Of a stretch of DNA of 64,000 nt, positions 1-64,000 are shown piece after piece; position 1 is the stretch's first letter; each line of letters starts with the position of its first letter. The translations under genes were made by a program, and so were the position numbers. The notes beneath the pieces were generated by a model, which ran no database searches, was not told where the DNA came from, and saw only the letters and a program-made list of their open reading frames with translations. This DNA comes from Microvirga lenta (GTDB taxonomy: Bacteria; Pseudomonadota; Alphaproteobacteria; Rhizobiales; Beijerinckiaceae), in contig NZ_JAJBBR010000008.1 in assembly GCF_020532555.1 (NCBI RefSeq), positions 1 through 64,000 of the forward strand. Reading direction: 5' to 3'.

Positions 1-429
1 CGCACGGTCTGCACGCCCGCCTCCAGATCGACCTGCACCTTCCCGGTCTGCTGGAACGTCGACCAGCCGCCGGTGAAGCCCACCCCCACCGGAGTGGCCG
101 TCTCGTAGACCGTGCCGCCCTTCTCGAACGTGGCCGTGATCGAGCGGGCCGTGCCGCCCTGCGCCCCCAGAGCCGACAGGAACGACAGGTCGTAGGTGCC
201 GGCCTGAGCCACGTTGATGGTGTATTCCACCCATTCCCCGTTGGCGATCCAGCCGATGGCAGAGTTGTTGCCGACGATGTCGACACCCTCGTTGCGCCCG
301 GCCGTGCCACCCTCGTCCGTGGTCGGCGTGGTGTCGTTGTAGGCAACACCCTGACCGCCAAGGTCGAACTTGGTGGCGTCCACCAGAACCGGATCGGCCC
401 CCACTGCGATGGCCGTGCCGCTGAACGGC
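1..429. repeat. Copy A of a near-identical intragenic duplication (CBM6-like module)
   Basis: Bases 1-308 are identical to 1291-1598. The next two differences, at 309 and 345, are synonymous in the minus-strand frame. Similarity breaks at 391-400 (the variable linker) and resumes at 401-429. The copy encodes part of one CBM6-like module of the giant protein and probably continues left of the window. Such identity points to a recent duplication or gene conversion. Confidence 0.95.
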
Positions 430-3400
430 GCCTGCTGATTGGCCGGCGGCGGCACGTAGTCGAAGGTGAAGGAGCGCAGGTCCAGAATATAGGGCGAGCT
501 TCCCTCCGGCGTGCCGTTGAAGGCCAAGCGGATGGTCTGCTGCCCCGCCGGCAGGGTCAGCTCTACCGGAGCGGTGGCCTGGAACGGCGCGTTGCCGAAG
601 CTCGTCCCTCCGTCCTGCAGGGCCACGGTCGCCAGAGGCGTTCCGTTGCCTAGCGAGACGGCCACCGTGGCATTGCCGAGCGGCGTCTTGGCCATGAGGC
701 TGAGCTTGTAGGTGCCGCTCTGGGGTACGTTGACGGTGTACTCCACCCACTCGCCCGGACGGACATAGCCGATGTCGTTCTGAGCTCCGACGAACTCGAC
801 CGCATCGCCCGGCCGGAAGCCGGTGCCGCCGTCCTTGCCGGCATTGTCGTTGTAGGCGACGCCCTGCCCTCCCTGGTCGAAGTTGGAGGCGTCCACCGTC
901 AGCGAGCCGTTGACGAAGCTCGGCGCCGTCCCGCCATAAGGCTGCTGGGTCGGGGTCGATGTGGGGGGCGCAACGGTCAGGTTGAAGGTGGTTGCCGCAC
1001 TGGCCGCACCATCCGACGCGGTCACCGTGATATCGAAGGTGCCCGCTGCCGCCGGCGTCCCGCTGATCACGCCGGCCGGCGTGATCGAGAGACCTTGCGG
1101 CAGGCCGCTGGCCGTATAGGTCAGCGCGTCGCCATCGCTATCGGTGAACGTATTCGCCGGAAGGGCGAAGTTGAAGGTCTGGCCTTGGGTGGCCGTCTGG
1201 GCTCCCACGGCCTGACCCACGACCGGCGCGACGTTCGTCTTGTCGAGGGTGAAGGACTTGAGATCCATGGAGCCGCCGCTGAAGGCCAGGCGCACGGTCT
1301 GCACGCCCGCCTCCAGATCGACCTGCACCTTCCCGGTCTGCTGGAACGTCGACCAGCCGCCGGTGAAGCCCACCCCCACCGGAGTGGCCGTCTCGTAGAC
1401 CGTGCCGCCCTTCTCGAACGTGGCCGTGATCGAGCGGGCCGTGCCGCCCTGCGCCCCCAGAGCCGACAGGAACGACAGGTCGTAGGTGCCGGCCTGAGCC
1501 ACGTTGATGGTGTATTCCACCCATTCCCCGTTGGCGATCCAGCCGATGGCAGAGTTGTTGCCGACGATGTCGACACCCTCGTTGCGCCCGGCCGTGCCGC
1601 CCTCGTCCGTGGTCGGCGTGGTGTCGTTGTAGGCGACACCCTGACCGCCAAGGTCGAACTTGGTGGCGTCTATCACGATCGGATCGGCCCCCACTGCGAT
1701 GGCCGTGCCCGTAAACGGGGTTTGGCCGCCGCCGCCGGCACCCGCGTACTTGTACACGGTCACGGCGTTGAGTGCCGCATTGTCGATCCCGTCCGGCCCG
1801 GTGGAGTCGAGGGCAATGGAGATCACGCCGTTCGTGACGGTGACGAGTGTCTCGACCGCGTAGGGCGTGTCGCCGCCGACTTCGGCGAAGACATCCAGGT
1901 CGTCAGCGACAAGGCTGCCGTTCACCGATATGTCGAACTGGCGCATACCGGCCTGGTTCCAGTAGGTCTCCTGGGTGTGGAGAACGACCACGTAGGTCCC
2001 GTTCGCGACGTTGATCGCGGCATTCCAGCTGGTGCCGTCCTCGTACGTCTTGAAGGCGGATCCTGCGACGGCATTCGCTCCGTTCGGGTTGCTGGCGCTG
2101 TCCGTCCCGGCAGCCGGATTGACCGACCCGGTAACCGAGATGCTGGACTGCGCCTGGAGAGCGACGCCCAGGACGGGATCGTTCGCGATGGCTCCTCCCC
2201 CGAAGTTCACGCCGGTGACGTAGTCGCCCTTCTCCAATCCGCCGTCGCCCGGATCGGGGTTCGTGGTCGGATCGAAGAAGTTGACCGTGCCATCGGCGTC
2301 AGCGTCGAGCTCGAGCGCATCGTTGACGTCATTGTTGTTCGCATCGTTGGCCGTGGTCAGGTCGTAACCCTTGACGTTTTTGATGACGAACATGTGGTCG
2401 TTGTAGTCGTAGTTTCCGGCGCCCGGGTAATCCTGGATGCCGATATAGGTGCCCTCGATCGCGTTTCCGTTCGCATCCAGCGCCTGGAAGAAGCGGATCA
2501 GGTGGCCCTGGTTGTCGCCGACGAGATGCCCGAAGTTCGGGTCGATCTTGTTGGCTTCCGGATCGGACCAGGACGCGTAGGTCGGACGGCCGTCCACGGA
2601 GATGTAAAGGCCGAACGGATTGTTGTGGTTGATCGTCGCCCGGGCGACGTTCGCCCCCGATCCCGCACCCGCCAGGAGCTGATCCGGCAGGATCGTCTGA
2701 CCCTGCTGGTCGTCGTTGGCGAAAAGCTGGGTGACCTGCGAGGACTCGAGGCCGTGGAAGCCCAGGCGAGCCACGTTGCCCTGGTTCAGGAAGGCCGCGA
2801 GCTGGATGACCTCGATCGGCTTGGTGCCGTCGAGCCGCTGGAGATAAGGCAGCAGAACCTCGTCCCCGATGGTCTCGACCACGCCTCCGCCTGCCAGCTC
2901 ACCCTGCGCCACGTCGGTCCCGTAACCGAAGGCTTCGACGATCTGGGCCACGGTGGGTTCGGAGTTGTTCTCCGAGAACTCCTGGGCCAGACCGGCGAGC
3001 TGGATCACCTTCTCGGGCTGGTTCACATCGTTGGACCGGATGGTGAGCGTCGACTTGTAGAGGTCGGCGCCGCTGCCCGTTCCGGCATGGGTCCCGATGA
3101 AGCGGACCGTGACGGTTGCGCTGGCGCCCGCCGCAATCGAGGTGGGAGCCGTTCCGACGATCTCAAAGGCCGGATTGCCCGTGGTGATGCTTTCGATGGT
3201 CAGCGGGGCAAAGCCGTCATTGGTGATCGTGAACGTCGCTTCGTTACGGAAGGCCTGCGAGGCATTGACCGGGTTCTCGATGTTGGTGAAGACGAGACGC
3301 TCGTCCGCCGCCGCATCGTCCAGACCGCGCAACACCACGCTCTGGCCGAACCCGACCGGGGCAACACCTTCAATGACGAACATGTTGTCATTGTAGTCGT

Positions 3401-6400
3401 AGTTGATGCCCGTGTAGTCCATGATGCCGAGATACACGTTGGGGATCACGTTTCCATTCGCATCCAGCGCCTGGAACATCTTCACCGTGTGCCCCTGCTG
3501 AGCCCCCGGCACGACCACGCCGCCCGTCGGGTTGAGCCGCGGATCGGTCGACAGGCCCGCCACCGAGATGCCGAACATGTCGTTGCCGGTCCACCCGTCC
3601 GGAATGTCGTTCCGGGTGAAGGTGCGCGTCGCAAAGGTGCTGTCATTGCCGGCATTGGGCAGCAGGCGCTGGTTGTCGGTCCCTTCGTGGTTCCAGAGCT
3701 GGATGTTGGAGCCCTTGTTGTTGGGGTTGTGGAGGTGGATGGTCGCCCCGCCCGTGCCGTGGAAGGCAGCGATGTGGGTGATCTTGGCCTCCGTGACGCC
3801 GTCCGCGAGCTTCCAGTAGGGCGAGAGCACCTCCGTCGGATCGGTCTTGGCGAAGACGTCGTTGGTGCTCAGCGTCGAGTTCTCGCCGCCGCCGCGGGTG
3901 GTGAGACCCTCGATCACATTGCCGAAGCCGAAGATCTTCCAGACCTCATTGACGTTCGGCTCGTGACCGCCCTCGTCCCGCGACTGCCAGAAGCCTGCCA
4001 GGTCGATGGTGGAGACGGGGGTGTCGGCATCGTTGGTGACGAGGCGGATCGACCCTTCGAACACGGTCGACGTGGCATCGACGTTGGACGTCGGCGGGGT
4101 ATAGGCGGCCCGGTTGAACAGGACCGTCACCTCGATCGACTGACCGGCCGCGAGGGTGAGCCCTTCGAAGATCGCCGGGTTGGCGAGCACGAAGGGACCC
4201 GTGATCTCGGCATCGATCACCGACAGGGGAGCCGTTCCGGTATTGGTGATCCGGATGGTGCCGCTGTCCTTGAAGTCGCGGTCGGCTGCATTCGGGTCGA
4301 CGGCGTTCGGATCCTCCAGGTAGCTGAAGTGGAGCCTGTTGTCGAAGTAGGCCGGGTCGAGGCTCTGGATGGCGATGTCGGCATTGACGTCGCTGGCCAC
4401 CGGCCGCACGTCGAGATAGTCGATGGCGCTGGCTCCCGGAGCGTTGGAGACGACACGCAGCTGGTACTGCGTCCCGGCTTCCAGCTGCAGGAAGGCCGTG
4501 CTTTCGCCCGCCGTACCAGTGCCCGGGAAGGCCAGGTTCTCGACGATCACGCCGTTGAGATAGAGGGTGAGCCCCTGCCCGTTCGGCGCCCCCGCATTGG
4601 CTGCGAGGTCGAGCGCATAGGTGCCGTCCTCGGCGACGGTGAAGAAGAACTCCACCGCCTGACTGTTGAGGGTGCGGGTCGAGTTGTCCGCCGTCTGCTC
4701 GAGCTCGATGCGGGTCTCCCCTGTGACCGCGACATAGTCGGGATCGAAGGGCGTGGTGCCCGCATTGGCGACGCGCAGCTGGTCGATGTTCGGTCCGACC
4801 GCGTTCGGAGCCGTCAGCGTGATCGTGTTGTTGCCGGCGACGAGGTTGACCATGGTCGACTGGAACTGCCACTCGGTTTCGGCATCGTTGCTGAAGCCCT
4901 CGAAGTTGATCGGTCCGAGATCCACTCCGTTGACGGTCAGGTTCAGGGGCCGATCCGCCTTGCTGGCGGCCAGGGCATACCGGAACGCGATTTCGAACGC
5001 TCCCGCCTGGGCCGAATTCACCGTCCAGGTGATCGACTGATCGGTGGTCCCATTGAAGTCGACGAAGCCCGTTCCCTCCTGGTTGCGGTTCTCCGTGACG
5101 ACCACCGCGCCGTTCAGCGTCGCGTTTTCAGCCTCGTAGAAGCTGAATTCGGTCGGCTGCTGCGTGACCGGCGGCACCAGAACCTCGATCTGATCGATGT
5201 TCGGTCCGGTATTCGCCGTGGCCCGGAACGTGACGGTGTTGAGCCCCGCCACGAGGTTCATGGGGATGTCGAGCGTCTGCCAGGTGGCCCATGCGGCATC
5301 TCCGGTCACCCCGGCAGGCGGGCTGAAGCCGAAGGTGCCGATGCTGGCCCCGTTGACGAACACTTCCAGAGGCCGGTCGGTGGTTCCGCCGTTGCCGTAG
5401 CGGACCTTCACCACGCCGGCGCCCGCCTGATCGGAAGGAACCTCGAAGTTGAAGGTCAGGAAATCGGCGTTGCTTGCGCCGAAATCCGCATAGCCGCCAG
5501 GCACGCCATCCGCATTGTTCGTGTTGCCGTCGAGGCCGAAGGCGCCCGGACGGAGGCCGCCGACGAGGCCGCTGGTGCCCGTCTCCGGGTTGGCGGCGGT
5601 GCGGATCTGGATTTCAGCCGGAGCCCCGGGGATCGACACGGAGGTGCCGTCTCCGGGCGTGTTGTCCTCGGCCTGGATCGTCACGAGAGAGACGAGATCC
5701 GTGGGCTGGGGGTTGGGCTCCTGTCCCGGCGTGAAGGTGGCACTGGCCGTCGCGCGGTTGAGCGCATCGTCAGTGACCTCGATCTGCGCCGTCACCGGGC
5801 CGGTCAGGTCGCCCAGATCGACCGTGAAGCGGTTCTGCGAGTCGAGCAGCACCGTCTGCGGAGCTCCGCCGTTGAAGCTGATGCGGATCGCAGTGATGTC
5901 CGTATCGAGCCCGCCGATCTGGAAGATGGCGCTGGCGGGATCGCTGACGTCGACGACGGTAAGCGCAAGATTGCCACCCTCGTCCGCCGTCAGATCCTGG
6001 GTCACGCCGCCCGGAGCCGGCGTGAGGAGGACGAGCTGGCTCGCTCCCGTGCCGCGGTTCAGCGTCATGAGGTAGAGCTGGCCCGTGACCGGGTTCTCGA
6101 TGATGTCGAGCGGATCGATGTAGTTGTTGATGACGGATCCGTCCGGACGGCGCAGCACGTCGTCGCCGACGATGTTGCCCTGCTGGTCGACCAGGATCGC
6201 ACGGACGTTGTCGCCGGCGGAGAACTGGGCGAACAGGATCGCACCCTTGAGGTTGGATCCGAAGGCGGCGCCCTTGTACTCGATGGCTCCGTTCGGCGAC
6301 TGGTTGTAGCCGAGGTTGTAGGTGCCATCGAGGTCGTAGTTCGGATCAGGCTGGACGCCCGGATCGTAACCGTCGGTGTTCGGGTTGCCGTCCTTGCCGT

Positions 6401-9400
6401 CGGTCACCTCGTTCGGGTCGATGCCTCCGGTCGGATTGCCGCCGTTGAGCACGTACTCGTCGCGCAGGACGTTCGGGTGGCCGTAATATTTGCCCTCCTC
6501 GACCGTGAAGAAGTAGTCGTACTGCTTCGGTGAGTTGTTGATCACCTGGCTGCCGGCCTGGGTCGGGTCGTCCGGCGTCTTGCCGCCGGAGGCCGTTCCG
6601 TTGGTCGGCATGTAGAGCTGCCCGTTCGAGTGCCAGACGAGATCGTAGGCGTTACGGACGCCCGTGGCGAAGATCTTCAAAACCGCATCCGCAGCATAGG
6701 GATTGTAGAAGCCCGGATAGGTTCCGTCGGCATTGAAGTTCGCGGCGGGGTTGACCGTCGTGGGCGCCGTGACCGGCTCGGTCCGCACGTTGAAGCCACC
6801 GGGAGGTGCATCGCGGGTCGGATCGATTTCGAGGACAGCCGCATTCAGCAGACGCTCGGGGCGATTGCCCCAGGCATTGTCGGCAGCACCGGCGGCCGAG
6901 TTCGAGCCCTGGGACACGTAGAGCAGGTAGTTCGGCTCACCCGCCTGGCCGGCATTGGGATTGACGCGGAACTCCAGGCTGTTGGTGAGGTGGTCGCCGC
7001 CCGAGCGCGGCAGGCCGTCGATATAGGTCTCGATCGTGGCCCCCGTGAACGAACCGTTCGGCCCGAGGGTGATCTTGCTGATACGCCCCGAGAACTCGGG
7101 CGTGTCGAAGGCCTTGTTCTCGCGCGGGATTGCGTAGTTGTTCGAGATCCAGATCGTATTCGGATCCTCCGGATCGAAGGTGAACCCGACGATACCGCGC
7201 CGGTCTCCGTCGGCCTGGGCGAAATACTCGTGGATCAGGCTCTCCTGGGACGCCTTGTCGATCGTCCCGTCGGCATTGACCGCCCAGCGATAGATCTCGC
7301 CCGTGATAGTGGCCACATAGAGCTTGCCGTCGGGACCGAACTCGATGGAGGTGTAGCCCCCGGCCCCGTCGGCGAAGCCGTCGAGCAGGGTCTGGGTCGT
7401 GAACGCCACATCCCGGGCAACCTCTTCCGGCGCTTCCCCGGTGACAAAGGTCGTCGTCATGTCCTGCATCTGGTGCAGCGGCGCCGTACCGTCGGTGATG
7501 CTACCCAGATCGAGGACGTCTTGGACCTTGAGCGTGTAGCTCGTGTTCTCCTTCAGCGGCTGGAGCGGTCGGATGGTCAAGGAGTCGGCGCCACCGCTGA
7601 TCTGAACGTCGATGGCGACTTCCTGGCCGGTGAGCGTCTCGACCAGCTTGATGTTCTCCACATGCGCGATGTTCGGCCCGCGATGGTTCGGCGCCTGGAC
7701 GTTCACGCCGACGACGAGGCTGGACAGCGGGTTGATGCCCACCGGCAGCGCTCCGTCCGACCCGATGGAGATCGGGACCTGGTCGTTGAGGTAGGCTGCG
7801 ACCGGCGAGGTGAAGTAGGAGTAGTCGAGATCGGCGGGCCGGTCGTCGTTGGGGGTCAGGTCCGGCACACGTTCGACTTCCAGATACTGGATCTCGGTAT
7901 TTGTGCCGCCGATGGAGTCGATGGTCAGGCGCCCGTCCGTCACATGCACGATGCCGGTGACGAGGGTGGAGCGGAAGCCGCCTCCGCTCAGGGAGCCGTC
8001 GACCGGATTGGCCGGCACCCAGCTCTGGCCGAACCTCTGCCCCTCGACGTCGACGACGTAATTGCTGTCGAAGGCGCCGGCCGTATCGCCGACCGACATG
8101 GTCACCTGATAGGTACCGTTCGCCAGCGACATCTCCCATGCCCGCGAGCCGGATACACCGGCCCCCGGATACTCGAAGTGAGCGTAGGTCTTCTGCAGAT
8201 CGGACGCTCCGGTGACGGTGCTCTTGTACCAGTGCGCATTGGCCGGCTGGGCCGCGGCAATGGTGCCGTTGGCAGTTCCGTCCGCGACGCTGGCCTCGGT
8301 CACCCAGCCGTAGCTGAAGCCGTTGCCCCGATCACCGAAGGCCGCGCCGATATCCGCCAGATAACCGGTCGGCGTGCTGTAGCCGGTCGGCAGGCCCTGC
8401 GTCGTCTGGGACGGGGCCGGCTCGAAGTTGATCTTGACCACCTCCTGGAAGGTCATCTGCTCGCGGGGGTCGACCGGCCCCTGGGTATCGCGACTGATCG
8501 TGACATTGTCGATGTTCGGCCCGTTCGTCACCGTATTGGCGATCGAGACGGTGTTCACGCCGGCAGAGAGCTGCACCTCGACGGTCGCCGTCTGCCAGTT
8601 GTCCCAGCCGTCCACGCCGGTACCCGGGAACGACACCGTCTTCGTCTGGCCGCCGACCGTCAGCGACATCGGCCGGTCACCGTTGGTGCCGCCGCCGCCA
8701 TTGGAGTAGCGGAAGGTGAAGGTATAGGTGCCTGCCTCGGGCGCATTGACCGTGAAGGTCGCCGCATCCCCGACCTGGGCGCCCATATCGAGGTAACCGG
8801 CGCCCGTGAAACCATCCCACAGGCCGTCGGAGTTGGCGTCGCGAGCCAGCGGAGCATTCGGCTCGGGATTGTCCGCGGTCCTCCCCTGGGTGATCTGGTT
8901 GCCCGTTCCCGAGGTATCGACGGGGGTGAAGGTCTCCGCCTCGATGGTGAGGGTGAACGGCTCCGGATCGGTGGGACCGCCATTCTGCGGCGCAAAAGTG
9001 ATCTGGTCGATATTGGGGCCGTTGTTGCCTCCCGCCGGAATGGCGAGCTTGATCGCATTCGCGCCTGCCGACAGGTTCAGCTCCACGGTCTTCTCGACCC
9101 AGGAGTTCCAGGCTGTGGCGTCCGCGCCCGTGCCGACCACAGGACCGGGCACGAAGCTCACGGAAGTGGCCGCACCGCCGTTGAGCGACAGATCGAGCGG
9201 ACGGTCCGTAGCCCCGCCATTGGCATAGCGGAACGTCACGAGATAGGTGCCGGCCGCCGGAGCATTGACATTGATGGTGATGGCGTCGCCAGGGTTGCTG
9301 CCGAAGTCCATGTAGGCCCCATCGACGGCTCCGGTGCGGTAGTTGCCGAAGGCATCGGGATTGGCCTGGTCCACGACACGCGTGAAGTCGCCGTTGGTGG

Positions 9401-12400
9401 GCACACCGGTATCCTGCACCGTCACGCTCGCGGCATCCTCGGCCTGGATCGTGAACGGCGCGGCAGTGGCGCCGGCGATCGTGACATCGGCGGTCGCCTC
9501 GGCTTCGTTGCCGGCTTCGTCGGTCACGATCACGGTCACCGTCGTCACGCCCGGAGGCAGTGCGGAACCGTCGAAGACGAAGTCACCGTCGGCATCCGGA
9601 AGACCCGTGATGTCCGTGCGGGTGACGCCGCCGTCGAAGCTGATCTCGACCTTCGTCACGTCCGCATCGACGCCTGCGATGTTGAAGTTGATGGAGGCGG
9701 CGCCCGCCTCGTTCAATTCACCGTCCGGCGCGTCGAGGAAGAGGTTCCCATCCTCATCCGCGGAGGTATCGGAACCGATCGGGCCGGTTCCGGCCTGCGT
9801 GATCTCGATGCGGTCGAGGTTCGGTCCCGCCGTGGCTCCGGCAGGGATCGCGAAGGTGATCGTGTTGACCCCTGCGGTCAGAGTCACCGTCTGCGTCAGG
9901 AGCTGCCAGACGTTGAAGCCCTGAAGCTCCGTCGGGCCGCTGCTCGGCCCCGTATCCGGGAAGGTGGTGGTGCCGAGGCTGGCACCGTTGATGCCGATAT
10001 CCAGAGCCCGCGGAGCGCCGGCAAAAGCCTGCGACGCATAGCGGACGTTCAGATCGTACTGGCCGGCCTGGGCAACGGTGACGGTGTAGGTGACGGTGTC
10101 TCCCGCATCGTTGCCGAAATCCAGATAGCCCGTACCGGTGAAGCCGGGACGCAGGCCGTTCGGAAGGGCGGGGTTGTTCTCCGGGTTGTCGGGGTCGCGG
10201 ACCATCGTGTCGTCGTCCGTCGTCACCGCGTCGCCGATCAGGCTGATGCTGCCGGCTTCGGCCTGGATCGTGATGGGTGTGAAGGCCGCCTCGTCCACAT
10301 TGGTCACGGTGACCGTTGCGGTCTTGACGTCTTCGAGGCCGCCATCGGTCGCAGTGACCTCGACCTCATAGGCGTTGTTTCCGTCCGCATCCACGGGCGC
10401 CTCATAGTCGGGGGAGTCCTTGAAGGACAGTGCGCCGGTCGCGGCGTCGATGACGAACCTGTCCGCGTCGGCGCCTCCCGTAATGGCGAAGACCGGCGAG
10501 GCGAGCCCGGCGGATCCACCGTCCTCGTCGGTCAGCGAGACCGAACCGGCCGCAGTGGACCCCTCGGCCACCGAGAAAGCGGTTTCGCCGATGGCGATGC
10601 TCTCATTGATGTCCGCAACGGTGACGACGACATTCTGAGAAACGGTATTGCTGCCGTCGTTGACGGAGACCGTCACCTCGTAGCTGCCGTTCCCATCCGA
10701 ATCCGCCGGTGCCTCGGCGTCGGGTGCCGACACGAAGCTAAGCGCGCCGGTCTCCTGATCGTAGCTGAAGAGCGCCGCATCAGCGCCTTCCAGAGTTACC
10801 GTGACGGCGTCGTTCTCCGGATCGGAGATCGTGACCGTGGCGACGCTCGTCCCGTTCTCGTCGATGGCGATGGCCTCGGCCAGCCCGCCTATGGCGGGAG
10901 CCGCATTCACCGGCTCCTCGATCCGGGTGAAGACCAGGCGGTCGATGCGCATCACCTCACCGGCATTGGTCTGCGCCGATAGCGTGGCAATGGTCTGCGC
11001 ATCGATGAAGACGGGCGTTTCGAAAGCGATGGACTTCAGGTTGCCCGTCTGGGCTGCGTTGCCACGGGTGCCGCCGTTGAGGAAGCTCCCGAACTGGTCG
11101 TTCAGAACCACCGTCCCGGTGAGTTCGTCGGTGGCCGTGTTGCGGGCCTGGAGGACCGTGTCGCCGATCTTCAGCGACAGAGTGCCCTGCCCGTCCGTCT
11201 CATCGAAGGCGACGACGCTCACCATGTACCAGCCGGCCGTGAGCCCATTGGCGCCGAGATTCGTGGAGACCTCTCCGCTCTGGTTGTCGTTCAGACGGAT
11301 CAGCTGGCTGCCGGAAGCCGGAGCGGCCGCCGTCATGTAGAAGTTCGTAGCGCTGGCAAGGCCGGTAAAGGCCTCCGCCTCGACGCTCACCACGTCACCG
11401 ACGGTGGGGCCGTCGATGTTGAACTGCAGCGTGATCGTGTCGGAGAGACCGCCGGCATCGGTCGCGCGGACGATGACGGAGAACGCTCCTGCCTCCGTCG
11501 GTGTGCCGACGATCACGCCCTCCTCGTTCACGGAGAGCCCCTCGGGCAGCCCCTCGACCGACAGGGTGAGCTCGTCCCCATCCGGATCGCTGAAGAAGCC
11601 GCGCAGGGAGCCGAGATCCAACCCGTCGAAGGCTTGGCCGGCCTCACCGAAATAGGGCTCCAGAGCCACGTCGGCGGCAACCGGAGCATCGTTCACGTTC
11701 TCGACCGTGAGGTCGAAGGACGTGCTCGTCGTCTCCGTGCCGTCGCTGGCCGATACGGTGATCACATAGGCGCCGACATCGAGGCCGGACACCGTTCCGC
11801 TCAGCACGTTTCCGCTGATCGAAAGACCGTCGACACCTGGGACCCCGGCACCGTCCTTCGTGATCGTGAAGGCATAGGTGAGCGGGTCGTTGTTCCGGTC
11901 CACGAACGGCAGGTCGATCTCAACGGCGCCGCCCTCGGAAACGACGATGTCGGCGATACCGCCTCCGACCACTTCAGGCGCGACGTTGCCGGGGGTCTCG
12001 TCGACGCTTTCGACGAGCTGGACATTCGAGAACGTCGCGGAACCGAGAGGCGTGCGGGTGTCGTCGTCGCTGATGAACACGAGCGAGTTGATCGTGGTGC
12101 CGGCATGGGCGCCGAGATCGATGGTGTAGCGGACCGTTCCGTTCTCGTTCGGCTGGCCGGAGCTGCGCAGATCGATGAAGCCCGCCTGCGTCTGCGACCC
12201 GCCGAGCTGGTAGATCGACCGATCCCCGTCGAAGGCGTTCTCGTCCAGGTCGAAGCCGACCGCGACGATTTCCGGCATATTGGCGCCGATGGCAAGATCG
12301 AGGACGATCTTGGTGTCGGCGGTGATCGCATAGCCTTCCGTCAGCGCAACGCGCTTCCACAGGTTGTCGTTCAGGGCCAGCGTCGCGCCATTGTCGGACA

Positions 12401-14147
12401 CGACGAAACCAGGGGCTCCGAAGGGGCTGTCCTGGCTGCCGGCATAGGAAGTCACATTCTCGAACGTCACCGATACGGGCCCAGCGCCGGTATCGGGAGC
12501 AGCCGCCATGGTGACCGTGATGCTCTCCGTCGCCACGTTTCCAGCGGCGTCGGTGGCATAGAACGCGATCGTCGCCGGGCCTTCCGGCAGCGCCGAGAGG
12601 TCCAGAGTGACCTGCCCGTTCGTGACCGGCACCTCAATGCGGCTCAAGCCGCCATCGAGGCTGGCCTCGACCTTCACGATGTCGCCGTCCAGGCCGGCCA
12701 CGCCGAACACCACGGCACCCGCCGCCTCGGTCGAAACGGCCTCGGACGGTCCCGTGAAGCTGAGATCGTCCCCCTCATCGGCGGTCGTGTCGGGAACCGC
12801 AGCCGCCTCGAAGAGGTCGAGGGTAATCTGATCGATGTTGGGGCCGTTGTTAATGCCTGCGGGAATGCTGAGCTGGATCGTGTTGGCGCCGGCGGCAAGG
12901 TCCAGCTCCACGGTCTTCTCGACCCACGAGCTCCAGGCATTCGCAGTCGTTCCGGTCCCCACGATGGGACCGGGGAGGAAGCTGACCGACATCGGCTCCG
13001 CGCCGTTGAGCGACAGGTTGAGCGGACGGTCGGCGTCACCGCCATTTGCGTAGCGGAAGGTCACGAGATAGGTGCCGGCCACGGGAGCATTGACGTTGAC
13101 CGTGATGGCGTCGCCCGTATTGCTGCCGAAGTCCATGTAGGCGCCGCCTACTGCGCCGGTTCGGAAGTTTCCGAAGGCATCGGGGTTGGCGGCATCGACC
13201 ACGCGGGTGAAGTCACCGTTGGTGTTCACGCCGGTGTCCTGTACGGTCACGCTCGCGCTGTCCTCGGCCTGGATCACCAGCGAAACGCGGGCGGCTCCAT
13301 TGTCCGCAAGAATGGTGAAGCCGACGGCCTTCTGGACCTCGTTTCCTGCATCGTCGGTGATGAACACCGTCGCCTGAGCCGAACCCGCCGGCACATCCGC
13401 TGCACTGACAGTCACCAGATAGGTGCCGTTGCCCTCATCGACTGCGGTAACGGGTGTGCGCGTCGTGCCGCCGTCGAAGCTGATTTCGAACGTCGTCGAG
13501 TCGGCATCGACGCCGTAGAGACGGAACTCGGCGGCACCGACCTCGGTGGAGTTCAGGATGCTGTCGACCGGAATGACGGCGAGATTTCCGTCCGCATCGG
13601 CCGAGAAGTCGGTGAGGGCGTCGAAGGTCTCCGTCTTGCCCGGATCGGTGACGGCGATGACATCGATGTTGGGGGCGTACTGTCCGGCCCCGGACATCTG
13701 CATGATGCCGATCGTGTGAGGACCGTCTCCCGTGAGTGTCACCTGGAAGGTCCGCACCTGCCAGATGTCGAATCCTCCGGTATTCGTGTTCTGGGCCGCC
13801 CCCTGCTGCTGACCGTCCACCGCGATGGCAATCGGACGGTTGAAGGCAGCACTGGTCGCAGTGCCGGTCGCGCCGTTCGCGACACGCAAATGGATGTCGT
13901 AGGTGCCGGCGGGAAGATTGAGCTCGAACGTGGCTCTTACGCCCGTGGTCGTGCCGTTGATGTCGAAATAACCCTCGCCGGTATAGCCGTTGCGCAGACC
14001 GTACTCATCGAACCCGGCCTCCGGCAACTGAGACTGCGTGCGTTCCTGGTTCGCTGTCCTCGTTCTGACCAGGGTATCGTCGGTCGTGCTGGTGTTGCCG
14101 TCCGGAATGATCGTCAGGTCTTCAGCTTGCAGATAGATCGTGTCCAT
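1..14147 (-). CDS. Giant multimodular carbohydrate-binding / beta-propeller exoprotein (3' end outside window)
   Basis: A single frame runs from ATG at 14147 off the left edge, at least 4715 residues. By eye the modules are: CBM6/35-like (QAED...GPNID pattern) at about 1-166, 288-445, 912-1073, 1288-1446, 1558-1717, 1722-1885, 2818-2990, 2995-3130, 4142-4302, 4400-4570 and 4578 onward; a lectin-like domain 555-715; Ig/cadherin-like domains between them; malectin-like 1900-2085 and 3970-4135; an SbsA-type Ig domain 2098-2240; a glucose/sorbosone-dehydrogenase-type propeller 2244-2712; and two HYDIN-like plus unknown units 3256-3595 and 3600-3925. The N-terminus (MDTIYLQAEDLTII) has no signal peptide, so a C-terminal type I secretion signal would be expected beyond the edge; this is inference. 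Likely role: surface or secreted glycan binding, adhesion or matrix. No transport genes for it are visible here. Substrate and enzymatic activity are unknown. Confidence 0.9.
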   Translation of the reverse strand, partial: MDTIYLQAEDLTIIPDGNTSTTDDTLVRTRTANQERTQSQLPEAGFDEYGLRNGYTGEGYFDINGTTTGVRATFELNLPAGTYDIHLRVANGATGTATSAAFNRPIAIAVDGQQQGAAQNTNTGGFDIWQVRTFQVTLTGDGPHTIGIMQMSGAGQYAPNIDVIAVTDPGKTETFDALTDFSADADGNLAVIPVDSILNSTEVGAAEFRLYGVDADSTTFEISFDGGTTRTPVTAVDEGNGTYLVTVSAADVPAGSAQATVFITDDAGNEVQKAVGFTILADNGAARVSLVIQAEDSASVTVQDTGVNTNGDFTRVVDAANPDAFGNFRTGAVGGAYMDFGSNTGDAITVNVNAPVAGTYLVTFRYANGGDADRPLNLSLNGAEPMSVSFLPGPIVGTGTTANAWSSWVEKTVELDLAAGANTIQLSIPAGINNGPNIDQITLDLFEAAAVPDTTADEGDDLSFTGPSEAVSTEAAGAVVFGVAGLDGDIVKVEASLDGGLSRIEVPVTNGQVTLDLSALPEGPATIAFYATDAAGNVATESITVTMAAAPDTGAGPVSVTFENVTSYAGSQDSPFGAPGFVVSDNGATLALNDNLWKRVALTEGYAITADTKIVLDLAIGANMPEIVAVGFDLDENAFDGDRSIYQLGGSQTQAGFIDLRSSGQPNENGTVRYTIDLGAHAGTTINSLVFISDDDTRTPLGSATFSNVQLVESVDETPGNVAPEVVGGGIADIVVSEGGAVEIDLPFVDRNNDPLTYAFTITKDGAGVPGVDGLSISGNVLSGTVSGLDVGAYVITVSASDGTETTSTSFDLTVENVNDAPVAADVALEPYFGEAGQAFDGLDLGSLRGFFSDPDGDELTLSVEGLPEGLSVNEEGVIVGTPTEAGAFSVIVRATDAGGLSDTITLQFNIDGPTVGDVVSVEAEAFTGLASATNFYMTAAAPASGSQLIRLNDNQSGEVSTNLGANGLTAGWYMVSVVAFDETDGQGTLSLKIGDTVLQARNTATDELTGTVVLNDQFGSFLNGGTRGNAAQTGNLKSIAFETPVFIDAQTIATLSAQTNAGEVMRIDRLVFTRIEEPVNAAPAIGGLAEAIAIDENGTSVATVTISDPENDAVTVTLEGADAALFSYDQETGALSFVSAPDAEAPADSDGNGSYEVTVSVNDGSNTVSQNVVVTVADINESIAIGETAFSVAEGSTAAGSVSLTDEDGGSAGLASPVFAITGGADADRFVIDAATGALSFKDSPDYEAPVDADGNNAYEVEVTATDGGLEDVKTATVTVTNVDEAAFTPITIQAEAGSISLIGDAVTTDDDTMVRDPDNPENNPALPNGLRPGFTGTGYLDFGNDAGDTVTYTVTVAQAGQYDLNVRYASQAFAGAPRALDIGINGASLGTTTFPDTGPSSGPTELQGFNVWQLLTQTVTLTAGVNTITFAIPAGATAGPNLDRIEITQAGTGPIGSDTSADEDGNLFLDAPDGELNEAGAASINFNIAGVDADVTKVEISFDGGVTRTDITGLPDADGDFVFDGSALPPGVTTVTVIVTDEAGNEAEATADVTIAGATAAPFTIQAEDAASVTVQDTGVPTNGDFTRVVDQANPDAFGNYRTGAVDGAYMDFGSNPGDAITINVNAPAAGTYLVTFRYANGGATDRPLDLSLNGGAATSVSFVPGPVVGTGADATAWNSWVEKTVELNLSAGANAIKLAIPAGGNNGPNIDQITFAPQNGGPTDPEPFTLTIEAETFTPVDTSGTGNQITQGRTADNPEPNAPLARDANSDGLWDGFTGAGYLDMGAQVGDAATFTVNAPEAGTYTFTFRYSNGGGGTNGDRPMSLTVGGQTKTVSFPGTGVDGWDNWQTATVEVQLSAGVNTVSIANTVTNGPNIDNVTISRDTQGPVDPREQMTFQEVVKINFEPAPSQTTQGLPTGYSTPTGYLADIGAAFGDRGNGFSYGWVTEASVADGTANGTIAAAQPANAHWYKSTVTGASDLQKTYAHFEYPGAGVSGSRAWEMSLANGTYQVTMSVGDTAGAFDSNYVVDVEGQRFGQSWVPANPVDGSLSGGGFRSTLVTGIVHVTDGRLTIDSIGGTNTEIQYLEVERVPDLTPNDDRPADLDYSYFTSPVAAYLNDQVPISIGSDGALPVGINPLSSLVVGVNVQAPNHRGPNIAHVENIKLVETLTGQEVAIDVQISGGADSLTIRPLQPLKENTSYTLKVQDVLDLGSITDGTAPLHQMQDMTTTFVTGEAPEEVARDVAFTTQTLLDGFADGAGGYTSIEFGPDGKLYVATITGEIYRWAVNADGTIDKASQESLIHEYFAQADGDRRGIVGFTFDPEDPNTIWISNNYAIPRENKAFDTPEFSGRISKITLGPNGSFTGATIETYIDGLPRSGGDHLTNSLEFRVNPNAGQAGEPNYLLYVSQGSNSAAGAADNAWGNRPERLLNAAVLEIDPTRDAPPGGFNVRTEPVTAPTTVNPAANFNADGTYPGFYNPYAADAVLKIFATGVRNAYDLVWHSNGQLYMPTNGTASGGKTPDDPTQAGSQVINNSPKQYDYFFTVEEGKYYGHPNVLRDEYVLNGGNPTGGIDPNEVTDGKDGNPNTDGYDPGVQPDPNYDLDGTYNLGYNQSPNGAIEYKGAAFGSNLKGAILFAQFSAGDNVRAILVDQQGNIVGDDVLRRPDGSVINNYIDPLDIIENPVTGQLYLMTLNRGTGASQLVLLTPAPGGVTQDLTADEGGNLALTVVDVSDPASAIFQIGGLDTDITAIRISFNGGAPQTVLLDSQNRFTVDLGDLTGPVTAQIEVTDDALNRATASATFTPGQEPNPQPTDLVSLVTIQAEDNTPGDGTSVSIPGAPAEIQIRTAANPETGTSGLVGGLRPGAFGLDGNTNNADGVPGGYADFGASNADFLTFNFEVPSDQAGAGVVKVRYGNGGTTDRPLEVFVNGASIGTFGFSPPAGVTGDAAWATWQTLDIPMNLVAGLNTVTFRATANTGPNIDQIEVLVPPVTQQPTEFSFYEAENATLNGAVVVTENRNQEGTGFVDFNGTTDQSITWTVNSAQAGAFEIAFRYALAASKADRPLNLTVNGVDLGPINFEGFSNDAETEWQFQSTMVNLVAGNNTITLTAPNAVGPNIDQLRVANAGTTPFDPDYVAVTGETRIELEQTADNSTRTLNSQAVEFFFTVAEDGTYALDLAANAGAPNGQGLTLYLNGVIVENLAFPGTGTAGESTAFLQLEAGTQYQLRVVSNAPGASAIDYLDVRPVASDVNADIAIQSLDPAYFDNRLHFSYLEDPNAVDPNAADRDFKDSGTIRITNTGTAPLSVIDAEITGPFVLANPAIFEGLTLAAGQSIEVTVLFNRAAYTPPTSNVDATSTVFEGSIRLVTNDADTPVSTIDLAGFWQSRDEGGHEPNVNEVWKIFGFGNVIEGLTTRGGGENSTLSTNDVFAKTDPTEVLSPYWKLADGVTEAKITHIAAFHGTGGATIHLHNPNNKGSNIQLWNHEGTDNQRLLPNAGNDSTFATRTFTRNDIPDGWTGNDMFGISVAGLSTDPRLNPTGGVVVPGAQQGHTVKMFQALDANGNVIPNVYLGIMDYTGINYDYNDNMFVIEGVAPVGFGQSVVLRGLDDAAADERLVFTNIENPVNASQAFRNEATFTITNDGFAPLTIESITTGNPAFEIVGTAPTSIAAGASATVTVRFIGTHAGTGSGADLYKSTLTIRSNDVNQPEKVIQLAGLAQEFSENNSEPTVAQIVEAFGYGTDVAQGELAGGGVVETIGDEVLLPYLQRLDGTKPIEVIQLAAFLNQGNVARLGFHGLESSQVTQLFANDDQQGQTILPDQLLAGAGSGANVARATINHNNPFGLYISVDGRPTYASWSDPEANKIDPNFGHLVGDNQGHLIRFFQALDANGNAIEGTYIGIQDYPGAGNYDYNDHMFVIKNVKGYDLTTANDANNNDVNDALELDADADGTVNFFDPTTNPDPGDGGLEKGDYVTGVNFGGGAIANDPVLGVALQAQSSISVTGSVNPAAGTDSASNPNGANAVAGSAFKTYEDGTSWNAAINVANGTYVVVLHTQETYWNQAGMRQFDISVNGSLVADDLDVFAEVGGDTPYAVETLVTVTNGVISIALDSTGPDGIDNAALNAVTVYKYAGAGGGGQTPFTGTAIAVGADPIVIDATKFDLGGQGVAYNDTTPTTDEGGTAGRNEGVDIVGNNSAIGWIANGEWVEYTINVAQAGTYDLSFLSALGAQGGTARSITATFEKGGTVYETATPVGVGFTGGWSTFQQTGKVQVDLEAGVQTVRLAFSGGSMDLKSFTLDKTNVAPVVGQAVGAQTATQGQTFNFALPANTFTDSDGDALTYTASGLPQGLSITPAGVISGTPAAAGTFDITVTASDGAASAATTFNLTVAPPTSTPTQQPYGGTAPSFVNGSLTVDASNFDQGGQGVAYNDNAGKDGGTGFRPGDAVEFVGAQNDIGYVRPGEWVEYTVNVPQSGTYKLSLMAKTPLGNATVAVSLGNGTPLATVALQDGGTSFGNAPFQATAPVELTLPAGQQTIRLAFNGTPEGSSPYILDLRSFTFDYVPPPANQQAPFSGTAIAVGADPVLVDATKFDLGGQGVAYNDTTPTTDEGGTAGRNEGVDIVGNNSAIGWIANGEWVEYTINVAQAGTYDLSFLSALGAQGGTARSITATFEKGGTVYETATPVGVGFTGGWSTFQQTGKVQVDLEAGVQTV
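1291..1719. repeat. Copy B of the near-identical intragenic duplication (CBM6-like module)
   Basis: Partner of the copy at 1-429, offset by 1290 bp, which is exactly 430 codons, so the frame is preserved. Between the copies lie an Ig-like domain (about 970-1220) and a more diverged CBM6-like module (about 430-940). The repeated unit is therefore CBM6 + Ig + CBM6 spacing, as expected from in-frame tandem expansion. Confidence 0.95.
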
Positions 14148-14929
14148 GGCCGTGTCGCCTTAAGTTGGGAAAGCTCGGATTGAGGAGTTCTGGGGATCAG
14201 AATTCGGGTGGTTCCAGCGGCTTCCGCGCGCACTCGCTTTCGGGCGCAGCGGATGAGGCTGGTTGCGCTCGGCGCAGATCGGTCGCGGCTATGCCAGATG
14301 GCAGCTCGCGACTTGATGAGGTGGGGGATCGGCGGCTCCAGCCGGGCTTATCGAACAGTGAGAAAAGCCGGCGAGCAGAAACCGTTCAGATAAATTCGAG
14401 TTTTGGTAATTACGCTGCACCTCGAAAGTGCATAGGGACATATACCAATTCAGCTTAGTCACTGATGTCTCCGCGCTCAATTTCGATGTAACATCATCAA
14501 AGTCTTGGTGACGTTACGGCACGGAGGAAGCGTTAACTATACGGACTGAAGGCTTCATTTTGCACGACGATAGTCTGATCTTTGTCAGACCTTGGTCTGA
14601 CGTGCGACATTTTGGCTTTTTGTCTGTCGAACAGTGGATCGCCGGGAATATTTCGGCCAGCGCCTTTCTCCCCGGCCGCTGTCAGGTCGTACGGGCTCCA
14701 CCAGGAGCGGCCCGCCTTCAAACGGACACGCGACGCAATGAGGATAAAGTCTAATCGGACGATGGTCTGATGTCGGCAGGTCCCGGCTGGGCCGATCTGT
14801 GCGACACTGGGAACAAGCGGTTGCGGGATTGAGGCGGAAACGGAACAGCACCCGGCCTCCGCTCATCGAAAGGTCGCTCGTTGGGCCGCTGGAGATTCGG
14901 CAAGGGAATCGAGCCGATAGACCGTGGCT
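14148..14929. other. Long non-coding stretch upstream of the giant gene
   Basis: I find no convincing gene here; the short frames lack ribosome-binding sites and recognisable composition. The middle (about 14390-14640) is clearly more AT-rich than the flanking coding DNA, as expected for a promoter region. It contains the palindrome at 14585-14600 and additional GTCTGA copies at 14573 and 14765. It presumably carries the minus-strand promoter and 5' leader of the giant gene; its exact promoter elements are not evident. Confidence 0.5.
14585..14600. promoter_or_regulatory. Perfect 16-bp palindrome, candidate operator of the giant gene
   Basis: TCAGACC-TT-GGTCTGA is a perfect inverted repeat in an AT-rich, gene-free stretch about 440 bp upstream of the giant gene start. 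A further GTCTGA occurs 7 bases to the left and another at 14765-14770. A regulator-binding site is plausible, but the cognate protein is unknown. Confidence 0.35.
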
Positions 14930-15232
14930 TCAGATGCCCGTGCCTTTGACCCTGCTCAGCATTTCCCAATTCTCGCCGGCCGCGATCATGCAGGCCGTGC
15001 CGTTCGGCATGGTCATCACCATCGACCACGTTCCGCTGGACGAGGCGAAAACCTCCACGACTCGCCCCGGCTGCGCCAGGCCTATGCTCACAGGGCTTTC
15101 CTTGTACTGCTCGGACAGGACCTTCACGAGCTGATCTCGGGGGCCGCATGACGTCTGGGCAGAGACCGGCGAGGAGGCGAACGCGACCAAGGCACCAAAC
15201 ACCAGGGCCGAAGGAAGGGATCGGCGGATCAT
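14930..15232 (-). CDS. Small secreted/periplasmic protein of unknown function
   Basis: The product is 100 residues. A classical Sec signal peptide is visible: positive MIRR, a hydrophobic stretch (ALVFGALVAFASS), and a likely AxA cleavage (PVSAQ) near residue 25. The mature part of about 75 residues has two cysteines (TSCGPRD, GTACMI) that could form a disulfide, and ends in a short WEMLSRVKG segment. I do not assign a characterised family; similar small periplasmic proteins are common in Hyphomicrobiales. It stands alone, with opposite-strand or gene-free DNA on both sides. Confidence 0.7.
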   Translation of the reverse strand: MIRRSLPSALVFGALVAFASSPVSAQTSCGPRDQLVKVLSEQYKESPVSIGLAQPGRVVEVFASSSGTWSMVMTMPNGTACMIAAGENWEMLSRVKGTGI

Positions 15233-15625
15233 GTCAATTCCTTGCGTTTGCCCGCAATAATCCCTTGGCGTCCGGCTAACGCCCGAATGAAGAAAAAGCT
15301 CCGTTGACCTCCTCGGGTCGACGGCGGGAGGGATCAGCCCTCACGAATGTGTGTTCTGGCTGCGCTCTCCAGGCGGCGATCGACGAACTGAGCAGGAGCC
15401 GAGCGGCCGAGGCGCGGCAGCCGGATCGTATCTCCTCCAGCCGCTCCTCTGGCGAGTTGGCAGCACGACGCCGGCAAAAAGCTCCCAATGGTCGCGACCG
15501 GAGTATTTGACTTTGGAGCGGGGCGGCCCAGATCCTGAGGGTTATCACCCTTTCGGGTGACTTACCTTCGAGGCAAGAATAACCCAGGTTATTTTTCGAA
15601 CCGCAGGATGGTCTCACAATCCGCC
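15233..15625. other. Leader region ahead of the cis-prenyltransferase gene, no gene seen
   Basis: No supported gene lies in this stretch. Its right-hand 80 bases hold two inverted repeats: TCACCC-TTTC-GGGTGA at 15545-15560 and AATAACC-CA-GGTTATT at 15578-15593, the latter followed by three more T residues. They lie immediately before the start of the + strand gene and could form leader hairpins or protein-binding sites. Confidence 0.4.
15545..15596 (+). promoter_or_regulatory. Two successive inverted repeats in the leader of the prenyltransferase gene
   Basis: The first is a 6-bp stem with a TTTC loop. The second is a 7-bp AT-rich palindrome with a 2-base centre and a T-rich tail, resembling a weak intrinsic terminator. 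They end about 30 bases before the start codon used here. Attenuation or operator function is inferred, not shown. Confidence 0.3.
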
Positions 15626-16240
15626 ATGGCTAAAGGATCGCTGCCGAAACATGTTGGTTTCATTCCCGATGGCAACCGGCGCTGGGCCGTCGGCCGCGGG
15701 CTGACCAAGGATCAAGGCTACCGCTTCGGGGTTGATCCGGGCCTGGTCCTGTTCGACATGTGCAGGAAACTCGGGATTCCGGAGATCTCGATTTACGGCT
15801 TCACCCAGGACAACACGAAACGCCCCTCCCCGCAGATCCAGGAGTTTCGTGCAGCCTGCGTTTCGTTTGCCCAGGAAGTTGCCAGCCGCGGCGCTGCCCT
15901 GCTGGTCGTCGGGCACGACAGGTCGCCGCTTTTTCCCGATGAGCTGCGGTGTTTTCGGACGCGGGAGGGGAGCGGAACCAAGGTCAATCTGCTGATCAAC
16001 TACGATTGGGAGTGGGATCTCGCCGGACTGAAGGAAGGCGGCATCCGTTCGGAGGAGGTCTCCCGGCTCGACCTGATCGTACGGTGGGGCGGCGGGCGAC
16101 GATTGAGCGGCTTCCTTCCGGTGCAGTCGGTTTATGCCGATTTCTACGTCGTGGACGACTACTGGCCGGACTTCAAGCCGCACCATTTCGATCAGGCGCT
16201 CAACTGGTTCAAGAAGCAGGATCAGACCCTGGGAGGATGA
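15626..16240 (+). CDS. Divergent cis-prenyltransferase (undecaprenyl diphosphate synthase family)
   Basis: The product is about 204 residues, shorter than typical UppS (about 250). Family landmarks are present: HVGFIPDGNRRWA (canonical MDGNGRWA), SIYGFTQDNTKRP (canonical LYAFSxENWxRP), DLIVRWGGGRRLSGF (canonical DLxIRTGGExRxSNF), and the C-terminal YWPDF. The Asp of the first motif, which binds diphosphate/Mg2+ in UppS, is kept, but the glycine before RW is Arg, the NW tryptophan is Thr, and the GGE glutamate that helps bind Mg2+ in E. coli UppS is Gly. It is therefore probably not the housekeeping UppS; substrate and product are unknown. An alternative ATG lies at 15608. The gene is monocistronic and followed by a strong terminator. 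Confidence 0.75.
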   Translation: MAKGSLPKHVGFIPDGNRRWAVGRGLTKDQGYRFGVDPGLVLFDMCRKLGIPEISIYGFTQDNTKRPSPQIQEFRAACVSFAQEVASRGAALLVVGHDRSPLFPDELRCFRTREGSGTKVNLLINYDWEWDLAGLKEGGIRSEEVSRLDLIVRWGGGRRLSGFLPVQSVYADFYVVDDYWPDFKPHHFDQALNWFKKQDQTLGG

Positions 16241-16273
16241 ATGCCTCGCCAGCCGTCTGTCGTCCCCACAAAA

Positions 16274-16304
16274 GAGGCTCCCCATGGGAGCCTCAGTTTC
16301 TTTC
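16274..16304 (+). terminator. Rho-independent terminator after the prenyltransferase gene
   Basis: A perfect 9-bp stem GAGGCTCCC / GGGAGCCTC with a CAT loop is followed by AGTTTCTTTC. It lies 34 bases past the stop codon. Confidence 0.85.
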
Positions 16305-16417
16305 AGGGAGGACCAATGCCGTCGGCCGATAACCAGTCTCGGCCTCGTTCATCCTTCGATCAACTCAATAATTTTAACCGATTATGAAGACCTGAGAGCA
16401 CCGTCCCGCGTCGCTCT

Positions 16418-16585
16418 CTAGCGTGCTGCCCAAGCTCTCCAGGCCAGAACGGGGGCAAGCAAAGGCCACCCGAAGGCCGCAATGAGGATGTGCCGCAAAC
16501 CAACACCCTCGTCTTCCTTGATCCCCGTCGAAAGCGCCAGCACTGCGATCACGACGCCGAGATAAGCGACCAGTACCCCCTCCAT
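16418..16585 (-). CDS. Small two-helix membrane protein, unknown function
   Basis: The product is 55 residues, starting MEGVLVAYLG. A hydrophobic segment covers residues 3-19, then a charged KEDEG turn, then a second hydrophobic segment (HILIAAFGWPLLAPVLAW), ending RAWAAR. The start at 16585 is preferred over 16600 because a purine-rich AGGGTAGGGGA lies just before it. Hydrophobicity and a matched Shine-Dalgarno sequence support a real gene, but no function can be assigned. Confidence 0.55.
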   Translation of the reverse strand: MEGVLVAYLGVVIAVLALSTGIKEDEGVGLRHILIAAFGWPLLAPVLAWRAWAAR

Positions 16586-16749
16586 TCCCCTACCCTGCAT
16601 GCTTGTTCATTGATGGAGTGCAGGGCTACAGGCGAATAAAACCGCAACCTATGCGGTGGGTGGTCGCGATGGGCGATTCAACGACCCTGGCGCAATTCTG
16701 CCACACCGCCGGAGATGAGATCCGAATACATCCTGACGCGGAACGCGGC

Positions 16750-16866
16750 TCATGAACCCACCAAGGCGGAAACAAGCACGCTCAGCGCGTGGGCCAAGAA
16801 GATCAGGAACGGGATCAGCACGATGGCCGCGACGACCATGGCAAGCGACAGACCAAGATTACGCAT
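16750..16866 (-). CDS. Single-pass membrane mini-protein of 38 residues
   Basis: ATG at 16866 is preceded by a good AGGAG 7 bases upstream; the stop is TGA at 16752-16750. The peptide begins MRNLGLSLAMVVAAIV and is almost wholly hydrophobic from residue 5 to 35, with few charges, so it should span the membrane once or twice. It lies about 165 bases upstream of, and on the same strand as, the other small membrane protein gene at 16418-16585. The function is unknown. Too short for homology by eye; the ribosome-binding site is the main support. Confidence 0.55.
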   Translation of the reverse strand: MRNLGLSLAMVVAAIVLIPFLIFLAHALSVLVSALVGS

Positions 16867-17100
16867 ACCGGGCTCCTGGACTTCGAACCTTCAGCTTCAT
16901 CGGTAATCTTGGCTGCAAGATGTCCTGACGTCGGACGGGGCTCCAACTCCTCGACTTTTGCAGATGAGCCGGTGCTACACCGAAAGAGGTACTCACGGAG
17001 CAAGATTCAAACTAACCCCTATTGTTAGGGAATGCTCGTTGCACCTTAACTGATCGGAAAGGTATGTTTCTTCAACGGATTCCATGATCCGGAGGGAACA

Positions 17101-17391
17101 ATGCGCAGCAACCAAGACAATCCTCTCCACTCTGGCAAGCAAAGCGCAGGGCGCAAGGGGTTTCTGTCAGAAACGGACCTGAAGATTCTGTGGGTAGCGC
17201 GCACTTTGACGAATATTGATCTGCAGTACGAATCCGACTTGCTTAAATTGAACCAGAGTCGCGTTCCGCATGACCTGAAGAAGCCCATCCAGGCAGTGAT
17301 TTTGTCACGGCACCATGCGAGGCGCGAACCTTATGTCAAACTGCTCGAGCAGCTTCAGGGGCAGCAGCGTCATCAAACGATCGCCGCCTGA
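17101..17391 (+). CDS. Hypothetical basic small protein
   Basis: The product is 96 residues. The start is fixed by GGAGGG ending 5 bases before ATG. The sequence is hydrophilic and basic with no membrane segment; the central part (SETDLKILWVARTLTNIDLQ) looks helical. No recognised domain. A short inverted repeat CCCTA-TTGT-TAGGG lies at 17017-17030 upstream, and a clear terminator follows about 90 bases after the stop, so the gene appears to be its own transcription unit. Confidence 0.65.
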   Translation: MRSNQDNPLHSGKQSAGRKGFLSETDLKILWVARTLTNIDLQYESDLLKLNQSRVPHDLKKPIQAVILSRHHARREPYVKLLEQLQGQQRHQTIAA

Positions 17392-17478
17392 GTCGACACG
17401 GCAGGCATTCAAACTCGCTCCCTTTTCGCTTTCCGGTTCGGCTGTTCCGCCCCCAGGCCCCGCCGAGTCGGGATCTCC

Positions 17479-17504
17479 AGCGCCTTCACGGGCGCTTCTT
17501 TTTT
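17479..17504 (+). terminator. Rho-independent terminator after the small basic protein gene
   Basis: Stem AGCGCC / GGCGCT with loop TTCACG, followed by TCTTTTTTG. A classic GC stem with a T run. Confidence 0.85.
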
Positions 17505-17605
17505 GTCGCCCCCCTGCCCTTCGTGCTACGATCCTCACCTAAGGCCGTACCTTACAAAAGGCTTAGTCCACCTCCGTAATGGGTGCGGCTGCCTTCAGGG
17601 GATGG

Positions 17606-17923
17606 ATGTTGATTGCGGATTTGACGATAGCCCTGTTGATGCCCGTCGCCGGGTTCTTCACAGCGATCTGGCTGCTGATCCTCTGGGTCGGAGATGCCGC
17701 CGTGACGCCGGAGATGGACAGCGGCCTCGATCCGATCACAGGCGTTCGTGACCAGGTCGGAATCTACGAATCCTATGAATCCTACATCCCCATGCCCGAC
17801 CATCTGAAGACGCAGGACGAGATGGTCGCCTGGATGACGAAGGAACTCCCCAAGCTGACGGCGGAAATATCCACGCCCGTAAACCCGCTCCGTCAGCCCA
17901 GGGACATCCGCGATCCGGACTGA
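17606..17923 (+). CDS. Small membrane-anchored protein, unknown function
   Basis: The product is 105 residues beginning MLIADLTIALLMPVAG. One or two hydrophobic helices cover residues 1-29 (through AIWLLILWVG), followed by an acidic soluble domain of about 75 residues (ITGVRDQVGIYESYESYIP) ending in a polar, Pro-rich tail. ATG at 17606 has AGGGG 4-5 bases upstream; an in-frame ATG at 17579 has no such site. Convergent with the SGNH hydrolase gene. No family recognised. Confidence 0.6.
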   Translation: MLIADLTIALLMPVAGFFTAIWLLILWVGDAAVTPEMDSGLDPITGVRDQVGIYESYESYIPMPDHLKTQDEMVAWMTKELPKLTAEISTPVNPLRQPRDIRDPD

Positions 17924-17978
17924 ACGACAGGTTCCGTGAACGGCATCCTCGCAGGAGGCCGGACCGACTTCTGGCGGT

Positions 17979-18614
17979 TCAGTGGGCAAATACCTGCGAT
18001 CGTGGAAGAATGCTGTTCCCGGCCACCACCTGGGCTATCGCAGAAGCGATCTTGTCCCCGCCCCTCGCGGAAGGCTCGATAGGGTTGGCGTAGTCGTCAG
18101 GCTCGTTGCAGAGCAGGCGCAGGTCGATCAGCGGCAATCGCCTCCCGAAGGCCTCACGCATGATGCAATCGTTGAAGAGTGCCAGGCCGGTCACCACGAG
18201 GCGCTGCTCCTGCGGATCGGGAAAGCGCGCATCGTAGATAGTGCACAGCGCAACCGGCAGCCGCCGCTCCGCGACCTTGTCCACCATGTCACGATAAACG
18301 CGGGCGAACTCGTCCCGCACATCCGCGAGCCTCCCCATGGCCTCGGCGACCGAACGCGCGCCCTCCCGGAGAACCCCGATATTGCGCAGTCCATCGTTCC
18401 CACCCGCACTGACGACGAGGTGGCTGGCGCTTTCAGGAACGTTGCGGAGCTGACGGTCGACATCACGGGTCACGGCGCCATCCACCGCACACAGGGTTGC
18501 CTGCCAGTCCCGCGGAAGCTTGGTGCGGACTTGCGCGACGACATCGGGCTCTCCACGGCGCACATAGGCCGCGTTGTCGAAGATGGAATCTCCCAGGAGG
18601 ACCACGTGACTCAC
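17979..18614 (-). CDS. SGNH/GDSL-family hydrolase
   Basis: The product is 211 residues from a GTG start with GGGAGG 7 bases upstream. Block I GDSIFDN (catalytic Ser) lies at residues 8-14 and Block III GGND at about 70-73; the C-terminal block has Asp (LPLIDLRLL), and the expected DxxH is not obvious. No signal peptide, so probably cytoplasmic. Members are esterases, lipases or carbohydrate acetylesterases; the substrate is unknown. The GTG start overlaps the stop of the receiver-domain gene (GTGA), implying translational coupling. The longer frame to 18758 is rejected because it only overlaps that gene. Confidence 0.75.
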   Translation of the reverse strand: MSHVVLLGDSIFDNAAYVRRGEPDVVAQVRTKLPRDWQATLCAVDGAVTRDVDRQLRNVPESASHLVVSAGGNDGLRNIGVLREGARSVAEAMGRLADVRDEFARVYRDMVDKVAERRLPVALCTIYDARFPDPQEQRLVVTGLALFNDCIMREAFGRRLPLIDLRLLCNEPDDYANPIEPSARGGDKIASAIAQVVAGNSILPRSQVFAH

Positions 18615-18994
18615 GGTGACCTCCCCACCAGCCGGTCGAGTGTGGGCGCAAGATGGCTGAGCAGGTAGGGCTTGGAGATGAACTCGCCTCCTTCCGGAAC
18701 GGGACCGGATGTTGCATCGGAGTGCCCCGACATCATCACCACCGCCACGGTCGGCCACCGTTTGCGAACCAGCTCAGCCAGCTCGAATCCATCGACATTT
18801 CCGGGAACATGCGCGTCCGTGACAACTCCACGGATGTCGGAGCGCTCGTCGAGGAGAGCCATGGCGACATCGGTGGTCTCAGCCTCGATCACCGCGAAGC
18901 CGGCTCCTTCGAGGTACCGAGCCACCGCCTCCCGTTGAGTCGTCTCCTCCTCGACGAGAACGATCACAGGCGGCTGTCGCGATTCCGAAGACAT
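18611..18994 (-). CDS. Single-domain response regulator (CheY-like receiver)
   Basis: The product is 127 residues, one receiver domain with no output domain. Visible landmarks: an acidic pocket VLVEEE at about 12-17 (usually DD), phospho-acceptor Asp in VVTDAHVP at about 60, Ser in MMSGHS at about 88, and Lys in FISKPY at about 109. Such proteins signal by protein interaction or shuttle phosphate. No histidine kinase lies nearby. The stop overlaps the start of the SGNH hydrolase gene by GTGA, so the two are probably made together. Confidence 0.85.
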   Translation of the reverse strand: MSSESRQPPVIVLVEEETTQREAVARYLEGAGFAVIEAETTDVAMALLDERSDIRGVVTDAHVPGNVDGFELAELVRKRWPTVAVVMMSGHSDATSGPVPEGGEFISKPYLLSHLAPTLDRLVGRSP

Positions 18995-19330
18995 GGCCTA
19001 CTCCAGAGGTGCATCCAGGCGTCGTGGAGCAACAACCGAGCCGGAACCGCCCTGGTTCCGCCCTTTGTGTCAATGGATTGACATGAGAGGTTGCCTGCTA
19101 GAGGATTTCTCAACCGCCCCGCGCGCACGTCCGGGTGGTGGGAAGACATCCTTCACATCCCCTGCGTCCTAATCCTTTGGAGATAGTCCTTTCGAGAAGT
19201 TGCGAATCTCCACGACGCGAACCTAAAGCTTGCAACAGCAAAGTTGATGCGAAGCACACAAGTAAGTAAGCCTTCTTAAACGCTCGCATCGCAAACTCGA
19301 ACAGTAATCAATTACTGACGTGGGGCAGAA
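18995..19330. other. Intergenic region between divergent genes, no gene seen
   Basis: It separates the minus-strand receiver gene from the + strand gene at 19331. The right half is relatively AT-rich and presumably holds promoters for both. No clear operator, riboswitch or small RNA was recognised. Confidence 0.4.
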
Positions 19331-19570
19331 ATGGACACAGCAATCGAGCATGTGGCGCGTGCGTTCTACGATGCGCAGGATGATGCACACTCTTGGGACC
19401 GCGAGCCCGAAATCCTGAAAGAGGAGTTTCGGCGTTATGCCCGCGAGGCCATTGCGCTCCTTCGCGGCAAGCATGCCGATGCGCAACAGGACGACCTCGT
19501 CGAAGGATCTGAGGCCCTGCTCTATGCGGTCGGTCTCGAAGGATCGGTCGGAGCTCCCGTAGCGGCTTAG
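19331..19570 (+). CDS. Hypothetical acidic protein, 79 residues
   Basis: It begins MDTAIEHVARAFYDAQ. The first 50 residues are predicted helical and acidic, with the WDREPEILKEEFRRYAREA segment, and the protein ends in a small-residue tail. No membrane segment or known domain. GGGG/AGAA lies just upstream of the ATG. A strong terminator begins about 40 bases after the stop, so it is an independent unit. Confidence 0.6.
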   Translation: MDTAIEHVARAFYDAQDDAHSWDREPEILKEEFRRYAREAIALLRGKHADAQQDDLVEGSEALLYAVGLEGSVGAPVAA

Positions 19571-19611
19571 GCTGAGGAGCCGGATCCCTGCCTTCAGGGT
19601 CGTCGAGAAGA

Positions 19612-19646
19612 AAGGCCTGCGCTTGGTCGAAGCGCAGGCCTTTTCC
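19612..19646. terminator. Strong intrinsic terminator between convergent genes
   Basis: A perfect 13-bp stem AAGGCCTGCGCTT / AAGCGCAGGCCTT with a GGTCG loop. On the + strand TT follows the stem before CC; on the minus strand the stem is followed by TCTTCT. It probably serves both the 79-residue gene and the RTX gene ending at 19693. Confidence 0.85.
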
Positions 19647-19692
19647 AATTAGGATGGGGGCCCGTCCTCAACGGAGGAAGAGCACCCGGCGG

Positions 19693-20805
19693 TCAGACGA
19701 TGAAGAACTCCTTGGCGCTCATCTTGAGGTTCTTGTCGAGCTTTGCAATCTCGACAGCTCGTCCCGAGCCGGAACCGTCGGCATCGTAGTAAAGGATTCC
19801 GTTCTTCTTGTTGTAGAACAGGTAGTCGTTCTTGTCCTTGGCCTCGCTTCCGACAGTGAAGAATGCGGATTTCAACTTGCCTGGTTTCGTCTCGGAGCCT
19901 TTCCCGAGTTTCTTGAAGACCGCGTTGTCGAGATAAACGCTATCGTCGCGCACGTTGTAACTTTTGATCGTATCGAGATTCGTTTTCTTGTTCGGCTTCG
20001 TGTCGAAGACGAAGGCGTCCTTCCCCTTGCCGCCGGACATGACATCCTTGCCGTGTCCGCCATAGAGCTTGTCGTTATCAGCACCGCCATTGAGGCGGTC
20101 GTTTCCTTTTCCGCCCTTCAGGGAGTGGGCACCGACTCCGCTCCAAAGGGTATCGTTTCCGCTGCCACCATCGAGAATGTCGTCGAAGGCCGTGCCGACC
20201 ATCGTATCGGAGCCCGACGTTCCTGTCCTCGTGATGACGTCGCCCCAGGAGAGCGTCATCGCCCCCAAGGAGGCGAACTGCGCCTCGGTGAAGGAAATCG
20301 CATTGTTCGTGGCGTCGAAGCCGACGACGCCTCGGCTGGCGAGTTCCCCGAACTGGTGCGGCGCGAGACTGCCGATGGTCGAGCCATGGTCCGTCAGTAC
20401 GATGACGTCGCCAGGGGACAGCGGCACTTGAAGAGCGTTCAACTGTGCAAGGGAAAACGGAAGAACGTTGTCCGCAACGTCGATCCGGTCGACGTTCCTG
20501 GCAAGAAGGCCGGAAATCTGCTCGATGGTGCCAGTGCCGAGTTCGGCGCCGGTATCGGCCAGAACGATGGTGTCGGCTGCCGTAAGCCTCACTGCTCCCA
20601 GGGCTTCGTACTGCGACGTCGACAGGAACATCGAGTCGTTCGTGGCGTCGATGACATCGACACCGTTGGCGCCGAGTTCAGCAAGCTGCGCCGGGGTCAG
20701 GCCGTCGATGTTCTGGCCGGCATCCGCAAGAATGACTTCGTCTTCCGCCGAGAACGGTTTTGCCGCAGCGGTATACTCGGCATAAGTCAGAGTAATCGTG
20801 GCCAT
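19693..20805 (-). CDS. Short RTX calcium-binding exoprotein with three N-terminal repeats
   Basis: The product is 370 residues. Residues about 20-200 are three tandem copies of a roughly 55-residue unit whose landmarks are ADAG/ADTG/TDHG, then V-IDATN-like strands and the LGAV...DTIVL tail. Residues about 200-275 carry RTX nonapeptides (DDILDGGSGNDTL, LKGGKGNDRLNGGADNDKL, YGGHGKDVMSGGKGKD), known to bind Ca2+ outside the cell. The last 90 residues are a typical non-cleaved type I secretion region ending in hydrophobic EFFIV. No signal peptide. GAGG lies 6 bases before ATG. No ABC exporter genes adjoin it. Function beyond secretion is unknown. Confidence 0.85.
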   Translation of the reverse strand: MATITLTYAEYTAAAKPFSAEDEVILADAGQNIDGLTPAQLAELGANGVDVIDATNDSMFLSTSQYEALGAVRLTAADTIVLADTGAELGTGTIEQISGLLARNVDRIDVADNVLPFSLAQLNALQVPLSPGDVIVLTDHGSTIGSLAPHQFGELASRGVVGFDATNNAISFTEAQFASLGAMTLSWGDVITRTGTSGSDTMVGTAFDDILDGGSGNDTLWSGVGAHSLKGGKGNDRLNGGADNDKLYGGHGKDVMSGGKGKDAFVFDTKPNKKTNLDTIKSYNVRDDSVYLDNAVFKKLGKGSETKPGKLKSAFFTVGSEAKDKNDYLFYNKKNGILYYDADGSGSGRAVEIAKLDKNLKMSAKEFFIV

Positions 20806-21059
20806 GCGCGCCTCACCATGTGCGTTTCATGCCTTCCTTGCTCACACGATGAGCCAGGAAGCCTTGCACCATTAGAGGCATATGGATGTTGCGTTATCCA
20901 ACGTCCAAAAAGAGGTATCGGCAATACTCAGATGAGACTACTCTAAAAATACGCAGATCTATCCGCAGCAAGTATTCTCCGGAAAAGTTCTTGCAGTACC
21001 CCTAAAAGAAAAGCACGCGGGGGACCCGCATGATCCTCTGACCCGGTCGCGCTGGATTG
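20806..21059. other. Intergenic region upstream of the RTX gene
   Basis: An AT-rich stretch at about 20870-20990 probably contains the RTX gene promoter. No open frame with a ribosome-binding site was found. Confidence 0.4.
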
Positions 21060-21089
21060 GGCCGGGGCAATGCTTCTGCCGCCCCGGCC
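21060..21089 (-). terminator. GC hairpin after the iron-dependent alcohol dehydrogenase gene
   Basis: Perfect stem GGCCGGGGC / GCCCCGGCC with a 12-base loop, 10 bases past the minus-strand stop. There is no T run on the minus strand, so termination strength is uncertain. Confidence 0.55.
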
Positions 21090-21099
21090 TTTGACGGAT

Positions 21100-22239
21100 C
21101 TAGAGGGAGGCGGTCAGCATCGCCTCGTAGTCCGAAGCCGTCGCCTCGCGCGGGTTGGTCTTGTGCGTGTGGTCCTTGAGGGCGCCGTCGATGATCTGCG
21201 GGAACATGGAGGGCGTGATGTCGAGCTCACGCAGGCCGGACGGAAGGCCGAGGCGCTTCGTCATGTCCCGGATCGCCGGCGTGACGGCCGCCTCGTTCTC
21301 CAGCCCCATCGCTCTTGCGATGCGCTCCATCCGCCGGTCCGCGACGACGGTGGGAGCCGATGAATTGAACTCGATCACGGCCGGGAGCAGCACGGCATTC
21401 AGGGTTCCGTGGTGCAGGCGCGGATTGAGGGCGCCGATGGAGTGGCTGAGGCTGTGGACGCAACCGAGCCCCTTCTGGAAGGCCATGGCACCCTGCATGG
21501 CCGCGCTCATCATGTTGAGACGCGCCTCGCGATTGTCCGGCTCATGCGTGGCTTGAGCGATGTAGCGCCATCCCCGCTCCAGCCCGTCCAGGACGATCCC
21601 GTCGGCAGGCGGATTGAAGGCAGGCGCGAGAAAAGTCTCGATGCAGTGGGAAATGGCGTCCATGCCGGTCGCGGCGGTCAGGTGCGGCGGCAGGCCGAAG
21701 GTCAGCTCGGGATCGCAGATCGCCGATTTCGGCACGAGGTGCGGAGAAAGCAGACCGGTCTTGCGGCCGTCGTCGAGAATCATCATGGAGCCGCGGCCGA
21801 CCTCACTGCCGGTTCCTGCGGTCGTCGGGACGGCGATGACGGGCGCGACCTTCGGCGTGATGCGTGCCGTGCCGCCTTCGACCGCCGCATAGGTCCGCAA
21901 TGGTCCTTCGTGGGTCGCGGAAAGGGCAACGGCTTTTGCCAGATCGATCGGGGAACCGCCTCCGACCGCGATCACCCCGTCGCAATCATGCTCCTTGTAC
22001 ATCGCGGTCGCATCACGCGCCGCACTCTCGGTCGGATTGGGAGGCGTCTGGTCGTACACCTGAAACGGGATCGAGTTGCCGAGTTTCGCCAGGACGCGGT
22101 CGAGCAATCCGGCAGCCCTGACGCCGGCATCCGTGACCACCAGCGGCCGGGAGATTCCGACCCGCTCGCATTCCTGCGGGAGGAGGCCGACGGCACCGAA
22201 ATCGAACTGGATCGTGGTGATATAGTTGATGACCGCCAT
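21100..22239 (-). CDS. Iron-containing alcohol dehydrogenase (group III)
   Basis: The product is 379 residues, the normal family length. The NAD(P) region shows GVIAVGGGSPIDLAKA (about 91-106) and PTTAGTGSEV (about 138-147). Metal ligands are visible as Asp in CDPELTFGLPP, His in GMDAISHCIE, and His residues in GCVHSLSHSIG and HHGT. It oxidises a primary alcohol or reduces an aldehyde with NAD(P); the group includes 4-hydroxybutyrate, 1,3-propanediol and lactaldehyde enzymes, so the substrate is not fixed. It lies downstream of the binding-protein gene on the same strand, about 200 bases apart with a hairpin, so probably separate. Confidence 0.9.
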   Translation of the reverse strand: MAVINYITTIQFDFGAVGLLPQECERVGISRPLVVTDAGVRAAGLLDRVLAKLGNSIPFQVYDQTPPNPTESAARDATAMYKEHDCDGVIAVGGGSPIDLAKAVALSATHEGPLRTYAAVEGGTARITPKVAPVIAVPTTAGTGSEVGRGSMMILDDGRKTGLLSPHLVPKSAICDPELTFGLPPHLTAATGMDAISHCIETFLAPAFNPPADGIVLDGLERGWRYIAQATHEPDNREARLNMMSAAMQGAMAFQKGLGCVHSLSHSIGALNPRLHHGTLNAVLLPAVIEFNSSAPTVVADRRMERIARAMGLENEAAVTPAIRDMTKRLGLPSGLRELDITPSMFPQIIDGALKDHTHKTNPREATASDYEAMLTASL

Positions 22240-22391
22240 GGCGTTTTCACCCCTGTTGTCTGGCTGTTCTCATGACTGCCGATTTCGGTTCACGGGTGGC
22301 TTTCGAGCGGCAGACAGGTCTCGAAACCGCCGGTGCGGCGAACATCATCATGCGCTGTCCGCGTGCCCTGGGGCATTGATGGGGAGAAGCA

Positions 22392-22424
22392 CCGGCCTCC
22401 GCGGCGATGCGCGGCGGAGGCCGG
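22392..22424 (-). terminator. GC hairpin after the ABC binding-protein gene
   Basis: Perfect 11-bp stem CCGGCCTCCGC / GCGGAGGCCGG located 18-50 bases beyond the minus-strand stop at 22442. No T run follows. Confidence 0.55.
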
Positions 22425-22441
22425 CAGAGGTCAGGACGGGA

Positions 22442-23656
22442 TCAGTTCGCGCCCACGCCCGTCTTCAGCTTGGCCACGGCCGCCTTCTCCGGGAACACCG
22501 TCACAAGCTCGCCCCCCTGCCACTGCATCAGGAACGGGCTCACCCGCGTGTTCTGGCCCTGCTCGTTGAACTTGGCGCCCCAGCCGGTCGGCGTTGTCCC
22601 TTCCGGCACGTCCACCTTCATCACCGCCTCGCGGATCGCATCCGCCGACAGGTCCTTGGCCGAAGCCATGGCGTCCAGGAACACGTTCGCGCCCATGTAG
22701 TTCGCCAGGCTGTGGCCGGAGCGCGGCGGCATGCCGTACTTGGCCTGGTACTTCTTCTCGAACGCGTCGATCCCCGGGGCCGCCGCCGGATTGGTGCGGT
22801 ACTGGGTGAAGTCCACGTTCAGCGCCCCTTCCATGTTCTCAGGACCGACCGCTTTCACCGTATCCAGCAGCGAGTAACCGCCACCGGCGCCGATGGCTGC
22901 CTTGGGCTTGAAGCCCTGGTCCTTCATCTGGCGGAAGAACAGCACCGTGTCGTTCTGGTACGAGGTCTGCAGCACCACGTCCACGCCCGCCGACTTCAGC
23001 CGCAGGATCACCGGCGTCAGGTCCACCGACTTGGCCGAGTACGGCAGCGTCTCGACCAGGTTCAGCCCCTTCTCCTGCGCCCGCTTCTGCTGGAACCCGG
23101 CCACGGTCTGGCCGTAGAGCGAGTCCTCATGGATGATGCCGACCTTCAGGCTCTTCGGGTCCACCCCCAGCGCCGGCGCCACCGCGTCCGAGATCGCATC
23201 GACCATGCGGTTGGCGAAATCCTTGGAGGTGGGGTTGGTGCGGAAGGTGTACTGGAAGCCGCGTTCGGTGATCGGGTCCGAGATCGCGCCGAGCTCGAAA
23301 TACGGCACTCCCGCCAGCTCCGCCACCTGCGTCGCCGCAATGGCGAGCGACGAAGAGAACGTGCCGAAGATGGCATTGACCTTGTCGACGGAGGTGAGGC
23401 GGCGGGCCTCGCCCACGGCCTGGTTCGGATCGACCGCGTCGCCGCGGATCATCTGGATGGGCTTGCCGTTGAGGCCGCCCTTGGCGTTGCGCTCCTCGAC
23501 CGCGAGCTCGAGGCCGCGGAAGCTCTCGTCGCCGAGCAGCGCCAGGCCGCCGGAGAAGGGATAGAGCGCGCCGATCTTGACGGTTTCCTGCGCGAGGGCC
23601 GGCGCGGCGGACAGCGCCAGGGTGGTGGCGAGCGCCACCTTTGCAAAGAGTTTCAT
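22442..23656 (-). CDS. ABC transporter periplasmic binding protein, branched-chain amino acid type
   Basis: The product is 404 residues from ATG at 23656, with GGGAGG 6-7 bases upstream; the longer frame adds no plausible N-terminus. A Sec signal peptide is clear (MKLFAKVALATTLALSAAP, cleaved at ALAQ). The mature part starts ETVKIGALYPFSG and matches the LivJ/Peripla_BP_6 fold (GDESFRGLELAVEE, AIFGTFSSS, GIIHEDSLYGQ). It binds an amino acid, amide or related ligand for a LivFGHM-type importer. No permease or ATPase gene adjoins it, so it is an orphan that must use subunits encoded elsewhere. A GC hairpin follows the stop. Confidence 0.9.
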   Translation of the reverse strand: MKLFAKVALATTLALSAAPALAQETVKIGALYPFSGGLALLGDESFRGLELAVEERNAKGGLNGKPIQMIRGDAVDPNQAVGEARRLTSVDKVNAIFGTFSSSLAIAATQVAELAGVPYFELGAISDPITERGFQYTFRTNPTSKDFANRMVDAISDAVAPALGVDPKSLKVGIIHEDSLYGQTVAGFQQKRAQEKGLNLVETLPYSAKSVDLTPVILRLKSAGVDVVLQTSYQNDTVLFFRQMKDQGFKPKAAIGAGGGYSLLDTVKAVGPENMEGALNVDFTQYRTNPAAAPGIDAFEKKYQAKYGMPPRSGHSLANYMGANVFLDAMASAKDLSADAIREAVMKVDVPEGTTPTGWGAKFNEQGQNTRVSPFLMQWQGGELVTVFPEKAAVAKLKTGVGAN

Positions 23657-23878
23657 CGGTTTCCTCCCTGAAGCCTCTGTCGGGCAGGGCTTCTGTCGAA
23701 CGGGCGCGGCACGGCGCACCGGCCGGCACGTTCCCGGCACCCGCGATACTGCAGATAACCAAGTTGCCTGACAAGCAGGAATTTCTGTTCTCGTTGCTTT
23801 AGAGGGGCGCTTCATAGGGACGCTCCAGATGAACGAAACGGCGGGGCAGTGGGACTGCTCTTCCCTGCCCCGACCAAC

Positions 23879-24685
23879 TCACCTGATCGCATCGAGATAG
23901 CGTTCGACCGATATGTCGAAGGCTTGGCGGGCGTTGCCTACGATGTTGCGCTTCCACCAAGCCCCGAAAATGCTGTCGAACCCGTGGGGGGCCAGAGAAT
24001 CGCGGATCCGCTCAACGGCAGCCGCATTCACGGGGATGAGGTTGGGATAGCTGTACATGAAGCTGACATGCCGCCGGTCCTGCACCACCTGCAGGATGTC
24101 GCCCGTCAGCAGAGCACCCTGCCCCTCCGCACCGTCGGCCCAGTGCAGCACGGCGCCGCCCTCGAAATGGCCGCCGCAGCGGATCAGGGTCAGGGACGGA
24201 GAGAGAGCGTGGGTCTCGCCGCTCCATGCCACAATCGACGGGTGGAGCCGCTGCACCCACTTCATGTCGTCGGCGTGGATGTAGATGGGAATTCCGCCGA
24301 AAGCCTCGCTCCATTCGACCATGGTCGTGTAGTAGTGCGGGTGGGAGATCGCGATCGCCTTCAGCCCGCCCCTCGCTTCGATCCTCTCGACGATCTCGTC
24401 GTCGATCAGGCTGATGCAATCCCAGAGAACGTTACCGTCCGCAGCTTCCACGAGGAGCGCCCGCTGACCGATGGCGAAGCTCGGTGTGCTCCCGATCCCG
24501 ATCAGGCCGGCTCCCTCCTCTTCCCAGCGCAGGCTGTGGGAGGCCCGGATCTCCTCCAGCGTCGTCCATGCCTGTCCCTCCCAGCGCACATATTGGCGCT
24601 CGTCCTCGCAGATGGGACAGGCATCCGGTGGCGCCTCGGTTTCGGCGTATTGGGTTCCGCACTCGCGGCAGATGAAGTGGGGCAT
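23879..24685 (-). CDS. MBL-fold hydrolase with N-terminal rubredoxin-like zinc ribbon
   Basis: The product is 268 residues, starting MPHFICRECGTQY. The N-terminal CxxC...CPIC pair (about residues 6-9 and 23-26) forms a rubredoxin-like or zinc-ribbon knuckle. The rest is a metallo-beta-lactamase fold: SHPHYYTTM carries the first two His ligands, with Tyr where HxHxDH has Asp/His; further ligands are His in CGGHFEGG and Asp in LLTGDIL. Hydrolase of unknown substrate. ATG at 24685 has AGAAGG upstream. Divergent from the zinc alcohol dehydrogenase gene. Confidence 0.8.
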   Translation of the reverse strand: MPHFICRECGTQYAETEAPPDACPICEDERQYVRWEGQAWTTLEEIRASHSLRWEEEGAGLIGIGSTPSFAIGQRALLVEAADGNVLWDCISLIDDEIVERIEARGGLKAIAISHPHYYTTMVEWSEAFGGIPIYIHADDMKWVQRLHPSIVAWSGETHALSPSLTLIRCGGHFEGGAVLHWADGAEGQGALLTGDILQVVQDRRHVSFMYSYPNLIPVNAAAVERIRDSLAPHGFDSIFGAWWKRNIVGNARQAFDISVERYLDAIR

Positions 24686-24934
24686 GGGCCTTCTCTCGTC
24701 TCGGTCGTCTCCTCGCCAGTATCCCTGCCCCTGCCCGTACGGCAAAGCGAAACTGCTACGTCTGGCATAAGCCTACCTTATCGCACGGGAGCATCACCAT
24801 TCGGGTGGCGCTCTGCGAATTGATATCGCTCAAGGACAGAGGAAGACCGTCGCTGCAGGGTGGAGGCCGGACAATCTCAAGTGCCGATGAATGCCGGGCC
24901 ACCGGCATCAGGCGCAAATAATCGAGAGGGAAAC

Positions 24935-26011
24935 ATGACCGCCAAGATGAAAGCAGCCATTTTCGTCGAGCCGAACCGGATCGTTCTGGACGAAAAGCCG
25001 ATCCCCGATGTCGGCCCCCTCGATGCGCTCATCCGCATCACCACCACCACCATCTGCGGCACGGATGTCCATATCCTCAAGGGGGAGTATCCCGTGGCGC
25101 GGGGGCTGACCATCGGCCACGAGCCCGTGGGCATCATCGAGAAGCTCGGCTCCGCCGTCGAGGGTTTCGAGGAGGGACAGCGGGTCATCGCCGGCGCGAT
25201 CACGCCGAGCGGGCACAGCGCCGCGTGCCTGTGCGGCTGCCATTCGCAGGACGGGCCGCGCACCAAGTACGGGTTCAAGCCCATGGGCGGCTGGCGCTTC
25301 GGCAACACGATCGACGGTGCGCAGGCCGAGTACCTGCTGGTGCCCGACGCCATGACGAACCTGTCGCCGATTCCCGACAGCCTCACGGACGAGCAGGTGC
25401 TGATGTGCCCGGACATCATGTCCACCGGCTTCTCTGGCGCAGAGAGCGGCAAGGTTCGGATCGGCGACACGGTGGCGGTGTTCGCGCAGGGGCCCATCGG
25501 CCTGTGCGCCACGGCCGGCGCGAGACTCATGGGAGCGACCCGGATCATCGGCGTCGAGGCTGTTCCGGCGCGAATGGAGATCGCGCGAAGGATGGGCGCC
25601 GACCACGTGGTGGACTTCACCAAGGTCGACGCCGTGGACGAGATCATGCGCCTGACGGACGGGCGCGGCGTCGACGTGGCCATCGAGGCTCTCGGGCGCC
25701 AGGAAACCTTCGAGGCGGCTCTCCGGGTTCTCCGTCCGGGAGGCACTCTCTCGTCCCTCGGGGTCTATTCAAGCGACCTGAAAATCCCTCTCGACGGGTT
25801 TCTCGCAGGTCTCGGCGACCACACCATCGTGACCACCCTCTGCCCCGGCGGGAAGGAGCGGATGCGCCGCCTGATGCAGGTCATCGCCTCCGGACGGATC
25901 GATACCCAGACCCTCGTGACCCACCGCTTCAAGCTCGACCAGATCGAGGAGGCCTACGATCTCTTCGCCAATCAGCGGGATGGCGTTCTCAAGGTCGCGA
26001 TCACGCCTTGA
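24935..26011 (+). CDS. Zinc-dependent medium-chain alcohol dehydrogenase
   Basis: The product is 358 residues; ATG at 24935 follows GAGAGGGA. Catalytic zinc ligands are visible: Cys in TICGTDVHIL, GHE in TIGHEPVG, and a probable Asp in GNTIDGAQAEY/PDIMSTG. The Rossmann region is AVFAQGPIGLCATAGARLMG. The sequence resembles the secondary-alcohol (isopropanol) dehydrogenase group, which uses NADP and lacks the structural-zinc lobe; here that lobe is replaced by CLCGCHSQDG, which may still bind metal. It likely oxidises small secondary or primary alcohols. About 100 bases precede the next gene on the same strand. Confidence 0.85.
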   Translation: MTAKMKAAIFVEPNRIVLDEKPIPDVGPLDALIRITTTTICGTDVHILKGEYPVARGLTIGHEPVGIIEKLGSAVEGFEEGQRVIAGAITPSGHSAACLCGCHSQDGPRTKYGFKPMGGWRFGNTIDGAQAEYLLVPDAMTNLSPIPDSLTDEQVLMCPDIMSTGFSGAESGKVRIGDTVAVFAQGPIGLCATAGARLMGATRIIGVEAVPARMEIARRMGADHVVDFTKVDAVDEIMRLTDGRGVDVAIEALGRQETFEAALRVLRPGGTLSSLGVYSSDLKIPLDGFLAGLGDHTIVTTLCPGGKERMRRLMQVIASGRIDTQTLVTHRFKLDQIEEAYDLFANQRDGVLKVAITP

Positions 26012-26112
26012 GCTCTGTCCCACCCGTCCGCACCGACAGGCCGCGGGAGCTGGTCTCACGGCCTGCCGGCGACAACCCACCATTCGTTCGAGGAAGAGGA
26101 GAGCGACCGGCG

Positions 26113-28881
26113 ATGGACAGATTCGTCTCCAGAAAAGCTGCTCCAAATCCGCCCGAACCCTCACAGGACCGGCCAGGGGCACCTTCGCGGGCAGGTGAGC
26201 CGTGGCATGCCCTTCCTGATGCCGATGTTCTCTCGGCCCTGGCGGCGAACGCATCCGGACTGTCGAGCGAGGAAGCCGCAGAGCGTTTGCGGAGTCACGG
26301 CCCCAATCGCCTGCCTCAGGGATCGAAGCGCAGTCCTCTCGCGCGCTTCCTGCTGCAATTCCACAACCTGCTGATCTACGTTCTTCTCGGGGCCGGCGCT
26401 CTTGCGGCCCTCATCGGCCACGGTACGGACGCACTCGTCATCGTCGCGGTCGTCCTGGCCAATGCGATCATCGGCTACGTGCAGGAGGGACGCGCCGAGC
26501 GGGCGCTGGACGCGATCCGGGGCATGATCGATCCCCATGCGTCCGTGGTCAGGGACGGGCACCGGGTCACCATCCGCGCCGAGGATGTGGTGCCGGGCGA
26601 TGTGGTGATGCTGGAGGCCGGCGACCGGATTCCGGCTGACCTGCGCCTCCTCAAGGCGCGCAGCCTGCGAGTGGACGAGGCGGTCCTGACGGGCGAGTCG
26701 GTGCCGGTCGACAAGGCCGTCGCACCCGTCGAGGCCGACGCTGCCCTCGGCGACCGCGCCTCCATGGCGTTCTCCGGCACCTTCGTGACTGCGGGCCAGG
26801 GCACCGGCATCGTCGTCGCCACCGGCGCCGACACAGAACTCGGGCGGATCAGCACGATGATCGGCGAAGTCGAACGGCTCACGACGCCGTTGGTCCGTCA
26901 GATGGACCAATTCGCGCGGCAGGTCACCATTGCCGTGCTCGCGGTCTCCGCCCTTGTCTTCGCCTACGCGGTCCTCGTCCGGTTCTATGCGTTCAGCGAC
27001 GCTTTCATGGCTGTCGTCGGAATCGCGGTTTCGGCGATCCCGGAAGGCCTGCCGGCCGTCATGACGATCACGCTTGCCGTCGGCGTCCAGCGCATGGCGA
27101 GACGCAACGCCATCATCAGGCGCCTCCCGGCCGTGGAAACGCTCGGTTCGGTCTCCATCATCTGCTCCGACAAGACCGGCACCCTCACGCGCAACGAGAT
27201 GATGGTGAGCACGGTCGTGACCTCCGTCGGCAGTATCGAGGTCGAGGGTGTCGGCTACCGGCCCGTCGGCGGCTTCCTTCTGGACGGGCGACAGATCAAT
27301 GCCGTTTCCGACCGGGTCCTGGAGGAGCTGTCACGCGCGGCTTTTCTCTGCAACGATGCCGAGCTGCGGCAGGCGGACGGAACATGGTCGATCGACGGCG
27401 ATCCCATGGAAGGCGCCCTGATCTCGTTCGCCGTCAAGGCAGGCCACGACATCGCGGCAGCGCGGGCGTATCTGCGGCGCCTGGACGAGATCCCGTTCGA
27501 CTCGCGGCACCGCTATATGGCGACCCTCCATGGAGCCAGCGGCGCCCCCGTCATCTACGTCAAAGGCGCACCCGAGCGGATCCTCGCCATGTGCGACCGG
27601 ATTGCAACCCCTGAAGGATTGCGTCCCATCGTACCCGATGAGTGGCACCGTCGGATCGAGGCGCTCGCGGCGAACGGTCAGCGGGTCCTCGCCCTCGCCT
27701 CCGCCCATCCGCCACAGGGCACGAGAGGCATTGCCCCGTCCGACGTGGAGCAGGGCCTGACCCTGCTCGGCCTCGTCGGCATGATCGATCCCCCAAGGTC
27801 AGAGGCCGTTGCCGCGGTGGCCGAGTGCAGGGCAGCCGGCATCCGGGTGAAGATGATCACCGGAGACCATGCCACGACGGCGCGTGCCATCGCGCTGCAG
27901 CTCGGCCTCGCGGAGAACCCGATAACCGTCACCGGCCGCGATCTCGACAGCCTCGACGAGGCCGGATTCCTCGCAAGCGCCCGCGAAGCGACCGTGTTCG
28001 CGCGGACCAGCCCGGAGCACAAGCTGCGGCTGGTAGAGGCGCTTCAGAAGGACGGCTCGGTCATTGCCATGACCGGGGACGGCGTGAACGACGCACCGGC
28101 GCTGAAGCGCGCGGATGTGGGTGTCGCCATGGGCCGGAAGGGCACGGAGGCCGCCAAGGAAGCAGGCGAAATGGTGCTTGCCGACGACAATTTCGCCTCC
28201 ATCGTCGCCGCGGTCCGGGAGGGCCGCACCGTCTACGACAACCTGACCAAGGTCATCGCCTGGACGCTGCCGACCAATGGCGGAGAGGCCTTCACCATCA
28301 TCCTGGCGATACTGTTCGGCCTCACGTTGCCGGTCACGCCGATCCAGATCCTCTGGATCAATCTCGTGACCGCCGTCACCCTCGGCCTGACGCTGGCCTT
28401 CGAGCCGACCGAGCCCGGGGCCATGCGCCGCCCGGCACGGCAGGCCAACCAGCGGCTTCTCTCGGGCCGCCTCCTGTGGCGGATCGTCTTCGTTTCGGCA
28501 TTGATGGTGATCGGCACCTTCCTGATCTATGCCTGGGCCATCGGCCGCGGACTCCCGGTCGAAACGGCCCGGACCATGGTGGTGAATGCGCTGGTGACGA
28601 TGGAGATCTTCTATCTCTTCAGCGTGCGCTACGTTCACGGCACGTCGCTGTCATGGAAGGGTGTTCTCGGTACGCGGGCCGTTCTGATCGGCGTAGGCAC
28701 GGTGGTCGTGGCGCAGTTCGCCTTCACCTATCTGCCCTTGCTGCAGCGCATCTTCGACAGCCGACCGGTCTCGCTGACGGACGGGTTCGCCATCGTGGCC
28801 CTGGGTGCGGCGCTCCTCGTCGTCGTGGAGGTGGAAAAACGCGTCGCTGCCCGGCTTGGAGGTTCGCCAGGGCAACGGTAA
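26113..28881 (+). CDS. P2-type (Ca2+-ATPase-like) cation-transporting ATPase
   Basis: The product is 922 residues. Landmarks in order: N-terminal cation ATPase domain; actuator motif LTGES; IPEGLP in M4; phosphorylation site DKTGTLT; KGAPE in the nucleotide domain; TGDGVNDAPAL hinge; C-terminal M5-M10 with NGGE and WINLVTA. M4 and M5 residues that bind Ca2+ in SERCA (Glu in IPEGL, Asn and Glu in NxxE) are kept, but the M6 Asp after NLVT is Ala, so transport specificity may differ from Ca2+. Start at 26113 with AGGAGAG about 10 bases upstream. A strong hairpin follows the stop. Confidence 0.9.
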   Translation: MDRFVSRKAAPNPPEPSQDRPGAPSRAGEPWHALPDADVLSALAANASGLSSEEAAERLRSHGPNRLPQGSKRSPLARFLLQFHNLLIYVLLGAGALAALIGHGTDALVIVAVVLANAIIGYVQEGRAERALDAIRGMIDPHASVVRDGHRVTIRAEDVVPGDVVMLEAGDRIPADLRLLKARSLRVDEAVLTGESVPVDKAVAPVEADAALGDRASMAFSGTFVTAGQGTGIVVATGADTELGRISTMIGEVERLTTPLVRQMDQFARQVTIAVLAVSALVFAYAVLVRFYAFSDAFMAVVGIAVSAIPEGLPAVMTITLAVGVQRMARRNAIIRRLPAVETLGSVSIICSDKTGTLTRNEMMVSTVVTSVGSIEVEGVGYRPVGGFLLDGRQINAVSDRVLEELSRAAFLCNDAELRQADGTWSIDGDPMEGALISFAVKAGHDIAAARAYLRRLDEIPFDSRHRYMATLHGASGAPVIYVKGAPERILAMCDRIATPEGLRPIVPDEWHRRIEALAANGQRVLALASAHPPQGTRGIAPSDVEQGLTLLGLVGMIDPPRSEAVAAVAECRAAGIRVKMITGDHATTARAIALQLGLAENPITVTGRDLDSLDEAGFLASAREATVFARTSPEHKLRLVEALQKDGSVIAMTGDGVNDAPALKRADVGVAMGRKGTEAAKEAGEMVLADDNFASIVAAVREGRTVYDNLTKVIAWTLPTNGGEAFTIILAILFGLTLPVTPIQILWINLVTAVTLGLTLAFEPTEPGAMRRPARQANQRLLSGRLLWRIVFVSALMVIGTFLIYAWAIGRGLPVETARTMVVNALVTMEIFYLFSVRYVHGTSLSWKGVLGTRAVLIGVGTVVVAQFAFTYLPLLQRIFDSRPVSLTDGFAIVALGAALLVVVEVEKRVAARLGGSPGQR

Positions 28882-28882
28882 A

Positions 28883-28910
28883 CCCGGCGCGACACGGGTG
28901 TCGCGCCGGG
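28883..28910. terminator. Bidirectional hairpin between convergent ATPase and SPW-protein genes
   Basis: A perfect 12-bp stem CCCGGCGCGACA / TGTCGCGCCGGG with CGGG loop begins two bases after the ATPase stop. No T run on either side. Confidence 0.7.
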
Positions 28911-28927
28911 AACGCCGTTAGTGTTCC

Positions 28928-29305
28928 TCAGTACCGGCTGACGGCCGCGTCCCGCGCTCGATCCGGGTGAGTCCGGGTGACGAGGCTGAGGCCGATTTCG
29001 GCGATGCCGATGATCAGGTGCGGCAGATAGGTGCGATCAGCGAAGCCGAAGAGCCACGGTGAAACCGCGAGCAACGCTCCGCCAAGCCCATCGACCGCCA
29101 GATGCGCCCCCATGGGAATGACCTTGGCGACGCTCACCTCATAATCGGTCATGAGGCTCATCAGGATGATGGCGACGCCGAGCAGCACCGGAACCCATTG
29201 GGCAGCGGTTCCGTCGGCGAAGCCGAACAGCCACGGTGCGACGATGAGCAGGCCACCGGTGAGATAGTCGATGATCCCGTGAACACGGGTGGACAGAAAA
29301 CGCAT
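28928..29305 (-). CDS. SPW-repeat membrane protein
   Basis: The product is 125 residues with two copies of the SPW-type motif, VAPWLFGFAD and VSPWLFGFAD, each part of a two-helix hydrophobic unit, so about four membrane helices. The family is found in bacterial inner membranes; its function is not established. The start at 29305 (MRFLSTRVHG) is preferred; an ATG five codons upstream is possible, and neither has a strong ribosome-binding site. Convergent with the cation ATPase gene. Confidence 0.8.
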   Translation of the reverse strand: MRFLSTRVHGIIDYLTGGLLIVAPWLFGFADGTAAQWVPVLLGVAIILMSLMTDYEVSVAKVIPMGAHLAVDGLGGALLAVSPWLFGFADRTYLPHLIIGIAEIGLSLVTRTHPDRARDAAVSRY

Positions 29306-29584
29306 GGCACGACGCTCCATAAGGACGGGTTCTGCCAGTCAATGACCGAATTGTGTCGCATGTTCCCCAGGAATTTGGCCCCACCGGTCACAGAGGCGGC
29401 CTCATCATGGTTGCTCCCGATGCTTCCATGGATGCCGCAGGCCCTGGAGCCGCCGGGCCTCGCGCCCGATGGACGAGCATTAGGAATGTCGAATTGACGC
29501 ACTCTCCTCCAGGACCGGCAAGCAGGCTCGGGACAAGCTTGCTGGCTTAAGAATTCGTTAACCCAGCGATCAGAGAGAAACACG
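29306..29584. other. Intergenic region between divergent genes, no gene seen
   Basis: No supported coding sequence. It should hold promoters for the SPW-repeat gene (minus) and the 29585 gene (plus); no specific elements stand out. Confidence 0.35.
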
Positions 29585-29911
29585 ATGAATCACGAGCCGC
29601 GCCTGCCCCGCGCGATTTCCTTGGCGGAACTCAGCCGCGCCGCCGGCAGCTCCATCGGGTTCGGGCGCAGCACCTCCGGCGAGCAGCCGCAGGCCGACGG
29701 TGGCGAGGAGCGGACCGACAGAAGGACGCCTCTGAGCCTGAGGAACATCGCTCATCCCCTGCCCCTTCCCCGCGGAACGGAGCTGATCTCGCTGACGACC
29801 TATGACGGGCGGCTGGTCATCCTGACCAACAAGGGCCCCTATCTCTGGCACGGTAGCGAGTGGGAGAAAATCGTCGCTTCAGCCTCGCAGCAGGAGACCG
29901 CTGGAATCTAA
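29585..29911 (+). CDS. Hypothetical soluble protein, 108 residues
   Basis: The sequence starts MNHEPRLPRAISLAEL. Residues 1-50 are polar and low-complexity; residues 60-98 read like a small beta-sheet (TELISLTTYDGRLVILTNKG, then YLWHGSEWEKI), resembling one blade of a propeller. ATG is preceded by GAGAGAAACACG. No domain recognised. Convergent with the pentapeptide-repeat gene, separated by about 40 bases. Confidence 0.6.
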   Translation: MNHEPRLPRAISLAELSRAAGSSIGFGRSTSGEQPQADGGEERTDRRTPLSLRNIAHPLPLPRGTELISLTTYDGRLVILTNKGPYLWHGSEWEKIVASASQQETAGI

Positions 29912-29954
29912 GCTCCCGCCCCTGCCGCGCAGGAAAAGAGCCGGATCGCGAAGC

Positions 29955-30752
29955 CTACTCGGCATCCTCGGTGCAAGGCCACGATTGAGGCGCGACGAGC
30001 CCTGCAGGCAGCTTTGTCTCGGCCGTGCCGCAGGCAATGTCGACCTGGGCCTGCGTCAAACCCATCGTGCCGCTCAGGTCGGCCCCTCCGAGCTGGGTGA
30101 GATAGAGATAGGACCGCGTCAGATCGGTGCCCTGCAGGTTTGCGCCGGTCAGTCGGGCGCGTGAAAGGTTGGAATATCCGAAACTGGCGCCGGAAAGATT
30201 CGCGCTCTGGAAGTTCACGCGCGCCAGTTCCGCCTTCGACATGTCGGCCCCCGAAAGGTCGGCGCCGCTGAAATCGGAACGGTTCAGTTCGGACTTGCTG
30301 AAATTGGCACCGGCCGCGCGGACCTGGGCAAAGTTCGAACGGCCCATATCCGCCGCATGGAACACCGCTTTGGTGAGATTGGCCTGACCGAAATTGGCAC
30401 GCCAACCGATCGCCTTCGTGAAATCTGCGAGGGACAGGTCCGCGGCCTCGAAGCGCGTGCGGCTGACCTCCGTCTCCACCAGCTTCGCACCGGTCAGCTT
30501 GGAGCCGCCGAAATCGCTCAGGGTCAGCAGGGACCGGGTGAAGTTGCTCCCGCTCAAGTCATCGTTGGCAAGGAGAAGCCGGGCCTTGGAGCAGCCGGAC
30601 CAATCGACGCCCGCATCCGGTCCGTCCTGGCACTTGGCCGAGGCTCCGCCGCAGAGAAGACCAAGGAAGAGCACCGCGCCAGTGAACCGCTTTGCACTTC
30701 CCGCACCTGACGGGACGATCCCAGACGGCTTGCCTTCGCTGCGCTGCATCAT
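29955..30752 (-). CDS. Exported pentapeptide-repeat protein
   Basis: The product is 265 residues from the first of two adjacent ATGs, with AGAGGGA just upstream. A signal peptide is visible at about residues 20-40 (FTGAVLFLGLLCGG, cleaved at ASA), so the protein is periplasmic. From about residue 60 to 230 it is built of A(D/N)LXX-type repeats (SGSNFTRS, SGADLSGADMSKAEL, TGANLQGTDLTRSYL) forming a right-handed quadrilateral beta-helix. Cysteines near both ends of the mature protein (KCQDG, SGCSK, IACGT, WPCTE) may form caps by disulfides. The partner is unknown. Confidence 0.85.
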   Translation of the reverse strand: MMQRSEGKPSGIVPSGAGSAKRFTGAVLFLGLLCGGASAKCQDGPDAGVDWSGCSKARLLLANDDLSGSNFTRSLLTLSDFGGSKLTGAKLVETEVSRTRFEAADLSLADFTKAIGWRANFGQANLTKAVFHAADMGRSNFAQVRAAGANFSKSELNRSDFSGADLSGADMSKAELARVNFQSANLSGASFGYSNLSRARLTGANLQGTDLTRSYLYLTQLGGADLSGTMGLTQAQVDIACGTAETKLPAGLVAPQSWPCTEDAE

Positions 30753-31076
30753 TCCCTCTCGAACCTCGCCTGCTTCAACCCCCGATCCGAGCCGGCTGTT
30801 CCGGGAGGACAGGGAGACCGCTCTTCCGCGCGCGAGTTTCATCAATTCGGGAGCGGGAGACAAGCATTCATGGCGCTGCGCGACAAACAATTCCAGGAGG
30901 ATCCGCATAGATGAGGGCATTCCTGGGGCCAAGAGCATAGAAGAACCTGCCACGCGCTGCTCTGCCCTTGAATTTCCTGTCGATTTCCTCTTTTCGATCC
31001 AGCGCGCTCCGGCACAAGGACTCGACTTCTCGCCGCCATCCCTTACGGTTCCTCTCCGTCACGTCCGGAGGAAACA
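30753..31076. other. Intergenic region between divergent genes, no gene seen
   Basis: The stretch between the pentapeptide-repeat gene and the small lipoprotein gene has no convincing frame. Presumably divergent promoters. Confidence 0.35.
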
Positions 31077-31367
31077 ATGCGTCACCTTGCACCGATCCCT
31101 GCCCTTGTTCTGGTCGGAGGTCTCCTTGGCGGCTGCAACACGGGTGCTCCTCAAGGCGTTCTGCCGCGCGACCCGCTTCCGCCTCCTCCCTCGCTGAACG
31201 CCTCGGCCTCACGTCAGACGGCGACCGCAACGGCGCGGGAGGCCGGCCCAGGCGTCCGGCGCCGGGCCATCAGCGTGCCGGACAGGATCGAGACGCCTCG
31301 CCCTTCGTCGCCGAGCGTCGAGCCCGTGATGACGCCGAGCGGCGCCGGCGCCGGCTTTCGTTTCTAA
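31077..31367 (+). CDS. Small Pro/Ala-rich lipoprotein
   Basis: The product is 96 residues. GGAGGAAAC lies right before ATG. A type II signal with lipobox LLGGC puts the lipid-modified Cys at residue 20. The remainder is proline-, alanine- and serine-rich and probably disordered (RDPLPPPPSLNAS). Likely an outer- or inner-membrane-anchored lipoprotein; no function is known. A 43-residue membrane protein gene follows on the same strand. Confidence 0.7.
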   Translation: MRHLAPIPALVLVGGLLGGCNTGAPQGVLPRDPLPPPPSLNASASRQTATATAREAGPGVRRRAISVPDRIETPRPSSPSVEPVMTPSGAGAGFRF

Positions 31368-31430
31368 GCCGGACGGGGACGCTCCCCCTCTCCTCGCAAC
31401 CCAACAGAAAAAGGCAGGACCTTTCGCGCC

Positions 31431-31562
31431 ATGGCCCACCACCCCAAAAGGCAACATCCCGCCATGGAGCGGCCGCGCCACCAGCGCATCATAGCCGCCG
31501 TGGTCGTCCTCATGATCCTCGCCCTCGCGATCTACGGCTATCAGTTCTGGTGGGGCGAGTAG
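31431..31562 (+). CDS. Single-pass membrane mini-protein of 43 residues
   Basis: ATG at 31431 has AGGCAGGA about 10 bases upstream. The N-terminal 19 residues are basic and polar (MAHHPKRQHP...), followed by one hydrophobic helix (IIAAVVVLMILALAIYGYQF) and a WWGE C-terminus, so a tail-type single-pass topology with a cytoplasmic N-terminus is expected. It lies 63 bases after the small lipoprotein gene on the same strand. Unknown function. Confidence 0.55.
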   Translation: MAHHPKRQHPAMERPRHQRIIAAVVVLMILALAIYGYQFWWGE

Positions 31563-31628
31563 CGGCAAAAACGAAAGACTCCCTGAGCGGACGCACAGGG
31601 AGGCTTCCGATGAAAGCGAAAGGCGGGC

Positions 31629-32147
31629 CTAGTCGCCGAAGATGTCGCCGCAACGGGACAGCGAGAAGGCAGCGCCTTCCGTATCCCGGTTGATGCGAAC
31701 GGCTTGAATGATCCCCTGGTCATCCGCGGTGATCTGCGCCTCGCAGACCAGATGAACATGCTGCGGAGGCCGAACCATCGTCGTGACCTGCGGCGCGGCG
31801 AATCCGAAGGACGAGCTCGTCGTCTTGGAGCGGGTGACGGTGACACCCGGAGCCGGGTGGGCGGTCACTGTCGTGGTCCGCTCCGAAACCTTCATGGGGC
31901 TCGAGAAGGCCGGGCGCGTCTGGTACTGGGCAGGCCGGACGAAATCCATCTCGCCGCCTCTCCAGGTGTAGATCGTGCCGCCCGAATCCAAAGCATAGCT
32001 CGAAACCGGCGGGCCGTTCTCCACGAAGAACCGGTCGACCGGTTCGCCGATCCACTTGGCGCGCACGCTTCTCGCAGCCTCTTCCGTTGTCTTGCATCCG
32101 GCAAGAGCCAAGGCGGCCGCAAGCACGGCGCCGACGGATTTGATCAT
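31629..32147 (-). CDS. Lipoprotein of unknown function
   Basis: The product is 172 residues with lipobox LALAGC (lipidated Cys at 18). The mature protein includes EPVDRFFVENGPPVSSY and YTWRGGEMDF, a pattern seen in small envelope lipoproteins that sense or fold near the membrane, then a Ser/Thr-rich linker and a C-terminal module with two Cys (VHLVCEAQ, LSRCGDIFGD) likely paired by disulfide. No specific function assigned. A short inverted repeat CTCCCTG...CAGGGAG (31580-31606) lies beyond the stop. Confidence 0.75.
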   Translation of the reverse strand: MIKSVGAVLAAALALAGCKTTEEAARSVRAKWIGEPVDRFFVENGPPVSSYALDSGGTIYTWRGGEMDFVRPAQYQTRPAFSSPMKVSERTTTVTAHPAPGVTVTRSKTTSSSFGFAAPQVTTMVRPPQHVHLVCEAQITADDQGIIQAVRINRDTEGAAFSLSRCGDIFGD

Positions 32148-32262
32148 GGTTAAGCCCCCACTCCCCTTTGTTTGAGGAGTATTTGCCGCAAGGGAAGCAG
32201 AGAAAGCAACCCCAAATTTGGGACGATTTCCCTTGTTTCCCTTGGTGTACGACGGGGTCAGG

Positions 32263-33057
32263 TCACTTCACGAAGGTCTTCGACAGGCCGACCGAGCGGT
32301 CGACGATCATGACGACCGCGAGGGTGAGCAGGATCAGGAGGACCGAGACGCTCGCGACCAGCGGATCGGCCCGGCTCTCCACGTGATGGAACAGTTCGAC
32401 CGGCAGGGTCGTCAGGCGCGGACCGGTGAGGAAGAGCGTGATGACGACCTCGTCGAAGGAGACGAGGAAGCACAGGGCCGTGGCTGCGACGATGCCGGGC
32501 GCCATCATGGGCAGCGTGACGCGGCGGAACACCGTGATCGGGCGGGCGCCGAGGGTCGAGGCCGCCTCCTCGCAGGCGAGGTTGAGGTTGCCCAAGGTCG
32601 TCGCGAGAACACGAAGCGCATAAGGCAGCGTGATCACGAGATGCCCGATGATCAGTCCCGGGAATGTTCCCAGGAAGCCGATCGACGCGAAGACGATGAG
32701 GATGGCGAGGCCCAGGACGATGGTCGGCAGCAGCAGCGGCGCCGTGAAGAGATTGTAGAGGAAGGACGATCCCAGGGTGCGCATCCGGACGATGACGTAG
32801 GCGGCCGGAATGGCGACGGCGAGGGAGATCGCCGTCACGATGGCGCCGAGCAGGAGGCTCGTCCAGAAGGCGGAGATCATCTTCGGGTTGTCGGCCAGTG
32901 CCGCATACCAGCGCAGCGACCAGCTTTCCGGCGGGAAGGAGAGGATCTGCTCGCCGCTGAACGAGAGCGGCACCACAAGGATCACGGGCGCCAGGAGAAA
33001 GATGAACAGGAGCGCCACCAGGATCTTCATGGGCACGGAGGTGTTGTCGGCTTCCAT
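32263..33057 (-). CDS. ABC transporter permease, PotC-type
   Basis: The product is 264 residues with six predicted helices. The EAA loop appears as EEAASTLGARPITVFRRVTLP, the contact site for the ATPase. ATG at 33057 follows GAGGAGGGAC. It is the last gene of a minus-strand operon of binding protein, ATPase and two permeases resembling spermidine/putrescine importers, which also carry other amines and small organic compounds. The start is 10 bases after the stop of the partner permease gene. Confidence 0.9.
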   Translation of the reverse strand: MEADNTSVPMKILVALLFIFLLAPVILVVPLSFSGEQILSFPPESWSLRWYAALADNPKMISAFWTSLLLGAIVTAISLAVAIPAAYVIVRMRTLGSSFLYNLFTAPLLLPTIVLGLAILIVFASIGFLGTFPGLIIGHLVITLPYALRVLATTLGNLNLACEEAASTLGARPITVFRRVTLPMMAPGIVAATALCFLVSFDEVVITLFLTGPRLTTLPVELFHHVESRADPLVASVSVLLILLTLAVVMIVDRSVGLSKTFVK

Positions 33058-33067
33058 GTGTCCCTCC

Positions 33068-33949
33068 TCAATCGATGGCGCGCAGGATGCGGGCATACAC
33101 CGCGAGCGCCGCTCCGAAGATGATGAGAACCAGCATCGAGAGCGTCGCCGCCAGGGGCCAGTTCAGGGTGACGATGGCCTGATCGTAGATCTCGGTCGCC
33201 AGGAGGAACACCCGCCCTCCCCCCAGGAGCTTCGGCGTGATGAAGGACGACACGGCGAGCACGAAGCAGAGCAGGCATCCGAGCGCGATACCCGGAACCG
33301 TCAGAGGCAGGATCACGCGCCAGAAGGTCTTGATCGGCGGTGCGCCGAGGGACATCGCGGCCTCCTCCACGCGGGGATCGAGGCGGCCGAACCCGGCGAG
33401 CAGGGACAGGATCATGTAAGGCATCAGGATCTCGGTCAGGCCGATGATGACGCCGGTCGTGTTGAACATCAGCCGCGGCGGAGCAAAGCCCAGGGCCGCG
33501 ATGCCGCTGACGATGGGCCCCTGATCGGCGAGCAAGGCGATCCAGCCATAGGTGCGCACCACAGCGGAGGTCAGCAGCGGCGAGATCACGAGAACCGTGA
33601 GGAAGGTGCGCCACCGTCCCGTGCTCCGGTGCAGGTATAGGGCAATGGGGTAGGAGACGACGAGGGTCGCAAGGGTGATGCTGAGGCTCACGGTGATCGA
33701 GTTGAGGATCAGCTCGACGTAGAACGAATCCCCGAAGAGCCCCGTCCAGTTCTCGAACGTCACCGTTTCGCGCACGCCGCCTCCGGCCAGCGCCTCGTTG
33801 AAGGACATCCGCAGCAGGTTGAGGACGGGCAGGATAAATCCGATGGCGTTGATCAGCGCTATGGGGAGCAGCAGCGCGATGGCCGTTCCCGTGCGGCCGA
33901 GCGCCAGGCGCGGCGCCGCGGGAGGCGCGGAAGCCGTGATCGCCGTCAT
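33068..33949 (-). CDS. ABC transporter permease, PotB-type
   Basis: The product is 293 residues: a short polar N-terminus, then six helices from about residue 20. The EAA loop reads VEEAAMSLGAPPIKTFWRVILP. ATG at 33949 follows GGGAGGAGCG and overlaps the ATPase stop by ATGA, indicating translational coupling. It forms a heterodimeric channel with the PotC-type permease. Confidence 0.9.
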   Translation of the reverse strand: MTAITASAPPAAPRLALGRTGTAIALLLPIALINAIGFILPVLNLLRMSFNEALAGGGVRETVTFENWTGLFGDSFYVELILNSITVSLSITLATLVVSYPIALYLHRSTGRWRTFLTVLVISPLLTSAVVRTYGWIALLADQGPIVSGIAALGFAPPRLMFNTTGVIIGLTEILMPYMILSLLAGFGRLDPRVEEAAMSLGAPPIKTFWRVILPLTVPGIALGCLLCFVLAVSSFITPKLLGGGRVFLLATEIYDQAIVTLNWPLAATLSMLVLIIFGAALAVYARILRAID

Positions 33950-35064
33950 GCGCTCCTCCCGAACACCATCGTGTCCTCGACCCGCCAGGCGAGCGCGACC
34001 GGACTCCCGACGGAGCGGATGCCCCGGCCGTGATCGGAAGCGGCCTCGACGACGATCTCCGTCCCCCCGACATCGACCTGATACTGGAGCAGGTCGCCCA
34101 CGAAGGTGACCCGTGTCAGGCGCCCGGAGAGGAGATTGGTGCCTTCGCCCGATGCGCCTTGCGCCGCATCTGCGTCGAGCAGCCTGATCCGGTGCGGACG
34201 CACCATGATCTCGACATTGCCGCCGGGACGTCCCGGCACCCGCACGCTCATGGGACCGACATCCACCGTCCCGTCGCCCCGCGCCCGCCCTTCGAGGCGG
34301 TTCGTGCGGCCGACGAACGACGCCACGAACGGGGTGGCCGGGTGCTCGTAGACGTCGATGGGGGTTCCCACCTGCTCGAGCTTGCCCGCCCGCATGACGA
34401 CCACCTTGTCGCACATGCTCAGGGCTTCGACCTGGTCGTGCGTGACGAAGACGGCGGTGATGCCGAGGCTCTGCTGGATGTCGCGGATCTCGTTGCGCAT
34501 CTCGTCCCGCAGCTTGGCGTCGAGGTTCGACAGCGGCTCGTCGAGGAGAAGGATCGACGGGCGGATCACCAGGGCGCGGGCCAGCGCCACGCGCTGCTGC
34601 TGGCCGCCCGACAATTCGCGCGGCTTGCGCTCGGCGAGAGCCTCGAGCCGCACCATGGCGAGCGCCTCCTTCACCCGCCTTTCGATCTCCGCCTTGGGAA
34701 CGGAGCGCATTTCGAGGCCGAAGGCGACGTTCTTCGCCACCGTCATGTGCGGGAAGAGAGCATAGCTCTGGAACACGAGCCCCATGTCGCGCCGGTAGGT
34801 CGGCATGGCGGTGATGTCGTTCGAGCCGACGACGATGCGCCCGCCGGTGGGCTGGATGAGACCGGCCACCATGCGCAGGGTCGTGGTCTTGCCGCAGCCG
34901 GAAGGTCCCAGGAGAGCCACGAGCTCACCTTTCGGCACCGACAGGTCCAGAGCCGAAACGGCAACGGAATTGCCGTAGGTCTTAGTCAGTCCGTCGAGGC
35001 GCAGGTGCACATCGCGGTCGTCGGACACGGTCGGGCTCCCCGAAAGGATCGTCTGATGCATCAT
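33946..35064 (-). CDS. ABC transporter ATP-binding protein, PotA-type
   Basis: The product is 372 residues. Walker A GPSGCGKTT, Q-loop FQSYALFPHM, signature LSGGQQQRVALARAL, Walker B SILLLDEPLSNLD, and switch His in VFVTHDQ are all intact; a C-terminal TOBE-type domain follows (about 280-372). It energises the PotB/PotC-type permeases. The start at 35064 has GGAG 6 bases upstream; an ATG at 35076 is an alternative. Confidence 0.92.
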   Translation of the reverse strand: MMHQTILSGSPTVSDDRDVHLRLDGLTKTYGNSVAVSALDLSVPKGELVALLGPSGCGKTTTLRMVAGLIQPTGGRIVVGSNDITAMPTYRRDMGLVFQSYALFPHMTVAKNVAFGLEMRSVPKAEIERRVKEALAMVRLEALAERKPRELSGGQQQRVALARALVIRPSILLLDEPLSNLDAKLRDEMRNEIRDIQQSLGITAVFVTHDQVEALSMCDKVVVMRAGKLEQVGTPIDVYEHPATPFVASFVGRTNRLEGRARGDGTVDVGPMSVRVPGRPGGNVEIMVRPHRIRLLDADAAQGASGEGTNLLSGRLTRVTFVGDLLQYQVDVGGTEIVVEAASDHGRGIRSVGSPVALAWRVEDTMVFGRSA

Positions 35065-35107
35065 GGCGTTCTCCATGCGGGCCTTCGGCTGCGGCAGGTC
35101 TGGTCGA

Positions 35108-36169
35108 TCAGCGGCTGAGCGGGATGACGCGACGGCGCCACTGCTCCGTGATCGCATCGCGGATGCCGGCGACGGCGATCCAGTCGATCCCGATCATGTC
35201 GTCCATCGATCCGGCCGCCGTGCGGGCCAGGGCCTCCTTGGAGATCTTCTCCTGCGCCTTGGAATTGGTCGGCGCATAGAACATGGCCTCCGTGAAGGCG
35301 GCCTGCGCCTCGGGGCTGAGCGCATAATCGATGAAGGTCTTGGCCGCGTCATTGGCCGGGCTGTTCTTCACCAGGTTGATCGTGTTGATCTGGAAGCCGC
35401 TGCCCTCCTCCGGCAGGGCGACGCCGAGCTTGCTGCCGGCTGCATCCGAATAGACTTGCGCACGGGCGTTCCAGCCGATGCCGAGAGCCGCCTGTCCGTT
35501 GGCGATGGGCGTGTACACGTCCGGCCTCGGGTCCCAGGTCTGCACGTTCGGGGCCAGTTCGCCGAGCTTCTTGATGCCCGGCTCCACGGTCTTCTTGTAG
35601 TCCTCCTCGCCGGCCATCTTGTTGGCGATGATCGTCAGGGTCGTGCCCTGAATGTCGGGAACGGCCGGAATGGCGACCTTGCCGGCGTATTGCTTGTCCC
35701 AGAGGGCGTTCCAGGAGGTCGGCGCCGTCTTCACCTGATCCTCGTTGTAGAGGAGAACGAGGTTGTCGAAAGTCACCCCAACGCCGCCCACGCCCTCCGC
35801 GCGGGCTGCCGGATAGAGATCCGCGACGTGCTTCGAGACGCTCTCGTCCACCTTGTCGAACAGCCCCTCGTCCGTCGCCGCCTTCGCGACGGACACGTCC
35901 ATGATCATCACGTCGATCTGGGGCGAGGCCTTCTGGGCGCGAAGGGTGCCGAGCATCTGAGCCGAGTTCGGCATTCCGTAGAACTGGACCTTGATGTCCG
36001 GATGAGCCTTCATGAAGGGCTCGACGACCGCCTTGGTATAGTGGTCCTGGAAGATCCCGCTATAGGCAGCGAGCGTCACCGTTTTCTCCTGGGCGAAAGC
36101 GGGCATCGAGGCGGCAAATGCGAGCGCCGAGATGCCGAGCAGAGCCGTACGCCGTTTCATCATCGTCAT
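35108..36169 (-). CDS. Periplasmic substrate-binding protein, PotD-like
   Basis: The product is 353 residues with a signal peptide (RRTALLGISALAFAASMP, cleaved at AFAQ). The mature protein begins KTVTLAAYSGIFQDHYTKAVVEPF and matches the spermidine/putrescine-type extracellular binding fold. Acidic residues that hold polyamines are not confidently placed, so the ligand could be another amine or a carboxamide. AGAGGGAACA precedes ATG. It lies between the RraA-like gene and the ATPase gene. Confidence 0.88.
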   Translation of the reverse strand: MTMMKRRTALLGISALAFAASMPAFAQEKTVTLAAYSGIFQDHYTKAVVEPFMKAHPDIKVQFYGMPNSAQMLGTLRAQKASPQIDVMIMDVSVAKAATDEGLFDKVDESVSKHVADLYPAARAEGVGGVGVTFDNLVLLYNEDQVKTAPTSWNALWDKQYAGKVAIPAVPDIQGTTLTIIANKMAGEEDYKKTVEPGIKKLGELAPNVQTWDPRPDVYTPIANGQAALGIGWNARAQVYSDAAGSKLGVALPEEGSGFQINTINLVKNSPANDAAKTFIDYALSPEAQAAFTEAMFYAPTNSKAQEKISKEALARTAAGSMDDMIGIDWIAVAGIRDAITEQWRRRVIPLSR

Positions 36170-36210
36170 TGTTCCCTCTGTTTTTGACTGCTCTTCCCGT
36201 AACCGGCGCG

Positions 36211-36882
36211 TCAGGCGACGCGCCGGGCCTTCTCTTCAACGATGCGGGTCGCGCCGGAAATGTCCGGCAGCTTCTCGCCGTTGCGAAGCCGCTCCAGCAG
36301 CTTGATCTCGGCCTCCTGCATTCCGATGGCCCGCTCGGCCACGGCTTTCGCCTCGGAGGGATGGAGCACGATCACGCCGCTTTCATCCGCGAGGATCGCG
36401 TCACCCGGCTCGATCACCTGACCGCCGACCGTGACGGGCACGTTGATGGCCCCTTCGAGCCCGAGGATCTTGGTGGTGATGGGCGACGGGCCCCGGCACC
36501 ACATGGGCATCTCGACCCGGCGGATCTCGGAGAAATCGGTGGCCGGACCGTCCACGATGCCGGCCTTCACGCCGGCGAGCTTCATGGAGTGGGTGACGAC
36601 ACCGCCCCAGCAGGCGTGCTTGTCGTCGCCGCAGCGGTCGACCACCACGATGTCGCCCGGACGAACCAGCTTCGTGAGGTAGTGGAGGACCGTGCTGTCC
36701 GCATGGGGCAGCCGCACGGTGACGGCGGTTCCGGCGACGCGCTTCTCAGGGAGAACCGCGCGCAGTTCGCGGTTCACGAAGCCGGAATGCAGGAAATGGC
36801 CGACCGTTGCGGTCTCGACCTGCTCGAGGAGCGAGATCAGTTCCTCGGAGATCTGCTTCGGCATCTGATTGACGGTGAACAT
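36211..36882 (-). CDS. RraA-like / 4-hydroxy-4-methyl-2-oxoglutarate aldolase-like protein
   Basis: The product is 223 residues. The RraA fold is recognisable from AGTAVTVRLPHADSTV, PGDIVVVDRCGD, WGGVVTHSMKLAGVKAGIVD and GPATDFSEIR, then NVPVTVGGQVIEPGDAILAD. In HMG aldolases a G-x-x-R-D segment binds Mg2+ and pyruvate; here the position reads DGPATD, so the family Arg is missing and aldolase activity is uncertain. It is in the importer operon, so it probably acts on a keto acid from the imported compound rather than on RNase E. Confidence 0.75.
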   Translation of the reverse strand: MFTVNQMPKQISEELISLLEQVETATVGHFLHSGFVNRELRAVLPEKRVAGTAVTVRLPHADSTVLHYLTKLVRPGDIVVVDRCGDDKHACWGGVVTHSMKLAGVKAGIVDGPATDFSEIRRVEMPMWCRGPSPITTKILGLEGAINVPVTVGGQVIEPGDAILADESGVIVLHPSEAKAVAERAIGMQEAEIKLLERLRNGEKLPDISGATRIVEEKARRVA

Positions 36883-36894
36883 GCTGTGCGCTCC

Positions 36895-37701
36895 TCAGGC
36901 CAGGACGTGGTGCTGAGCGACAGGTACGTTGCGACGCACGTGCCCCACATAATCCAGGTCGAGGCGGGAGCTGGTGCTCGCGACCTTGTCGGAGCACTGC
37001 GCCACGATGTGCCCCCACGGGTCGATGACCATGGAATGGCCCCAGCACCACTTCTTGCCGTCCGAGTTGGACAGCACCTGCCCGACCGCCAGGAAATAGG
37101 TCTGGGTCTCGATGGCGCGGGCGCGGGCGAGTGTCTCCCAGTGATCCTTGCCGGTCATGAGGGTGAAGGCGGCAGGCAGAACGATCACGTCGGAGCCGGC
37201 GTCGCGCAGCTTCCGGAACAGTTCGGGGAAGCGGATGTCGTAGCAGATGGCGCAGCCGACCGTGACGTCGCCGACCTTGTACGTCACCACGTCCTCGCCG
37301 CGGCTGATCGTGTCCGACTCGCGGTAGCTGGTGCCTCCCGGAATATCCACGTCGAACAGGTGGATCTTGCGGTAGCGGGCAATCTCCTTGCCCTCGGGCC
37401 CGAACACCACGGTCGTGTTGTAGTGGTTGTTGCCCACGCGCTCCACGACGCTGCCCGCATGGATCGTCACGCGGTACTTGGCGGAGAGCTCCGCCATGAG
37501 CGTGTAGGCCTCGCCGTCGGGAAAGGTCTCGGCGCTGGCATGGATGTTGTCGCGCCCTTCCCCGAGGAAGGCGTAGTATTCCGGCAGGACGATCAGATCG
37601 GGCGTTTCCTCGTTGACGGCCTTTTCGATCATCGCGGCGGCGGTTTTCAGATTTTCCGCCTTGTTGTTCTGGGAATTCATCTGAATTAGACTGACTTTCA
37701 C
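36895..37701 (-). CDS. Carbon-nitrogen hydrolase (nitrilase superfamily)
   Basis: The product is 268 residues. The Glu-Lys-Cys triad is visible: Glu in IVLPEYYAF, Lys in RYRKIHLFD, Cys in GCAICYDIRFPE. The pattern GHSMVIDPWG and HARGSVVE-like strands place it among amidases such as omega-amidase. First gene of the operon, 13 bases before the RraA-like gene, so transport, amide hydrolysis and downstream keto-acid handling are probably linked. The substrate cannot be inferred from sequence alone. Confidence 0.88.
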   Translation of the reverse strand: MKVSLIQMNSQNNKAENLKTAAAMIEKAVNEETPDLIVLPEYYAFLGEGRDNIHASAETFPDGEAYTLMAELSAKYRVTIHAGSVVERVGNNHYNTTVVFGPEGKEIARYRKIHLFDVDIPGGTSYRESDTISRGEDVVTYKVGDVTVGCAICYDIRFPELFRKLRDAGSDVIVLPAAFTLMTGKDHWETLARARAIETQTYFLAVGQVLSNSDGKKWCWGHSMVIDPWGHIVAQCSDKVASTSSRLDLDYVGHVRRNVPVAQHHVLA

Positions 37702-37841
37702 GTCACGGCCTCCATTGATCCGAGCCCGAAGTGTGGGCGCGCCGGCCGACCTGCGACAAACACGAAATACTTTTCCTGCAGGCTAAGTTTTGCTTGTTCT
37801 GCGCTGCACAACCAGCATTCCCAACGTGTTCGGGGAGCGGC

Positions 37842-38753
37842 CTACCAGGACGCTCCGTCCGTCTGAGCCTGTGAAAATCCATGGGCGACCTCCTGCGCCA
37901 TTCTCGCCGCGACCGCCGAGATGAGATTGTCCGGATGATCGGAATAGACCGCGTGGAAGCTGAGAGGCGGGAAAGCGGGCGTGACGTCGAGCGCCACGAG
38001 GGTTCCGGCCGTGAGCTGCTCCCGCACGATCACCTTCGGCAGCGGCGTCACTCCGATTCCATCCTGCGCAAGGCGGATCACCGTCGCCAGAGAATTGGAA
38101 TTGTAGATCGTCGGATCCTCGATGCCCGCATCGGCGAGCTGCTTCAACAATCTGTGATGAGGTATGCTGTCCCGTGAATAGGCGAGGATCGGATGGTCGG
38201 CCATCTCCGCCAGGGTCAGCGGCCTGTCGGGCAAGTTGAGCTTCGGGCTTGCGAGCCACGTGCAGGCAAACGTGCACAGATCGAGATTGATGATGTCGGG
38301 CGCGATGACAGGTCCCATGATCAGGGCCAGGTCGATGCGCCGCTCGGCCACCTCACGCGCCATGTGGAGACTGGTATCGGTGTTGAGGTCCACCGCGACA
38401 CTCGGATAGCGAGCCCACAGGCGCTCGATGAACTGCGGCAGCCAGGCATGGGCGATCGAATCGATCGTGCCGATCCTGATCGAGCCGCGCAGGCTGCCGG
38501 GATCGCTCACGGCCTCGCGAAACTCGTTGGCGACCCGAACCAGCTCCTCCGCCTTGGCGACCGCCTGCTGTCCCAGGCCGGTGAGGCGGACGCAGCGGAC
38601 ATCCCGCTCGAAGAGCCGGATTCCCAAATCCCGCTCGAGGGTGGCGATGCGGTTGGAAATCGCCGCCTGCGTCGTGTTGAGCCTCTCGGCCGCAGCGCTG
38701 AAGCTGCCCAAGCGCGCCACCCAGAGGAAAGTCTCCACGAAACGCAGGTTCAT
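37842..38753 (-). CDS. LysR-family transcriptional regulator
   Basis: The product is 303 residues. The N-terminal winged HTH (about 1-60) reads FVETFLWVARLGSFSAAAERLNTTQAAISNRIATLERDLG, and the rest is a type 2 periplasmic-binding-like effector domain with two lobes. It lies 140 bases upstream of, and on the same strand as, the nitrilase-RraA-ABC operon, so it is the best candidate for regulating it, with the transported compound or a product as co-inducer. This link is inferred from position. Confidence 0.9.
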   Translation of the reverse strand: MNLRFVETFLWVARLGSFSAAAERLNTTQAAISNRIATLERDLGIRLFERDVRCVRLTGLGQQAVAKAEELVRVANEFREAVSDPGSLRGSIRIGTIDSIAHAWLPQFIERLWARYPSVAVDLNTDTSLHMAREVAERRIDLALIMGPVIAPDIINLDLCTFACTWLASPKLNLPDRPLTLAEMADHPILAYSRDSIPHHRLLKQLADAGIEDPTIYNSNSLATVIRLAQDGIGVTPLPKVIVREQLTAGTLVALDVTPAFPPLSFHAVYSDHPDNLISAVAARMAQEVAHGFSQAQTDGASW

Positions 38754-39129
38754 TTCTTCGAATACCCTCCAGTCATCGAGACAGAACTCAAAGTCTAAAG
38801 GCCCTCATCCTCTTCGATACGAAATATCGAAATATCGCCTGATCCCTTTTTGCCTCAGGCGTACTTTAGGACCATCCATGCACGCAATCTATCGGGATGA
38901 GGATCAAGCACACATCGAAAATTCGAATATTATATCGGTTGCAGCAAGATCTTTCGAAGTATGTGGGAATATTATTCAACCACTGTCATCGCAGTGCTGC
39001 ACCCGCCCAACCAAACGGTGCACCACCTAAGAACATGCCTGCGGCTCTTGCCCACATGTGCGCGGTCGCATATCCCACCTGACTTCCGCCAATCGATGTT
39101 ATATGCCGTAACGGTATTCACCATCACGG
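38754..39129. other. AT-rich divergent intergenic region upstream of the LysR gene
   Basis: No gene seen. Base composition falls well below the surroundings. At 38820-38837 the decamer CGAAATATCG occurs twice, overlapping by two bases, about 70 bases upstream of the LysR start. Probably contains promoters for the LysR gene and the + strand cNMP-domain gene. Confidence 0.45.
38820..38837. promoter_or_regulatory. Two overlapping CGAAATATCG copies, candidate regulator site
   Basis: Direct repeat with 8-base period in the LysR promoter region; each half contains the palindromic core ATAT. Could be an autoregulatory site, but LysR T-N11-A geometry is not strict here. Confidence 0.25.
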
Positions 39130-39138
39130 ATGGGTTCC

Positions 39139-39813
39139 ATGACTTTGACCATGACTTGGGTCGAGGCACTCGGCTGGCTCGGTGCGGCTTTGGCCATCAC
39201 CGGCAGCGCGATGAAGACGATCATTCCTCTGCGCTGCCTCGGCATCGCGACGAACGTGGTCTCGCTGACCTATTCATCGTTCATGGGCCTTTACCCGAGC
39301 ATGACGGTCAACCTGATCCTGCTCCCGCTCAACAGCCTGCGCCTCTACCAGATGCTGCGGCTGATCAGGAAGGTGAAGCAGGCCTCGAAGAGCGACCTGT
39401 CCATGGAATGGCTCAAGCCCTTCATGACCCGCCGGCCGGTGAAGGCCGGCGAGATCCTCTTCGCCAAGGGGGACAGCGCCTCCTGCATGTTCTACACCCT
39501 CTCGGGCCGCTACCGGCTGAAGGAGCTGGGCATCGAGCTGCCTCAGGGCCACGTGGTCGGAGAGATGGGCTTCATGTCGCCAGACAACAGGCGCACGCAG
39601 ACGCTCGAATGCCTGGAGAGCGGCGAAGTGCTGAGCATCAGCTACGACGAGGTGCGCCAGCTCTACTTCCAGAACCCGGAATTCGGCTTCTATTTCCTGC
39701 GTCTGGCCAGCGAGCGGCTCTTCAACAACATGGAGAAGATGGAGGCCGAGATCGCCCGTCTCAGAGCCGCCTCCGAAGAGGTCGTCCCCGTCAAGGAAAA
39801 GCTGTCGGCGTAA
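39139..39813 (+). CDS. Membrane protein with C-terminal cyclic-nucleotide-binding domain
   Basis: The product is 224 residues. The first about 75 residues contain two or three hydrophobic helices (LGWLGAALAITGSA, YPSMTVNLILLPLN). Residues about 90-190 form a cNMP-binding beta-barrel (RPVKAGEILFAKGDSASCMFYTLSG, GHVVGEMGFMSP); the last about 35 are a coiled coil. No DNA-binding domain, so not a Crp-type regulator. ATG at 39139 has GGATGG before it; 39130 is an alternative. Unknown signal and partner. Confidence 0.75.
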   Translation: MTLTMTWVEALGWLGAALAITGSAMKTIIPLRCLGIATNVVSLTYSSFMGLYPSMTVNLILLPLNSLRLYQMLRLIRKVKQASKSDLSMEWLKPFMTRRPVKAGEILFAKGDSASCMFYTLSGRYRLKELGIELPQGHVVGEMGFMSPDNRRTQTLECLESGEVLSISYDEVRQLYFQNPEFGFYFLRLASERLFNNMEKMEAEIARLRAASEEVVPVKEKLSA

Positions 39814-39962
39814 CGCCTGCGCGACGGACGTCTGCCCCGCCAGGAAGTTCCGTTCGAAAACCCGTGCGCCCGGTCGGGCTCTCCGGTCCATGGACCGTGG
39901 TCGCGACGGGCCGCGGGCGAAGGCGATGCAGGTTGCCACCGGCCTGTCGCGTCGCGCTCCAT

Positions 39963-40006
39963 CTTAGAGAGCTTCCAATCTGGAGCCAGTTTAGAAACCC
40001 TCTAAA
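39963..40006 (+). promoter_or_regulatory. Pair of Irr/ICE-type iron-control sites
   Basis: TTTAGAAACCCTCTAAA at 39990-40006 has perfect 6-bp half-sites and matches the iron control element consensus TTTAGAA-N3-TTCTAAA at all but one position. A weaker match, CTTAGAGAGCTTCCAAT, lies at 39963-39979. They sit about 115-155 bases before an iron-binding-protein gene. In Hyphomicrobiales Irr controls iron uptake genes through such boxes. Confidence 0.6.
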
Positions 40007-40118
40007 TCATTGATGTTACAGAGTTTTTTATTGACCGGATTCGAGGCACGTGTTTTTTGCAGTTTATACGGAGGCTGGCAGAGGCCGCTTCCTGACGTGT
40101 GACTTAGGGATTTCCACG

Positions 40119-41150
40119 ATGAAGATGAAAATCGCCCGCACCCTGCTGCTCGGCGCCACGGCCGCCGGTCTCCTGGCAGGGTCGTCCCTGGCCGCCATCG
40201 CCCAGGAACTGAACCTCTATACGTCCCGCGAGCCCGGCCTGATCAAGCCGATCCTCGACGAGTTCACGAAGGAGACCGGGATCAAGGTCAACACCGTGTT
40301 CGTGAACAACGGTCTCGAGGAGCGCATCCGCACGGAGGGCGAAAACAGCCCCGCCGACGTGATTCTCACCGTCGATATCGGCCGCCTGCAGGCCGCCAAG
40401 GACCTCGGCGTCACCCAGCCGGTGAAGCTGACCGCCCTCGAAGAGACCATTCCGGCCGCGTACCGCGATCCGGAAGGCCACTGGTTCGGCATCGCCCTGC
40501 GCGGCCGCGTGGTCTATGCCTCGAAGGATCGCGTCAAGCAGGACCAGATCACCTATGAGGAGCTTGCCGATCCGAAGTGGAAGGGCAAGGTCTGCATTCG
40601 CTCGGGTCAGCACCTCTACAACATCAGCCTCTTTGCCGCCGTCATCGCCCACAAGGGCGAGGAGAAGGCCGAGGAATGGCTCAAGGGTCTGAAGGCGAAC
40701 CTCGCCAAGAAGCCCTCCGGCGGCGACCGCGAGCAGGCCAAGGACATTCTGGCCGGCGTCTGCGACATCGCCATCGGCAACACCTACTACGTCTCGCTGA
40801 TGCGCAACGGCAACAACGAAGAGCAGAAGAAGTGGGGCGAGGCGATCAAGGTGATCCTGCCCACCTTCGAAGGCGGCGGAACCCACGTGAACGTGTCGGG
40901 CCTCGCGCTCGCCAAGAATGCGCCCAACAAGGCCAATGCCGAGAAGTTCATGGAGTACATGGTCTCGGACGAAGCCCAGCGCCTTCATGCGGAGGCCAAC
41001 TCCGAATACCCGGTGAAGGCCGGCATCAAGATCCACCCGACCATCGAGTCGTTCGGACAGCTGAAGCCCGACAACGTGTCGATTGCCGAGATCGCAAAGC
41101 TCCGCAAGAAGGCCAGCGAACTCGTCGACAAAGTCGGCTTCGACCAGTAA
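40119..41150 (+). CDS. Ferric-iron ABC transporter periplasmic binding protein (FbpA/FutA-like)
   Basis: The product is 343 residues, starting at ATG 40119 with AGGGA upstream. The signal peptide is long and Ala/Leu-rich (cleaved at AIAQ). The mature protein begins ELNLYTSREPGL, the family start, and has the paired Tyr of the iron site in IGNTYYVSL; these tyrosines bind Fe3+ directly in FbpA/FutA. The Irr-type boxes upstream fit iron control. A hairpin separates it from the permease gene downstream. There is no ATPase gene in this cluster. Confidence 0.9.
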   Translation: MKMKIARTLLLGATAAGLLAGSSLAAIAQELNLYTSREPGLIKPILDEFTKETGIKVNTVFVNNGLEERIRTEGENSPADVILTVDIGRLQAAKDLGVTQPVKLTALEETIPAAYRDPEGHWFGIALRGRVVYASKDRVKQDQITYEELADPKWKGKVCIRSGQHLYNISLFAAVIAHKGEEKAEEWLKGLKANLAKKPSGGDREQAKDILAGVCDIAIGNTYYVSLMRNGNNEEQKKWGEAIKVILPTFEGGGTHVNVSGLALAKNAPNKANAEKFMEYMVSDEAQRLHAEANSEYPVKAGIKIHPTIESFGQLKPDNVSIAEIAKLRKKASELVDKVGFDQ

Positions 41151-41190
41151 GCCTGGACGGTCTTTCGACCGTACCGAACCTGAACAGGGG

Positions 41191-41212
41191 GCGCTGCCGT
41201 CATCGGCAGCGC
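41191..41212 (+). terminator. Intercistronic hairpin between iron-binding-protein and permease genes
   Basis: Perfect 9-bp stem GCGCTGCCG / CGGCAGCGC with TCAT loop, 40 bases after the binding-protein stop and just before the permease start. No T run. Such hairpins usually stabilise the upstream mRNA or reduce read-through, giving more binding protein than permease. Confidence 0.65.
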
Positions 41213-41220
41213 CATTTCCA

Positions 41221-42927
41221 TTGAGCGCCACCGCCACCGCAACGACCGCGCCCTCTCCTGCCCGCCGACGCCTGGCGCGGCAACTTCCCGGATGGCTGAA
41301 AGCCGCCGTGGCCGCGACGGGTCTGCTGGTGCTGATGCCTCTCGTCGCCCTGATCGGCATTGCCGCCGAGGGCGACGCGGAGATCTGGCCTCACCTCATC
41401 GCCAATGTTCTGCCCTCGAGCCTCAGGGACACCCTGGCTCTCCTGACCGGCGTCGCGCTGGTGGCCGGTTCCATGGGCATCACCACCGCGTGGCTCGTCA
41501 CCGCCCACCGCTTTCCGGGGCGTGACATGCTGGTGTGGCTCCTGCCGCTCCCCCTCGCGGTGCCGACCTACATCACCGCCTACATCTACGTCGAAGTCTT
41601 CGACGCGGCCGGGCTCGTGCAGATGGCCCTGCGCGATGCCACGGGATGGTCGCGGGCCGATTACTGGTTTCCGGAAATCCGCTCCCTGTCCGGCTGCATC
41701 CTGGTGATGTCGGCGGTGCTCTACCCCTACGTCTACATTGCCGCCCGGACCATGTTTCTCACCCAGAGCGCGAGCATGATGGAGGTGGCGAGAACCCTCG
41801 GGGCCGGCCGGTTCAAGCTGTTTCGCGTCATTGCCATCCCGCTCGCGCGCCCGGCCCTCGCGGTCGGTCTGTCGCTGGCCCTGCTCGAGGCCCTGAACGA
41901 CATCGGCGCGAGCGAGTATCTCGGCGTGCGAACGCTCACCGTCTCGGTCTTCACCACCTGGCTCAACCGCGGCAGCCTCGCCGGAGCGGCCCAGATCGCC
42001 TGCGTCATGCTGGCCTTCGTGATCGCGCTGATCCTGATCGAGCGGTACGGCCGCCGCGACCGGCGCTATGCCCTGTCCACCAAGCGGCCCCGCGTCGCGC
42101 AGCCCGTGCCGCTCTCCGGCGGGCGGGGCTGGCTTGCGGCCGTCCTGTGCGTCATGCCGGTGATCCTGGGCTTCTTCCTGCCGGCGACCTTCCTGCTGCG
42201 GGAGACCCTGCGCGGCGGGCTCGTCCGCCAGCTGGACACGACCTTCCTTGCGCATCTCACCACGACGATAGGCCTTTCCACCGTCGCGACCCTGGCGGCC
42301 CTCGCCCTCGCGATCCTGCTCGTCTCCGCCTCGCGCCTCACGAAGATCGCGCTTACCCGAAGCGCTCTCTTCGTGGCCGGCCTTGGCTACGCCGTTCCCG
42401 GAACGGTGCTCGCCATCGGGCTGATGACGCCCCTCATCGCGTTCGACAACATGGTCGGCACGATCTGGCGCAACCTGACGGGCCAGCGCATCGGATTGCT
42501 TCTCATGGGAGCGGCAGGTGGGATCATCCTCGCCTATGTGATCCGCTTCCTGCCCATCGCCACCGGCGCCCTCTCGGCCGGGTTCGAGCGTGTCTCACCA
42601 GGGCTCGAAGATGCGGCGCGCACGCTCGGCGCCAACCGGCGCGAGCTGATCAGGAGGGTGCAGTTGCCCCTGCTCCGGCCCGCCCTCGCGAGCGCCGCCC
42701 TGCTCGTCTTCGTGGATTGCATCAAGGAGCTGCCGGCGACGCTTCTGCTGCGTCCGCTCAATACGGAAACGCTCGCCACGCTCGTCTACGGCCATGCGGC
42801 GCGCGGCGCATTCGAGGACGGCTCCCTCGCCGCCCTCGTGATCGTTCTCGTCGGGCTCCTGCCGGTGATCCAGCTCACCCGCAGCGCCGAAAGCCGCCGG
42901 AAGGCCGCGGGCACCGCTTCTACCTGA
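41221..42927 (+). CDS. Ferric-iron ABC transporter double-domain permease (FbpB-like)
   Basis: The product is about 568 residues if TTG at 41221 is used; the longer ATG frame from 41083 overlaps the preceding gene and hairpin and is rejected. About 12 helices fall in two halves, each with an EAA-type loop (MMEVARTLGAGRFKLFRVIAIP and LEDAARTLGANRRELIRRVQLP). The fused two-domain permease is typical of FbpB/FutB. It pairs with the iron-binding protein upstream; the ATPase must be encoded elsewhere. Convergent with scoB; a stem-loop at 42932-42953 lies between. Confidence 0.85.
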   Translation: MSATATATTAPSPARRRLARQLPGWLKAAVAATGLLVLMPLVALIGIAAEGDAEIWPHLIANVLPSSLRDTLALLTGVALVAGSMGITTAWLVTAHRFPGRDMLVWLLPLPLAVPTYITAYIYVEVFDAAGLVQMALRDATGWSRADYWFPEIRSLSGCILVMSAVLYPYVYIAARTMFLTQSASMMEVARTLGAGRFKLFRVIAIPLARPALAVGLSLALLEALNDIGASEYLGVRTLTVSVFTTWLNRGSLAGAAQIACVMLAFVIALILIERYGRRDRRYALSTKRPRVAQPVPLSGGRGWLAAVLCVMPVILGFFLPATFLLRETLRGGLVRQLDTTFLAHLTTTIGLSTVATLAALALAILLVSASRLTKIALTRSALFVAGLGYAVPGTVLAIGLMTPLIAFDNMVGTIWRNLTGQRIGLLLMGAAGGIILAYVIRFLPIATGALSAGFERVSPGLEDAARTLGANRRELIRRVQLPLLRPALASAALLVFVDCIKELPATLLLRPLNTETLATLVYGHAARGAFEDGSLAALVIVLVGLLPVIQLTRSAESRRKAAGTAST

Positions 42928-42931
42928 GAAA

Positions 42932-42953
42932 GGACGGCCCCGAAGGGCCGCCC
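42932..42953. terminator. Hairpin between convergent permease and CoA-transferase genes
   Basis: Nine-pair stem GGACGGCCC / GGGCCGCCC with one mismatch and a CGAA loop, lying entirely between the two stop codons. Lacks a T run. Confidence 0.5.
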
Positions 42954-42957
42954 TGCA

Positions 42958-43638
42958 TCAGGCCGCGTCGGACTGCTTGGAATCCAGCGCGACCTTGAAG
43001 TCGGCCTGGGTCTTCGCCTTGATCTCATCCAGCGTGACGCCGTCGGCGAGCTCGATCAGGGTCATGCCGGTGCCGCCCTTCTTGTCGATGGAGAAGACGC
43101 CGAGATCGGTGATCACCAGATCGACGACGCCCGTGCCGGTCAGGGGAAGGTTGCACTCCTTCAGGAGCTTCGGATCCTCGGACCCGTCCTTGCCCTTCGC
43201 CACGTGCTCCATGACCACGACGACGCGCTTGACGCCCGCCACCAGGTCCATGGCGCCGCCCATGCCCTTCACCATCTTGCCTGGAATCATCCAGTTGGCG
43301 AGGTCGCCGTTCTGGGCCACCTGCATGGCGCCGAGGATCGACAGGTCGATATGGCCGCCGCGGATCATTCCGAAGGAATCGGAGCTGGAGAAGTAGCTCG
43401 TGGTGGGCAGCTCGGTGATGGTCTGCTTGCCCGCATTGATGAGGTCGGCGTCCTCTTCGCCCTCGTAGGGGAACGGCCCCATGCCGAGCATGCCGTTCTC
43501 CGACTGGAGCTGCACGCGCATCCCCTTGGGGATGAAGTTGGACACCAGGGTCGGAATGCCGATGCCGAGGTTCACGTAGTAGCCGTCGCGCAGTTCCTTG
43601 GCGGCGCGGGCGGCCATCTGCTCACGGGTCCAAGCCAT
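42958..43638 (-). CDS. scoB: 3-oxoacid CoA-transferase subunit B
   Basis: The product is 226 residues. The family catalytic Glu lies in the [11 protein letters not shown] motif at about residue 47, and [18 protein letters not shown] follows as expected. With subunit A it transfers CoA from succinyl-CoA to a 3-oxoacid such as acetoacetate (ketone body or beta-ketoadipate type). Its ATG shares one base with the subunit A stop, showing translational coupling. Substrate choice between acetoacetate and 3-oxoadipate is not decidable by eye. Confidence 0.9.
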
Positions 43639-44375
43639 CAGATTTCCTCCCCTGCGCCCGCGGGAGCGGCCGCCTCGGCGCGCTTGCGGGTCGTGCGTTG
43701 TTCGATGTGCTTTACCGGGTTCGGCACGTGCACGATGCGCTTCACGAAGATGCCCGGCGTGTGGATGCAGTCCGGGTCGATCTCGCCGGCTTCCACCAGG
43801 TGCTCGACCTCGGCGATGGTGATCTTGGCGGCGGTGGCCATCATCGGGTTAAAGTTGCGGGCCGTCTTGCGGTAGACGAGGTTGCCCTCCCGGTCGCCCG
43901 TATGGGCGTGGACCACGGCGATGTCGGCGAAGAGACCGCGCTCCATCACGTATTTCTCGCCGTCGAACTCGCGCACTTCCTTGCCTTCGGCGATCAGGGT
44001 GCCGACGCCGGTCTTGGTGAAGAAGGCCGGGATGCCCGCGCCGCCCGCGCGGATGCGCTCGGCGAGCGTGCCCTGCGGGTTGAACTCGAGCTCCAGCTCC
44101 CCGGAAAGATACTGCTGGGCGAAGAGCTTGTTCTCGCCCACGTAGGAGGAGATCATCTTGCGGATCTGGCGGGTCTCGAGGAGCCGCCCGAGGCCGACGC
44201 CGTCGACGCCCGCATTGTTGGAGATGAAGGTCAGGTCCTTCGCCCCCGAATCACGGATCGCCTCGATCAGCGCCTCGGGAATGCCGCAAAGGCCGAACCC
44301 ACCGGCCATGATGGTCATGCCATCCTTGATGAGCCCGGCCATGGCCGAGCCAGCATCGCTGTAAACCTTATCCAT
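43638..44375 (-). CDS. scoA: 3-oxoacid CoA-transferase subunit A
   Basis: The product is 245 residues. Typical glycine-rich start [20 protein letters not shown], the [14 protein letters not shown] segment, and [16 protein letters not shown] are all present. Forms the alpha-beta CoA-transferase with the following gene. Divergent from the AsmA-like gene, with about 195 bases between. Confidence 0.9.
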
Positions 44376-44570
44376 CCACCCCTCGTCTATTGGGACTGTG
44401 CCTATTTTGCACCACCGACGGCGCTCAGGACGCCACCCTGCAACCTGGCCTCAATTTAGACAATCCCTTCGTATGGATATATGGAAACCTCGATTTCCGG
44501 TGCCGTCATCCCCCGGCGGTTCCCCACCAGCGCTTCCGAAGCGAAACCATTAGGTCTAAGACGTCAATCC

Positions 44571-46382
44571 ATGTCGCGTCGCGTCGTATTTCTCATCGCG
44601 TTGATCTCGCTTGCGGTCCTGGGAGCGGCGGCCGTTCCCTGGACGCTGACCGGGAGCAGGCTGTCGTCGACCGTGGCCGGGCACCTGCGGAAGAGCTACG
44701 GCCTCGACCTCACGGTCGAGGGACGCAGCACCTTCGCCGTGCTGCCGACGCCGCGGGTGAAATTCGAGAACATGACCCTGGCCGCGGCGGATGGATCCGC
44801 GAAGGCCGAAGGGGGAACCCTGCGGGGCGAACTGCGCCTCCTTCCGCTTCTTTTCGGGCGGCTTGAGCTGTCCGAAGTCATGATCAGCGAGACCAGGATC
44901 ACCGCGTCCCATGAGGCCCTGCGAGCCCTGGATTGGGCCGGCCTGTTCAAGGAGGGGACCAAGCCGATCCCGGCCCGGCGCCTGATCGTGGCGGCATCGT
45001 CGCTTTCCTGGACCGACCTCAAGAACGCCTCCCTCGACCGGATCAACGGCGTGATCAACTGGGAAGGGGCGAGTTCCCCGCTCTATGCCGTGGGCTCGGC
45101 CTCGTGGCGTGGAGAGACCGTGACGGTCGAGCAGGCCTCCTTCACCCCCAACCTTCTTGCGGCCGAGCAGCTGAGTCCGTTCTCGCTGACCCTTTCGGCG
45201 CCCTCGGGCCGCCTTGCGGTTACCGGCGAAGCCCAGCTCGGAAGCGATCCCCGGGTCACGGGCGAGAGCCTGATCCAGGCCAAGTCCGTCCGCAACTTCA
45301 CCCGCTGGAGCGGGCTGGAGTTGCCTTTCGCCTCTCTGATCGACGACCTGTCGATCCAGGGCGATGTCTCGATCAATCGCCGCCGCCTCTCCTGGCCCTC
45401 GGTCGCCGTGACCCTCGGGGGAGACAAGCTCGACGGCACCCTGTCGGTGCGTCTCGACGCGGAGCGCCCACTCATCTCGGGCACCCTGGCTGCGGAAAAC
45501 CTCAATCTTTCGGATTTCGTCCGCCCCCTGGCCGAGGCCCGCGCCCGCTCGGGCGGCTGGAGCGAGGACGCCATCGACCTGACGCGCGCCACCGGCAGCG
45601 ATCTCGACCTGCGCCTCTCGGCCACGAACGCGCAGTTCGGGCGGATCCTCGTCAACGACATGGCTGCGGGCGTGCTGGTGCAGCCCGGCCGCATCGAGGC
45701 ATCCATCGGACGCGCCGATTTGGGTGAAGGAACCTTCAAGGGCCGTCTGTCCCTCGTCTCGGTGAACGGTCCGGCCGAACTGAAGGGACAGGCCAGCTTC
45801 GAGCGTGTCGATCTCGGGCCGTTCCTGAAGGCCATCGGCGAGCCGCGCTGGATTGCCGGACGCGCCCAGGGCCAGTTCGCGCTCGAAGGATCGGGCAAGA
45901 ACCCGGCCGAGCTCATGCGGAAAGTCCAGGGACGCATGTCCGTGACGGTCAAGGAAGGCGAGCTTATCGGCATCGCCCTCGACGACGCCCTCCGCAGGGT
46001 GGAAAAGCGCCCTCTCCTCGCCTTCCTTCATTGGAAGGGCGGGCGGACGCCCTTCGACCAGGCCCAGGCCCACGTCTCGGTCAAGAACGGCATCGGCGTC
46101 ATCACCGAGGGGCGCCTGACCGCTCAGGAACTGATCGCCAGCTTCCAGGGAGACATCTCCCTCGCCGACCGGGCCTTGGACGTGAAGGCGGACGTCACCC
46201 TCGCGAAGGGAGCTCCCGATTCCTTGTCCGCGATTGCCTTCGAGGTCAGCGGAAGCTGGGACAACATCCTGGTGAGGCCCGAGGTTCGTCCGCTGATCGA
46301 AAGATCCGGCGCCGCCAAGCCCCTGTTCGGCCCCAGGCGTCCACCCCTAACCAATCAGGCTCCTCTGGCGACGGCTCAGTGA
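44571..46382 (+). CDS. AsmA-family envelope protein
   Basis: The product is 603 residues. An N-terminal signal anchor covers residues 1-25 (MSRRVVFLIALISLAVLG), followed by a periplasmic region rich in beta strands. The conserved AsmA start (LRKSYGLDLTVEGRSTFAVLPTPRVKFENM) and C-terminal AsmA region (IGIALDDALRRVEKRP..., GRLTAQELIASFQGDISL) are recognisable. The family belongs to the chorein/bridge-like proteins linked to lipid transport and outer-membrane assembly. ATG at 44571 is chosen because it precedes the anchor. The stop overlaps the convergent permease gene by 7 bases. Confidence 0.85.
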   Translation: MSRRVVFLIALISLAVLGAAAVPWTLTGSRLSSTVAGHLRKSYGLDLTVEGRSTFAVLPTPRVKFENMTLAAADGSAKAEGGTLRGELRLLPLLFGRLELSEVMISETRITASHEALRALDWAGLFKEGTKPIPARRLIVAASSLSWTDLKNASLDRINGVINWEGASSPLYAVGSASWRGETVTVEQASFTPNLLAAEQLSPFSLTLSAPSGRLAVTGEAQLGSDPRVTGESLIQAKSVRNFTRWSGLELPFASLIDDLSIQGDVSINRRRLSWPSVAVTLGGDKLDGTLSVRLDAERPLISGTLAAENLNLSDFVRPLAEARARSGGWSEDAIDLTRATGSDLDLRLSATNAQFGRILVNDMAAGVLVQPGRIEASIGRADLGEGTFKGRLSLVSVNGPAELKGQASFERVDLGPFLKAIGEPRWIAGRAQGQFALEGSGKNPAELMRKVQGRMSVTVKEGELIGIALDDALRRVEKRPLLAFLHWKGGRTPFDQAQAHVSVKNGIGVITEGRLTAQELIASFQGDISLADRALDVKADVTLAKGAPDSLSAIAFEVSGSWDNILVRPEVRPLIERSGAAKPLFGPRRPPLTNQAPLATAQ

Positions 46383-47179
46383 ATGTTGCGCTGGGAGCGC
46401 AGCAGCGAACGCTTGCTCAGCAGGGTCGCGGTCGTGACGCCGAGGGCCACGATCCCGATCAGGATCGTCGAGGCCGCGTTGACCTCCGGTGACAGGCCCA
46501 GCCGCACCTGGCTGTAGATCCGGATCGGCAGGGTCGTCGCCCCCGGTCCCGTGTTGAAGCTCGCGATGACGAGGTCGTCGAGGGACAGGGTGAAGGCCAG
46601 CAGGAATCCGGCAACGATGGACGGTGCGATCAGCGGCAGCGTCACGGAGAAGAACGTGCGCAAGGGCGGCGCGCCCAGGTCCATGGCGGCCTCTTCGAGG
46701 GACCTGTCGAAGGTCATCAGCCGCGACTGCACGACCACGGTCACGAAGCACATGGTGAGCGTGGTATGGGCGAGCGTGATCGTCCAGAAACCCCGGTCCA
46801 GGCCGATGGCGACGAAGAACAGCAGCAGCGACAGACCGGTAATCACCTCCGGCATGACCATCGGGGCATAGACCATGCCGGTGAAGAGCGTCCGGCCGGT
46901 GAAACGCCCGTAGCGGGTGAGCGCAAGCGCCGCGAGGGTGCCGAGGACGGTCGCGAGGGTCGCCGACAGGAGCGCGATCCGCAACGTGACCCAGGCGGCC
47001 TCCATGAGCGCCTGATTGCGGAAGAGCGCCACGTACCACTGGGTCGAGAAGCCGCCCCACACCGTGACGAGGCGCGAGGCGTTGAAGGAATAGACCACGA
47101 GCAGCAGGATCGGCAGATAAAGGAACGCGAAGCCGATCACGAGCGACGTGACATTGAAGAAGCTCAAGCGGCGGGTCAT
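46376..47179 (-). CDS. ABC transporter permease, PotI-type
   Basis: The product is 267 residues with six helices. EAA loop: LEEAAMDLGAPPLRTFFSVTLP. ATG at 47179 overlaps the stop of the PotH-type gene by ATGA. The C-terminus ends LLRSQRNIH. It is the distal gene of a putrescine-importer-like set with a paired permease and ATPase; no binding protein is adjacent. Its 3' end overlaps the AsmA gene end by 7 bases in the opposite strand. Confidence 0.9.
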   Translation of the reverse strand: MTRRLSFFNVTSLVIGFAFLYLPILLLVVYSFNASRLVTVWGGFSTQWYVALFRNQALMEAAWVTLRIALLSATLATVLGTLAALALTRYGRFTGRTLFTGMVYAPMVMPEVITGLSLLLFFVAIGLDRGFWTITLAHTTLTMCFVTVVVQSRLMTFDRSLEEAAMDLGAPPLRTFFSVTLPLIAPSIVAGFLLAFTLSLDDLVIASFNTGPGATTLPIRIYSQVRLGLSPEVNAASTILIGIVALGVTTATLLSKRSLLRSQRNIH

Positions 47180-48084
47180 GCTCGAGTCTCCACACGGCGC
47201 GACTCCACATCGCGGTAGATGACGATGGGCACGACCAGGACGATCAGGAGCAGGATGGCGACGGCCGAGGCCAGCGGCCAGTCCCGGTTGGAGAAGAACT
47301 CGCTCCAGAGCTGGCGCCCGATCATGAGGGTCTCCGATCCGCCCAGCAGGTCCGGAATGACGAACTCGCCGACCGCCGGAATGAAGCAGAGAAGCGAGCC
47401 TGCGATGATGCCCGGCATGGCGAGCGGCACGGTGATGGTCCAGAACGCGCGCCAGGGCGTCGAGCCCAGATCGAGCGCCGCCTCGAGGAGCGTGTCGTCC
47501 ATCTTCTCCAGCGTCGCATAGAGCGGCAGCACCATGAAGGGCAGATAGGCATAGACGATGCCGATGAAGACTGCCGCCTCCGTATTGAGAATGGTGAGCG
47601 GTTCGCCGATCACCCCGAGGCCGATAAGCGCCTGATTGAGCAGTCCTTCCGGCTTCAGGATCGCGATCCAGGCATAGATGCGGATGAGAAAGCTCGTCCA
47701 GAACGGCAGGATGATGAGGGCGACCAGGAGCGAGCGGTAGCGCACCGGCGCCCGCGCCATGGCGTAGGCGATGGGAAAGCCGACGAGGAGCAGCAGAACC
47801 GTCGATATGCCGGCGATCCGCACCGACGAGAGGGTCGCGCTGAAATAGAGGTCGTCGCTGGTCAGAAGCTCGAAGTTCTCGAGATCGAGCCCCTGGAAGA
47901 ACCCGACGATGTCGCCCCACTCGAAGGTGGGCTTGTAGGGCGGCTGCGCGACCGCCGGGTCCGAGAGGCTGATCTTGAAGACGATCAGGAACGGCACGAG
48001 GAAGAACAGGCCGAGCCACAGATAGGGCACGGCCGGCACGAGGCTCTCGGCCAGCTTCTTGGAGAAGGAGGGTCTGGGCGTCAT
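47176..48084 (-). CDS. ABC transporter permease, PotH-type
   Basis: The product is 302 residues. A polar N-terminus precedes six helices, the first about 17-40 (VPYLWLGLFFLVPFLIVF). The EAA loop reads LEAALDLGSTPWRAFWTITVP. Start at 48084 is 2 bases after the ATPase stop. Partners with the PotI-type permease. Confidence 0.9.
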   Translation of the reverse strand: MTPRPSFSKKLAESLVPAVPYLWLGLFFLVPFLIVFKISLSDPAVAQPPYKPTFEWGDIVGFFQGLDLENFELLTSDDLYFSATLSSVRIAGISTVLLLLVGFPIAYAMARAPVRYRSLLVALIILPFWTSFLIRIYAWIAILKPEGLLNQALIGLGVIGEPLTILNTEAAVFIGIVYAYLPFMVLPLYATLEKMDDTLLEAALDLGSTPWRAFWTITVPLAMPGIIAGSLLCFIPAVGEFVIPDLLGGSETLMIGRQLWSEFFSNRDWPLASAVAILLLIVLVVPIVIYRDVESRRVETRA

Positions 48085-48086
48085 AG

Positions 48087-49253
48087 CTATTCCGCCAGGA
48101 TCACCGCCGCATCCGGCGCGAAGGTGACATAGACCTGCTCGTCCCAGTCGATGGGATGCTCGACATAGCGCGACCTGTTGGCCCGGGTCACGCGCAGGAT
48201 GGCTCCGGAGGCGAGCTTGACCCTGTAGACCGTCCAGTCGCCCAGATAGCCGATGTCCCAGACCTCGCCGGTCAGGACGTTGATGGCGTCGGGACCCGGC
48301 GGGTCGCGCCGGATCACCATCTTCTCGGGCCGCACGGCGATGGCGACGGCCTGATCGGAGTGCAGCACCTCGTCCGGATCGTCGATGGTGAGCGGAGCCT
48401 CCGCGGACGGGGTCTGGACCCGCCACAGGCCGTTCTCCTGGCCGAGCACGTTGCCCTCCAGGATGTTCACGTCGCCGACGAATTCCGCGATGAACCGGGT
48501 CTTGGGCTGCTCGTAGATCTCGCCCGGGGTGGCGACCTGGACGATGCGCCCGTGATCCATGACGGCGATCCGGTCCGCCATGGTCATGGCCTCCTCCTGG
48601 TCGTGCGTGACGACCACGAAGGTCATGCCGAGGTCGTGCTGGATGTCCATGAGCTCGAACTGGGTCTCCTCGCGCAGCTTCTTGTCGAGGGCGCCAAGGG
48701 GCTCGTCGAGAAGGAGCACCTTCGGCTTCTTGGCGAGGGCCCGGGCCAAGGCGACGCGCTGGCGCTGCCCGCCCGAGAGCTGGCTCGGATAGCGCTTGGC
48801 CAGCCGCTCGAGCTGGACCAGGCGCAGCATCTCGTCGACGCGCGCCGCGATCTCGGCCTTCGGCAGCCCGTCCTGCTTGAGGCCGAAGGCGATGTTCCGC
48901 TCGACGCTCATGTGCGGGAAAAGGGCATAGGACTGGAACATCATGTTCACGGGCCGACGATAGGGCGGCACGCCCGCGAGGTCCCTGTCCGCGAGGGTGA
49001 TGCGGCCCTCGCTCGGATGCTCGAATCCGGCCAGCATCCGCATGAGGGTGGTCTTGCCGCATCCGGACGGGCCGAGGAGGCAGAAGAACTCGCCTTCGAA
49101 GATGTTCAGGGAGAGATGATCGACGGCGACGGCGTCGCCGAACCGCTTCGTCACGTTATCGAAGCGGATGAGCGGCTTGGCTTCGGGGTCCGACCAGGGC
49201 GCGAAGGAACGGCGCACGGCGCCGACGGAGGCGGATTGGCGGGGAGGAGGCAA
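48087..49253 (-). CDS. ABC transporter ATP-binding protein, PotG-type
   Basis: The product is about 388 residues. Walker A LLGPSGCGKTT, Q-loop FQSYALFPHM, signature LSGGQRQRVALARAL, Walker B KVLLLDEPLGALD, switch His in VVVTHDQ are intact; C-terminal TOBE region (about 300-388). An upstream in-frame TGA limits the start: it is TTG at 49253 or a downstream GTG; neither has a strong ribosome-binding site. First gene of the PotGHI-type set. Confidence 0.9.
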   Translation of the reverse strand: MPPPRQSASVGAVRRSFAPWSDPEAKPLIRFDNVTKRFGDAVAVDHLSLNIFEGEFFCLLGPSGCGKTTLMRMLAGFEHPSEGRITLADRDLAGVPPYRRPVNMMFQSYALFPHMSVERNIAFGLKQDGLPKAEIAARVDEMLRLVQLERLAKRYPSQLSGGQRQRVALARALAKKPKVLLLDEPLGALDKKLREETQFELMDIQHDLGMTFVVVTHDQEEAMTMADRIAVMDHGRIVQVATPGEIYEQPKTRFIAEFVGDVNILEGNVLGQENGLWRVQTPSAEAPLTIDDPDEVLHSDQAVAIAVRPEKMVIRRDPPGPDAINVLTGEVWDIGYLGDWTVYRVKLASGAILRVTRANRSRYVEHPIDWDEQVYVTFAPDAAVILAE

Positions 49254-49435
49254 GATGTTCGCACTTCAACCTGAATGATGAGGAAACTGCGGGGCAAACT
49301 AGGATGTTCAGGCTGGAAGAACAACAGCTTAATGCCCCCTTCCCCATCCGTGCCGATCTCCGGCCGATGGCTGCCCTCACACTTGAACCGCTGCCAAGCT
49401 TTTCTAGTTCACCCTGCACGTGAGTGGAGACGAAC

Positions 49436-50488
49436 TTGCAGAACGACGATGGATTGAGCGGCGCCGATCTGGCGGCCGTCGAAGCGAACTCCTGGAATCA
49501 CGACGCAGACAGCAGCCCGTCCGCCGCAAAGACCATGAGGGCGGCGATCCTCACGGGGCCGGGCCGCATCCGGATCGATCCCGTTGCCCGCCCCGAGCCG
49601 GGGCCGGGACAGGTCCGCATCCGCCTGGAAGGCTGCGGCGTCTGCGCCTCCAACCTGACGCCCTGGGCGGGGCCGGAATGGATGCAGTTTCCCACCGAGC
49701 CCGGCTCCCTCGGCCATGAGGGCTGGGGCGTGGTCGATGCCCTGGGCGACGGCGTCGAAGGGCTCGCGGTCGGCGACCGGGTGGCGGCCCTCTCCTACAA
49801 ATCCTATGCCGAATACGACCTGGCCGAGGCGGACGCGGTGGTTCGCCTGCCCGAAGCGCTCGCCGGCAAGCCCTTCCCGGGAGAGCCGCTCGGCTGCGCC
49901 ATGAACATCCTGCGCCGGAGCGACATCCAGCCGGGGCAGACCGTTGCGATCGTCGGCATCGGCTTCCTGGGCGCGATCCTGACCCGGCTCGCCACGGATG
50001 CGGGCGCGCGGGTCATCGCCATCTCGCGGCGCCCCTTCTCCCTCGACGTGGCCCGGGAGTTCGGAGCGACCGAGACGATTCCGATGGAGGATCATCACGC
50101 CATCATCGAGCAGGTGAAGGAGCTGACCGGAGGCATGTTCTGCGACCGGGTGATCGAGGCGGTCGGCAAGCAATGGCCCCTGGACCTCGCAGGCGAGCTC
50201 ACCCGGGAGCGGGGCAAGCTGATCGTCGCCGGCTACCATCAGGACGGGCCGCGGCAGGTCAATATGTGGCTCTGGAACTGGCGCGGGCTCGACGTGATCA
50301 ACGCCCACGAGCGGGACCCGAAGATCTATATCCAGGGCATTCGCGAGGCCGTCGACGCGGTCGCGTCCGGCCGCCTCGACCCGAGCCCCCTCTACACCCA
50401 TACCTATCCCCTCGACCGGCTGGACGAGGCGCTCGACGCCACCCGCGACCGGCCGGACGGTTTCCTCAAGGCACTGGTGACCCTCTGA
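49436..50488 (+). CDS. Medium-chain dehydrogenase/reductase (zinc-binding alcohol dehydrogenase family)
   Basis: The product is about 350 residues from TTG with GGAG 6 bases upstream; an in-frame GTG at 49424 and ATG at 49535 (MRAAILTGPG) are alternatives. Cys in CGVCASNLTPW and GHEGWG look like catalytic-zinc ligands; the structural-zinc Cys cluster is absent. Rossmann motif VAIVGIGFLGAILTRLA. Likely polyol or sugar oxidation. The stop overlaps the start of the MocA-type oxidoreductase gene (TGATG), so the two act together. Confidence 0.8.
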   Translation: MQNDDGLSGADLAAVEANSWNHDADSSPSAAKTMRAAILTGPGRIRIDPVARPEPGPGQVRIRLEGCGVCASNLTPWAGPEWMQFPTEPGSLGHEGWGVVDALGDGVEGLAVGDRVAALSYKSYAEYDLAEADAVVRLPEALAGKPFPGEPLGCAMNILRRSDIQPGQTVAIVGIGFLGAILTRLATDAGARVIAISRRPFSLDVAREFGATETIPMEDHHAIIEQVKELTGGMFCDRVIEAVGKQWPLDLAGELTRERGKLIVAGYHQDGPRQVNMWLWNWRGLDVINAHERDPKIYIQGIREAVDAVASGRLDPSPLYTHTYPLDRLDEALDATRDRPDGFLKALVTL

Positions 50489-51513
50489 TGACACAGGTTC
50501 TGCTCGAAAAGGCGCCGGAAGTCTCGCTCGCCCGCCCGCGCATCGGCTTCCTGGGCGTCGGATGGATCGGCCGCCACCGCATGGAGGCCATCCTGAAGAC
50601 CGGCATGGTGGAGGCGGCGGCCATCGCCGATCCCTCACCCGAAATGGCGGCGGAGGCCGCCAGGATGGCGCCGGACGCGCAGCTCGTCTCGACGCTGGAC
50701 GATCTGCTCGATGCCGGGGTCGACGGGGTGGTGATCGCGACCCCGAGCGCCATGCACGCGGAGCAGTCGATCCGGGCGCTGGAGCGGGGCGTGGCCGTCT
50801 TCTGCCAGAAGCCCCTCGGGCGCGATGCCGTGGAGGCGAAGGCCGTGGTCGATGCCGCGCGCCGGGCCAACCGGCTCCTCGACGTGGACCTCTCCTACCG
50901 CTTCACGGAGGGAATGCAGCGCATCCGTGAGGTTATCCGCTCGGGCGAACTCGGGCACATCTATGCGGTGGACCTCGTGTTCCACAACGCTTACGGGCCG
51001 GACAAGGCCTGGTTTTACGACCGGGCGCTCTCGGGCGGCGGCTGCGTGATGGACCTCGGCGTCCACCTCGTGGACCTTGCCCTGTGGACGCTCAACTATC
51101 CGGGTGTGAGCGACGTCTCCGGCAGGCTCTTCGCCGGCGGAGAGCCCCTGGGGAGCCGGCCCGACAAGGTGGAGGATTATGCCCTCGCGACCATCGGGCT
51201 GGAGACCGGAACGGCGGTGCAGCTCGCCTGCTCCTGGCGCCTCCAGGCCGGCTGCGATGCGATGATCTCCGCGGCCTTCTACGGCACCGAAGGCGGCGCC
51301 GCGTTGCGCAACGTCAACGGCTCGTTCTACGACTTCGTCGCGGAGCGCTATCGCGGCACGTCCCGGGAAACCCTGTCGAACCCGCCCGACGAATGGGGCG
51401 GACGCGCGGCCGCCGACTGGGCGATGCGGCTCGCCGCCGGGCAGCGCTTCGATCCCGCCGCCGAACGGCTGGTGGACGTGGCGCAGGTTCTCGACCGGAT
51501 CTACGGGCGCTAA
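50488..51513 (+). CDS. Gfo/Idh/MocA-family oxidoreductase
   Basis: The product is 341 residues. N-terminal Rossmann fold (RIGFLGVGWIGRHRMEAIL, about 18-37), the family EKP-like motif here FCQKPLGRD at about 108, and a conserved GGGCVMDLGVHLVDLALW at about 184-201, where the H-x-x-D/His region forms the sugar site. NAD(P)-dependent inositol, sugar or sugar-acid dehydrogenase; the substrate is unknown. Coupled to the preceding MDR gene and about 36 bases before the beta-lactamase gene. Confidence 0.88.
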   Translation: MTQVLLEKAPEVSLARPRIGFLGVGWIGRHRMEAILKTGMVEAAAIADPSPEMAAEAARMAPDAQLVSTLDDLLDAGVDGVVIATPSAMHAEQSIRALERGVAVFCQKPLGRDAVEAKAVVDAARRANRLLDVDLSYRFTEGMQRIREVIRSGELGHIYAVDLVFHNAYGPDKAWFYDRALSGGGCVMDLGVHLVDLALWTLNYPGVSDVSGRLFAGGEPLGSRPDKVEDYALATIGLETGTAVQLACSWRLQAGCDAMISAAFYGTEGGAALRNVNGSFYDFVAERYRGTSRETLSNPPDEWGGRAAADWAMRLAAGQRFDPAAERLVDVAQVLDRIYGR

Positions 51514-51549
51514 AAGAGAGCGTCTGACGCTCGGACCCGAAACGAGGAG

Positions 51550-52722
51550 ATGCCTTTGCGACCTCTGTTTGCCCCACGGCTCGCCGCCGCTCTCCTCGCC
51601 TGTTCCTGGTGCACCCTCTCCAGTGCGCTTGCAGCAGACGCGGACCTCGACGCCAAGGTGCGGCGCATCGTCGACGAGGCGGTGAAACCTGTTATCGAGC
51701 AATACGGCATCCCCGGAATGGCCGTCGCCGTGACGGTCGATGGAACACGCCATTTCGTCGAATACGGCCTGGCCTCGAAGAGCCCGCGGGCTTCCGTCAC
51801 GCGAGACACGCTGTTCGAGCTGGGATCGATCAGCAAGACCTTCACCGCGACCCTGGCGACCTACGCCGAAATCGAAGGCAGGCTGTCGCTGAACGGGAAG
51901 GTCAGCGCTTACATGCCCGAGTTGAAGGGGAGCGCGCTCGACCATGTGCGCGTGCTGGACCTCGCCACGCATACGACAGGCGGCTTCCCGCTTCAGCTGC
52001 CGGGCAACGTGAAAAATCAGGAGCAGCTCGTCGCCTATTTCCGCGCGTGGAAGCCGAGCGTCCCTCCCGGTACGTCTCGCAGCTACGCCAATCCGAGCAT
52101 CGGCCTGCTCGGCATGATCACCGCAAAGGCCATGGGGGAGAGTTTCGAAACCATGGCGGAGCGTCTGTTCCGCGACCTCGGGCTCAAGCGGACCTACATC
52201 GCCGTTCCGGCCTCGGAGATGGCGTCCTACGCCTGGGGGTATAACCGGGCCGGCAAACCTACCCGCGCCTCCCGCGGCCTGCTCGCGACAGAAGCCTGGG
52301 GCGTAAAATCGAACGCCGTCGACATGATCCGCTACGTCGAGGTGAACATGGGCATCGGCACGGTGCCGGAGAAGGTCGCCCGCGCCGTCGAGGCGACGCA
52401 TGCGGGATACTTCCGCTCCGGCGAGCTGATCCAGGACCTGATCTGGGAGCAATACCCCTACCCGGTCGCTCTGGAGAAGATCGTCGCCGGCAATTCGACC
52501 ACGATGATCATGAACGCCACTCCGGCAGAAGCGATCAATCCGCCGATGGCGCCGCGTGGAGACGTGCTCCTCAACAAGACTGGGTCGACGAGCGGCTTCG
52601 GGGCCTATGTCGCCTACGTGCCGGAGAAGAGGATCGGCATCGTCATGCTGGCGAACAAGCCCTACCCCAACGAGGCGCGGGTGAAGGCGGCCCACCGGGT
52701 GCTTTCCCGGCTGACGGAGTAG
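51550..52722 (+). CDS. Class C (AmpC-type) serine beta-lactamase
   Basis: The product is 390 residues with a signal peptide (LAAALLACSWCTLSSAL, cleaved at ALAA). Active-site motifs of class C enzymes are present in order and spacing: SISK (nucleophile Ser, about 95), YAN (about 178), and KTGST (about 340). Hydrolyses cephalosporins or related lactams in the periplasm, or is a DD-peptidase-like relative. GAGGAG lies directly against ATG 51550, giving poor spacing; TTG at 51556 would be better spaced. No ampR adjoins it. Convergent with emrB. Confidence 0.9.
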   Translation: MPLRPLFAPRLAAALLACSWCTLSSALAADADLDAKVRRIVDEAVKPVIEQYGIPGMAVAVTVDGTRHFVEYGLASKSPRASVTRDTLFELGSISKTFTATLATYAEIEGRLSLNGKVSAYMPELKGSALDHVRVLDLATHTTGGFPLQLPGNVKNQEQLVAYFRAWKPSVPPGTSRSYANPSIGLLGMITAKAMGESFETMAERLFRDLGLKRTYIAVPASEMASYAWGYNRAGKPTRASRGLLATEAWGVKSNAVDMIRYVEVNMGIGTVPEKVARAVEATHAGYFRSGELIQDLIWEQYPYPVALEKIVAGNSTTMIMNATPAEAINPPMAPRGDVLLNKTGSTSGFGAYVAYVPEKRIGIVMLANKPYPNEARVKAAHRVLSRLTE

Positions 52723-52729
52723 CGCGGGC

Positions 52730-54325
52730 TCAGTGCCCCGCATCCGCCGGCGGCGCGGCTTTCGGCTTCTTGACGAAGGGCAGCGCGCAGATCAGCGCCA
52801 GGAACAGGATCGTCAGCAGCACGAACACGTCCGAGAACGACATCACCAGCGCCTCGCGCCGGACCATGTTCGACACGGTCTTGAGCGCCGCCTGGTTGGC
52901 ATCCGATCCGAGGCTCTGGAAGCCCATGGTCATGGTGTTCAGGGTCTCGACCGCCGTCGAACGGCTCCAGTTCACGCTCTCCCGCAGGCGCTGGAGGTGA
53001 AGGTCCCATCGGTTGTTGAGGGCGGTGTTGATGAGCGCCAGGCCCACCGCCCCGCCCAGGTTGCGGGTCAGGTTGTAGAGGCCGGACGCGTTCTTGATCC
53101 GGTCCGGCGGCAGGGTGCCGAGCGCGATGTTGTTGATCGGCACCATGCAGATCATCAGGCCCACGCCACGGAACACCTGAGGCATGAAGAGCTCCCAGAA
53201 GTCCCAGTCCTTGGTCAGGCCCGTGAACTGCCAGGTGCCGAAGGCGAAGCAGCCGAAGCCGATCGCCATCATCACCCGCGGGTCGAGCTTGCGCGACAGC
53301 ATGCCGGCGACCGGCGCCATCAGGAACATGCAGGCGCCCGACACGAACATGGTCTCGCCGATCTGCAGCGAGGAATAGCCGCGCACGCGCCCCAGATAGA
53401 CCGGATAGAGATAGGTCAGTCCGTAGAGGCCGATGCCCATGACGAAGCTGAAGGCGGAGCCTGCCATGAAGTTCCGGTCCGTGAAGGCCCGCAGGTCGAC
53501 GATGGGATGCTTCGCCGTGAAGACGCGGTAGAAGAAGGCAATCGCGGTGACGACGCAGAGCACCGTCAGGATGAGAACCGCCTCGTCCTGGAACCAGTCG
53601 TTGATCGGCCCCTCCTCCAGCACGAATTCCAGGCTGCCGAGGAAGACCGCCATGAAGCCGAGCCCGGCCCAGTCGAAGGTCTTGAACAGGCTCCAGTCCG
53701 GCTCGTCGAAATCGACCAGCAGGTAGGTCGAGATGGTCACGAAGATGCCGGGTACGATGTTGACCAGGAACAGCCAGTGCCAGGAGAACATGTCGGTGAG
53801 ATAGCCGCCGATGGTCGGGCCGACGGTGGGCGCGAGCGTCGCCACCAGACCGATGATGGGCGAGATCACCGGGCGCTTCTCGGGCGGGAAGATCGTGAAG
53901 GCGGAGGCGAAGACGGTCGGGATCATGCCGCCGCCGATGAAGCCCTGCAGCGCGCGCCAGACGATCATCTCCTCGATGGAGGTGGAGGTCGCGCACATGA
54001 AGCTCATGAGGGTGAAGCCGCCCGAGGCGATCACGAACATCCAGCGCGTGGAGAGCACGCGCGACAGGGTGCCGGAGAGCGGGATCATGATCACTTCCGC
54101 GATCAGATAGCTCGTCTGCACCCATGAGATCTCGTCCGACGAAGCGGACAGGCCGGCCTGAATCTCGGCAAGCGAGGCCGAGACGATCTGGATGTCCAGG
54201 ATCGCCATGAACATGCCGAAGACCATGCAGAAGAACGCGAAGGTCCGGCGCCGGTCGAGCGGCGCGGACTTCGCTGCGGGCATGGGTGCCGAGGGCTTGC
54301 CGGCAATGGCGGCGGAGGCGGCCAT
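52730..54325 (-). CDS. emrB: DHA2-family multidrug efflux permease, EmrB-like
   Basis: The product is 531 residues with 14 predicted helices, the normal DHA2 length. Key segments: motif C in helix 5 region (VATLAPTVGPTIGGYLTD), WRALQGFIGGGMIP, and FVSGACMFLMAPVAG. Proton-driven drug exporter that works with the EmrA adaptor encoded just upstream (12-base gap) and an outer-membrane channel encoded elsewhere. Controlled with emrA by the divergent TetR. Confidence 0.9.
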   Translation of the reverse strand: MAASAAIAGKPSAPMPAAKSAPLDRRRTFAFFCMVFGMFMAILDIQIVSASLAEIQAGLSASSDEISWVQTSYLIAEVIMIPLSGTLSRVLSTRWMFVIASGGFTLMSFMCATSTSIEEMIVWRALQGFIGGGMIPTVFASAFTIFPPEKRPVISPIIGLVATLAPTVGPTIGGYLTDMFSWHWLFLVNIVPGIFVTISTYLLVDFDEPDWSLFKTFDWAGLGFMAVFLGSLEFVLEEGPINDWFQDEAVLILTVLCVVTAIAFFYRVFTAKHPIVDLRAFTDRNFMAGSAFSFVMGIGLYGLTYLYPVYLGRVRGYSSLQIGETMFVSGACMFLMAPVAGMLSRKLDPRVMMAIGFGCFAFGTWQFTGLTKDWDFWELFMPQVFRGVGLMICMVPINNIALGTLPPDRIKNASGLYNLTRNLGGAVGLALINTALNNRWDLHLQRLRESVNWSRSTAVETLNTMTMGFQSLGSDANQAALKTVSNMVRREALVMSFSDVFVLLTILFLALICALPFVKKPKAAPPADAGH

Positions 54326-54337
54326 GGTTTCGTTCTC

Positions 54338-55534
54338 TTACCGTTGGGCGGTCTTGGTCGATCCGGTCTGCGTCCGGGTGTCCACGTTCACGACGACGGA
54401 CAGGCCGGGGCGCAGAAGCCCCTTGCGGGCGAATTCCTGGTCGACGCTGACCCGGACGGGCACGCGTTGGACGATCTTGGTGAAGTTGCCGGTGGCATTC
54501 TCCGGCGGAAGCAGGCTGAACACGGCGCCCGAGGCCGGCGAGACGCTCTCCACGGTGCCGACGATGTCCGCATCCGGGAAGGCATCGACCTCGATCCGGA
54601 CCTTCTGCCCCGCATGCAGGGAAGCGAGCTGCGTTTCCTTGAAGTTCGCATCCACGTGCACCGTGGTGAGCGGGACGACCGCCGCGAGGCGTGCGCCCGG
54701 CTGCACGAAGGTGCCGACCTCGACCGCCTTGTTGCCGATCACGCCATCCACGGGGGCGCGGATCTCGGTGAACGACAGATCGCGTTCCGCCCTGTCGACG
54801 GCCGTCTGCAGTTCGGCGGCCACGCGCCGGCCTTCAGTCTGCTGCGCCGCGAGAACGTCCACATTGGCCTTGGCCGCCGCCAGGGCGGCCTGCGCGCTCT
54901 TCACGTTGGCTTCGGCGCGGTCGCGGCCCGCCTTGGCGGTCTCGAGGGTCGCCTTGCTGGTGTAGTCGGAGCGGGAAAGCTGCAGCTGACGGGCGTAATC
55001 GGCCTCGGCACGCTCGGCCTCGGCACGGGCCGCCGCGACCTGGGCCTCGGCCTGCGCGACGGAGGCCCGGGCGGCCTCCACCTGCTTGCCGATGCGCGCG
55101 ATGGCGCTTTCCTGCGTGGCCAGCTTGTCCTTGGCCGATTGCAGGGCGAGCCGGTAATCGCCGTCGTCGATCTTGGCGATCAGGTCGCCGGCCCTGACGC
55201 TCTGGTTGTTCGCGACGCTGACCGAGTCCACATAGCCCGACACCTTGGCCGAGAGGATCGTGATATCCGCCTGCACGTAGGCGTCGTCGGTCGAAACCAT
55301 GAAGCGGCCGGTGTTCCACCACTCCATGCCCTCATAGCCGCCGAACGCAAGGCCGCCGGCCAGAACGGCAAGGATAACCAGCCGTTTGCCGAGCTTGCCC
55401 TTCGGCCGCTTCGCCGGAGCCGGCTCCTGAGCCGCCGCAGGCCGCGGCTCGGCCGCCGCCTCGGGGGCCCTGCTCTCGGGAGCGGGCGCGGAAACGCCCC
55501 GGCCGGCCTGATCGTATTCGTCCCGGTAAGCCAT
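54338..55534 (-). CDS. emrA: HlyD/EmrA-type membrane fusion protein
   Basis: The product is 398 residues. Ala/Pro/Glu-rich cytoplasmic N-terminus (about 1-45), one membrane helix (RLVILAVLAGGLAFGG, about 51-66), lipoyl-like half-motifs (YVDSVSVANNQSVRAGD), a long Ala-rich coiled hairpin (about 120-225), and a beta-barrel domain (IRAPVDGVIGNKAVEVGTF). It links EmrB to an outer-membrane channel. GAGG precedes ATG. First gene of the operon; the TetR operator lies about 100 bases upstream. Confidence 0.9.
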   Translation of the reverse strand: MAYRDEYDQAGRGVSAPAPESRAPEAAAEPRPAAAQEPAPAKRPKGKLGKRLVILAVLAGGLAFGGYEGMEWWNTGRFMVSTDDAYVQADITILSAKVSGYVDSVSVANNQSVRAGDLIAKIDDGDYRLALQSAKDKLATQESAIARIGKQVEAARASVAQAEAQVAAARAEAERAEADYARQLQLSRSDYTSKATLETAKAGRDRAEANVKSAQAALAAAKANVDVLAAQQTEGRRVAAELQTAVDRAERDLSFTEIRAPVDGVIGNKAVEVGTFVQPGARLAAVVPLTTVHVDANFKETQLASLHAGQKVRIEVDAFPDADIVGTVESVSPASGAVFSLLPPENATGNFTKIVQRVPVRVSVDQEFARKGLLRPGLSVVVNVDTRTQTGSTKTAQR

Positions 55535-55631
55535 GTGGAAAACCTCTAACAGCGCGACAACCGGTACAGCCGGACGAGTCCGCTCGCTTCCTTGCCGCTT
55601 TCGCCTATGATGCCTATGTGATCTATATGAT

Positions 55632-55652
55632 TTGACTGAACGGTTCGGTCAA
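55632..55652. promoter_or_regulatory. TetR operator in the emrA-tetR intergenic region
   Basis: Near-perfect 21-bp inverted repeat: TTGACTGAAC, central G, GTTCGGTCAA, with one mismatched pair. It lies midway between divergent emrA and the TetR gene, 25 bases before the regulator start, the typical place for joint control of pump and repressor. Confidence 0.75.
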
Positions 55653-55676
55653 TGGCTTGAAGGTGATAAAACGCAC

Positions 55677-56342
55677 ATGAGCGACGTGAAAGACATCGCT
55701 GTCGCCGGAAATCCGTCTCCTCCTCCCCCGGAAGACGGCGCCGAGAACCAGAAGCGCCGCCAGATCCTGGACGGAGCCCGGCAGGTCTTCCTGGCCCAGG
55801 GCTTCGACGGCGCGAGCATGGGCGAGATCGCCAAGGTCGCGGGCGTCTCCAAGGGCACGCTCTATGTCTATTTCGACAACAAGGAGAAGCTCTTCGAGGC
55901 GCTGACCATCGAGGAGAAGAGCGGCCTCGCCGAGGTTCTCTTCAAGCTCGACGGGGAGGATCCGGACGTGCGCGCCGTCCTGACCAAGCTCGGCGAGACT
56001 TATCTGCGCTACATGGGGCGTCCCGACCATGTCTCGTCGGTCCGGATGGTGATCGGCGCGGCCGAGAAGTTTCCCCGCCTGGGCCAGGCCTTCTTCGACG
56101 CCGGGCCGCGCCAGGGCGCCGCCCGCCTCAAGGCCTACCTGGACCGTCAGGTCGAGGCCGGGCGCCTCTCCATCGAGGATACGGGCATCGCCGCCCAGCA
56201 CTTCCTCGACCTGTGCAGCTCCGGCACCCTGCGCCGCCTGCTCTTCGCCGTGGGCGACATGCCGACCGAGGAGGAGATCGGGAAAAACGTGGAGAATGCG
56301 ATCCGCGTCTTCTTCGCGGCCTATGGGCCGAGGGCGAGTTAA
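55677..56342 (+). CDS. TetR-family repressor of the EmrAB pump
   Basis: The product is 221 residues from ATG at 55677. N-terminal Pro-rich tail, then HTH at about 28-75 (RRQILDGARQVFLAQGFDGASMGEIAKVAGVSKGTLYVYFDNKEKLF), and a C-terminal ligand domain of the AcrR type (TetR_C). The frame extends to 55632 but that would overlap the operator, so the later ATG is chosen. Predicted to repress emrAB and itself until a substrate binds. Confidence 0.88.
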   Translation: MSDVKDIAVAGNPSPPPPEDGAENQKRRQILDGARQVFLAQGFDGASMGEIAKVAGVSKGTLYVYFDNKEKLFEALTIEEKSGLAEVLFKLDGEDPDVRAVLTKLGETYLRYMGRPDHVSSVRMVIGAAEKFPRLGQAFFDAGPRQGAARLKAYLDRQVEAGRLSIEDTGIAAQHFLDLCSSGTLRRLLFAVGDMPTEEEIGKNVENAIRVFFAAYGPRAS

Positions 56343-56441
56343 GCATCAGCTCCACCGGCGCGGCATAGCGACAGGACGGATTGTTGATCGGATCAGGGCC
56401 TTCGAATAGCGTCCCAGTCATGGGATAGAATCGGGAATGCT

Positions 56442-56984
56442 GTGACCGCCGACATCACTACTGTCGCTACCCGCATCGTTTATGAGAACCGGTGGATGCG
56501 AGTTCGCGAGGATGAAATCCGCCACCGGGACGGCTCCTGTGGGGTCTACGGCGTAGTCGAGAAAACCAATTTCGCCGTGATCGTGCCGGTCGAAGACAGC
56601 TCGACGTATCTCGTTGAGCAGTACCGCTATCCGGTAAAAGGGCGTTACTGGGAATTCCCGCAGGGGGCATGGGAGCAGGCTCCCGACACGGATCCCCTTG
56701 TTCTCGCCGGGGCCGAGCTGCTGGAAGAGACCGGCCTAACGGCCGATGAGATGGTTCAGGTCGGGCATCTCTTCGAGGGTTACGGGTATTCAACCCAGAG
56801 CTATGACGTCTATCTGGCCAGGGGCCTTGCTCAGCACAATGCCCGGCGCGAGCGGACCGAGCAGGACATGATCTGCCGTCGCTTCGGCCTTGATGAGGTC
56901 GAGCAAATGATCGTCGGCGGCATGATCAAGGATGCCGCGACCGTCGCGGCATTTGGCCTTTTGCGCCTTCAGAAGCTGATTTGA
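56442..56984 (+). CDS. NUDIX hydrolase, ADP-ribose pyrophosphatase-like
   Basis: The product is 180 residues from GTG with GGGA 6 bases upstream. The NUDIX box lies at about 78-100 (GAWEQAPDTDPLVLAGAELLEETGLTA): the EE of REUxEE is kept but the Arg is Ala (GAELLEE). Upstream ERYPV-like VEQYRYPVKGRYWEFP is typical of ADP-ribose or nucleoside-sugar pyrophosphatases. It cleaves nucleotide diphosphate derivatives with Mg2+; the exact substrate is open. Confidence 0.82.
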   Translation: MTADITTVATRIVYENRWMRVREDEIRHRDGSCGVYGVVEKTNFAVIVPVEDSSTYLVEQYRYPVKGRYWEFPQGAWEQAPDTDPLVLAGAELLEETGLTADEMVQVGHLFEGYGYSTQSYDVYLARGLAQHNARRERTEQDMICRRFGLDEVEQMIVGGMIKDAATVAAFGLLRLQKLI

Positions 56985-57035
56985 CTCTCAGAGCCGGCCC
57001 GGTTTGAAGCTGCGAGCCAGTCGCCTCCCCAGCCT

Positions 57036-57722
57036 TCAAGCGTCCTCGCGCATGGCCTCTGCCACGCGGGCCTGGAGCACGTCGGGCTTGCGCAGGATCA
57101 GGGCGCCCCTGGTGCGCTCGATCAGTCCCTCATGGGACATCATCGAGAATTCCCGCGTCACCTGCTCGCGGCGGCAGCCGATGCGGGCCGCCATGATGTG
57201 GTGGAAGGGCGGCGGCGTGATGACCCGCTCCCCTCCCCGGTCGCCCCGGGGCATGGAGAGACGCAGGAGCTCGGAATAGAGCCTGTGCCGCAGGTCGAGC
57301 ACCGTCTGCTCGACGAAGCGGGCGTTCAGGTCGCGGATGCGGGACGCCATGAGGCAGAAGAGCCGCTCCGCCACATGGTTGTTGGAGAACAGGATTTCCC
57401 GGAAGACCGAAGCCGGCATCACGCAGGCCTCGCCCCGGGTGAGTGCCGTCACGTTGGCGGAGCGCTTGATCCCGTCGAGCGCCGCAAGCTCGCCGAAGAG
57501 CTCTCCGGGCTTCATCTCGTCCAGGATGACCTCCTTGCCGGAAGCGGTGCGCATGAGCACCCGCACCTCGCCCGACAGGAGAAAATAGACGTCCGTCGAG
57601 AGATCGTCGAAATCGACCAGCGTCTCCTCGGGGTCGAAGCGGCGCCAGTTCGCCCGCGCCTCGAAAGGAGCAAGGTCGATGTCCAACCCCTTGAAGAGCA
57701 AGACGCTCGCGAGCCGTGCCAT
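57036..57722 (-). CDS. Crp/Fnr-family transcriptional regulator
   Basis: The product is 228 residues. N-terminal cNMP-type effector domain (about 1-120; DVYFLLSGEVRVLMRTASGKEV, PGELFGELAALDG), then a C-terminal HTH (about 165-215; MAARIGCRREQVTREFSMMSHEGLIERT). No Fe-S-binding Cys cluster like Fnr; the motif in the effector domain suggests a cyclic nucleotide or similar signal. GGGAGGCGA precedes ATG. Divergent from the ABC-F gene. Confidence 0.9.
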   Translation of the reverse strand: MARLASVLLFKGLDIDLAPFEARANWRRFDPEETLVDFDDLSTDVYFLLSGEVRVLMRTASGKEVILDEMKPGELFGELAALDGIKRSANVTALTRGEACVMPASVFREILFSNNHVAERLFCLMASRIRDLNARFVEQTVLDLRHRLYSELLRLSMPRGDRGGERVITPPPFHHIMAARIGCRREQVTREFSMMSHEGLIERTRGALILRKPDVLQARVAEAMREDA

Positions 57723-57896
57723 CGTTCGCCTCCCTTCATCCCCTAAAGGGCCTTCCGAGCCACCTTAAGGCCAAGCTTCAATTATATAGCGTAGCCACTC
57801 TCAATAAAAGGTCCCGAAGAGGCGCCACATGCTGCTGTTGCTTCGGAAAATCGGCAACCGTCTTGTCAGGAACCCCATGACGGGCCAAAAGGCGCC

Positions 57897-59774
57897 ATGC
57901 TTCACGTATCCGACCTGACCTATCGTATTGGAGACCGGCTGATCCTCGATCGGGCCTCCTTCGCCCTGCCCCCCGGCAGCAAGGTCGGCCTTGTGGGACG
58001 CAACGGCGCAGGCAAGACCACCCTGTTCCGCATCGTCCAGGGCGAGATCCCGGCGGAGAGCGGGGATATTTCCCTTCCCCGCGGCGTGAAGATCGGCGCC
58101 GTCGCCCAGGAGGCCCCCGGCGGGCCGGAGACGCTGATCGAGGTGGTGCTGGCCGCCGACAAGGAGCGCACTGCCCTTCTGGCGGAGGCCGAGACGGCGG
58201 ACGGCTTCCGCCGGGCGGAAATCGAGACCCGGCTCACCGATATCGGCGCCTATTCGGCGCCCGCCCGCGCGGCCTCGATCCTGCACGGCCTCGGCTTCGA
58301 CGCCGAGGCCCAGAACCGGCCCTGCTCGTCCTTCTCGGGTGGCTGGCGCATGAGGGTGGCCCTGGCCGCCGTTCTGTTCGCCGAGCCGGACCTGCTGCTC
58401 CTCGACGAGCCGACCAACTACCTCGATCTCGAAGGCACGCTCTGGCTCTACGACTATCTGGGCCGCTACCCCCACACGGTTCTGGTCATCAGCCACGACC
58501 GCGAACTCCTCGACACCTCCGTCAACCACATCCTGCACCTCGACCGGGGCAAGCTGACCATCTATCGCGGCGGCTACACCTCCTTCGCCAAGCAGCTCGC
58601 CGAGAAGCGCGAGCTGACCGCGAAGCTCAAGATGAAGCAGGAGGCGGAGCGCAAGCACCTGCAGGCCTTCGTCGACCGCTTCAAGGCGAAGGCCTCCAAG
58701 GCGCGCCAGGCGCAGTCGAGGGTGAAGCGGCTGGCAAAGCTCGAGCCCATCGCCACCATCGTGGAAGACGACGTGCTTCCCTTCGACCTGCCGAGCCCGG
58801 AACGCCCCCTCGCCCCACCGCTGATCGCCATCGAGAGCGCCGCCGCGGGCTACGGGGACCGGACGATCCTCGACCGCCTGAACCTGACGATCCAGCCGGA
58901 CGACCGCATCGCGCTCCTCGGCGCCAACGGCAACGGCAAATCGACTTTCTGCAAGCTCATCGGCGGCAGGCTGGCGCCCCTGAAGGGCGAGATCCGCCGC
59001 CCGGGCAAGATGGAGGTCGCCTACTTTGCCCAGCACCAGGTGGACGAGCTGAACCCGAACGCCACCGCCTATGACCATGTGGCGAAGCTCATGCCCGACG
59101 TTCCGGTCGCCAAGGCGCGGGCCCGCGCGGCCCGGTTCGGCTTCGGCGGGCCCAAGGCCGACACGCCGGTCTCGTCGCTTTCCGGCGGCGAGAAGGCCCG
59201 CCTTCTCATGGGTTTGGCGGCCTTCCACGGCCCCAACCTGCTCATTCTCGACGAGCCGACCAACCACCTCGACATCGACAGCCGCACGGCCCTCATGGAG
59301 GCGATCAACGACTATACGGGCGCCGTGATCCTGGTGAGCCACGACCGCTTCCTGATCGAGGCCTGCGCCGACCGGCTCTGGATCGTCGGCAACGGCACCG
59401 TCAAGCCGTTCGACGGCGACATGGACGATTACCGGCAGCTCGTGCTTTCGGGCGACCTCGAACCGCAGAAGCGCCAGGACAAGCCTCAGGCTTCCGGGGC
59501 GTCGAAGGTGGACGAGCGCCGGGCCGCCGCCGAGCGACGCGTGGCGCTGGCACCCCTGCGCAAGAAGCTGGAGGTCCTCGAAGCCCGCATGTCCAAGCTC
59601 TCGGACGTGATCGCCAAGGTCGATGCGGCGCTCGCCGACGGCAGCGCCTTCCAAAAGGACCCGGCCAAGGCGAGCGAACTGGCCAAGATGCGCGCCGAGG
59701 CGGCACAGACCCTCGCCTCCGTCGAGGAGGAGTGGCTGACCGTCAGCAGCGAAATCGAGGAAGCTTCGGCCTGA
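57897..59774 (+). CDS. ABC-F family ATPase (Uup/YheS-like)
   Basis: The product is 625 residues with two ATPase modules and no membrane helices. Module 1: Walker A GLVGRNGAGKTTL, signature SSFSGGWRMRVALA, Walker B LLLLDEPTNYLD. Module 2: GANGNGKSTF, SLSGGEKARLLMG, LLILDEPTNHLD. A linker of about 80 charged residues (250-320) sits between, the P-site tRNA interaction motif region of the family, and a C-terminal coiled coil (about 540-625) resembles Uup. ABC-F proteins act on ribosomes. A stem-loop at 59763-59783 overlaps the stop. Confidence 0.9.
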   Translation: MLHVSDLTYRIGDRLILDRASFALPPGSKVGLVGRNGAGKTTLFRIVQGEIPAESGDISLPRGVKIGAVAQEAPGGPETLIEVVLAADKERTALLAEAETADGFRRAEIETRLTDIGAYSAPARAASILHGLGFDAEAQNRPCSSFSGGWRMRVALAAVLFAEPDLLLLDEPTNYLDLEGTLWLYDYLGRYPHTVLVISHDRELLDTSVNHILHLDRGKLTIYRGGYTSFAKQLAEKRELTAKLKMKQEAERKHLQAFVDRFKAKASKARQAQSRVKRLAKLEPIATIVEDDVLPFDLPSPERPLAPPLIAIESAAAGYGDRTILDRLNLTIQPDDRIALLGANGNGKSTFCKLIGGRLAPLKGEIRRPGKMEVAYFAQHQVDELNPNATAYDHVAKLMPDVPVAKARARAARFGFGGPKADTPVSSLSGGEKARLLMGLAAFHGPNLLILDEPTNHLDIDSRTALMEAINDYTGAVILVSHDRFLIEACADRLWIVGNGTVKPFDGDMDDYRQLVLSGDLEPQKRQDKPQASGASKVDERRAAAERRVALAPLRKKLEVLEARMSKLSDVIAKVDAALADGSAFQKDPAKASELAKMRAEAAQTLASVEEEWLTVSSEIEEASA

Positions 59775-59783
59775 GCCCGAAGC
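59763..59783. terminator. Hairpin between convergent ABC-F and lipoprotein genes
   Basis: 7-bp stem GCTTCGG / CCGAAGC with a 7-base loop, including the ABC-F stop codon. No T run. Confidence 0.4.
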
Positions 59784-59801
59784 CGGTCAGGATGCGGCCC
59801 C

Positions 59802-60179
59802 TTACCTCACCACCCGGTCGAGCCGGTTGTTGACGAAGAAATAGAGCTCGCGACCGCCCGGCTCGGAATAGAGCACCTGCACCTCACGCTGGCCCTTGCC
59901 GCTCTCGCCGACGAGCACATCCGTCGCGGGTTTTCCTTTCAGGAGAACCAGTTCGCATTCCGTGATCCCGGGCGCGATGACGGTGGCCGTGGTGGCGGCG
60001 GTTCCGGTGCAGCGCCCGTCCGGCCCGAGCACCGGGCCGTCGACGACGGGTCCCGAGGCGGCCATGGGAGCCGGCGCAGAGGCAACGGTGGCGACGGCCG
60101 GCGCTTCCGTCCGGCCGCTGTTGCAGGCGGCCAGCCCAAGAGTCACGAGGGCCAGCATCGATACGACCTTCACACGCAT
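59802..60179 (-). CDS. Small lipoprotein, unknown function
   Basis: The product is 125 residues with lipobox LGLAAC near residue 19. An Ala/Pro/Val-rich linker of about 30 residues leads to a C-terminal domain (GITECELVLLKGKPATDVLVGESGKGQREV, YSEPGGRELYFFVNNRLDRVV) reminiscent of SmpA/OmlA-type sensing or assembly lipoproteins. ATG at 60179 is preferred over TTG at 60188 for spacing from AGGGA. The gene starts about where the S10 peptidase gene ends, so the two are probably co-transcribed. Confidence 0.7.
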   Translation of the reverse strand: MRVKVVSMLALVTLGLAACNSGRTEAPAVATVASAPAPMAASGPVVDGPVLGPDGRCTGTAATTATVIAPGITECELVLLKGKPATDVLVGESGKGQREVQVLYSEPGGRELYFFVNNRLDRVVR

Positions 60180-60184
60180 TCCGT

Positions 60185-61720
60185 TCAATCCCTGTTACTC
60201 GCAGCCCGCGCCTGCAGGGCCTCCTCGAAGAGGCGCCGCACGTCGTCCCGGAAGGCCTGGCGCGAGTCCTGGCGCGAATAGAACATGTGGCCGCCTTCGT
60301 AAACCTCGAGGGACAGGCGCTTCTCCGGACCGAGATCCGGGATCTGGTTCATGATGAGCTGCGATGCGTAATAGGGCGTCACCAGATCGGTGAAGCCGTG
60401 AGTGACGAGAACCCTTAGGTTTCCGTCGAGCGCCATGGCCTGCCGCAGCTCCTCCACGCTTTCGGGAGCGTCGCGTCCGCCGCCCCACCTCCATGCCTGG
60501 TTCACACCGCCGTTGAGCAGGTTGTACCGGCCTTCCGCCTTGTAGTTCAGGGTCCTGGTGAGATGATCGATCGTGGCGCTCGTCAGAGGAGCGGTCATGC
60601 CGTCGAGGACAGGATCCTCATAGCGGGACATGTAGTTCGTGGGGTTGGGATCGGCTCCCGAGACATTGGTGTCGTAAGCGCTGACCACCGTCGAGGAGCC
60701 ACGGCGCAACTCCCGCTGGAGGGTCGTCACGTCGATACGGCCGGCGAGACGGCGGACCAGATCGGCATCGAGTCCCGTCAGTTCGGTCACCCGGCGGGCG
60801 ACGCGCTCCACTGCCTCCTTGTCCTGCACGCCGCGGATCAGATCGACCAGATACTCTCCCGAGGCATAGCGCTCGGCCTCCGCCAGAGCCTCCCGGGTGA
60901 CCGGTCCTCGGTCGCTCATGGCCGCGGCGGCGGCGGAAGGCAGCCTTGCGGCGACGGCCCAGGGATCGGTCACGTCCTGATCGATCCAGGCGAAATCCAG
61001 AACGGGCGAGACGAGCACCAAACCGCTGAAGCCGATGCCCTGATCGCTTTGCAGCTTCTGAGCCAGCAGGGGACCGCGGAACCCGCCATAGCTCTCGCCG
61101 GCGAAGAACTTGGGCGATTGGAGCCGGTTCTTCTCCTTCAGCCAACGCATGACGAAGGCGGCGAGACCGTCGATATCGCCCTGAATGGAATAGAACCGCT
61201 CCCTAACCTGGTCGCCGCCGACGATGCGGCTGTACCCCGTTCCGGGCGGGTCGATGAAGACGAGGTCCGTGAATTCGAGCCACGTCTCCGCATTCGGGAC
61301 CAGGCCCGGCGAAGCCGAAGGGTTGATGGTCGGGCCGTCCAGGGGAAGGCGCCAGGGCCCTATAGCCAGGAGATGGAGATAGGCCGACGAGGCTCCTGGC
61401 CCGCCGTTCACCGCGAAGGTCACCGGCCGTGTGGCGGGATCGGCGTCCTCCCGCGTGTAGGCGGTGAAGCCGATCTCGGCCTGCGGAGCTCCTTGCGGGT
61501 CGGTCAGGGTCAGGGAACCCGCCGTTGCGATGAAGCGCAAGGTCCGGCCGGGAAGCTCGAGGGTATGCCGTGTGACCGATTCCGGCGGAAGCTGCGCCTC
61601 GGGGCGCCGCGGCTCCGGCCGCTCCGCGGCCGGCCTCGCCTCCTGGGCCTGAAGCGTGAAAGGCGCCGCCAGGGACAGGCACAGCGCGGCGAGCAGGGAA
61701 AAACGGGACATCCGGGTCAT
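60185..61720 (-). CDS. S10-family serine carboxypeptidase-like peptidase
   Basis: The product is 511 residues with a signal peptide (RFSLLAALCLSLAAPFTLQ, cleaved at AQA). The S10 oxyanion motif NGGPGASSAYLHL (about 103), nucleophile in FAGESYGGFRGP (about 193), Asp in THGFTDLVTPYY (about 452) and His in YEGGHMFYSRQD (about 484) form the catalytic triad. Exopeptidase or related acyl hydrolase in the periplasm. ATG at 61720 follows AGGAGG about 9 bases upstream. Confidence 0.88.
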   Translation of the reverse strand: MTRMSRFSLLAALCLSLAAPFTLQAQEARPAAERPEPRRPEAQLPPESVTRHTLELPGRTLRFIATAGSLTLTDPQGAPQAEIGFTAYTREDADPATRPVTFAVNGGPGASSAYLHLLAIGPWRLPLDGPTINPSASPGLVPNAETWLEFTDLVFIDPPGTGYSRIVGGDQVRERFYSIQGDIDGLAAFVMRWLKEKNRLQSPKFFAGESYGGFRGPLLAQKLQSDQGIGFSGLVLVSPVLDFAWIDQDVTDPWAVAARLPSAAAAAMSDRGPVTREALAEAERYASGEYLVDLIRGVQDKEAVERVARRVTELTGLDADLVRRLAGRIDVTTLQRELRRGSSTVVSAYDTNVSGADPNPTNYMSRYEDPVLDGMTAPLTSATIDHLTRTLNYKAEGRYNLLNGGVNQAWRWGGGRDAPESVEELRQAMALDGNLRVLVTHGFTDLVTPYYASQLIMNQIPDLGPEKRLSLEVYEGGHMFYSRQDSRQAFRDDVRRLFEEALQARAASNRD

Positions 61721-61791
61721 CAAGGGGATCCTCCTGGCTTCCTTGCAAATGGGAAAGCCGCACCTGCGTTCCACAAACGATTCCGCGAGGT

Positions 61792-62244
61792 TCAGGCCTT
61801 GCGCTGCCAGCGGCCCCGCTCGTCCTGCTGCCAATAGGTGGCGTCGTGCCCCTCCTCCTTCACCTTTCGCCATTGGTCGCGCGCCAGGGCCAGGGCCTGG
61901 ACGTCGCCTCCATCGAAGAGGATCGCGATCCTCTGATAGGCGGAGATGTCCGACGGCAGGTCGGCGCCCTCGGCCAGGAAGCGGATCGAGGCGCCGTTGG
62001 GATTGCCGTCGGAGAGGGTGATCAGCACGGGCTGGTCCGCCGCATGGGCCTCGCGGTCGGTGCCGTGCGGAAGAAAGCTCTCATCCGTGAAGGTCCAGAG
62101 GTGGTCGTCGAGGGCGGCCAGACGCTCCTCCGTCGTCACCTGGACCACCGCGCGCCAGTCCCGCTCCAGGGTCTTCTGGAGCAGGGTCGGGAGAACGGCC
62201 TCGAGAGGCTGGTTCTGGAGATGGTAGAAAAGGACCTCGGCCAT
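61792..62244 (-). CDS. holC: DNA polymerase III chi subunit
   Basis: The product is 150 residues. The family start MAEVLFYHLQNQPLEAVLPTLLQKTLERDWR and the central DHLWTFTDESFLPHG are recognisable, as is LFDGGDVQALALARDQWRKVKEEGHDATYWQQ. Chi links the clamp-loader (through psi) to SSB at the replication fork. It lies 68 bases downstream of pepA on the same strand, a common pairing in alphaproteobacteria. Confidence 0.92.
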   Translation of the reverse strand: MAEVLFYHLQNQPLEAVLPTLLQKTLERDWRAVVQVTTEERLAALDDHLWTFTDESFLPHGTDREAHAADQPVLITLSDGNPNGASIRFLAEGADLPSDISAYQRIAILFDGGDVQALALARDQWRKVKEEGHDATYWQQDERGRWQRKA

Positions 62245-62312
62245 CGCCTCTCACGATCCGAAAGGGCGGTGAGAGGCTGCGAGCTCCGGCAGGTCCTTTC
62301 TGGCCGTCATCC

Positions 62313-63803
62313 TCAACCCTCGTAGTGGTCCCGCACGAGGCGGTCGAGCAGGCGGACGCCCCAGCCGGAGCTCCAGCCCTTGTTGATCTCGGTCTGGGGC
62401 GAGCCCATGGCCGTGCCGGCGATGTCGAGATGGGCCCAGGGCACGTCGTTGACGAAACGCTGGAGCAGCGCCGCCGCCGTGCTCGACCCGCCGTGCCGGC
62501 CGCCGGAATTCTTCATGTCGGCGAATTTCGACTCGATCATCTTGTCGAATTCCGGACCGAGCGGCATCCGCCAGACCCGCTCGCCGGTGGCCTGTCCGGC
62601 CGCCGTGATGCGCTGGGCGAGTTCGTCGTTGTTCGAGAAGAGCCCGGCATATTCCTGGGCCAGCGCCACGAGGATCGCGCCCGTCAGGGTCGCCAGGTCG
62701 ATCATGAACTTGGGCTTGAACCGCTCCTGCACGTACCAGAGCACGTCTGCCAGGACCAGACGGCCCTCCGCATCGGTGTTGACGATCTCGATGGTCTGGC
62801 CCGACATGGTGGTGACGATGTCGCCCGGGCGCTGGGCATTGCCGTCGGGCATGTTCTCCACGAGGCCGATGACGCCGACCACGTTCGCCTTCGCCTTCCG
62901 GCTGGCCAGCGCATGCATGAGGCCGACCACGCAGGCCGCGCCGGCCATGTCGCCCTTCATGTCCTCCATGCCGCCGCCCGGCTTGATGGAAATGCCGCCG
63001 GAATCGAACACCACGCCCTTGCCGATGAAGGCGACGGGCTTGTCGGCCGCCTTGCCGCCGTTCCAGCGCATGATGGCGACGCGGCTGCCGCGGACGGAGC
63101 CCTGCCCGACGCCCAGCAGCGCGCGCATGCCGAGCTTCTGCATGGCTTTCTCGTCGAGGATCTCGACCTCGACGCCCACCTTCGTCAGGGCCTCGGCCCT
63201 GGCGGCGAACTCCTTGGGGCCGAGCACGTTCGGCGGCTCGTTGACGAGATCGCGGGCGATGAGGACGCCGGCCGCCACGCCCTCGCGCGCCTTGTAGGCC
63301 TTCTTCATGGCCGCGGGATCCGCCACGCTGAAGGTCAGGCGGGTGGTGCCGTTCGGCTTGGAATCATCCTTCTTGGTCTTGTAGCGGTCGAAGCTGTAAC
63401 GCCGGAGCTGGACCCCGAGCGCCATGTCCGCCACCGCATCCGGCGTCACGTCGATCCCGGGCATGTCGAGCACGGCGGTCGCGGTCTTGCCCGAGGCCTT
63501 GCCGGCGATCAGGCCGCCGAACTGCGCCCAGTCCAGGGAGGCCCGGTCCTTCTCGCCGCCGACGCCGATCACGACTAGGCGGTCCGCCGCAATGACCGTC
63601 GGCGCAGGAATGGTCAGGCTCGATTTGGCCTTGCCCTTGAAGCCCTCGGCGGCAGCGGCCCTGGCGATGAGATCGACAGCCTTCGGCCCGATCCGCTTCG
63701 CGACCGAGGGACTCGGCTTGAGATTTTCGTCGACGAAGACGATGAGATCACCGGCTCCGACGTCCCCATGGGCCTGGAAATCGATCTTGAAGCTGTCGGC
63801 CAT
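62313..63803 (-). CDS. pepA: Leucyl aminopeptidase (M17 family)
   Basis: The product is 496 residues. The catalytic domain shows [27 protein letters not shown] (Lys and Asp metal ligands) and the signature [12 protein letters not shown], with Asp and Glu that bind the two metal ions. The N-terminal macro-like domain spans about 1-160. Removes N-terminal residues from peptides in the cytoplasm. ATG at 63803 follows AGAGGA. Confidence 0.95.
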
Positions 63804-64000
63804 GAAATCCTCTTGATGGTGGCTGCTGACGCCGGCTCGGGACCGGCTGCGACTTGTTGACATACAGCATATAGGGCACGGGATCACGCAGGCATTGCCG
63901 TGAAAGCGGCGCAATCCCAAGCTGTTGAGACGGCGCCGGCCTTGCCTGCGAGCAGGTGACAATGTACCCAGGGCGTTCGCGCCCAAGAGGCGAAGGGCTT
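63804..64000. other. Upstream region of pepA at the window edge
   Basis: Contains the pepA promoter region on the minus strand. Often in this order lptF lies divergently upstream, but no convincing start is seen before the window ends. Confidence 0.3.

What the first reader, a model, noticed from the sequence alone, without database searches (positions are those of the whole stretch)
1..14147. Giant glycan-binding mosaic wrapped around a sugar-dehydrogenase-type propeller
At least 4715 residues combine about a dozen CBM6/35-like modules, two malectin-like domains and Ig/cadherin spacers with one GSDH-like beta-propeller (about 7415-6012). A redox-type propeller buried in an adhesin-like scaffold is unusual; it could be a glycan-tethered oxidase or a purely structural blade. 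Substrate and role are undescribed from what can be seen.
Basis: partly seen in the sequence, partly recalled or inferred. Interest (0 to 1): 0.7.

Follow-up and report, generated by a model that had tools for sequence, protein, structure and literature searches.

The report
Giant sugar-binding protein carrying enzyme-like propeller
This bacterium encodes a huge, probably exported, sugar-binding protein that carries in its middle a propeller shaped like a sugar-oxidising enzyme; many relatives share it, and what the propeller does is untested as far as I could find.

The parts
3..14147 (-). Giant gene, 4715 codons from ATG, open at the contig end; no cysteine; no hydrophobic N-terminus seen by eye (begins MDTIYLQAEDL)
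   Evidence: relatives
1..127 (.). Exact 127-base overlap with the end of contig C31 (L008:19865-19991): probable assembly junction. C31 read alone continues the frame for 157 codons to a stop (L008:19866-19393, -)
1..428 (-). Repeat copy; 1-308 is identical to 1291-1598, 10 mismatches over 428 bases; probable cause of the contig break
13608..14147 (-). aa 1-180, CBM6-like (27.2 bits, under the cut-off of 28.9)
12783..13292 (-). aa 286-455, CBM6/35
11373..11957 (-). aa 731-925, two putative Ig (He_PIG) stretches
10248..10892 (-). aa 1086-1300, cadherin domains (two stretches)
9783..10262 (-). aa 1296-1455, CBM35/CBM6 (also matched by the Pfam model named delta endotoxin)
9018..9470 (-). aa 1560-1710, CBM6
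8538..9035 (-). aa 1705-1870, CBM6
7773..8540 (-). aa 1870-2125, conserved stretch without a Pfam match; malectin-like by eye only
7410..7760 (-). aa 2130-2246, Big_5-like Ig domain that travels with the propeller (19.6 bits, under the cut-off of 23.6; clear in P0141 and P0172)
6006..7409 (-). aa 2247-2714, GSDH-fold beta-propeller
6990..6995 (-). D2385-H2386, aligned to the Asp-His of sGDH (His144 is its catalytic residue): 84/84 and 84/84 short relatives, 119/120 and 120/120 giants
   Evidence: PMC6881789
6651..6656 (-). R2498-N2499, aligned to the Arg-Asn of sGDH that flanks the PQQ ketones: 84/84 and 82/84 short relatives, 120/120 and 120/120 giants
   Evidence: PMC6881810
6108..6116 (-). 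D2678-P-L2680 where canonical enzymes have R-x-R; no Arg or Lys at aa 2676-2682 in 120 of 120 giants
5178..5765 (-). aa 2795-2990, weak CBM6 match (20.5 bits, under the cut-off)
4803..5195 (-). aa 2985-3115, CBM35
2223..4430 (-). aa 3240-3975, block X: a HYDIN-type Ig match plus regions with at most a weak DUF4114 match, apparently a repeated pair by eye; in 124 of 125 giants
1743..2225 (-). aa 3975-4135, malectin domain
1233..1730 (-). aa 4140-4305, CBM6
453..950 (-). aa 4400-4565, CBM6
3..470 (-). aa 4560-4715, CBM6 (cut by the contig end)

Best explanation
A type-I-secreted, cysteine-free surface or matrix protein that holds polysaccharide through an array of CBM6/35 and malectin modules and carries, behind a Big_5-like domain, an active sugar-oxidoreductase propeller descended from the soluble PQQ sugar-dehydrogenase fold. 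His2386 would take the proton from the anomeric OH while Arg2498-Asn2499 hold the acceptor; electrons go to a diffusible acceptor outside the cell, since no haem motif is present. The cofactor, probably scavenged PQQ or a related quinone, must sit in a rearranged pocket, because the usual R-x-R is gone. Shown: anatomy, fold, residue conservation, T1SS neighbours in relatives, conflict between propeller and downstream trees. Inferred: export, activity, cofactor, substrate. Rough odds: exported glycan-binding protein 0.85; propeller enzymatically active 0.6; PQQ as cofactor 0.35.
Against: R-x-R replaced by D-P-L; no Arg or Lys there in 120 of 120 giants. Pfam GSDH cut-off missed. pqqC and pqqE absent in 7 of 15 carriers searched, own genome included. 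In the own genome the T1SS transporters above cut-off lie on other contigs (C12 twice, C29). No RTX repeats found in this protein. sGDH itself scores only about 2 Z units above lactonase propellers, and fungal Diels-Alderases reach 26.1. The fold alone shows no function.
Confidence: 0.5

Rival explanations
1. The propeller is not redox: it is a carbohydrate-binding or hydrolytic (lactonase-like) domain that uses the same pocket and Ca2+, with the conserved Asp-His and Arg-Asn serving ligand binding or hydrolysis.
Against: The six closest folds are sugar dehydrogenases, about 6-8 Z units above the lactonases; the Asp-His and Arg-Asn of sGDH are retained. Lactonase metal ligands were not tested.
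Confidence: 0.25
2. It is an ordinary PQQ sugar dehydrogenase that takes PQQ from the environment, as E. coli does for its own enzyme; the R-x-R change is a minor variation.
For: AA12 binds PQQ with a changed set of residues (PMC6881789, passages) and fungi that have AA12 do not make PQQ (PMC6881810, passage). The own genome holds two full-length GSDH genes, and a third partial match, without pqqC or pqqE. PMC1781467 (passages) describes Arg406 and Arg408 of sGDH as lining a pocket beside the catalytic site, so their loss might bear on substrate access rather than on PQQ alone.
Against: AA12 keeps an Arg (Arg621) that the paper calls conserved in bacterial enzymes (PMC6881789); here no Arg or Lys is left in that stretch.
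Confidence: 0.15
3. The propeller is a pseudoenzyme or structural spacer.
For: Many propellers are scaffolds (recalled); BapP of Pseudoalteromonas has a propeller for which an anchoring role is speculated (PMC12153261, passages).
Against: Invariant polar residues across 204 sequences, 84 short and 120 giant, the named ones coming from several phyla; many of the short relatives listed have only Big_5 and GSDH as precomputed domains.
Confidence: 0.1

Closest known systems
Soluble PQQ sugar dehydrogenases (A. calcoaceticus sGDH, E. coli Asd, 3a9g, 2ism, 3das; Pfam GSDH PF07995)
   Same: Same fold, Asp-His, Arg-Asn; profile hit to sGDH
   Different: R-x-R lost, Pfam cut-off missed, embedded in a giant glycan-binding protein
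CAZy AA12 fungal PQQ dehydrogenases (CcPDH, TrAA12)
   Different: AA12 keeps Arg621; CcPDH has a haem b domain, and no CxxCH was found in 125 giants (b-type haem needs none). AA12 sequences were not aligned here
Giant T1SS adhesins (LapA, SiiE, MpAFP, A. hydrophila RTX adhesin; from paper listings, passages of PMC12153261 and recall)
   Same: Very large, Ig/cadherin spacers, sugar-binding modules, T1SS genes near the gene in relatives
   Different: No RTX repeats found in this protein, modules not tandem-identical, carries an enzyme-like propeller; retention module not tested
BapP of Pseudoalteromonas tunicata (PMC12153261, passages seen)
   Same: Beta-propeller plus Ig/cadherin-like repeats, suspected T1SS
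   Different: Five-bladed N-terminal propeller with a signal peptide; [quoted passage not shown] Not compared with this propeller here
Short Big_5 + GSDH-like proteins (named ones from Deinococcus, Nostoc, Micromonospora, Pontibacter, Verrucomicrobiota)
   Same: Propeller 37-72% identical over the aligned part; Big_5 (PF13205) in many of the 120 listed
   Different: 318-833 aa (the search admits only 262-833); no paper on one was listed in the searches made

Membership tests
PQQ sugar dehydrogenases (GSDH, PF07995) | Six-bladed propeller fold | tested here: met
PQQ sugar dehydrogenases (GSDH, PF07995) | Pfam gathering score (25 bits) | tested here: not met
   17.4 bits, no PF07995 match at E<=0.001 in the window
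PQQ sugar dehydrogenases (GSDH, PF07995) | Catalytic Asp-His | tested here: met
PQQ sugar dehydrogenases (GSDH, PF07995) | Arg-Asn pair at the PQQ ketones | tested here: met
PQQ sugar dehydrogenases (GSDH, PF07995) | R-x-R (sGDH Arg406, Arg408) | tested here: not met
   The motif is in the 5 bacterial PDB enzymes aligned and in two own GSDH proteins. That these are sGDH Arg406/Arg408, and that both hold PQQ, rests on recall and on PMC6881789, which names Arg408
PQQ sugar dehydrogenases (GSDH, PF07995) | PQQ and Ca2+ bound; sugar oxidised | not testable with these tools
   needs bench work
CAZy AA12 | Sequence membership of AA12 | not tested
   no AA12 sequence was compared; fold only
CAZy AA12 | Arg at the Arg621 position | tested here: inconclusive
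   D2678 seems to lie there, by inference from the alignment to bacterial GSDH and PMC6881789; AA12 was not aligned
T1SS giant (RTX) adhesins | T1SS ABC and HlyD genes linked to the gene | tested here: inconclusive
   14 of 15 relatives yes; in the own genome the matches above cut-off are on C12 (two) and C29 only
T1SS giant (RTX) adhesins | RTX nonapeptide repeats before the C-terminus | tested here: not met
   no PF00353 at E<=0.01 in P0001 or in the 157-aa end; some giants, such as P0003, list it
T1SS giant (RTX) adhesins | Cysteine-free, no Sec signal | tested here: inconclusive
   0 Cys in 4715 aa; the N-terminus was read by eye, no signal-peptide program was run
PVC-type heme-binding CxxCH proteins (TIGR02604) | Model cut-off (122.2 bits) and CxxCH | tested here: not met
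   25.8 bits; no CxxCH in any of 125 giants

The most novel reading that the evidence does not exclude
A separate branch of the GSDH propellers has given up the canonical R-x-R and oxidises sugars of bound polysaccharide with a differently held, or a different, cofactor, taken up outside the cell. It is mounted on exported glycan-binding giants whose central propeller cassette is exchanged between backbones, which would change the enzyme while the anchor stays.
Probability: 0.25. Interest if true: 0.75.

Novelty: new variant of a known kind. Interest (0 to 1): 0.5.

Why it matters
If right, bacteria tether a sugar-oxidising enzyme to polysaccharide with one exported chain of about 5000 residues, a bacterial counterpart to the fungal CBM-linked AA12 enzyme and a possible electron source or modifier at the glycan surface. 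The altered pocket, uniform in the 120 giants examined, poses a clear question: what does this GSDH branch bind, and how, without the usual arginines? The source names seen for the giants are mostly 'carbohydrate-binding protein' or 'hypothetical protein', so the enzyme-like part is easily overlooked.

Tried and rejected
Pfam GSDH as proof of identity: below cut-off, rejected as a membership argument. Single-sequence search of PDB: two hits, not GSDH; the profile was needed. c-type haem domain: no CxxCH in 125 giants. TIGR02604 and ScyE families: far below cut-offs. Fold of block X: the model was too poor (pLDDT 55.4), so no fold search was made. tRNAs in the window and RNA families in window 1-30000: none. 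Paper searches: (one search was for residue numbers) listed no paper that I recognised as being on this family; they cover open-licence PMC only. Passages were seen of PMC6881789, PMC6881810, PMC12153261 and PMC1781467; PMC11130540 was searched for residue names and gave no passage; all other papers were seen in listings only. The Pfam name 'delta endotoxin' (PF03944, aa 1333-1449) was rejected as a functional hint: the same piece scores better as CBM_35 (39.4 against 32.2 bits). Long plus-strand frames across the gene (1812 and 1450 aa) were taken as antisense artefacts of high GC; they were not searched.

Limits. The 15 neighbour loci were found by exact peptide words, so they are close relatives. 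The 120 giants of the residue counts are the window plus P0003-P0121 out of 299. The 125 giants count the window twice (P0001, P0002) and some are cut by contig ends. Of 120 short hits listed (of 1028), 84 went into alignment A1, picked by hand with partial ones left out. The pqq searches covered the own genome and 14 of the 15 loci's genomes; the genome of L012 was left out. Only 35 giants and 19 short relatives went into the first pair of trees and 31 giants into the tested trees; the groups tested were named after seeing the trees. Trees are quick ones with SH-aLRT support.

Full report
Gene and ends. The frame 14147-3 (-) has 4715 codons from ATG and leaves the contig. The window starts at base 1 of contig C27. 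The first 127 bases of the window are identical to the end of contig C31. Read from C31 alone, the frame goes on for 157 codons to a stop. The end carries a repeat (1-308 identical to 1291-1598), so the join is likely but the number of repeat units is not certain. The full length would be about 4872 aa.

Host. Stretches about 18 and 29 kb from the gene match Microvirga replicons (M. lotononidis 82.8% over about 6.5 kb, Microvirga sp. VF16 88-89% over about 1.4 kb), and P0118 from Microvirga is 92% identical over block X and 98% over the malectin domain. The propeller is in 1 of 101 genomes (own included) in a draw of relatives and block X in 1 of 101. In a class-wide draw 2 of 385 genomes matched, own included, the second weakly (32%, E 4e-9). 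The gene is therefore sporadic in these draws; horizontal transfer is likely but was not traced. Of 12 plasmid records with a match, three from Rhizobium and Salipiger match over the whole propeller at 50-82% identity.

Architecture. Ten pieces match CBM_6 or CBM_35, eight above the curated cut-offs; one matches Malectin; others match Ig and cadherin domains, and several pieces match nothing. A core is colinear in the giants compared: conserved stretch 1870-2125, Big_5, propeller and CBM35 in 125 of 125, block X in 124 of 125, P0030 lacking it (P0001 and P0002 are both the window's own protein, and a CBM35 match need not be the same copy). The stretch before the propeller varies from 476 to 3506 aa, some proteins being cut at their ends.

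The propeller. AlphaFold2 on an alignment of 85 gave pLDDT 87.1, pTM 0.81. VIA-align: 3a9g 32.6, 2ism 31.7, 7cgz 31.3, 3das 31.1, 7cdy 30.9, 2g8s 30.3, AA12 6jt5 28.5, sGDH 1qbi 26.8, fungal Diels-Alderases 26.1 and 25.6, lactonases and DFPase about 23-25. Foldseek ranks sGDH first (5.1e-14). The profile finds sGDH at 1.6e-9, with the Asp-His in register, and the Arg-Asn in a second, weak stretch of 1.4 bits. Counts in 84 short relatives and 120 giants: D2385 84 and 119, H2386 84 and 120, R2498 84 and 120, N2499 82 and 120, R2287 84 and 119, R2317 80 and 120, R2381 84 and 120, H2506 83 and 119, H2557 84 and 120. Against two canonical GSDH proteins of the same genome, the R-I-R motif falls on D-P-L. 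R-x-R is present in each of the five bacterial PDB enzymes aligned. In the giants D2678 and L2680 are 120/120, and no Arg or Lys occurs at aa 2676-2682 (2 of 120 have one in the wider loop 2674-2686); among the 84 short relatives 7 have Arg at column 2678, and none of the residues listed at 2680 is Arg. AA12 keeps Arg621 and lacks the equivalent of Lys377 (PMC6881789, passages). A caution: PMC1781467 (passages) places Arg406 and Arg408 of sGDH in a pocket beside the catalytic site, so their loss may also concern substrate access. R2317 and R2381 lie, by my recall of sGDH, next to positions that line its active site; I infer, without a distance measured, that they could take over an anionic group of cofactor or substrate.

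PQQ supply. pqqE and pqqC are found in the same 8 of 15 carriers searched and missing in 7, own genome included. Among 61 genomes of relatives, own included, 6 have pqqC, one of them among the 36 others of the same genus. This neither proves nor excludes PQQ, since E. coli and fungi use it without making it (PMC6881810, passage).

Export. The ABC and HlyD proteins of L027 are above the cut-offs of TIGR01842 and TIGR01843. Homologues follow directly after the stop of the giant in 11 of 15 loci, lie after an interrupted frame in L017, lie before the giant in L012 and L023 (for L023 seen in part in the locus and in full in L034), and were not found in L024: 14 of 15. A homologue of a LuxR-type regulator (GerE domain) lies upstream in 10 of 15, in three of them on the other strand. 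In the own genome three PrtD-type transporters above cut-off are on other contigs. The protein has no cysteine, and the median of 125 giants is 0. The candidate C-terminus ends in DDFNF; a few giants end in similar motifs such as DFIF, many do not. That this is the secretion signal is inference.

Cassette swapping. P0118 is 92% identical to the window over X and 98% over the malectin domain, yet only 46-52% over stretch 1870-2125, Big_5 and propeller. Along the chain, identity rises from about half to over 85% between aa 3111 and 3350; it is also 57-75% at 2811-2990 and dips to 65-70% at 4191-4310, so the pattern is a mosaic. In the X tree the two are sisters (support 100); in the propeller tree they lie on two sides of a branch with support 98. 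Holding them together in the propeller tree is rejected (p-AU 6e-5), as is the Rhizobiales group of the X tree (1e-45); in the X tree, one clade of the second propeller type is rejected too (1.4e-7). Exchange of the central part, probably at least twice, is the simplest reading; old duplication with different losses is not excluded. Six of the 19 short proteins (P0122, P0123, P0125, P0128, P0131, P0136) fall among the giants in the propeller tree, so giants are not one clade; whether P0122 and P0123 are fragments was not checked.

Judgement. The whole protein is best read as an exported glycan-binding giant with an active, GSDH-derived sugar oxidoreductase whose cofactor site is altered. It should not be filed as a PQQ sugar dehydrogenase, since two features (Pfam cut-off, R-x-R) were tested and not met; it may still work like one. 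The family is large and recorded under general names, and the searches named under Tried and rejected listed no paper that I recognised as being on it.

Noticed in passing
window 1-127 and L008 19865-19991: Exact 127-base overlap of two contig ends, as k-mer assemblers leave (recalled), inside a repeat.
   Followed up: yes
window 19693-20805 (-): A 370-aa protein with RTX calcium-binding repeats (PF00353), another likely type I secretion cargo near the giant.
   Followed up: partly
P0118 against P0001: Microvirga protein 92-98% identical downstream but 46-52% in the propeller core: probable exchange of the central cassette.
   Followed up: yes
P0091; window 9783-10262: A giant of Modicisalibacter ilicicola is named delta endotoxin by its source, perhaps because a CBM35-like module also matches PF03944, as here.
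   Followed up: partly
window 2223-4430 (-): Block X, a HYDIN-type Ig match plus regions without a clear Pfam family, is in 124 of 125 giants; the model was too poor to name a fold.
   Followed up: partly
L008 17232-19257, window 14148-19650: Beside the giant in this genome few genes were recognised: two C31 frames match no Pfam family, and G+C falls to 0.59-0.62 on the N-terminal side.
   Followed up: no
window 15557-16240 (+): A prenyltransferase (UppS-like) frame that scores below the listed cut-offs, mostly in two stretches; perhaps degenerate.
   Followed up: no
G000 C11 186007-186999 and C14 537763-538737: Two full-length GSDH genes (PF07995, 486 and 476 bits) and a third partial match (50.5 bits) in a genome without pqqC and pqqE.
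   Followed up: partly
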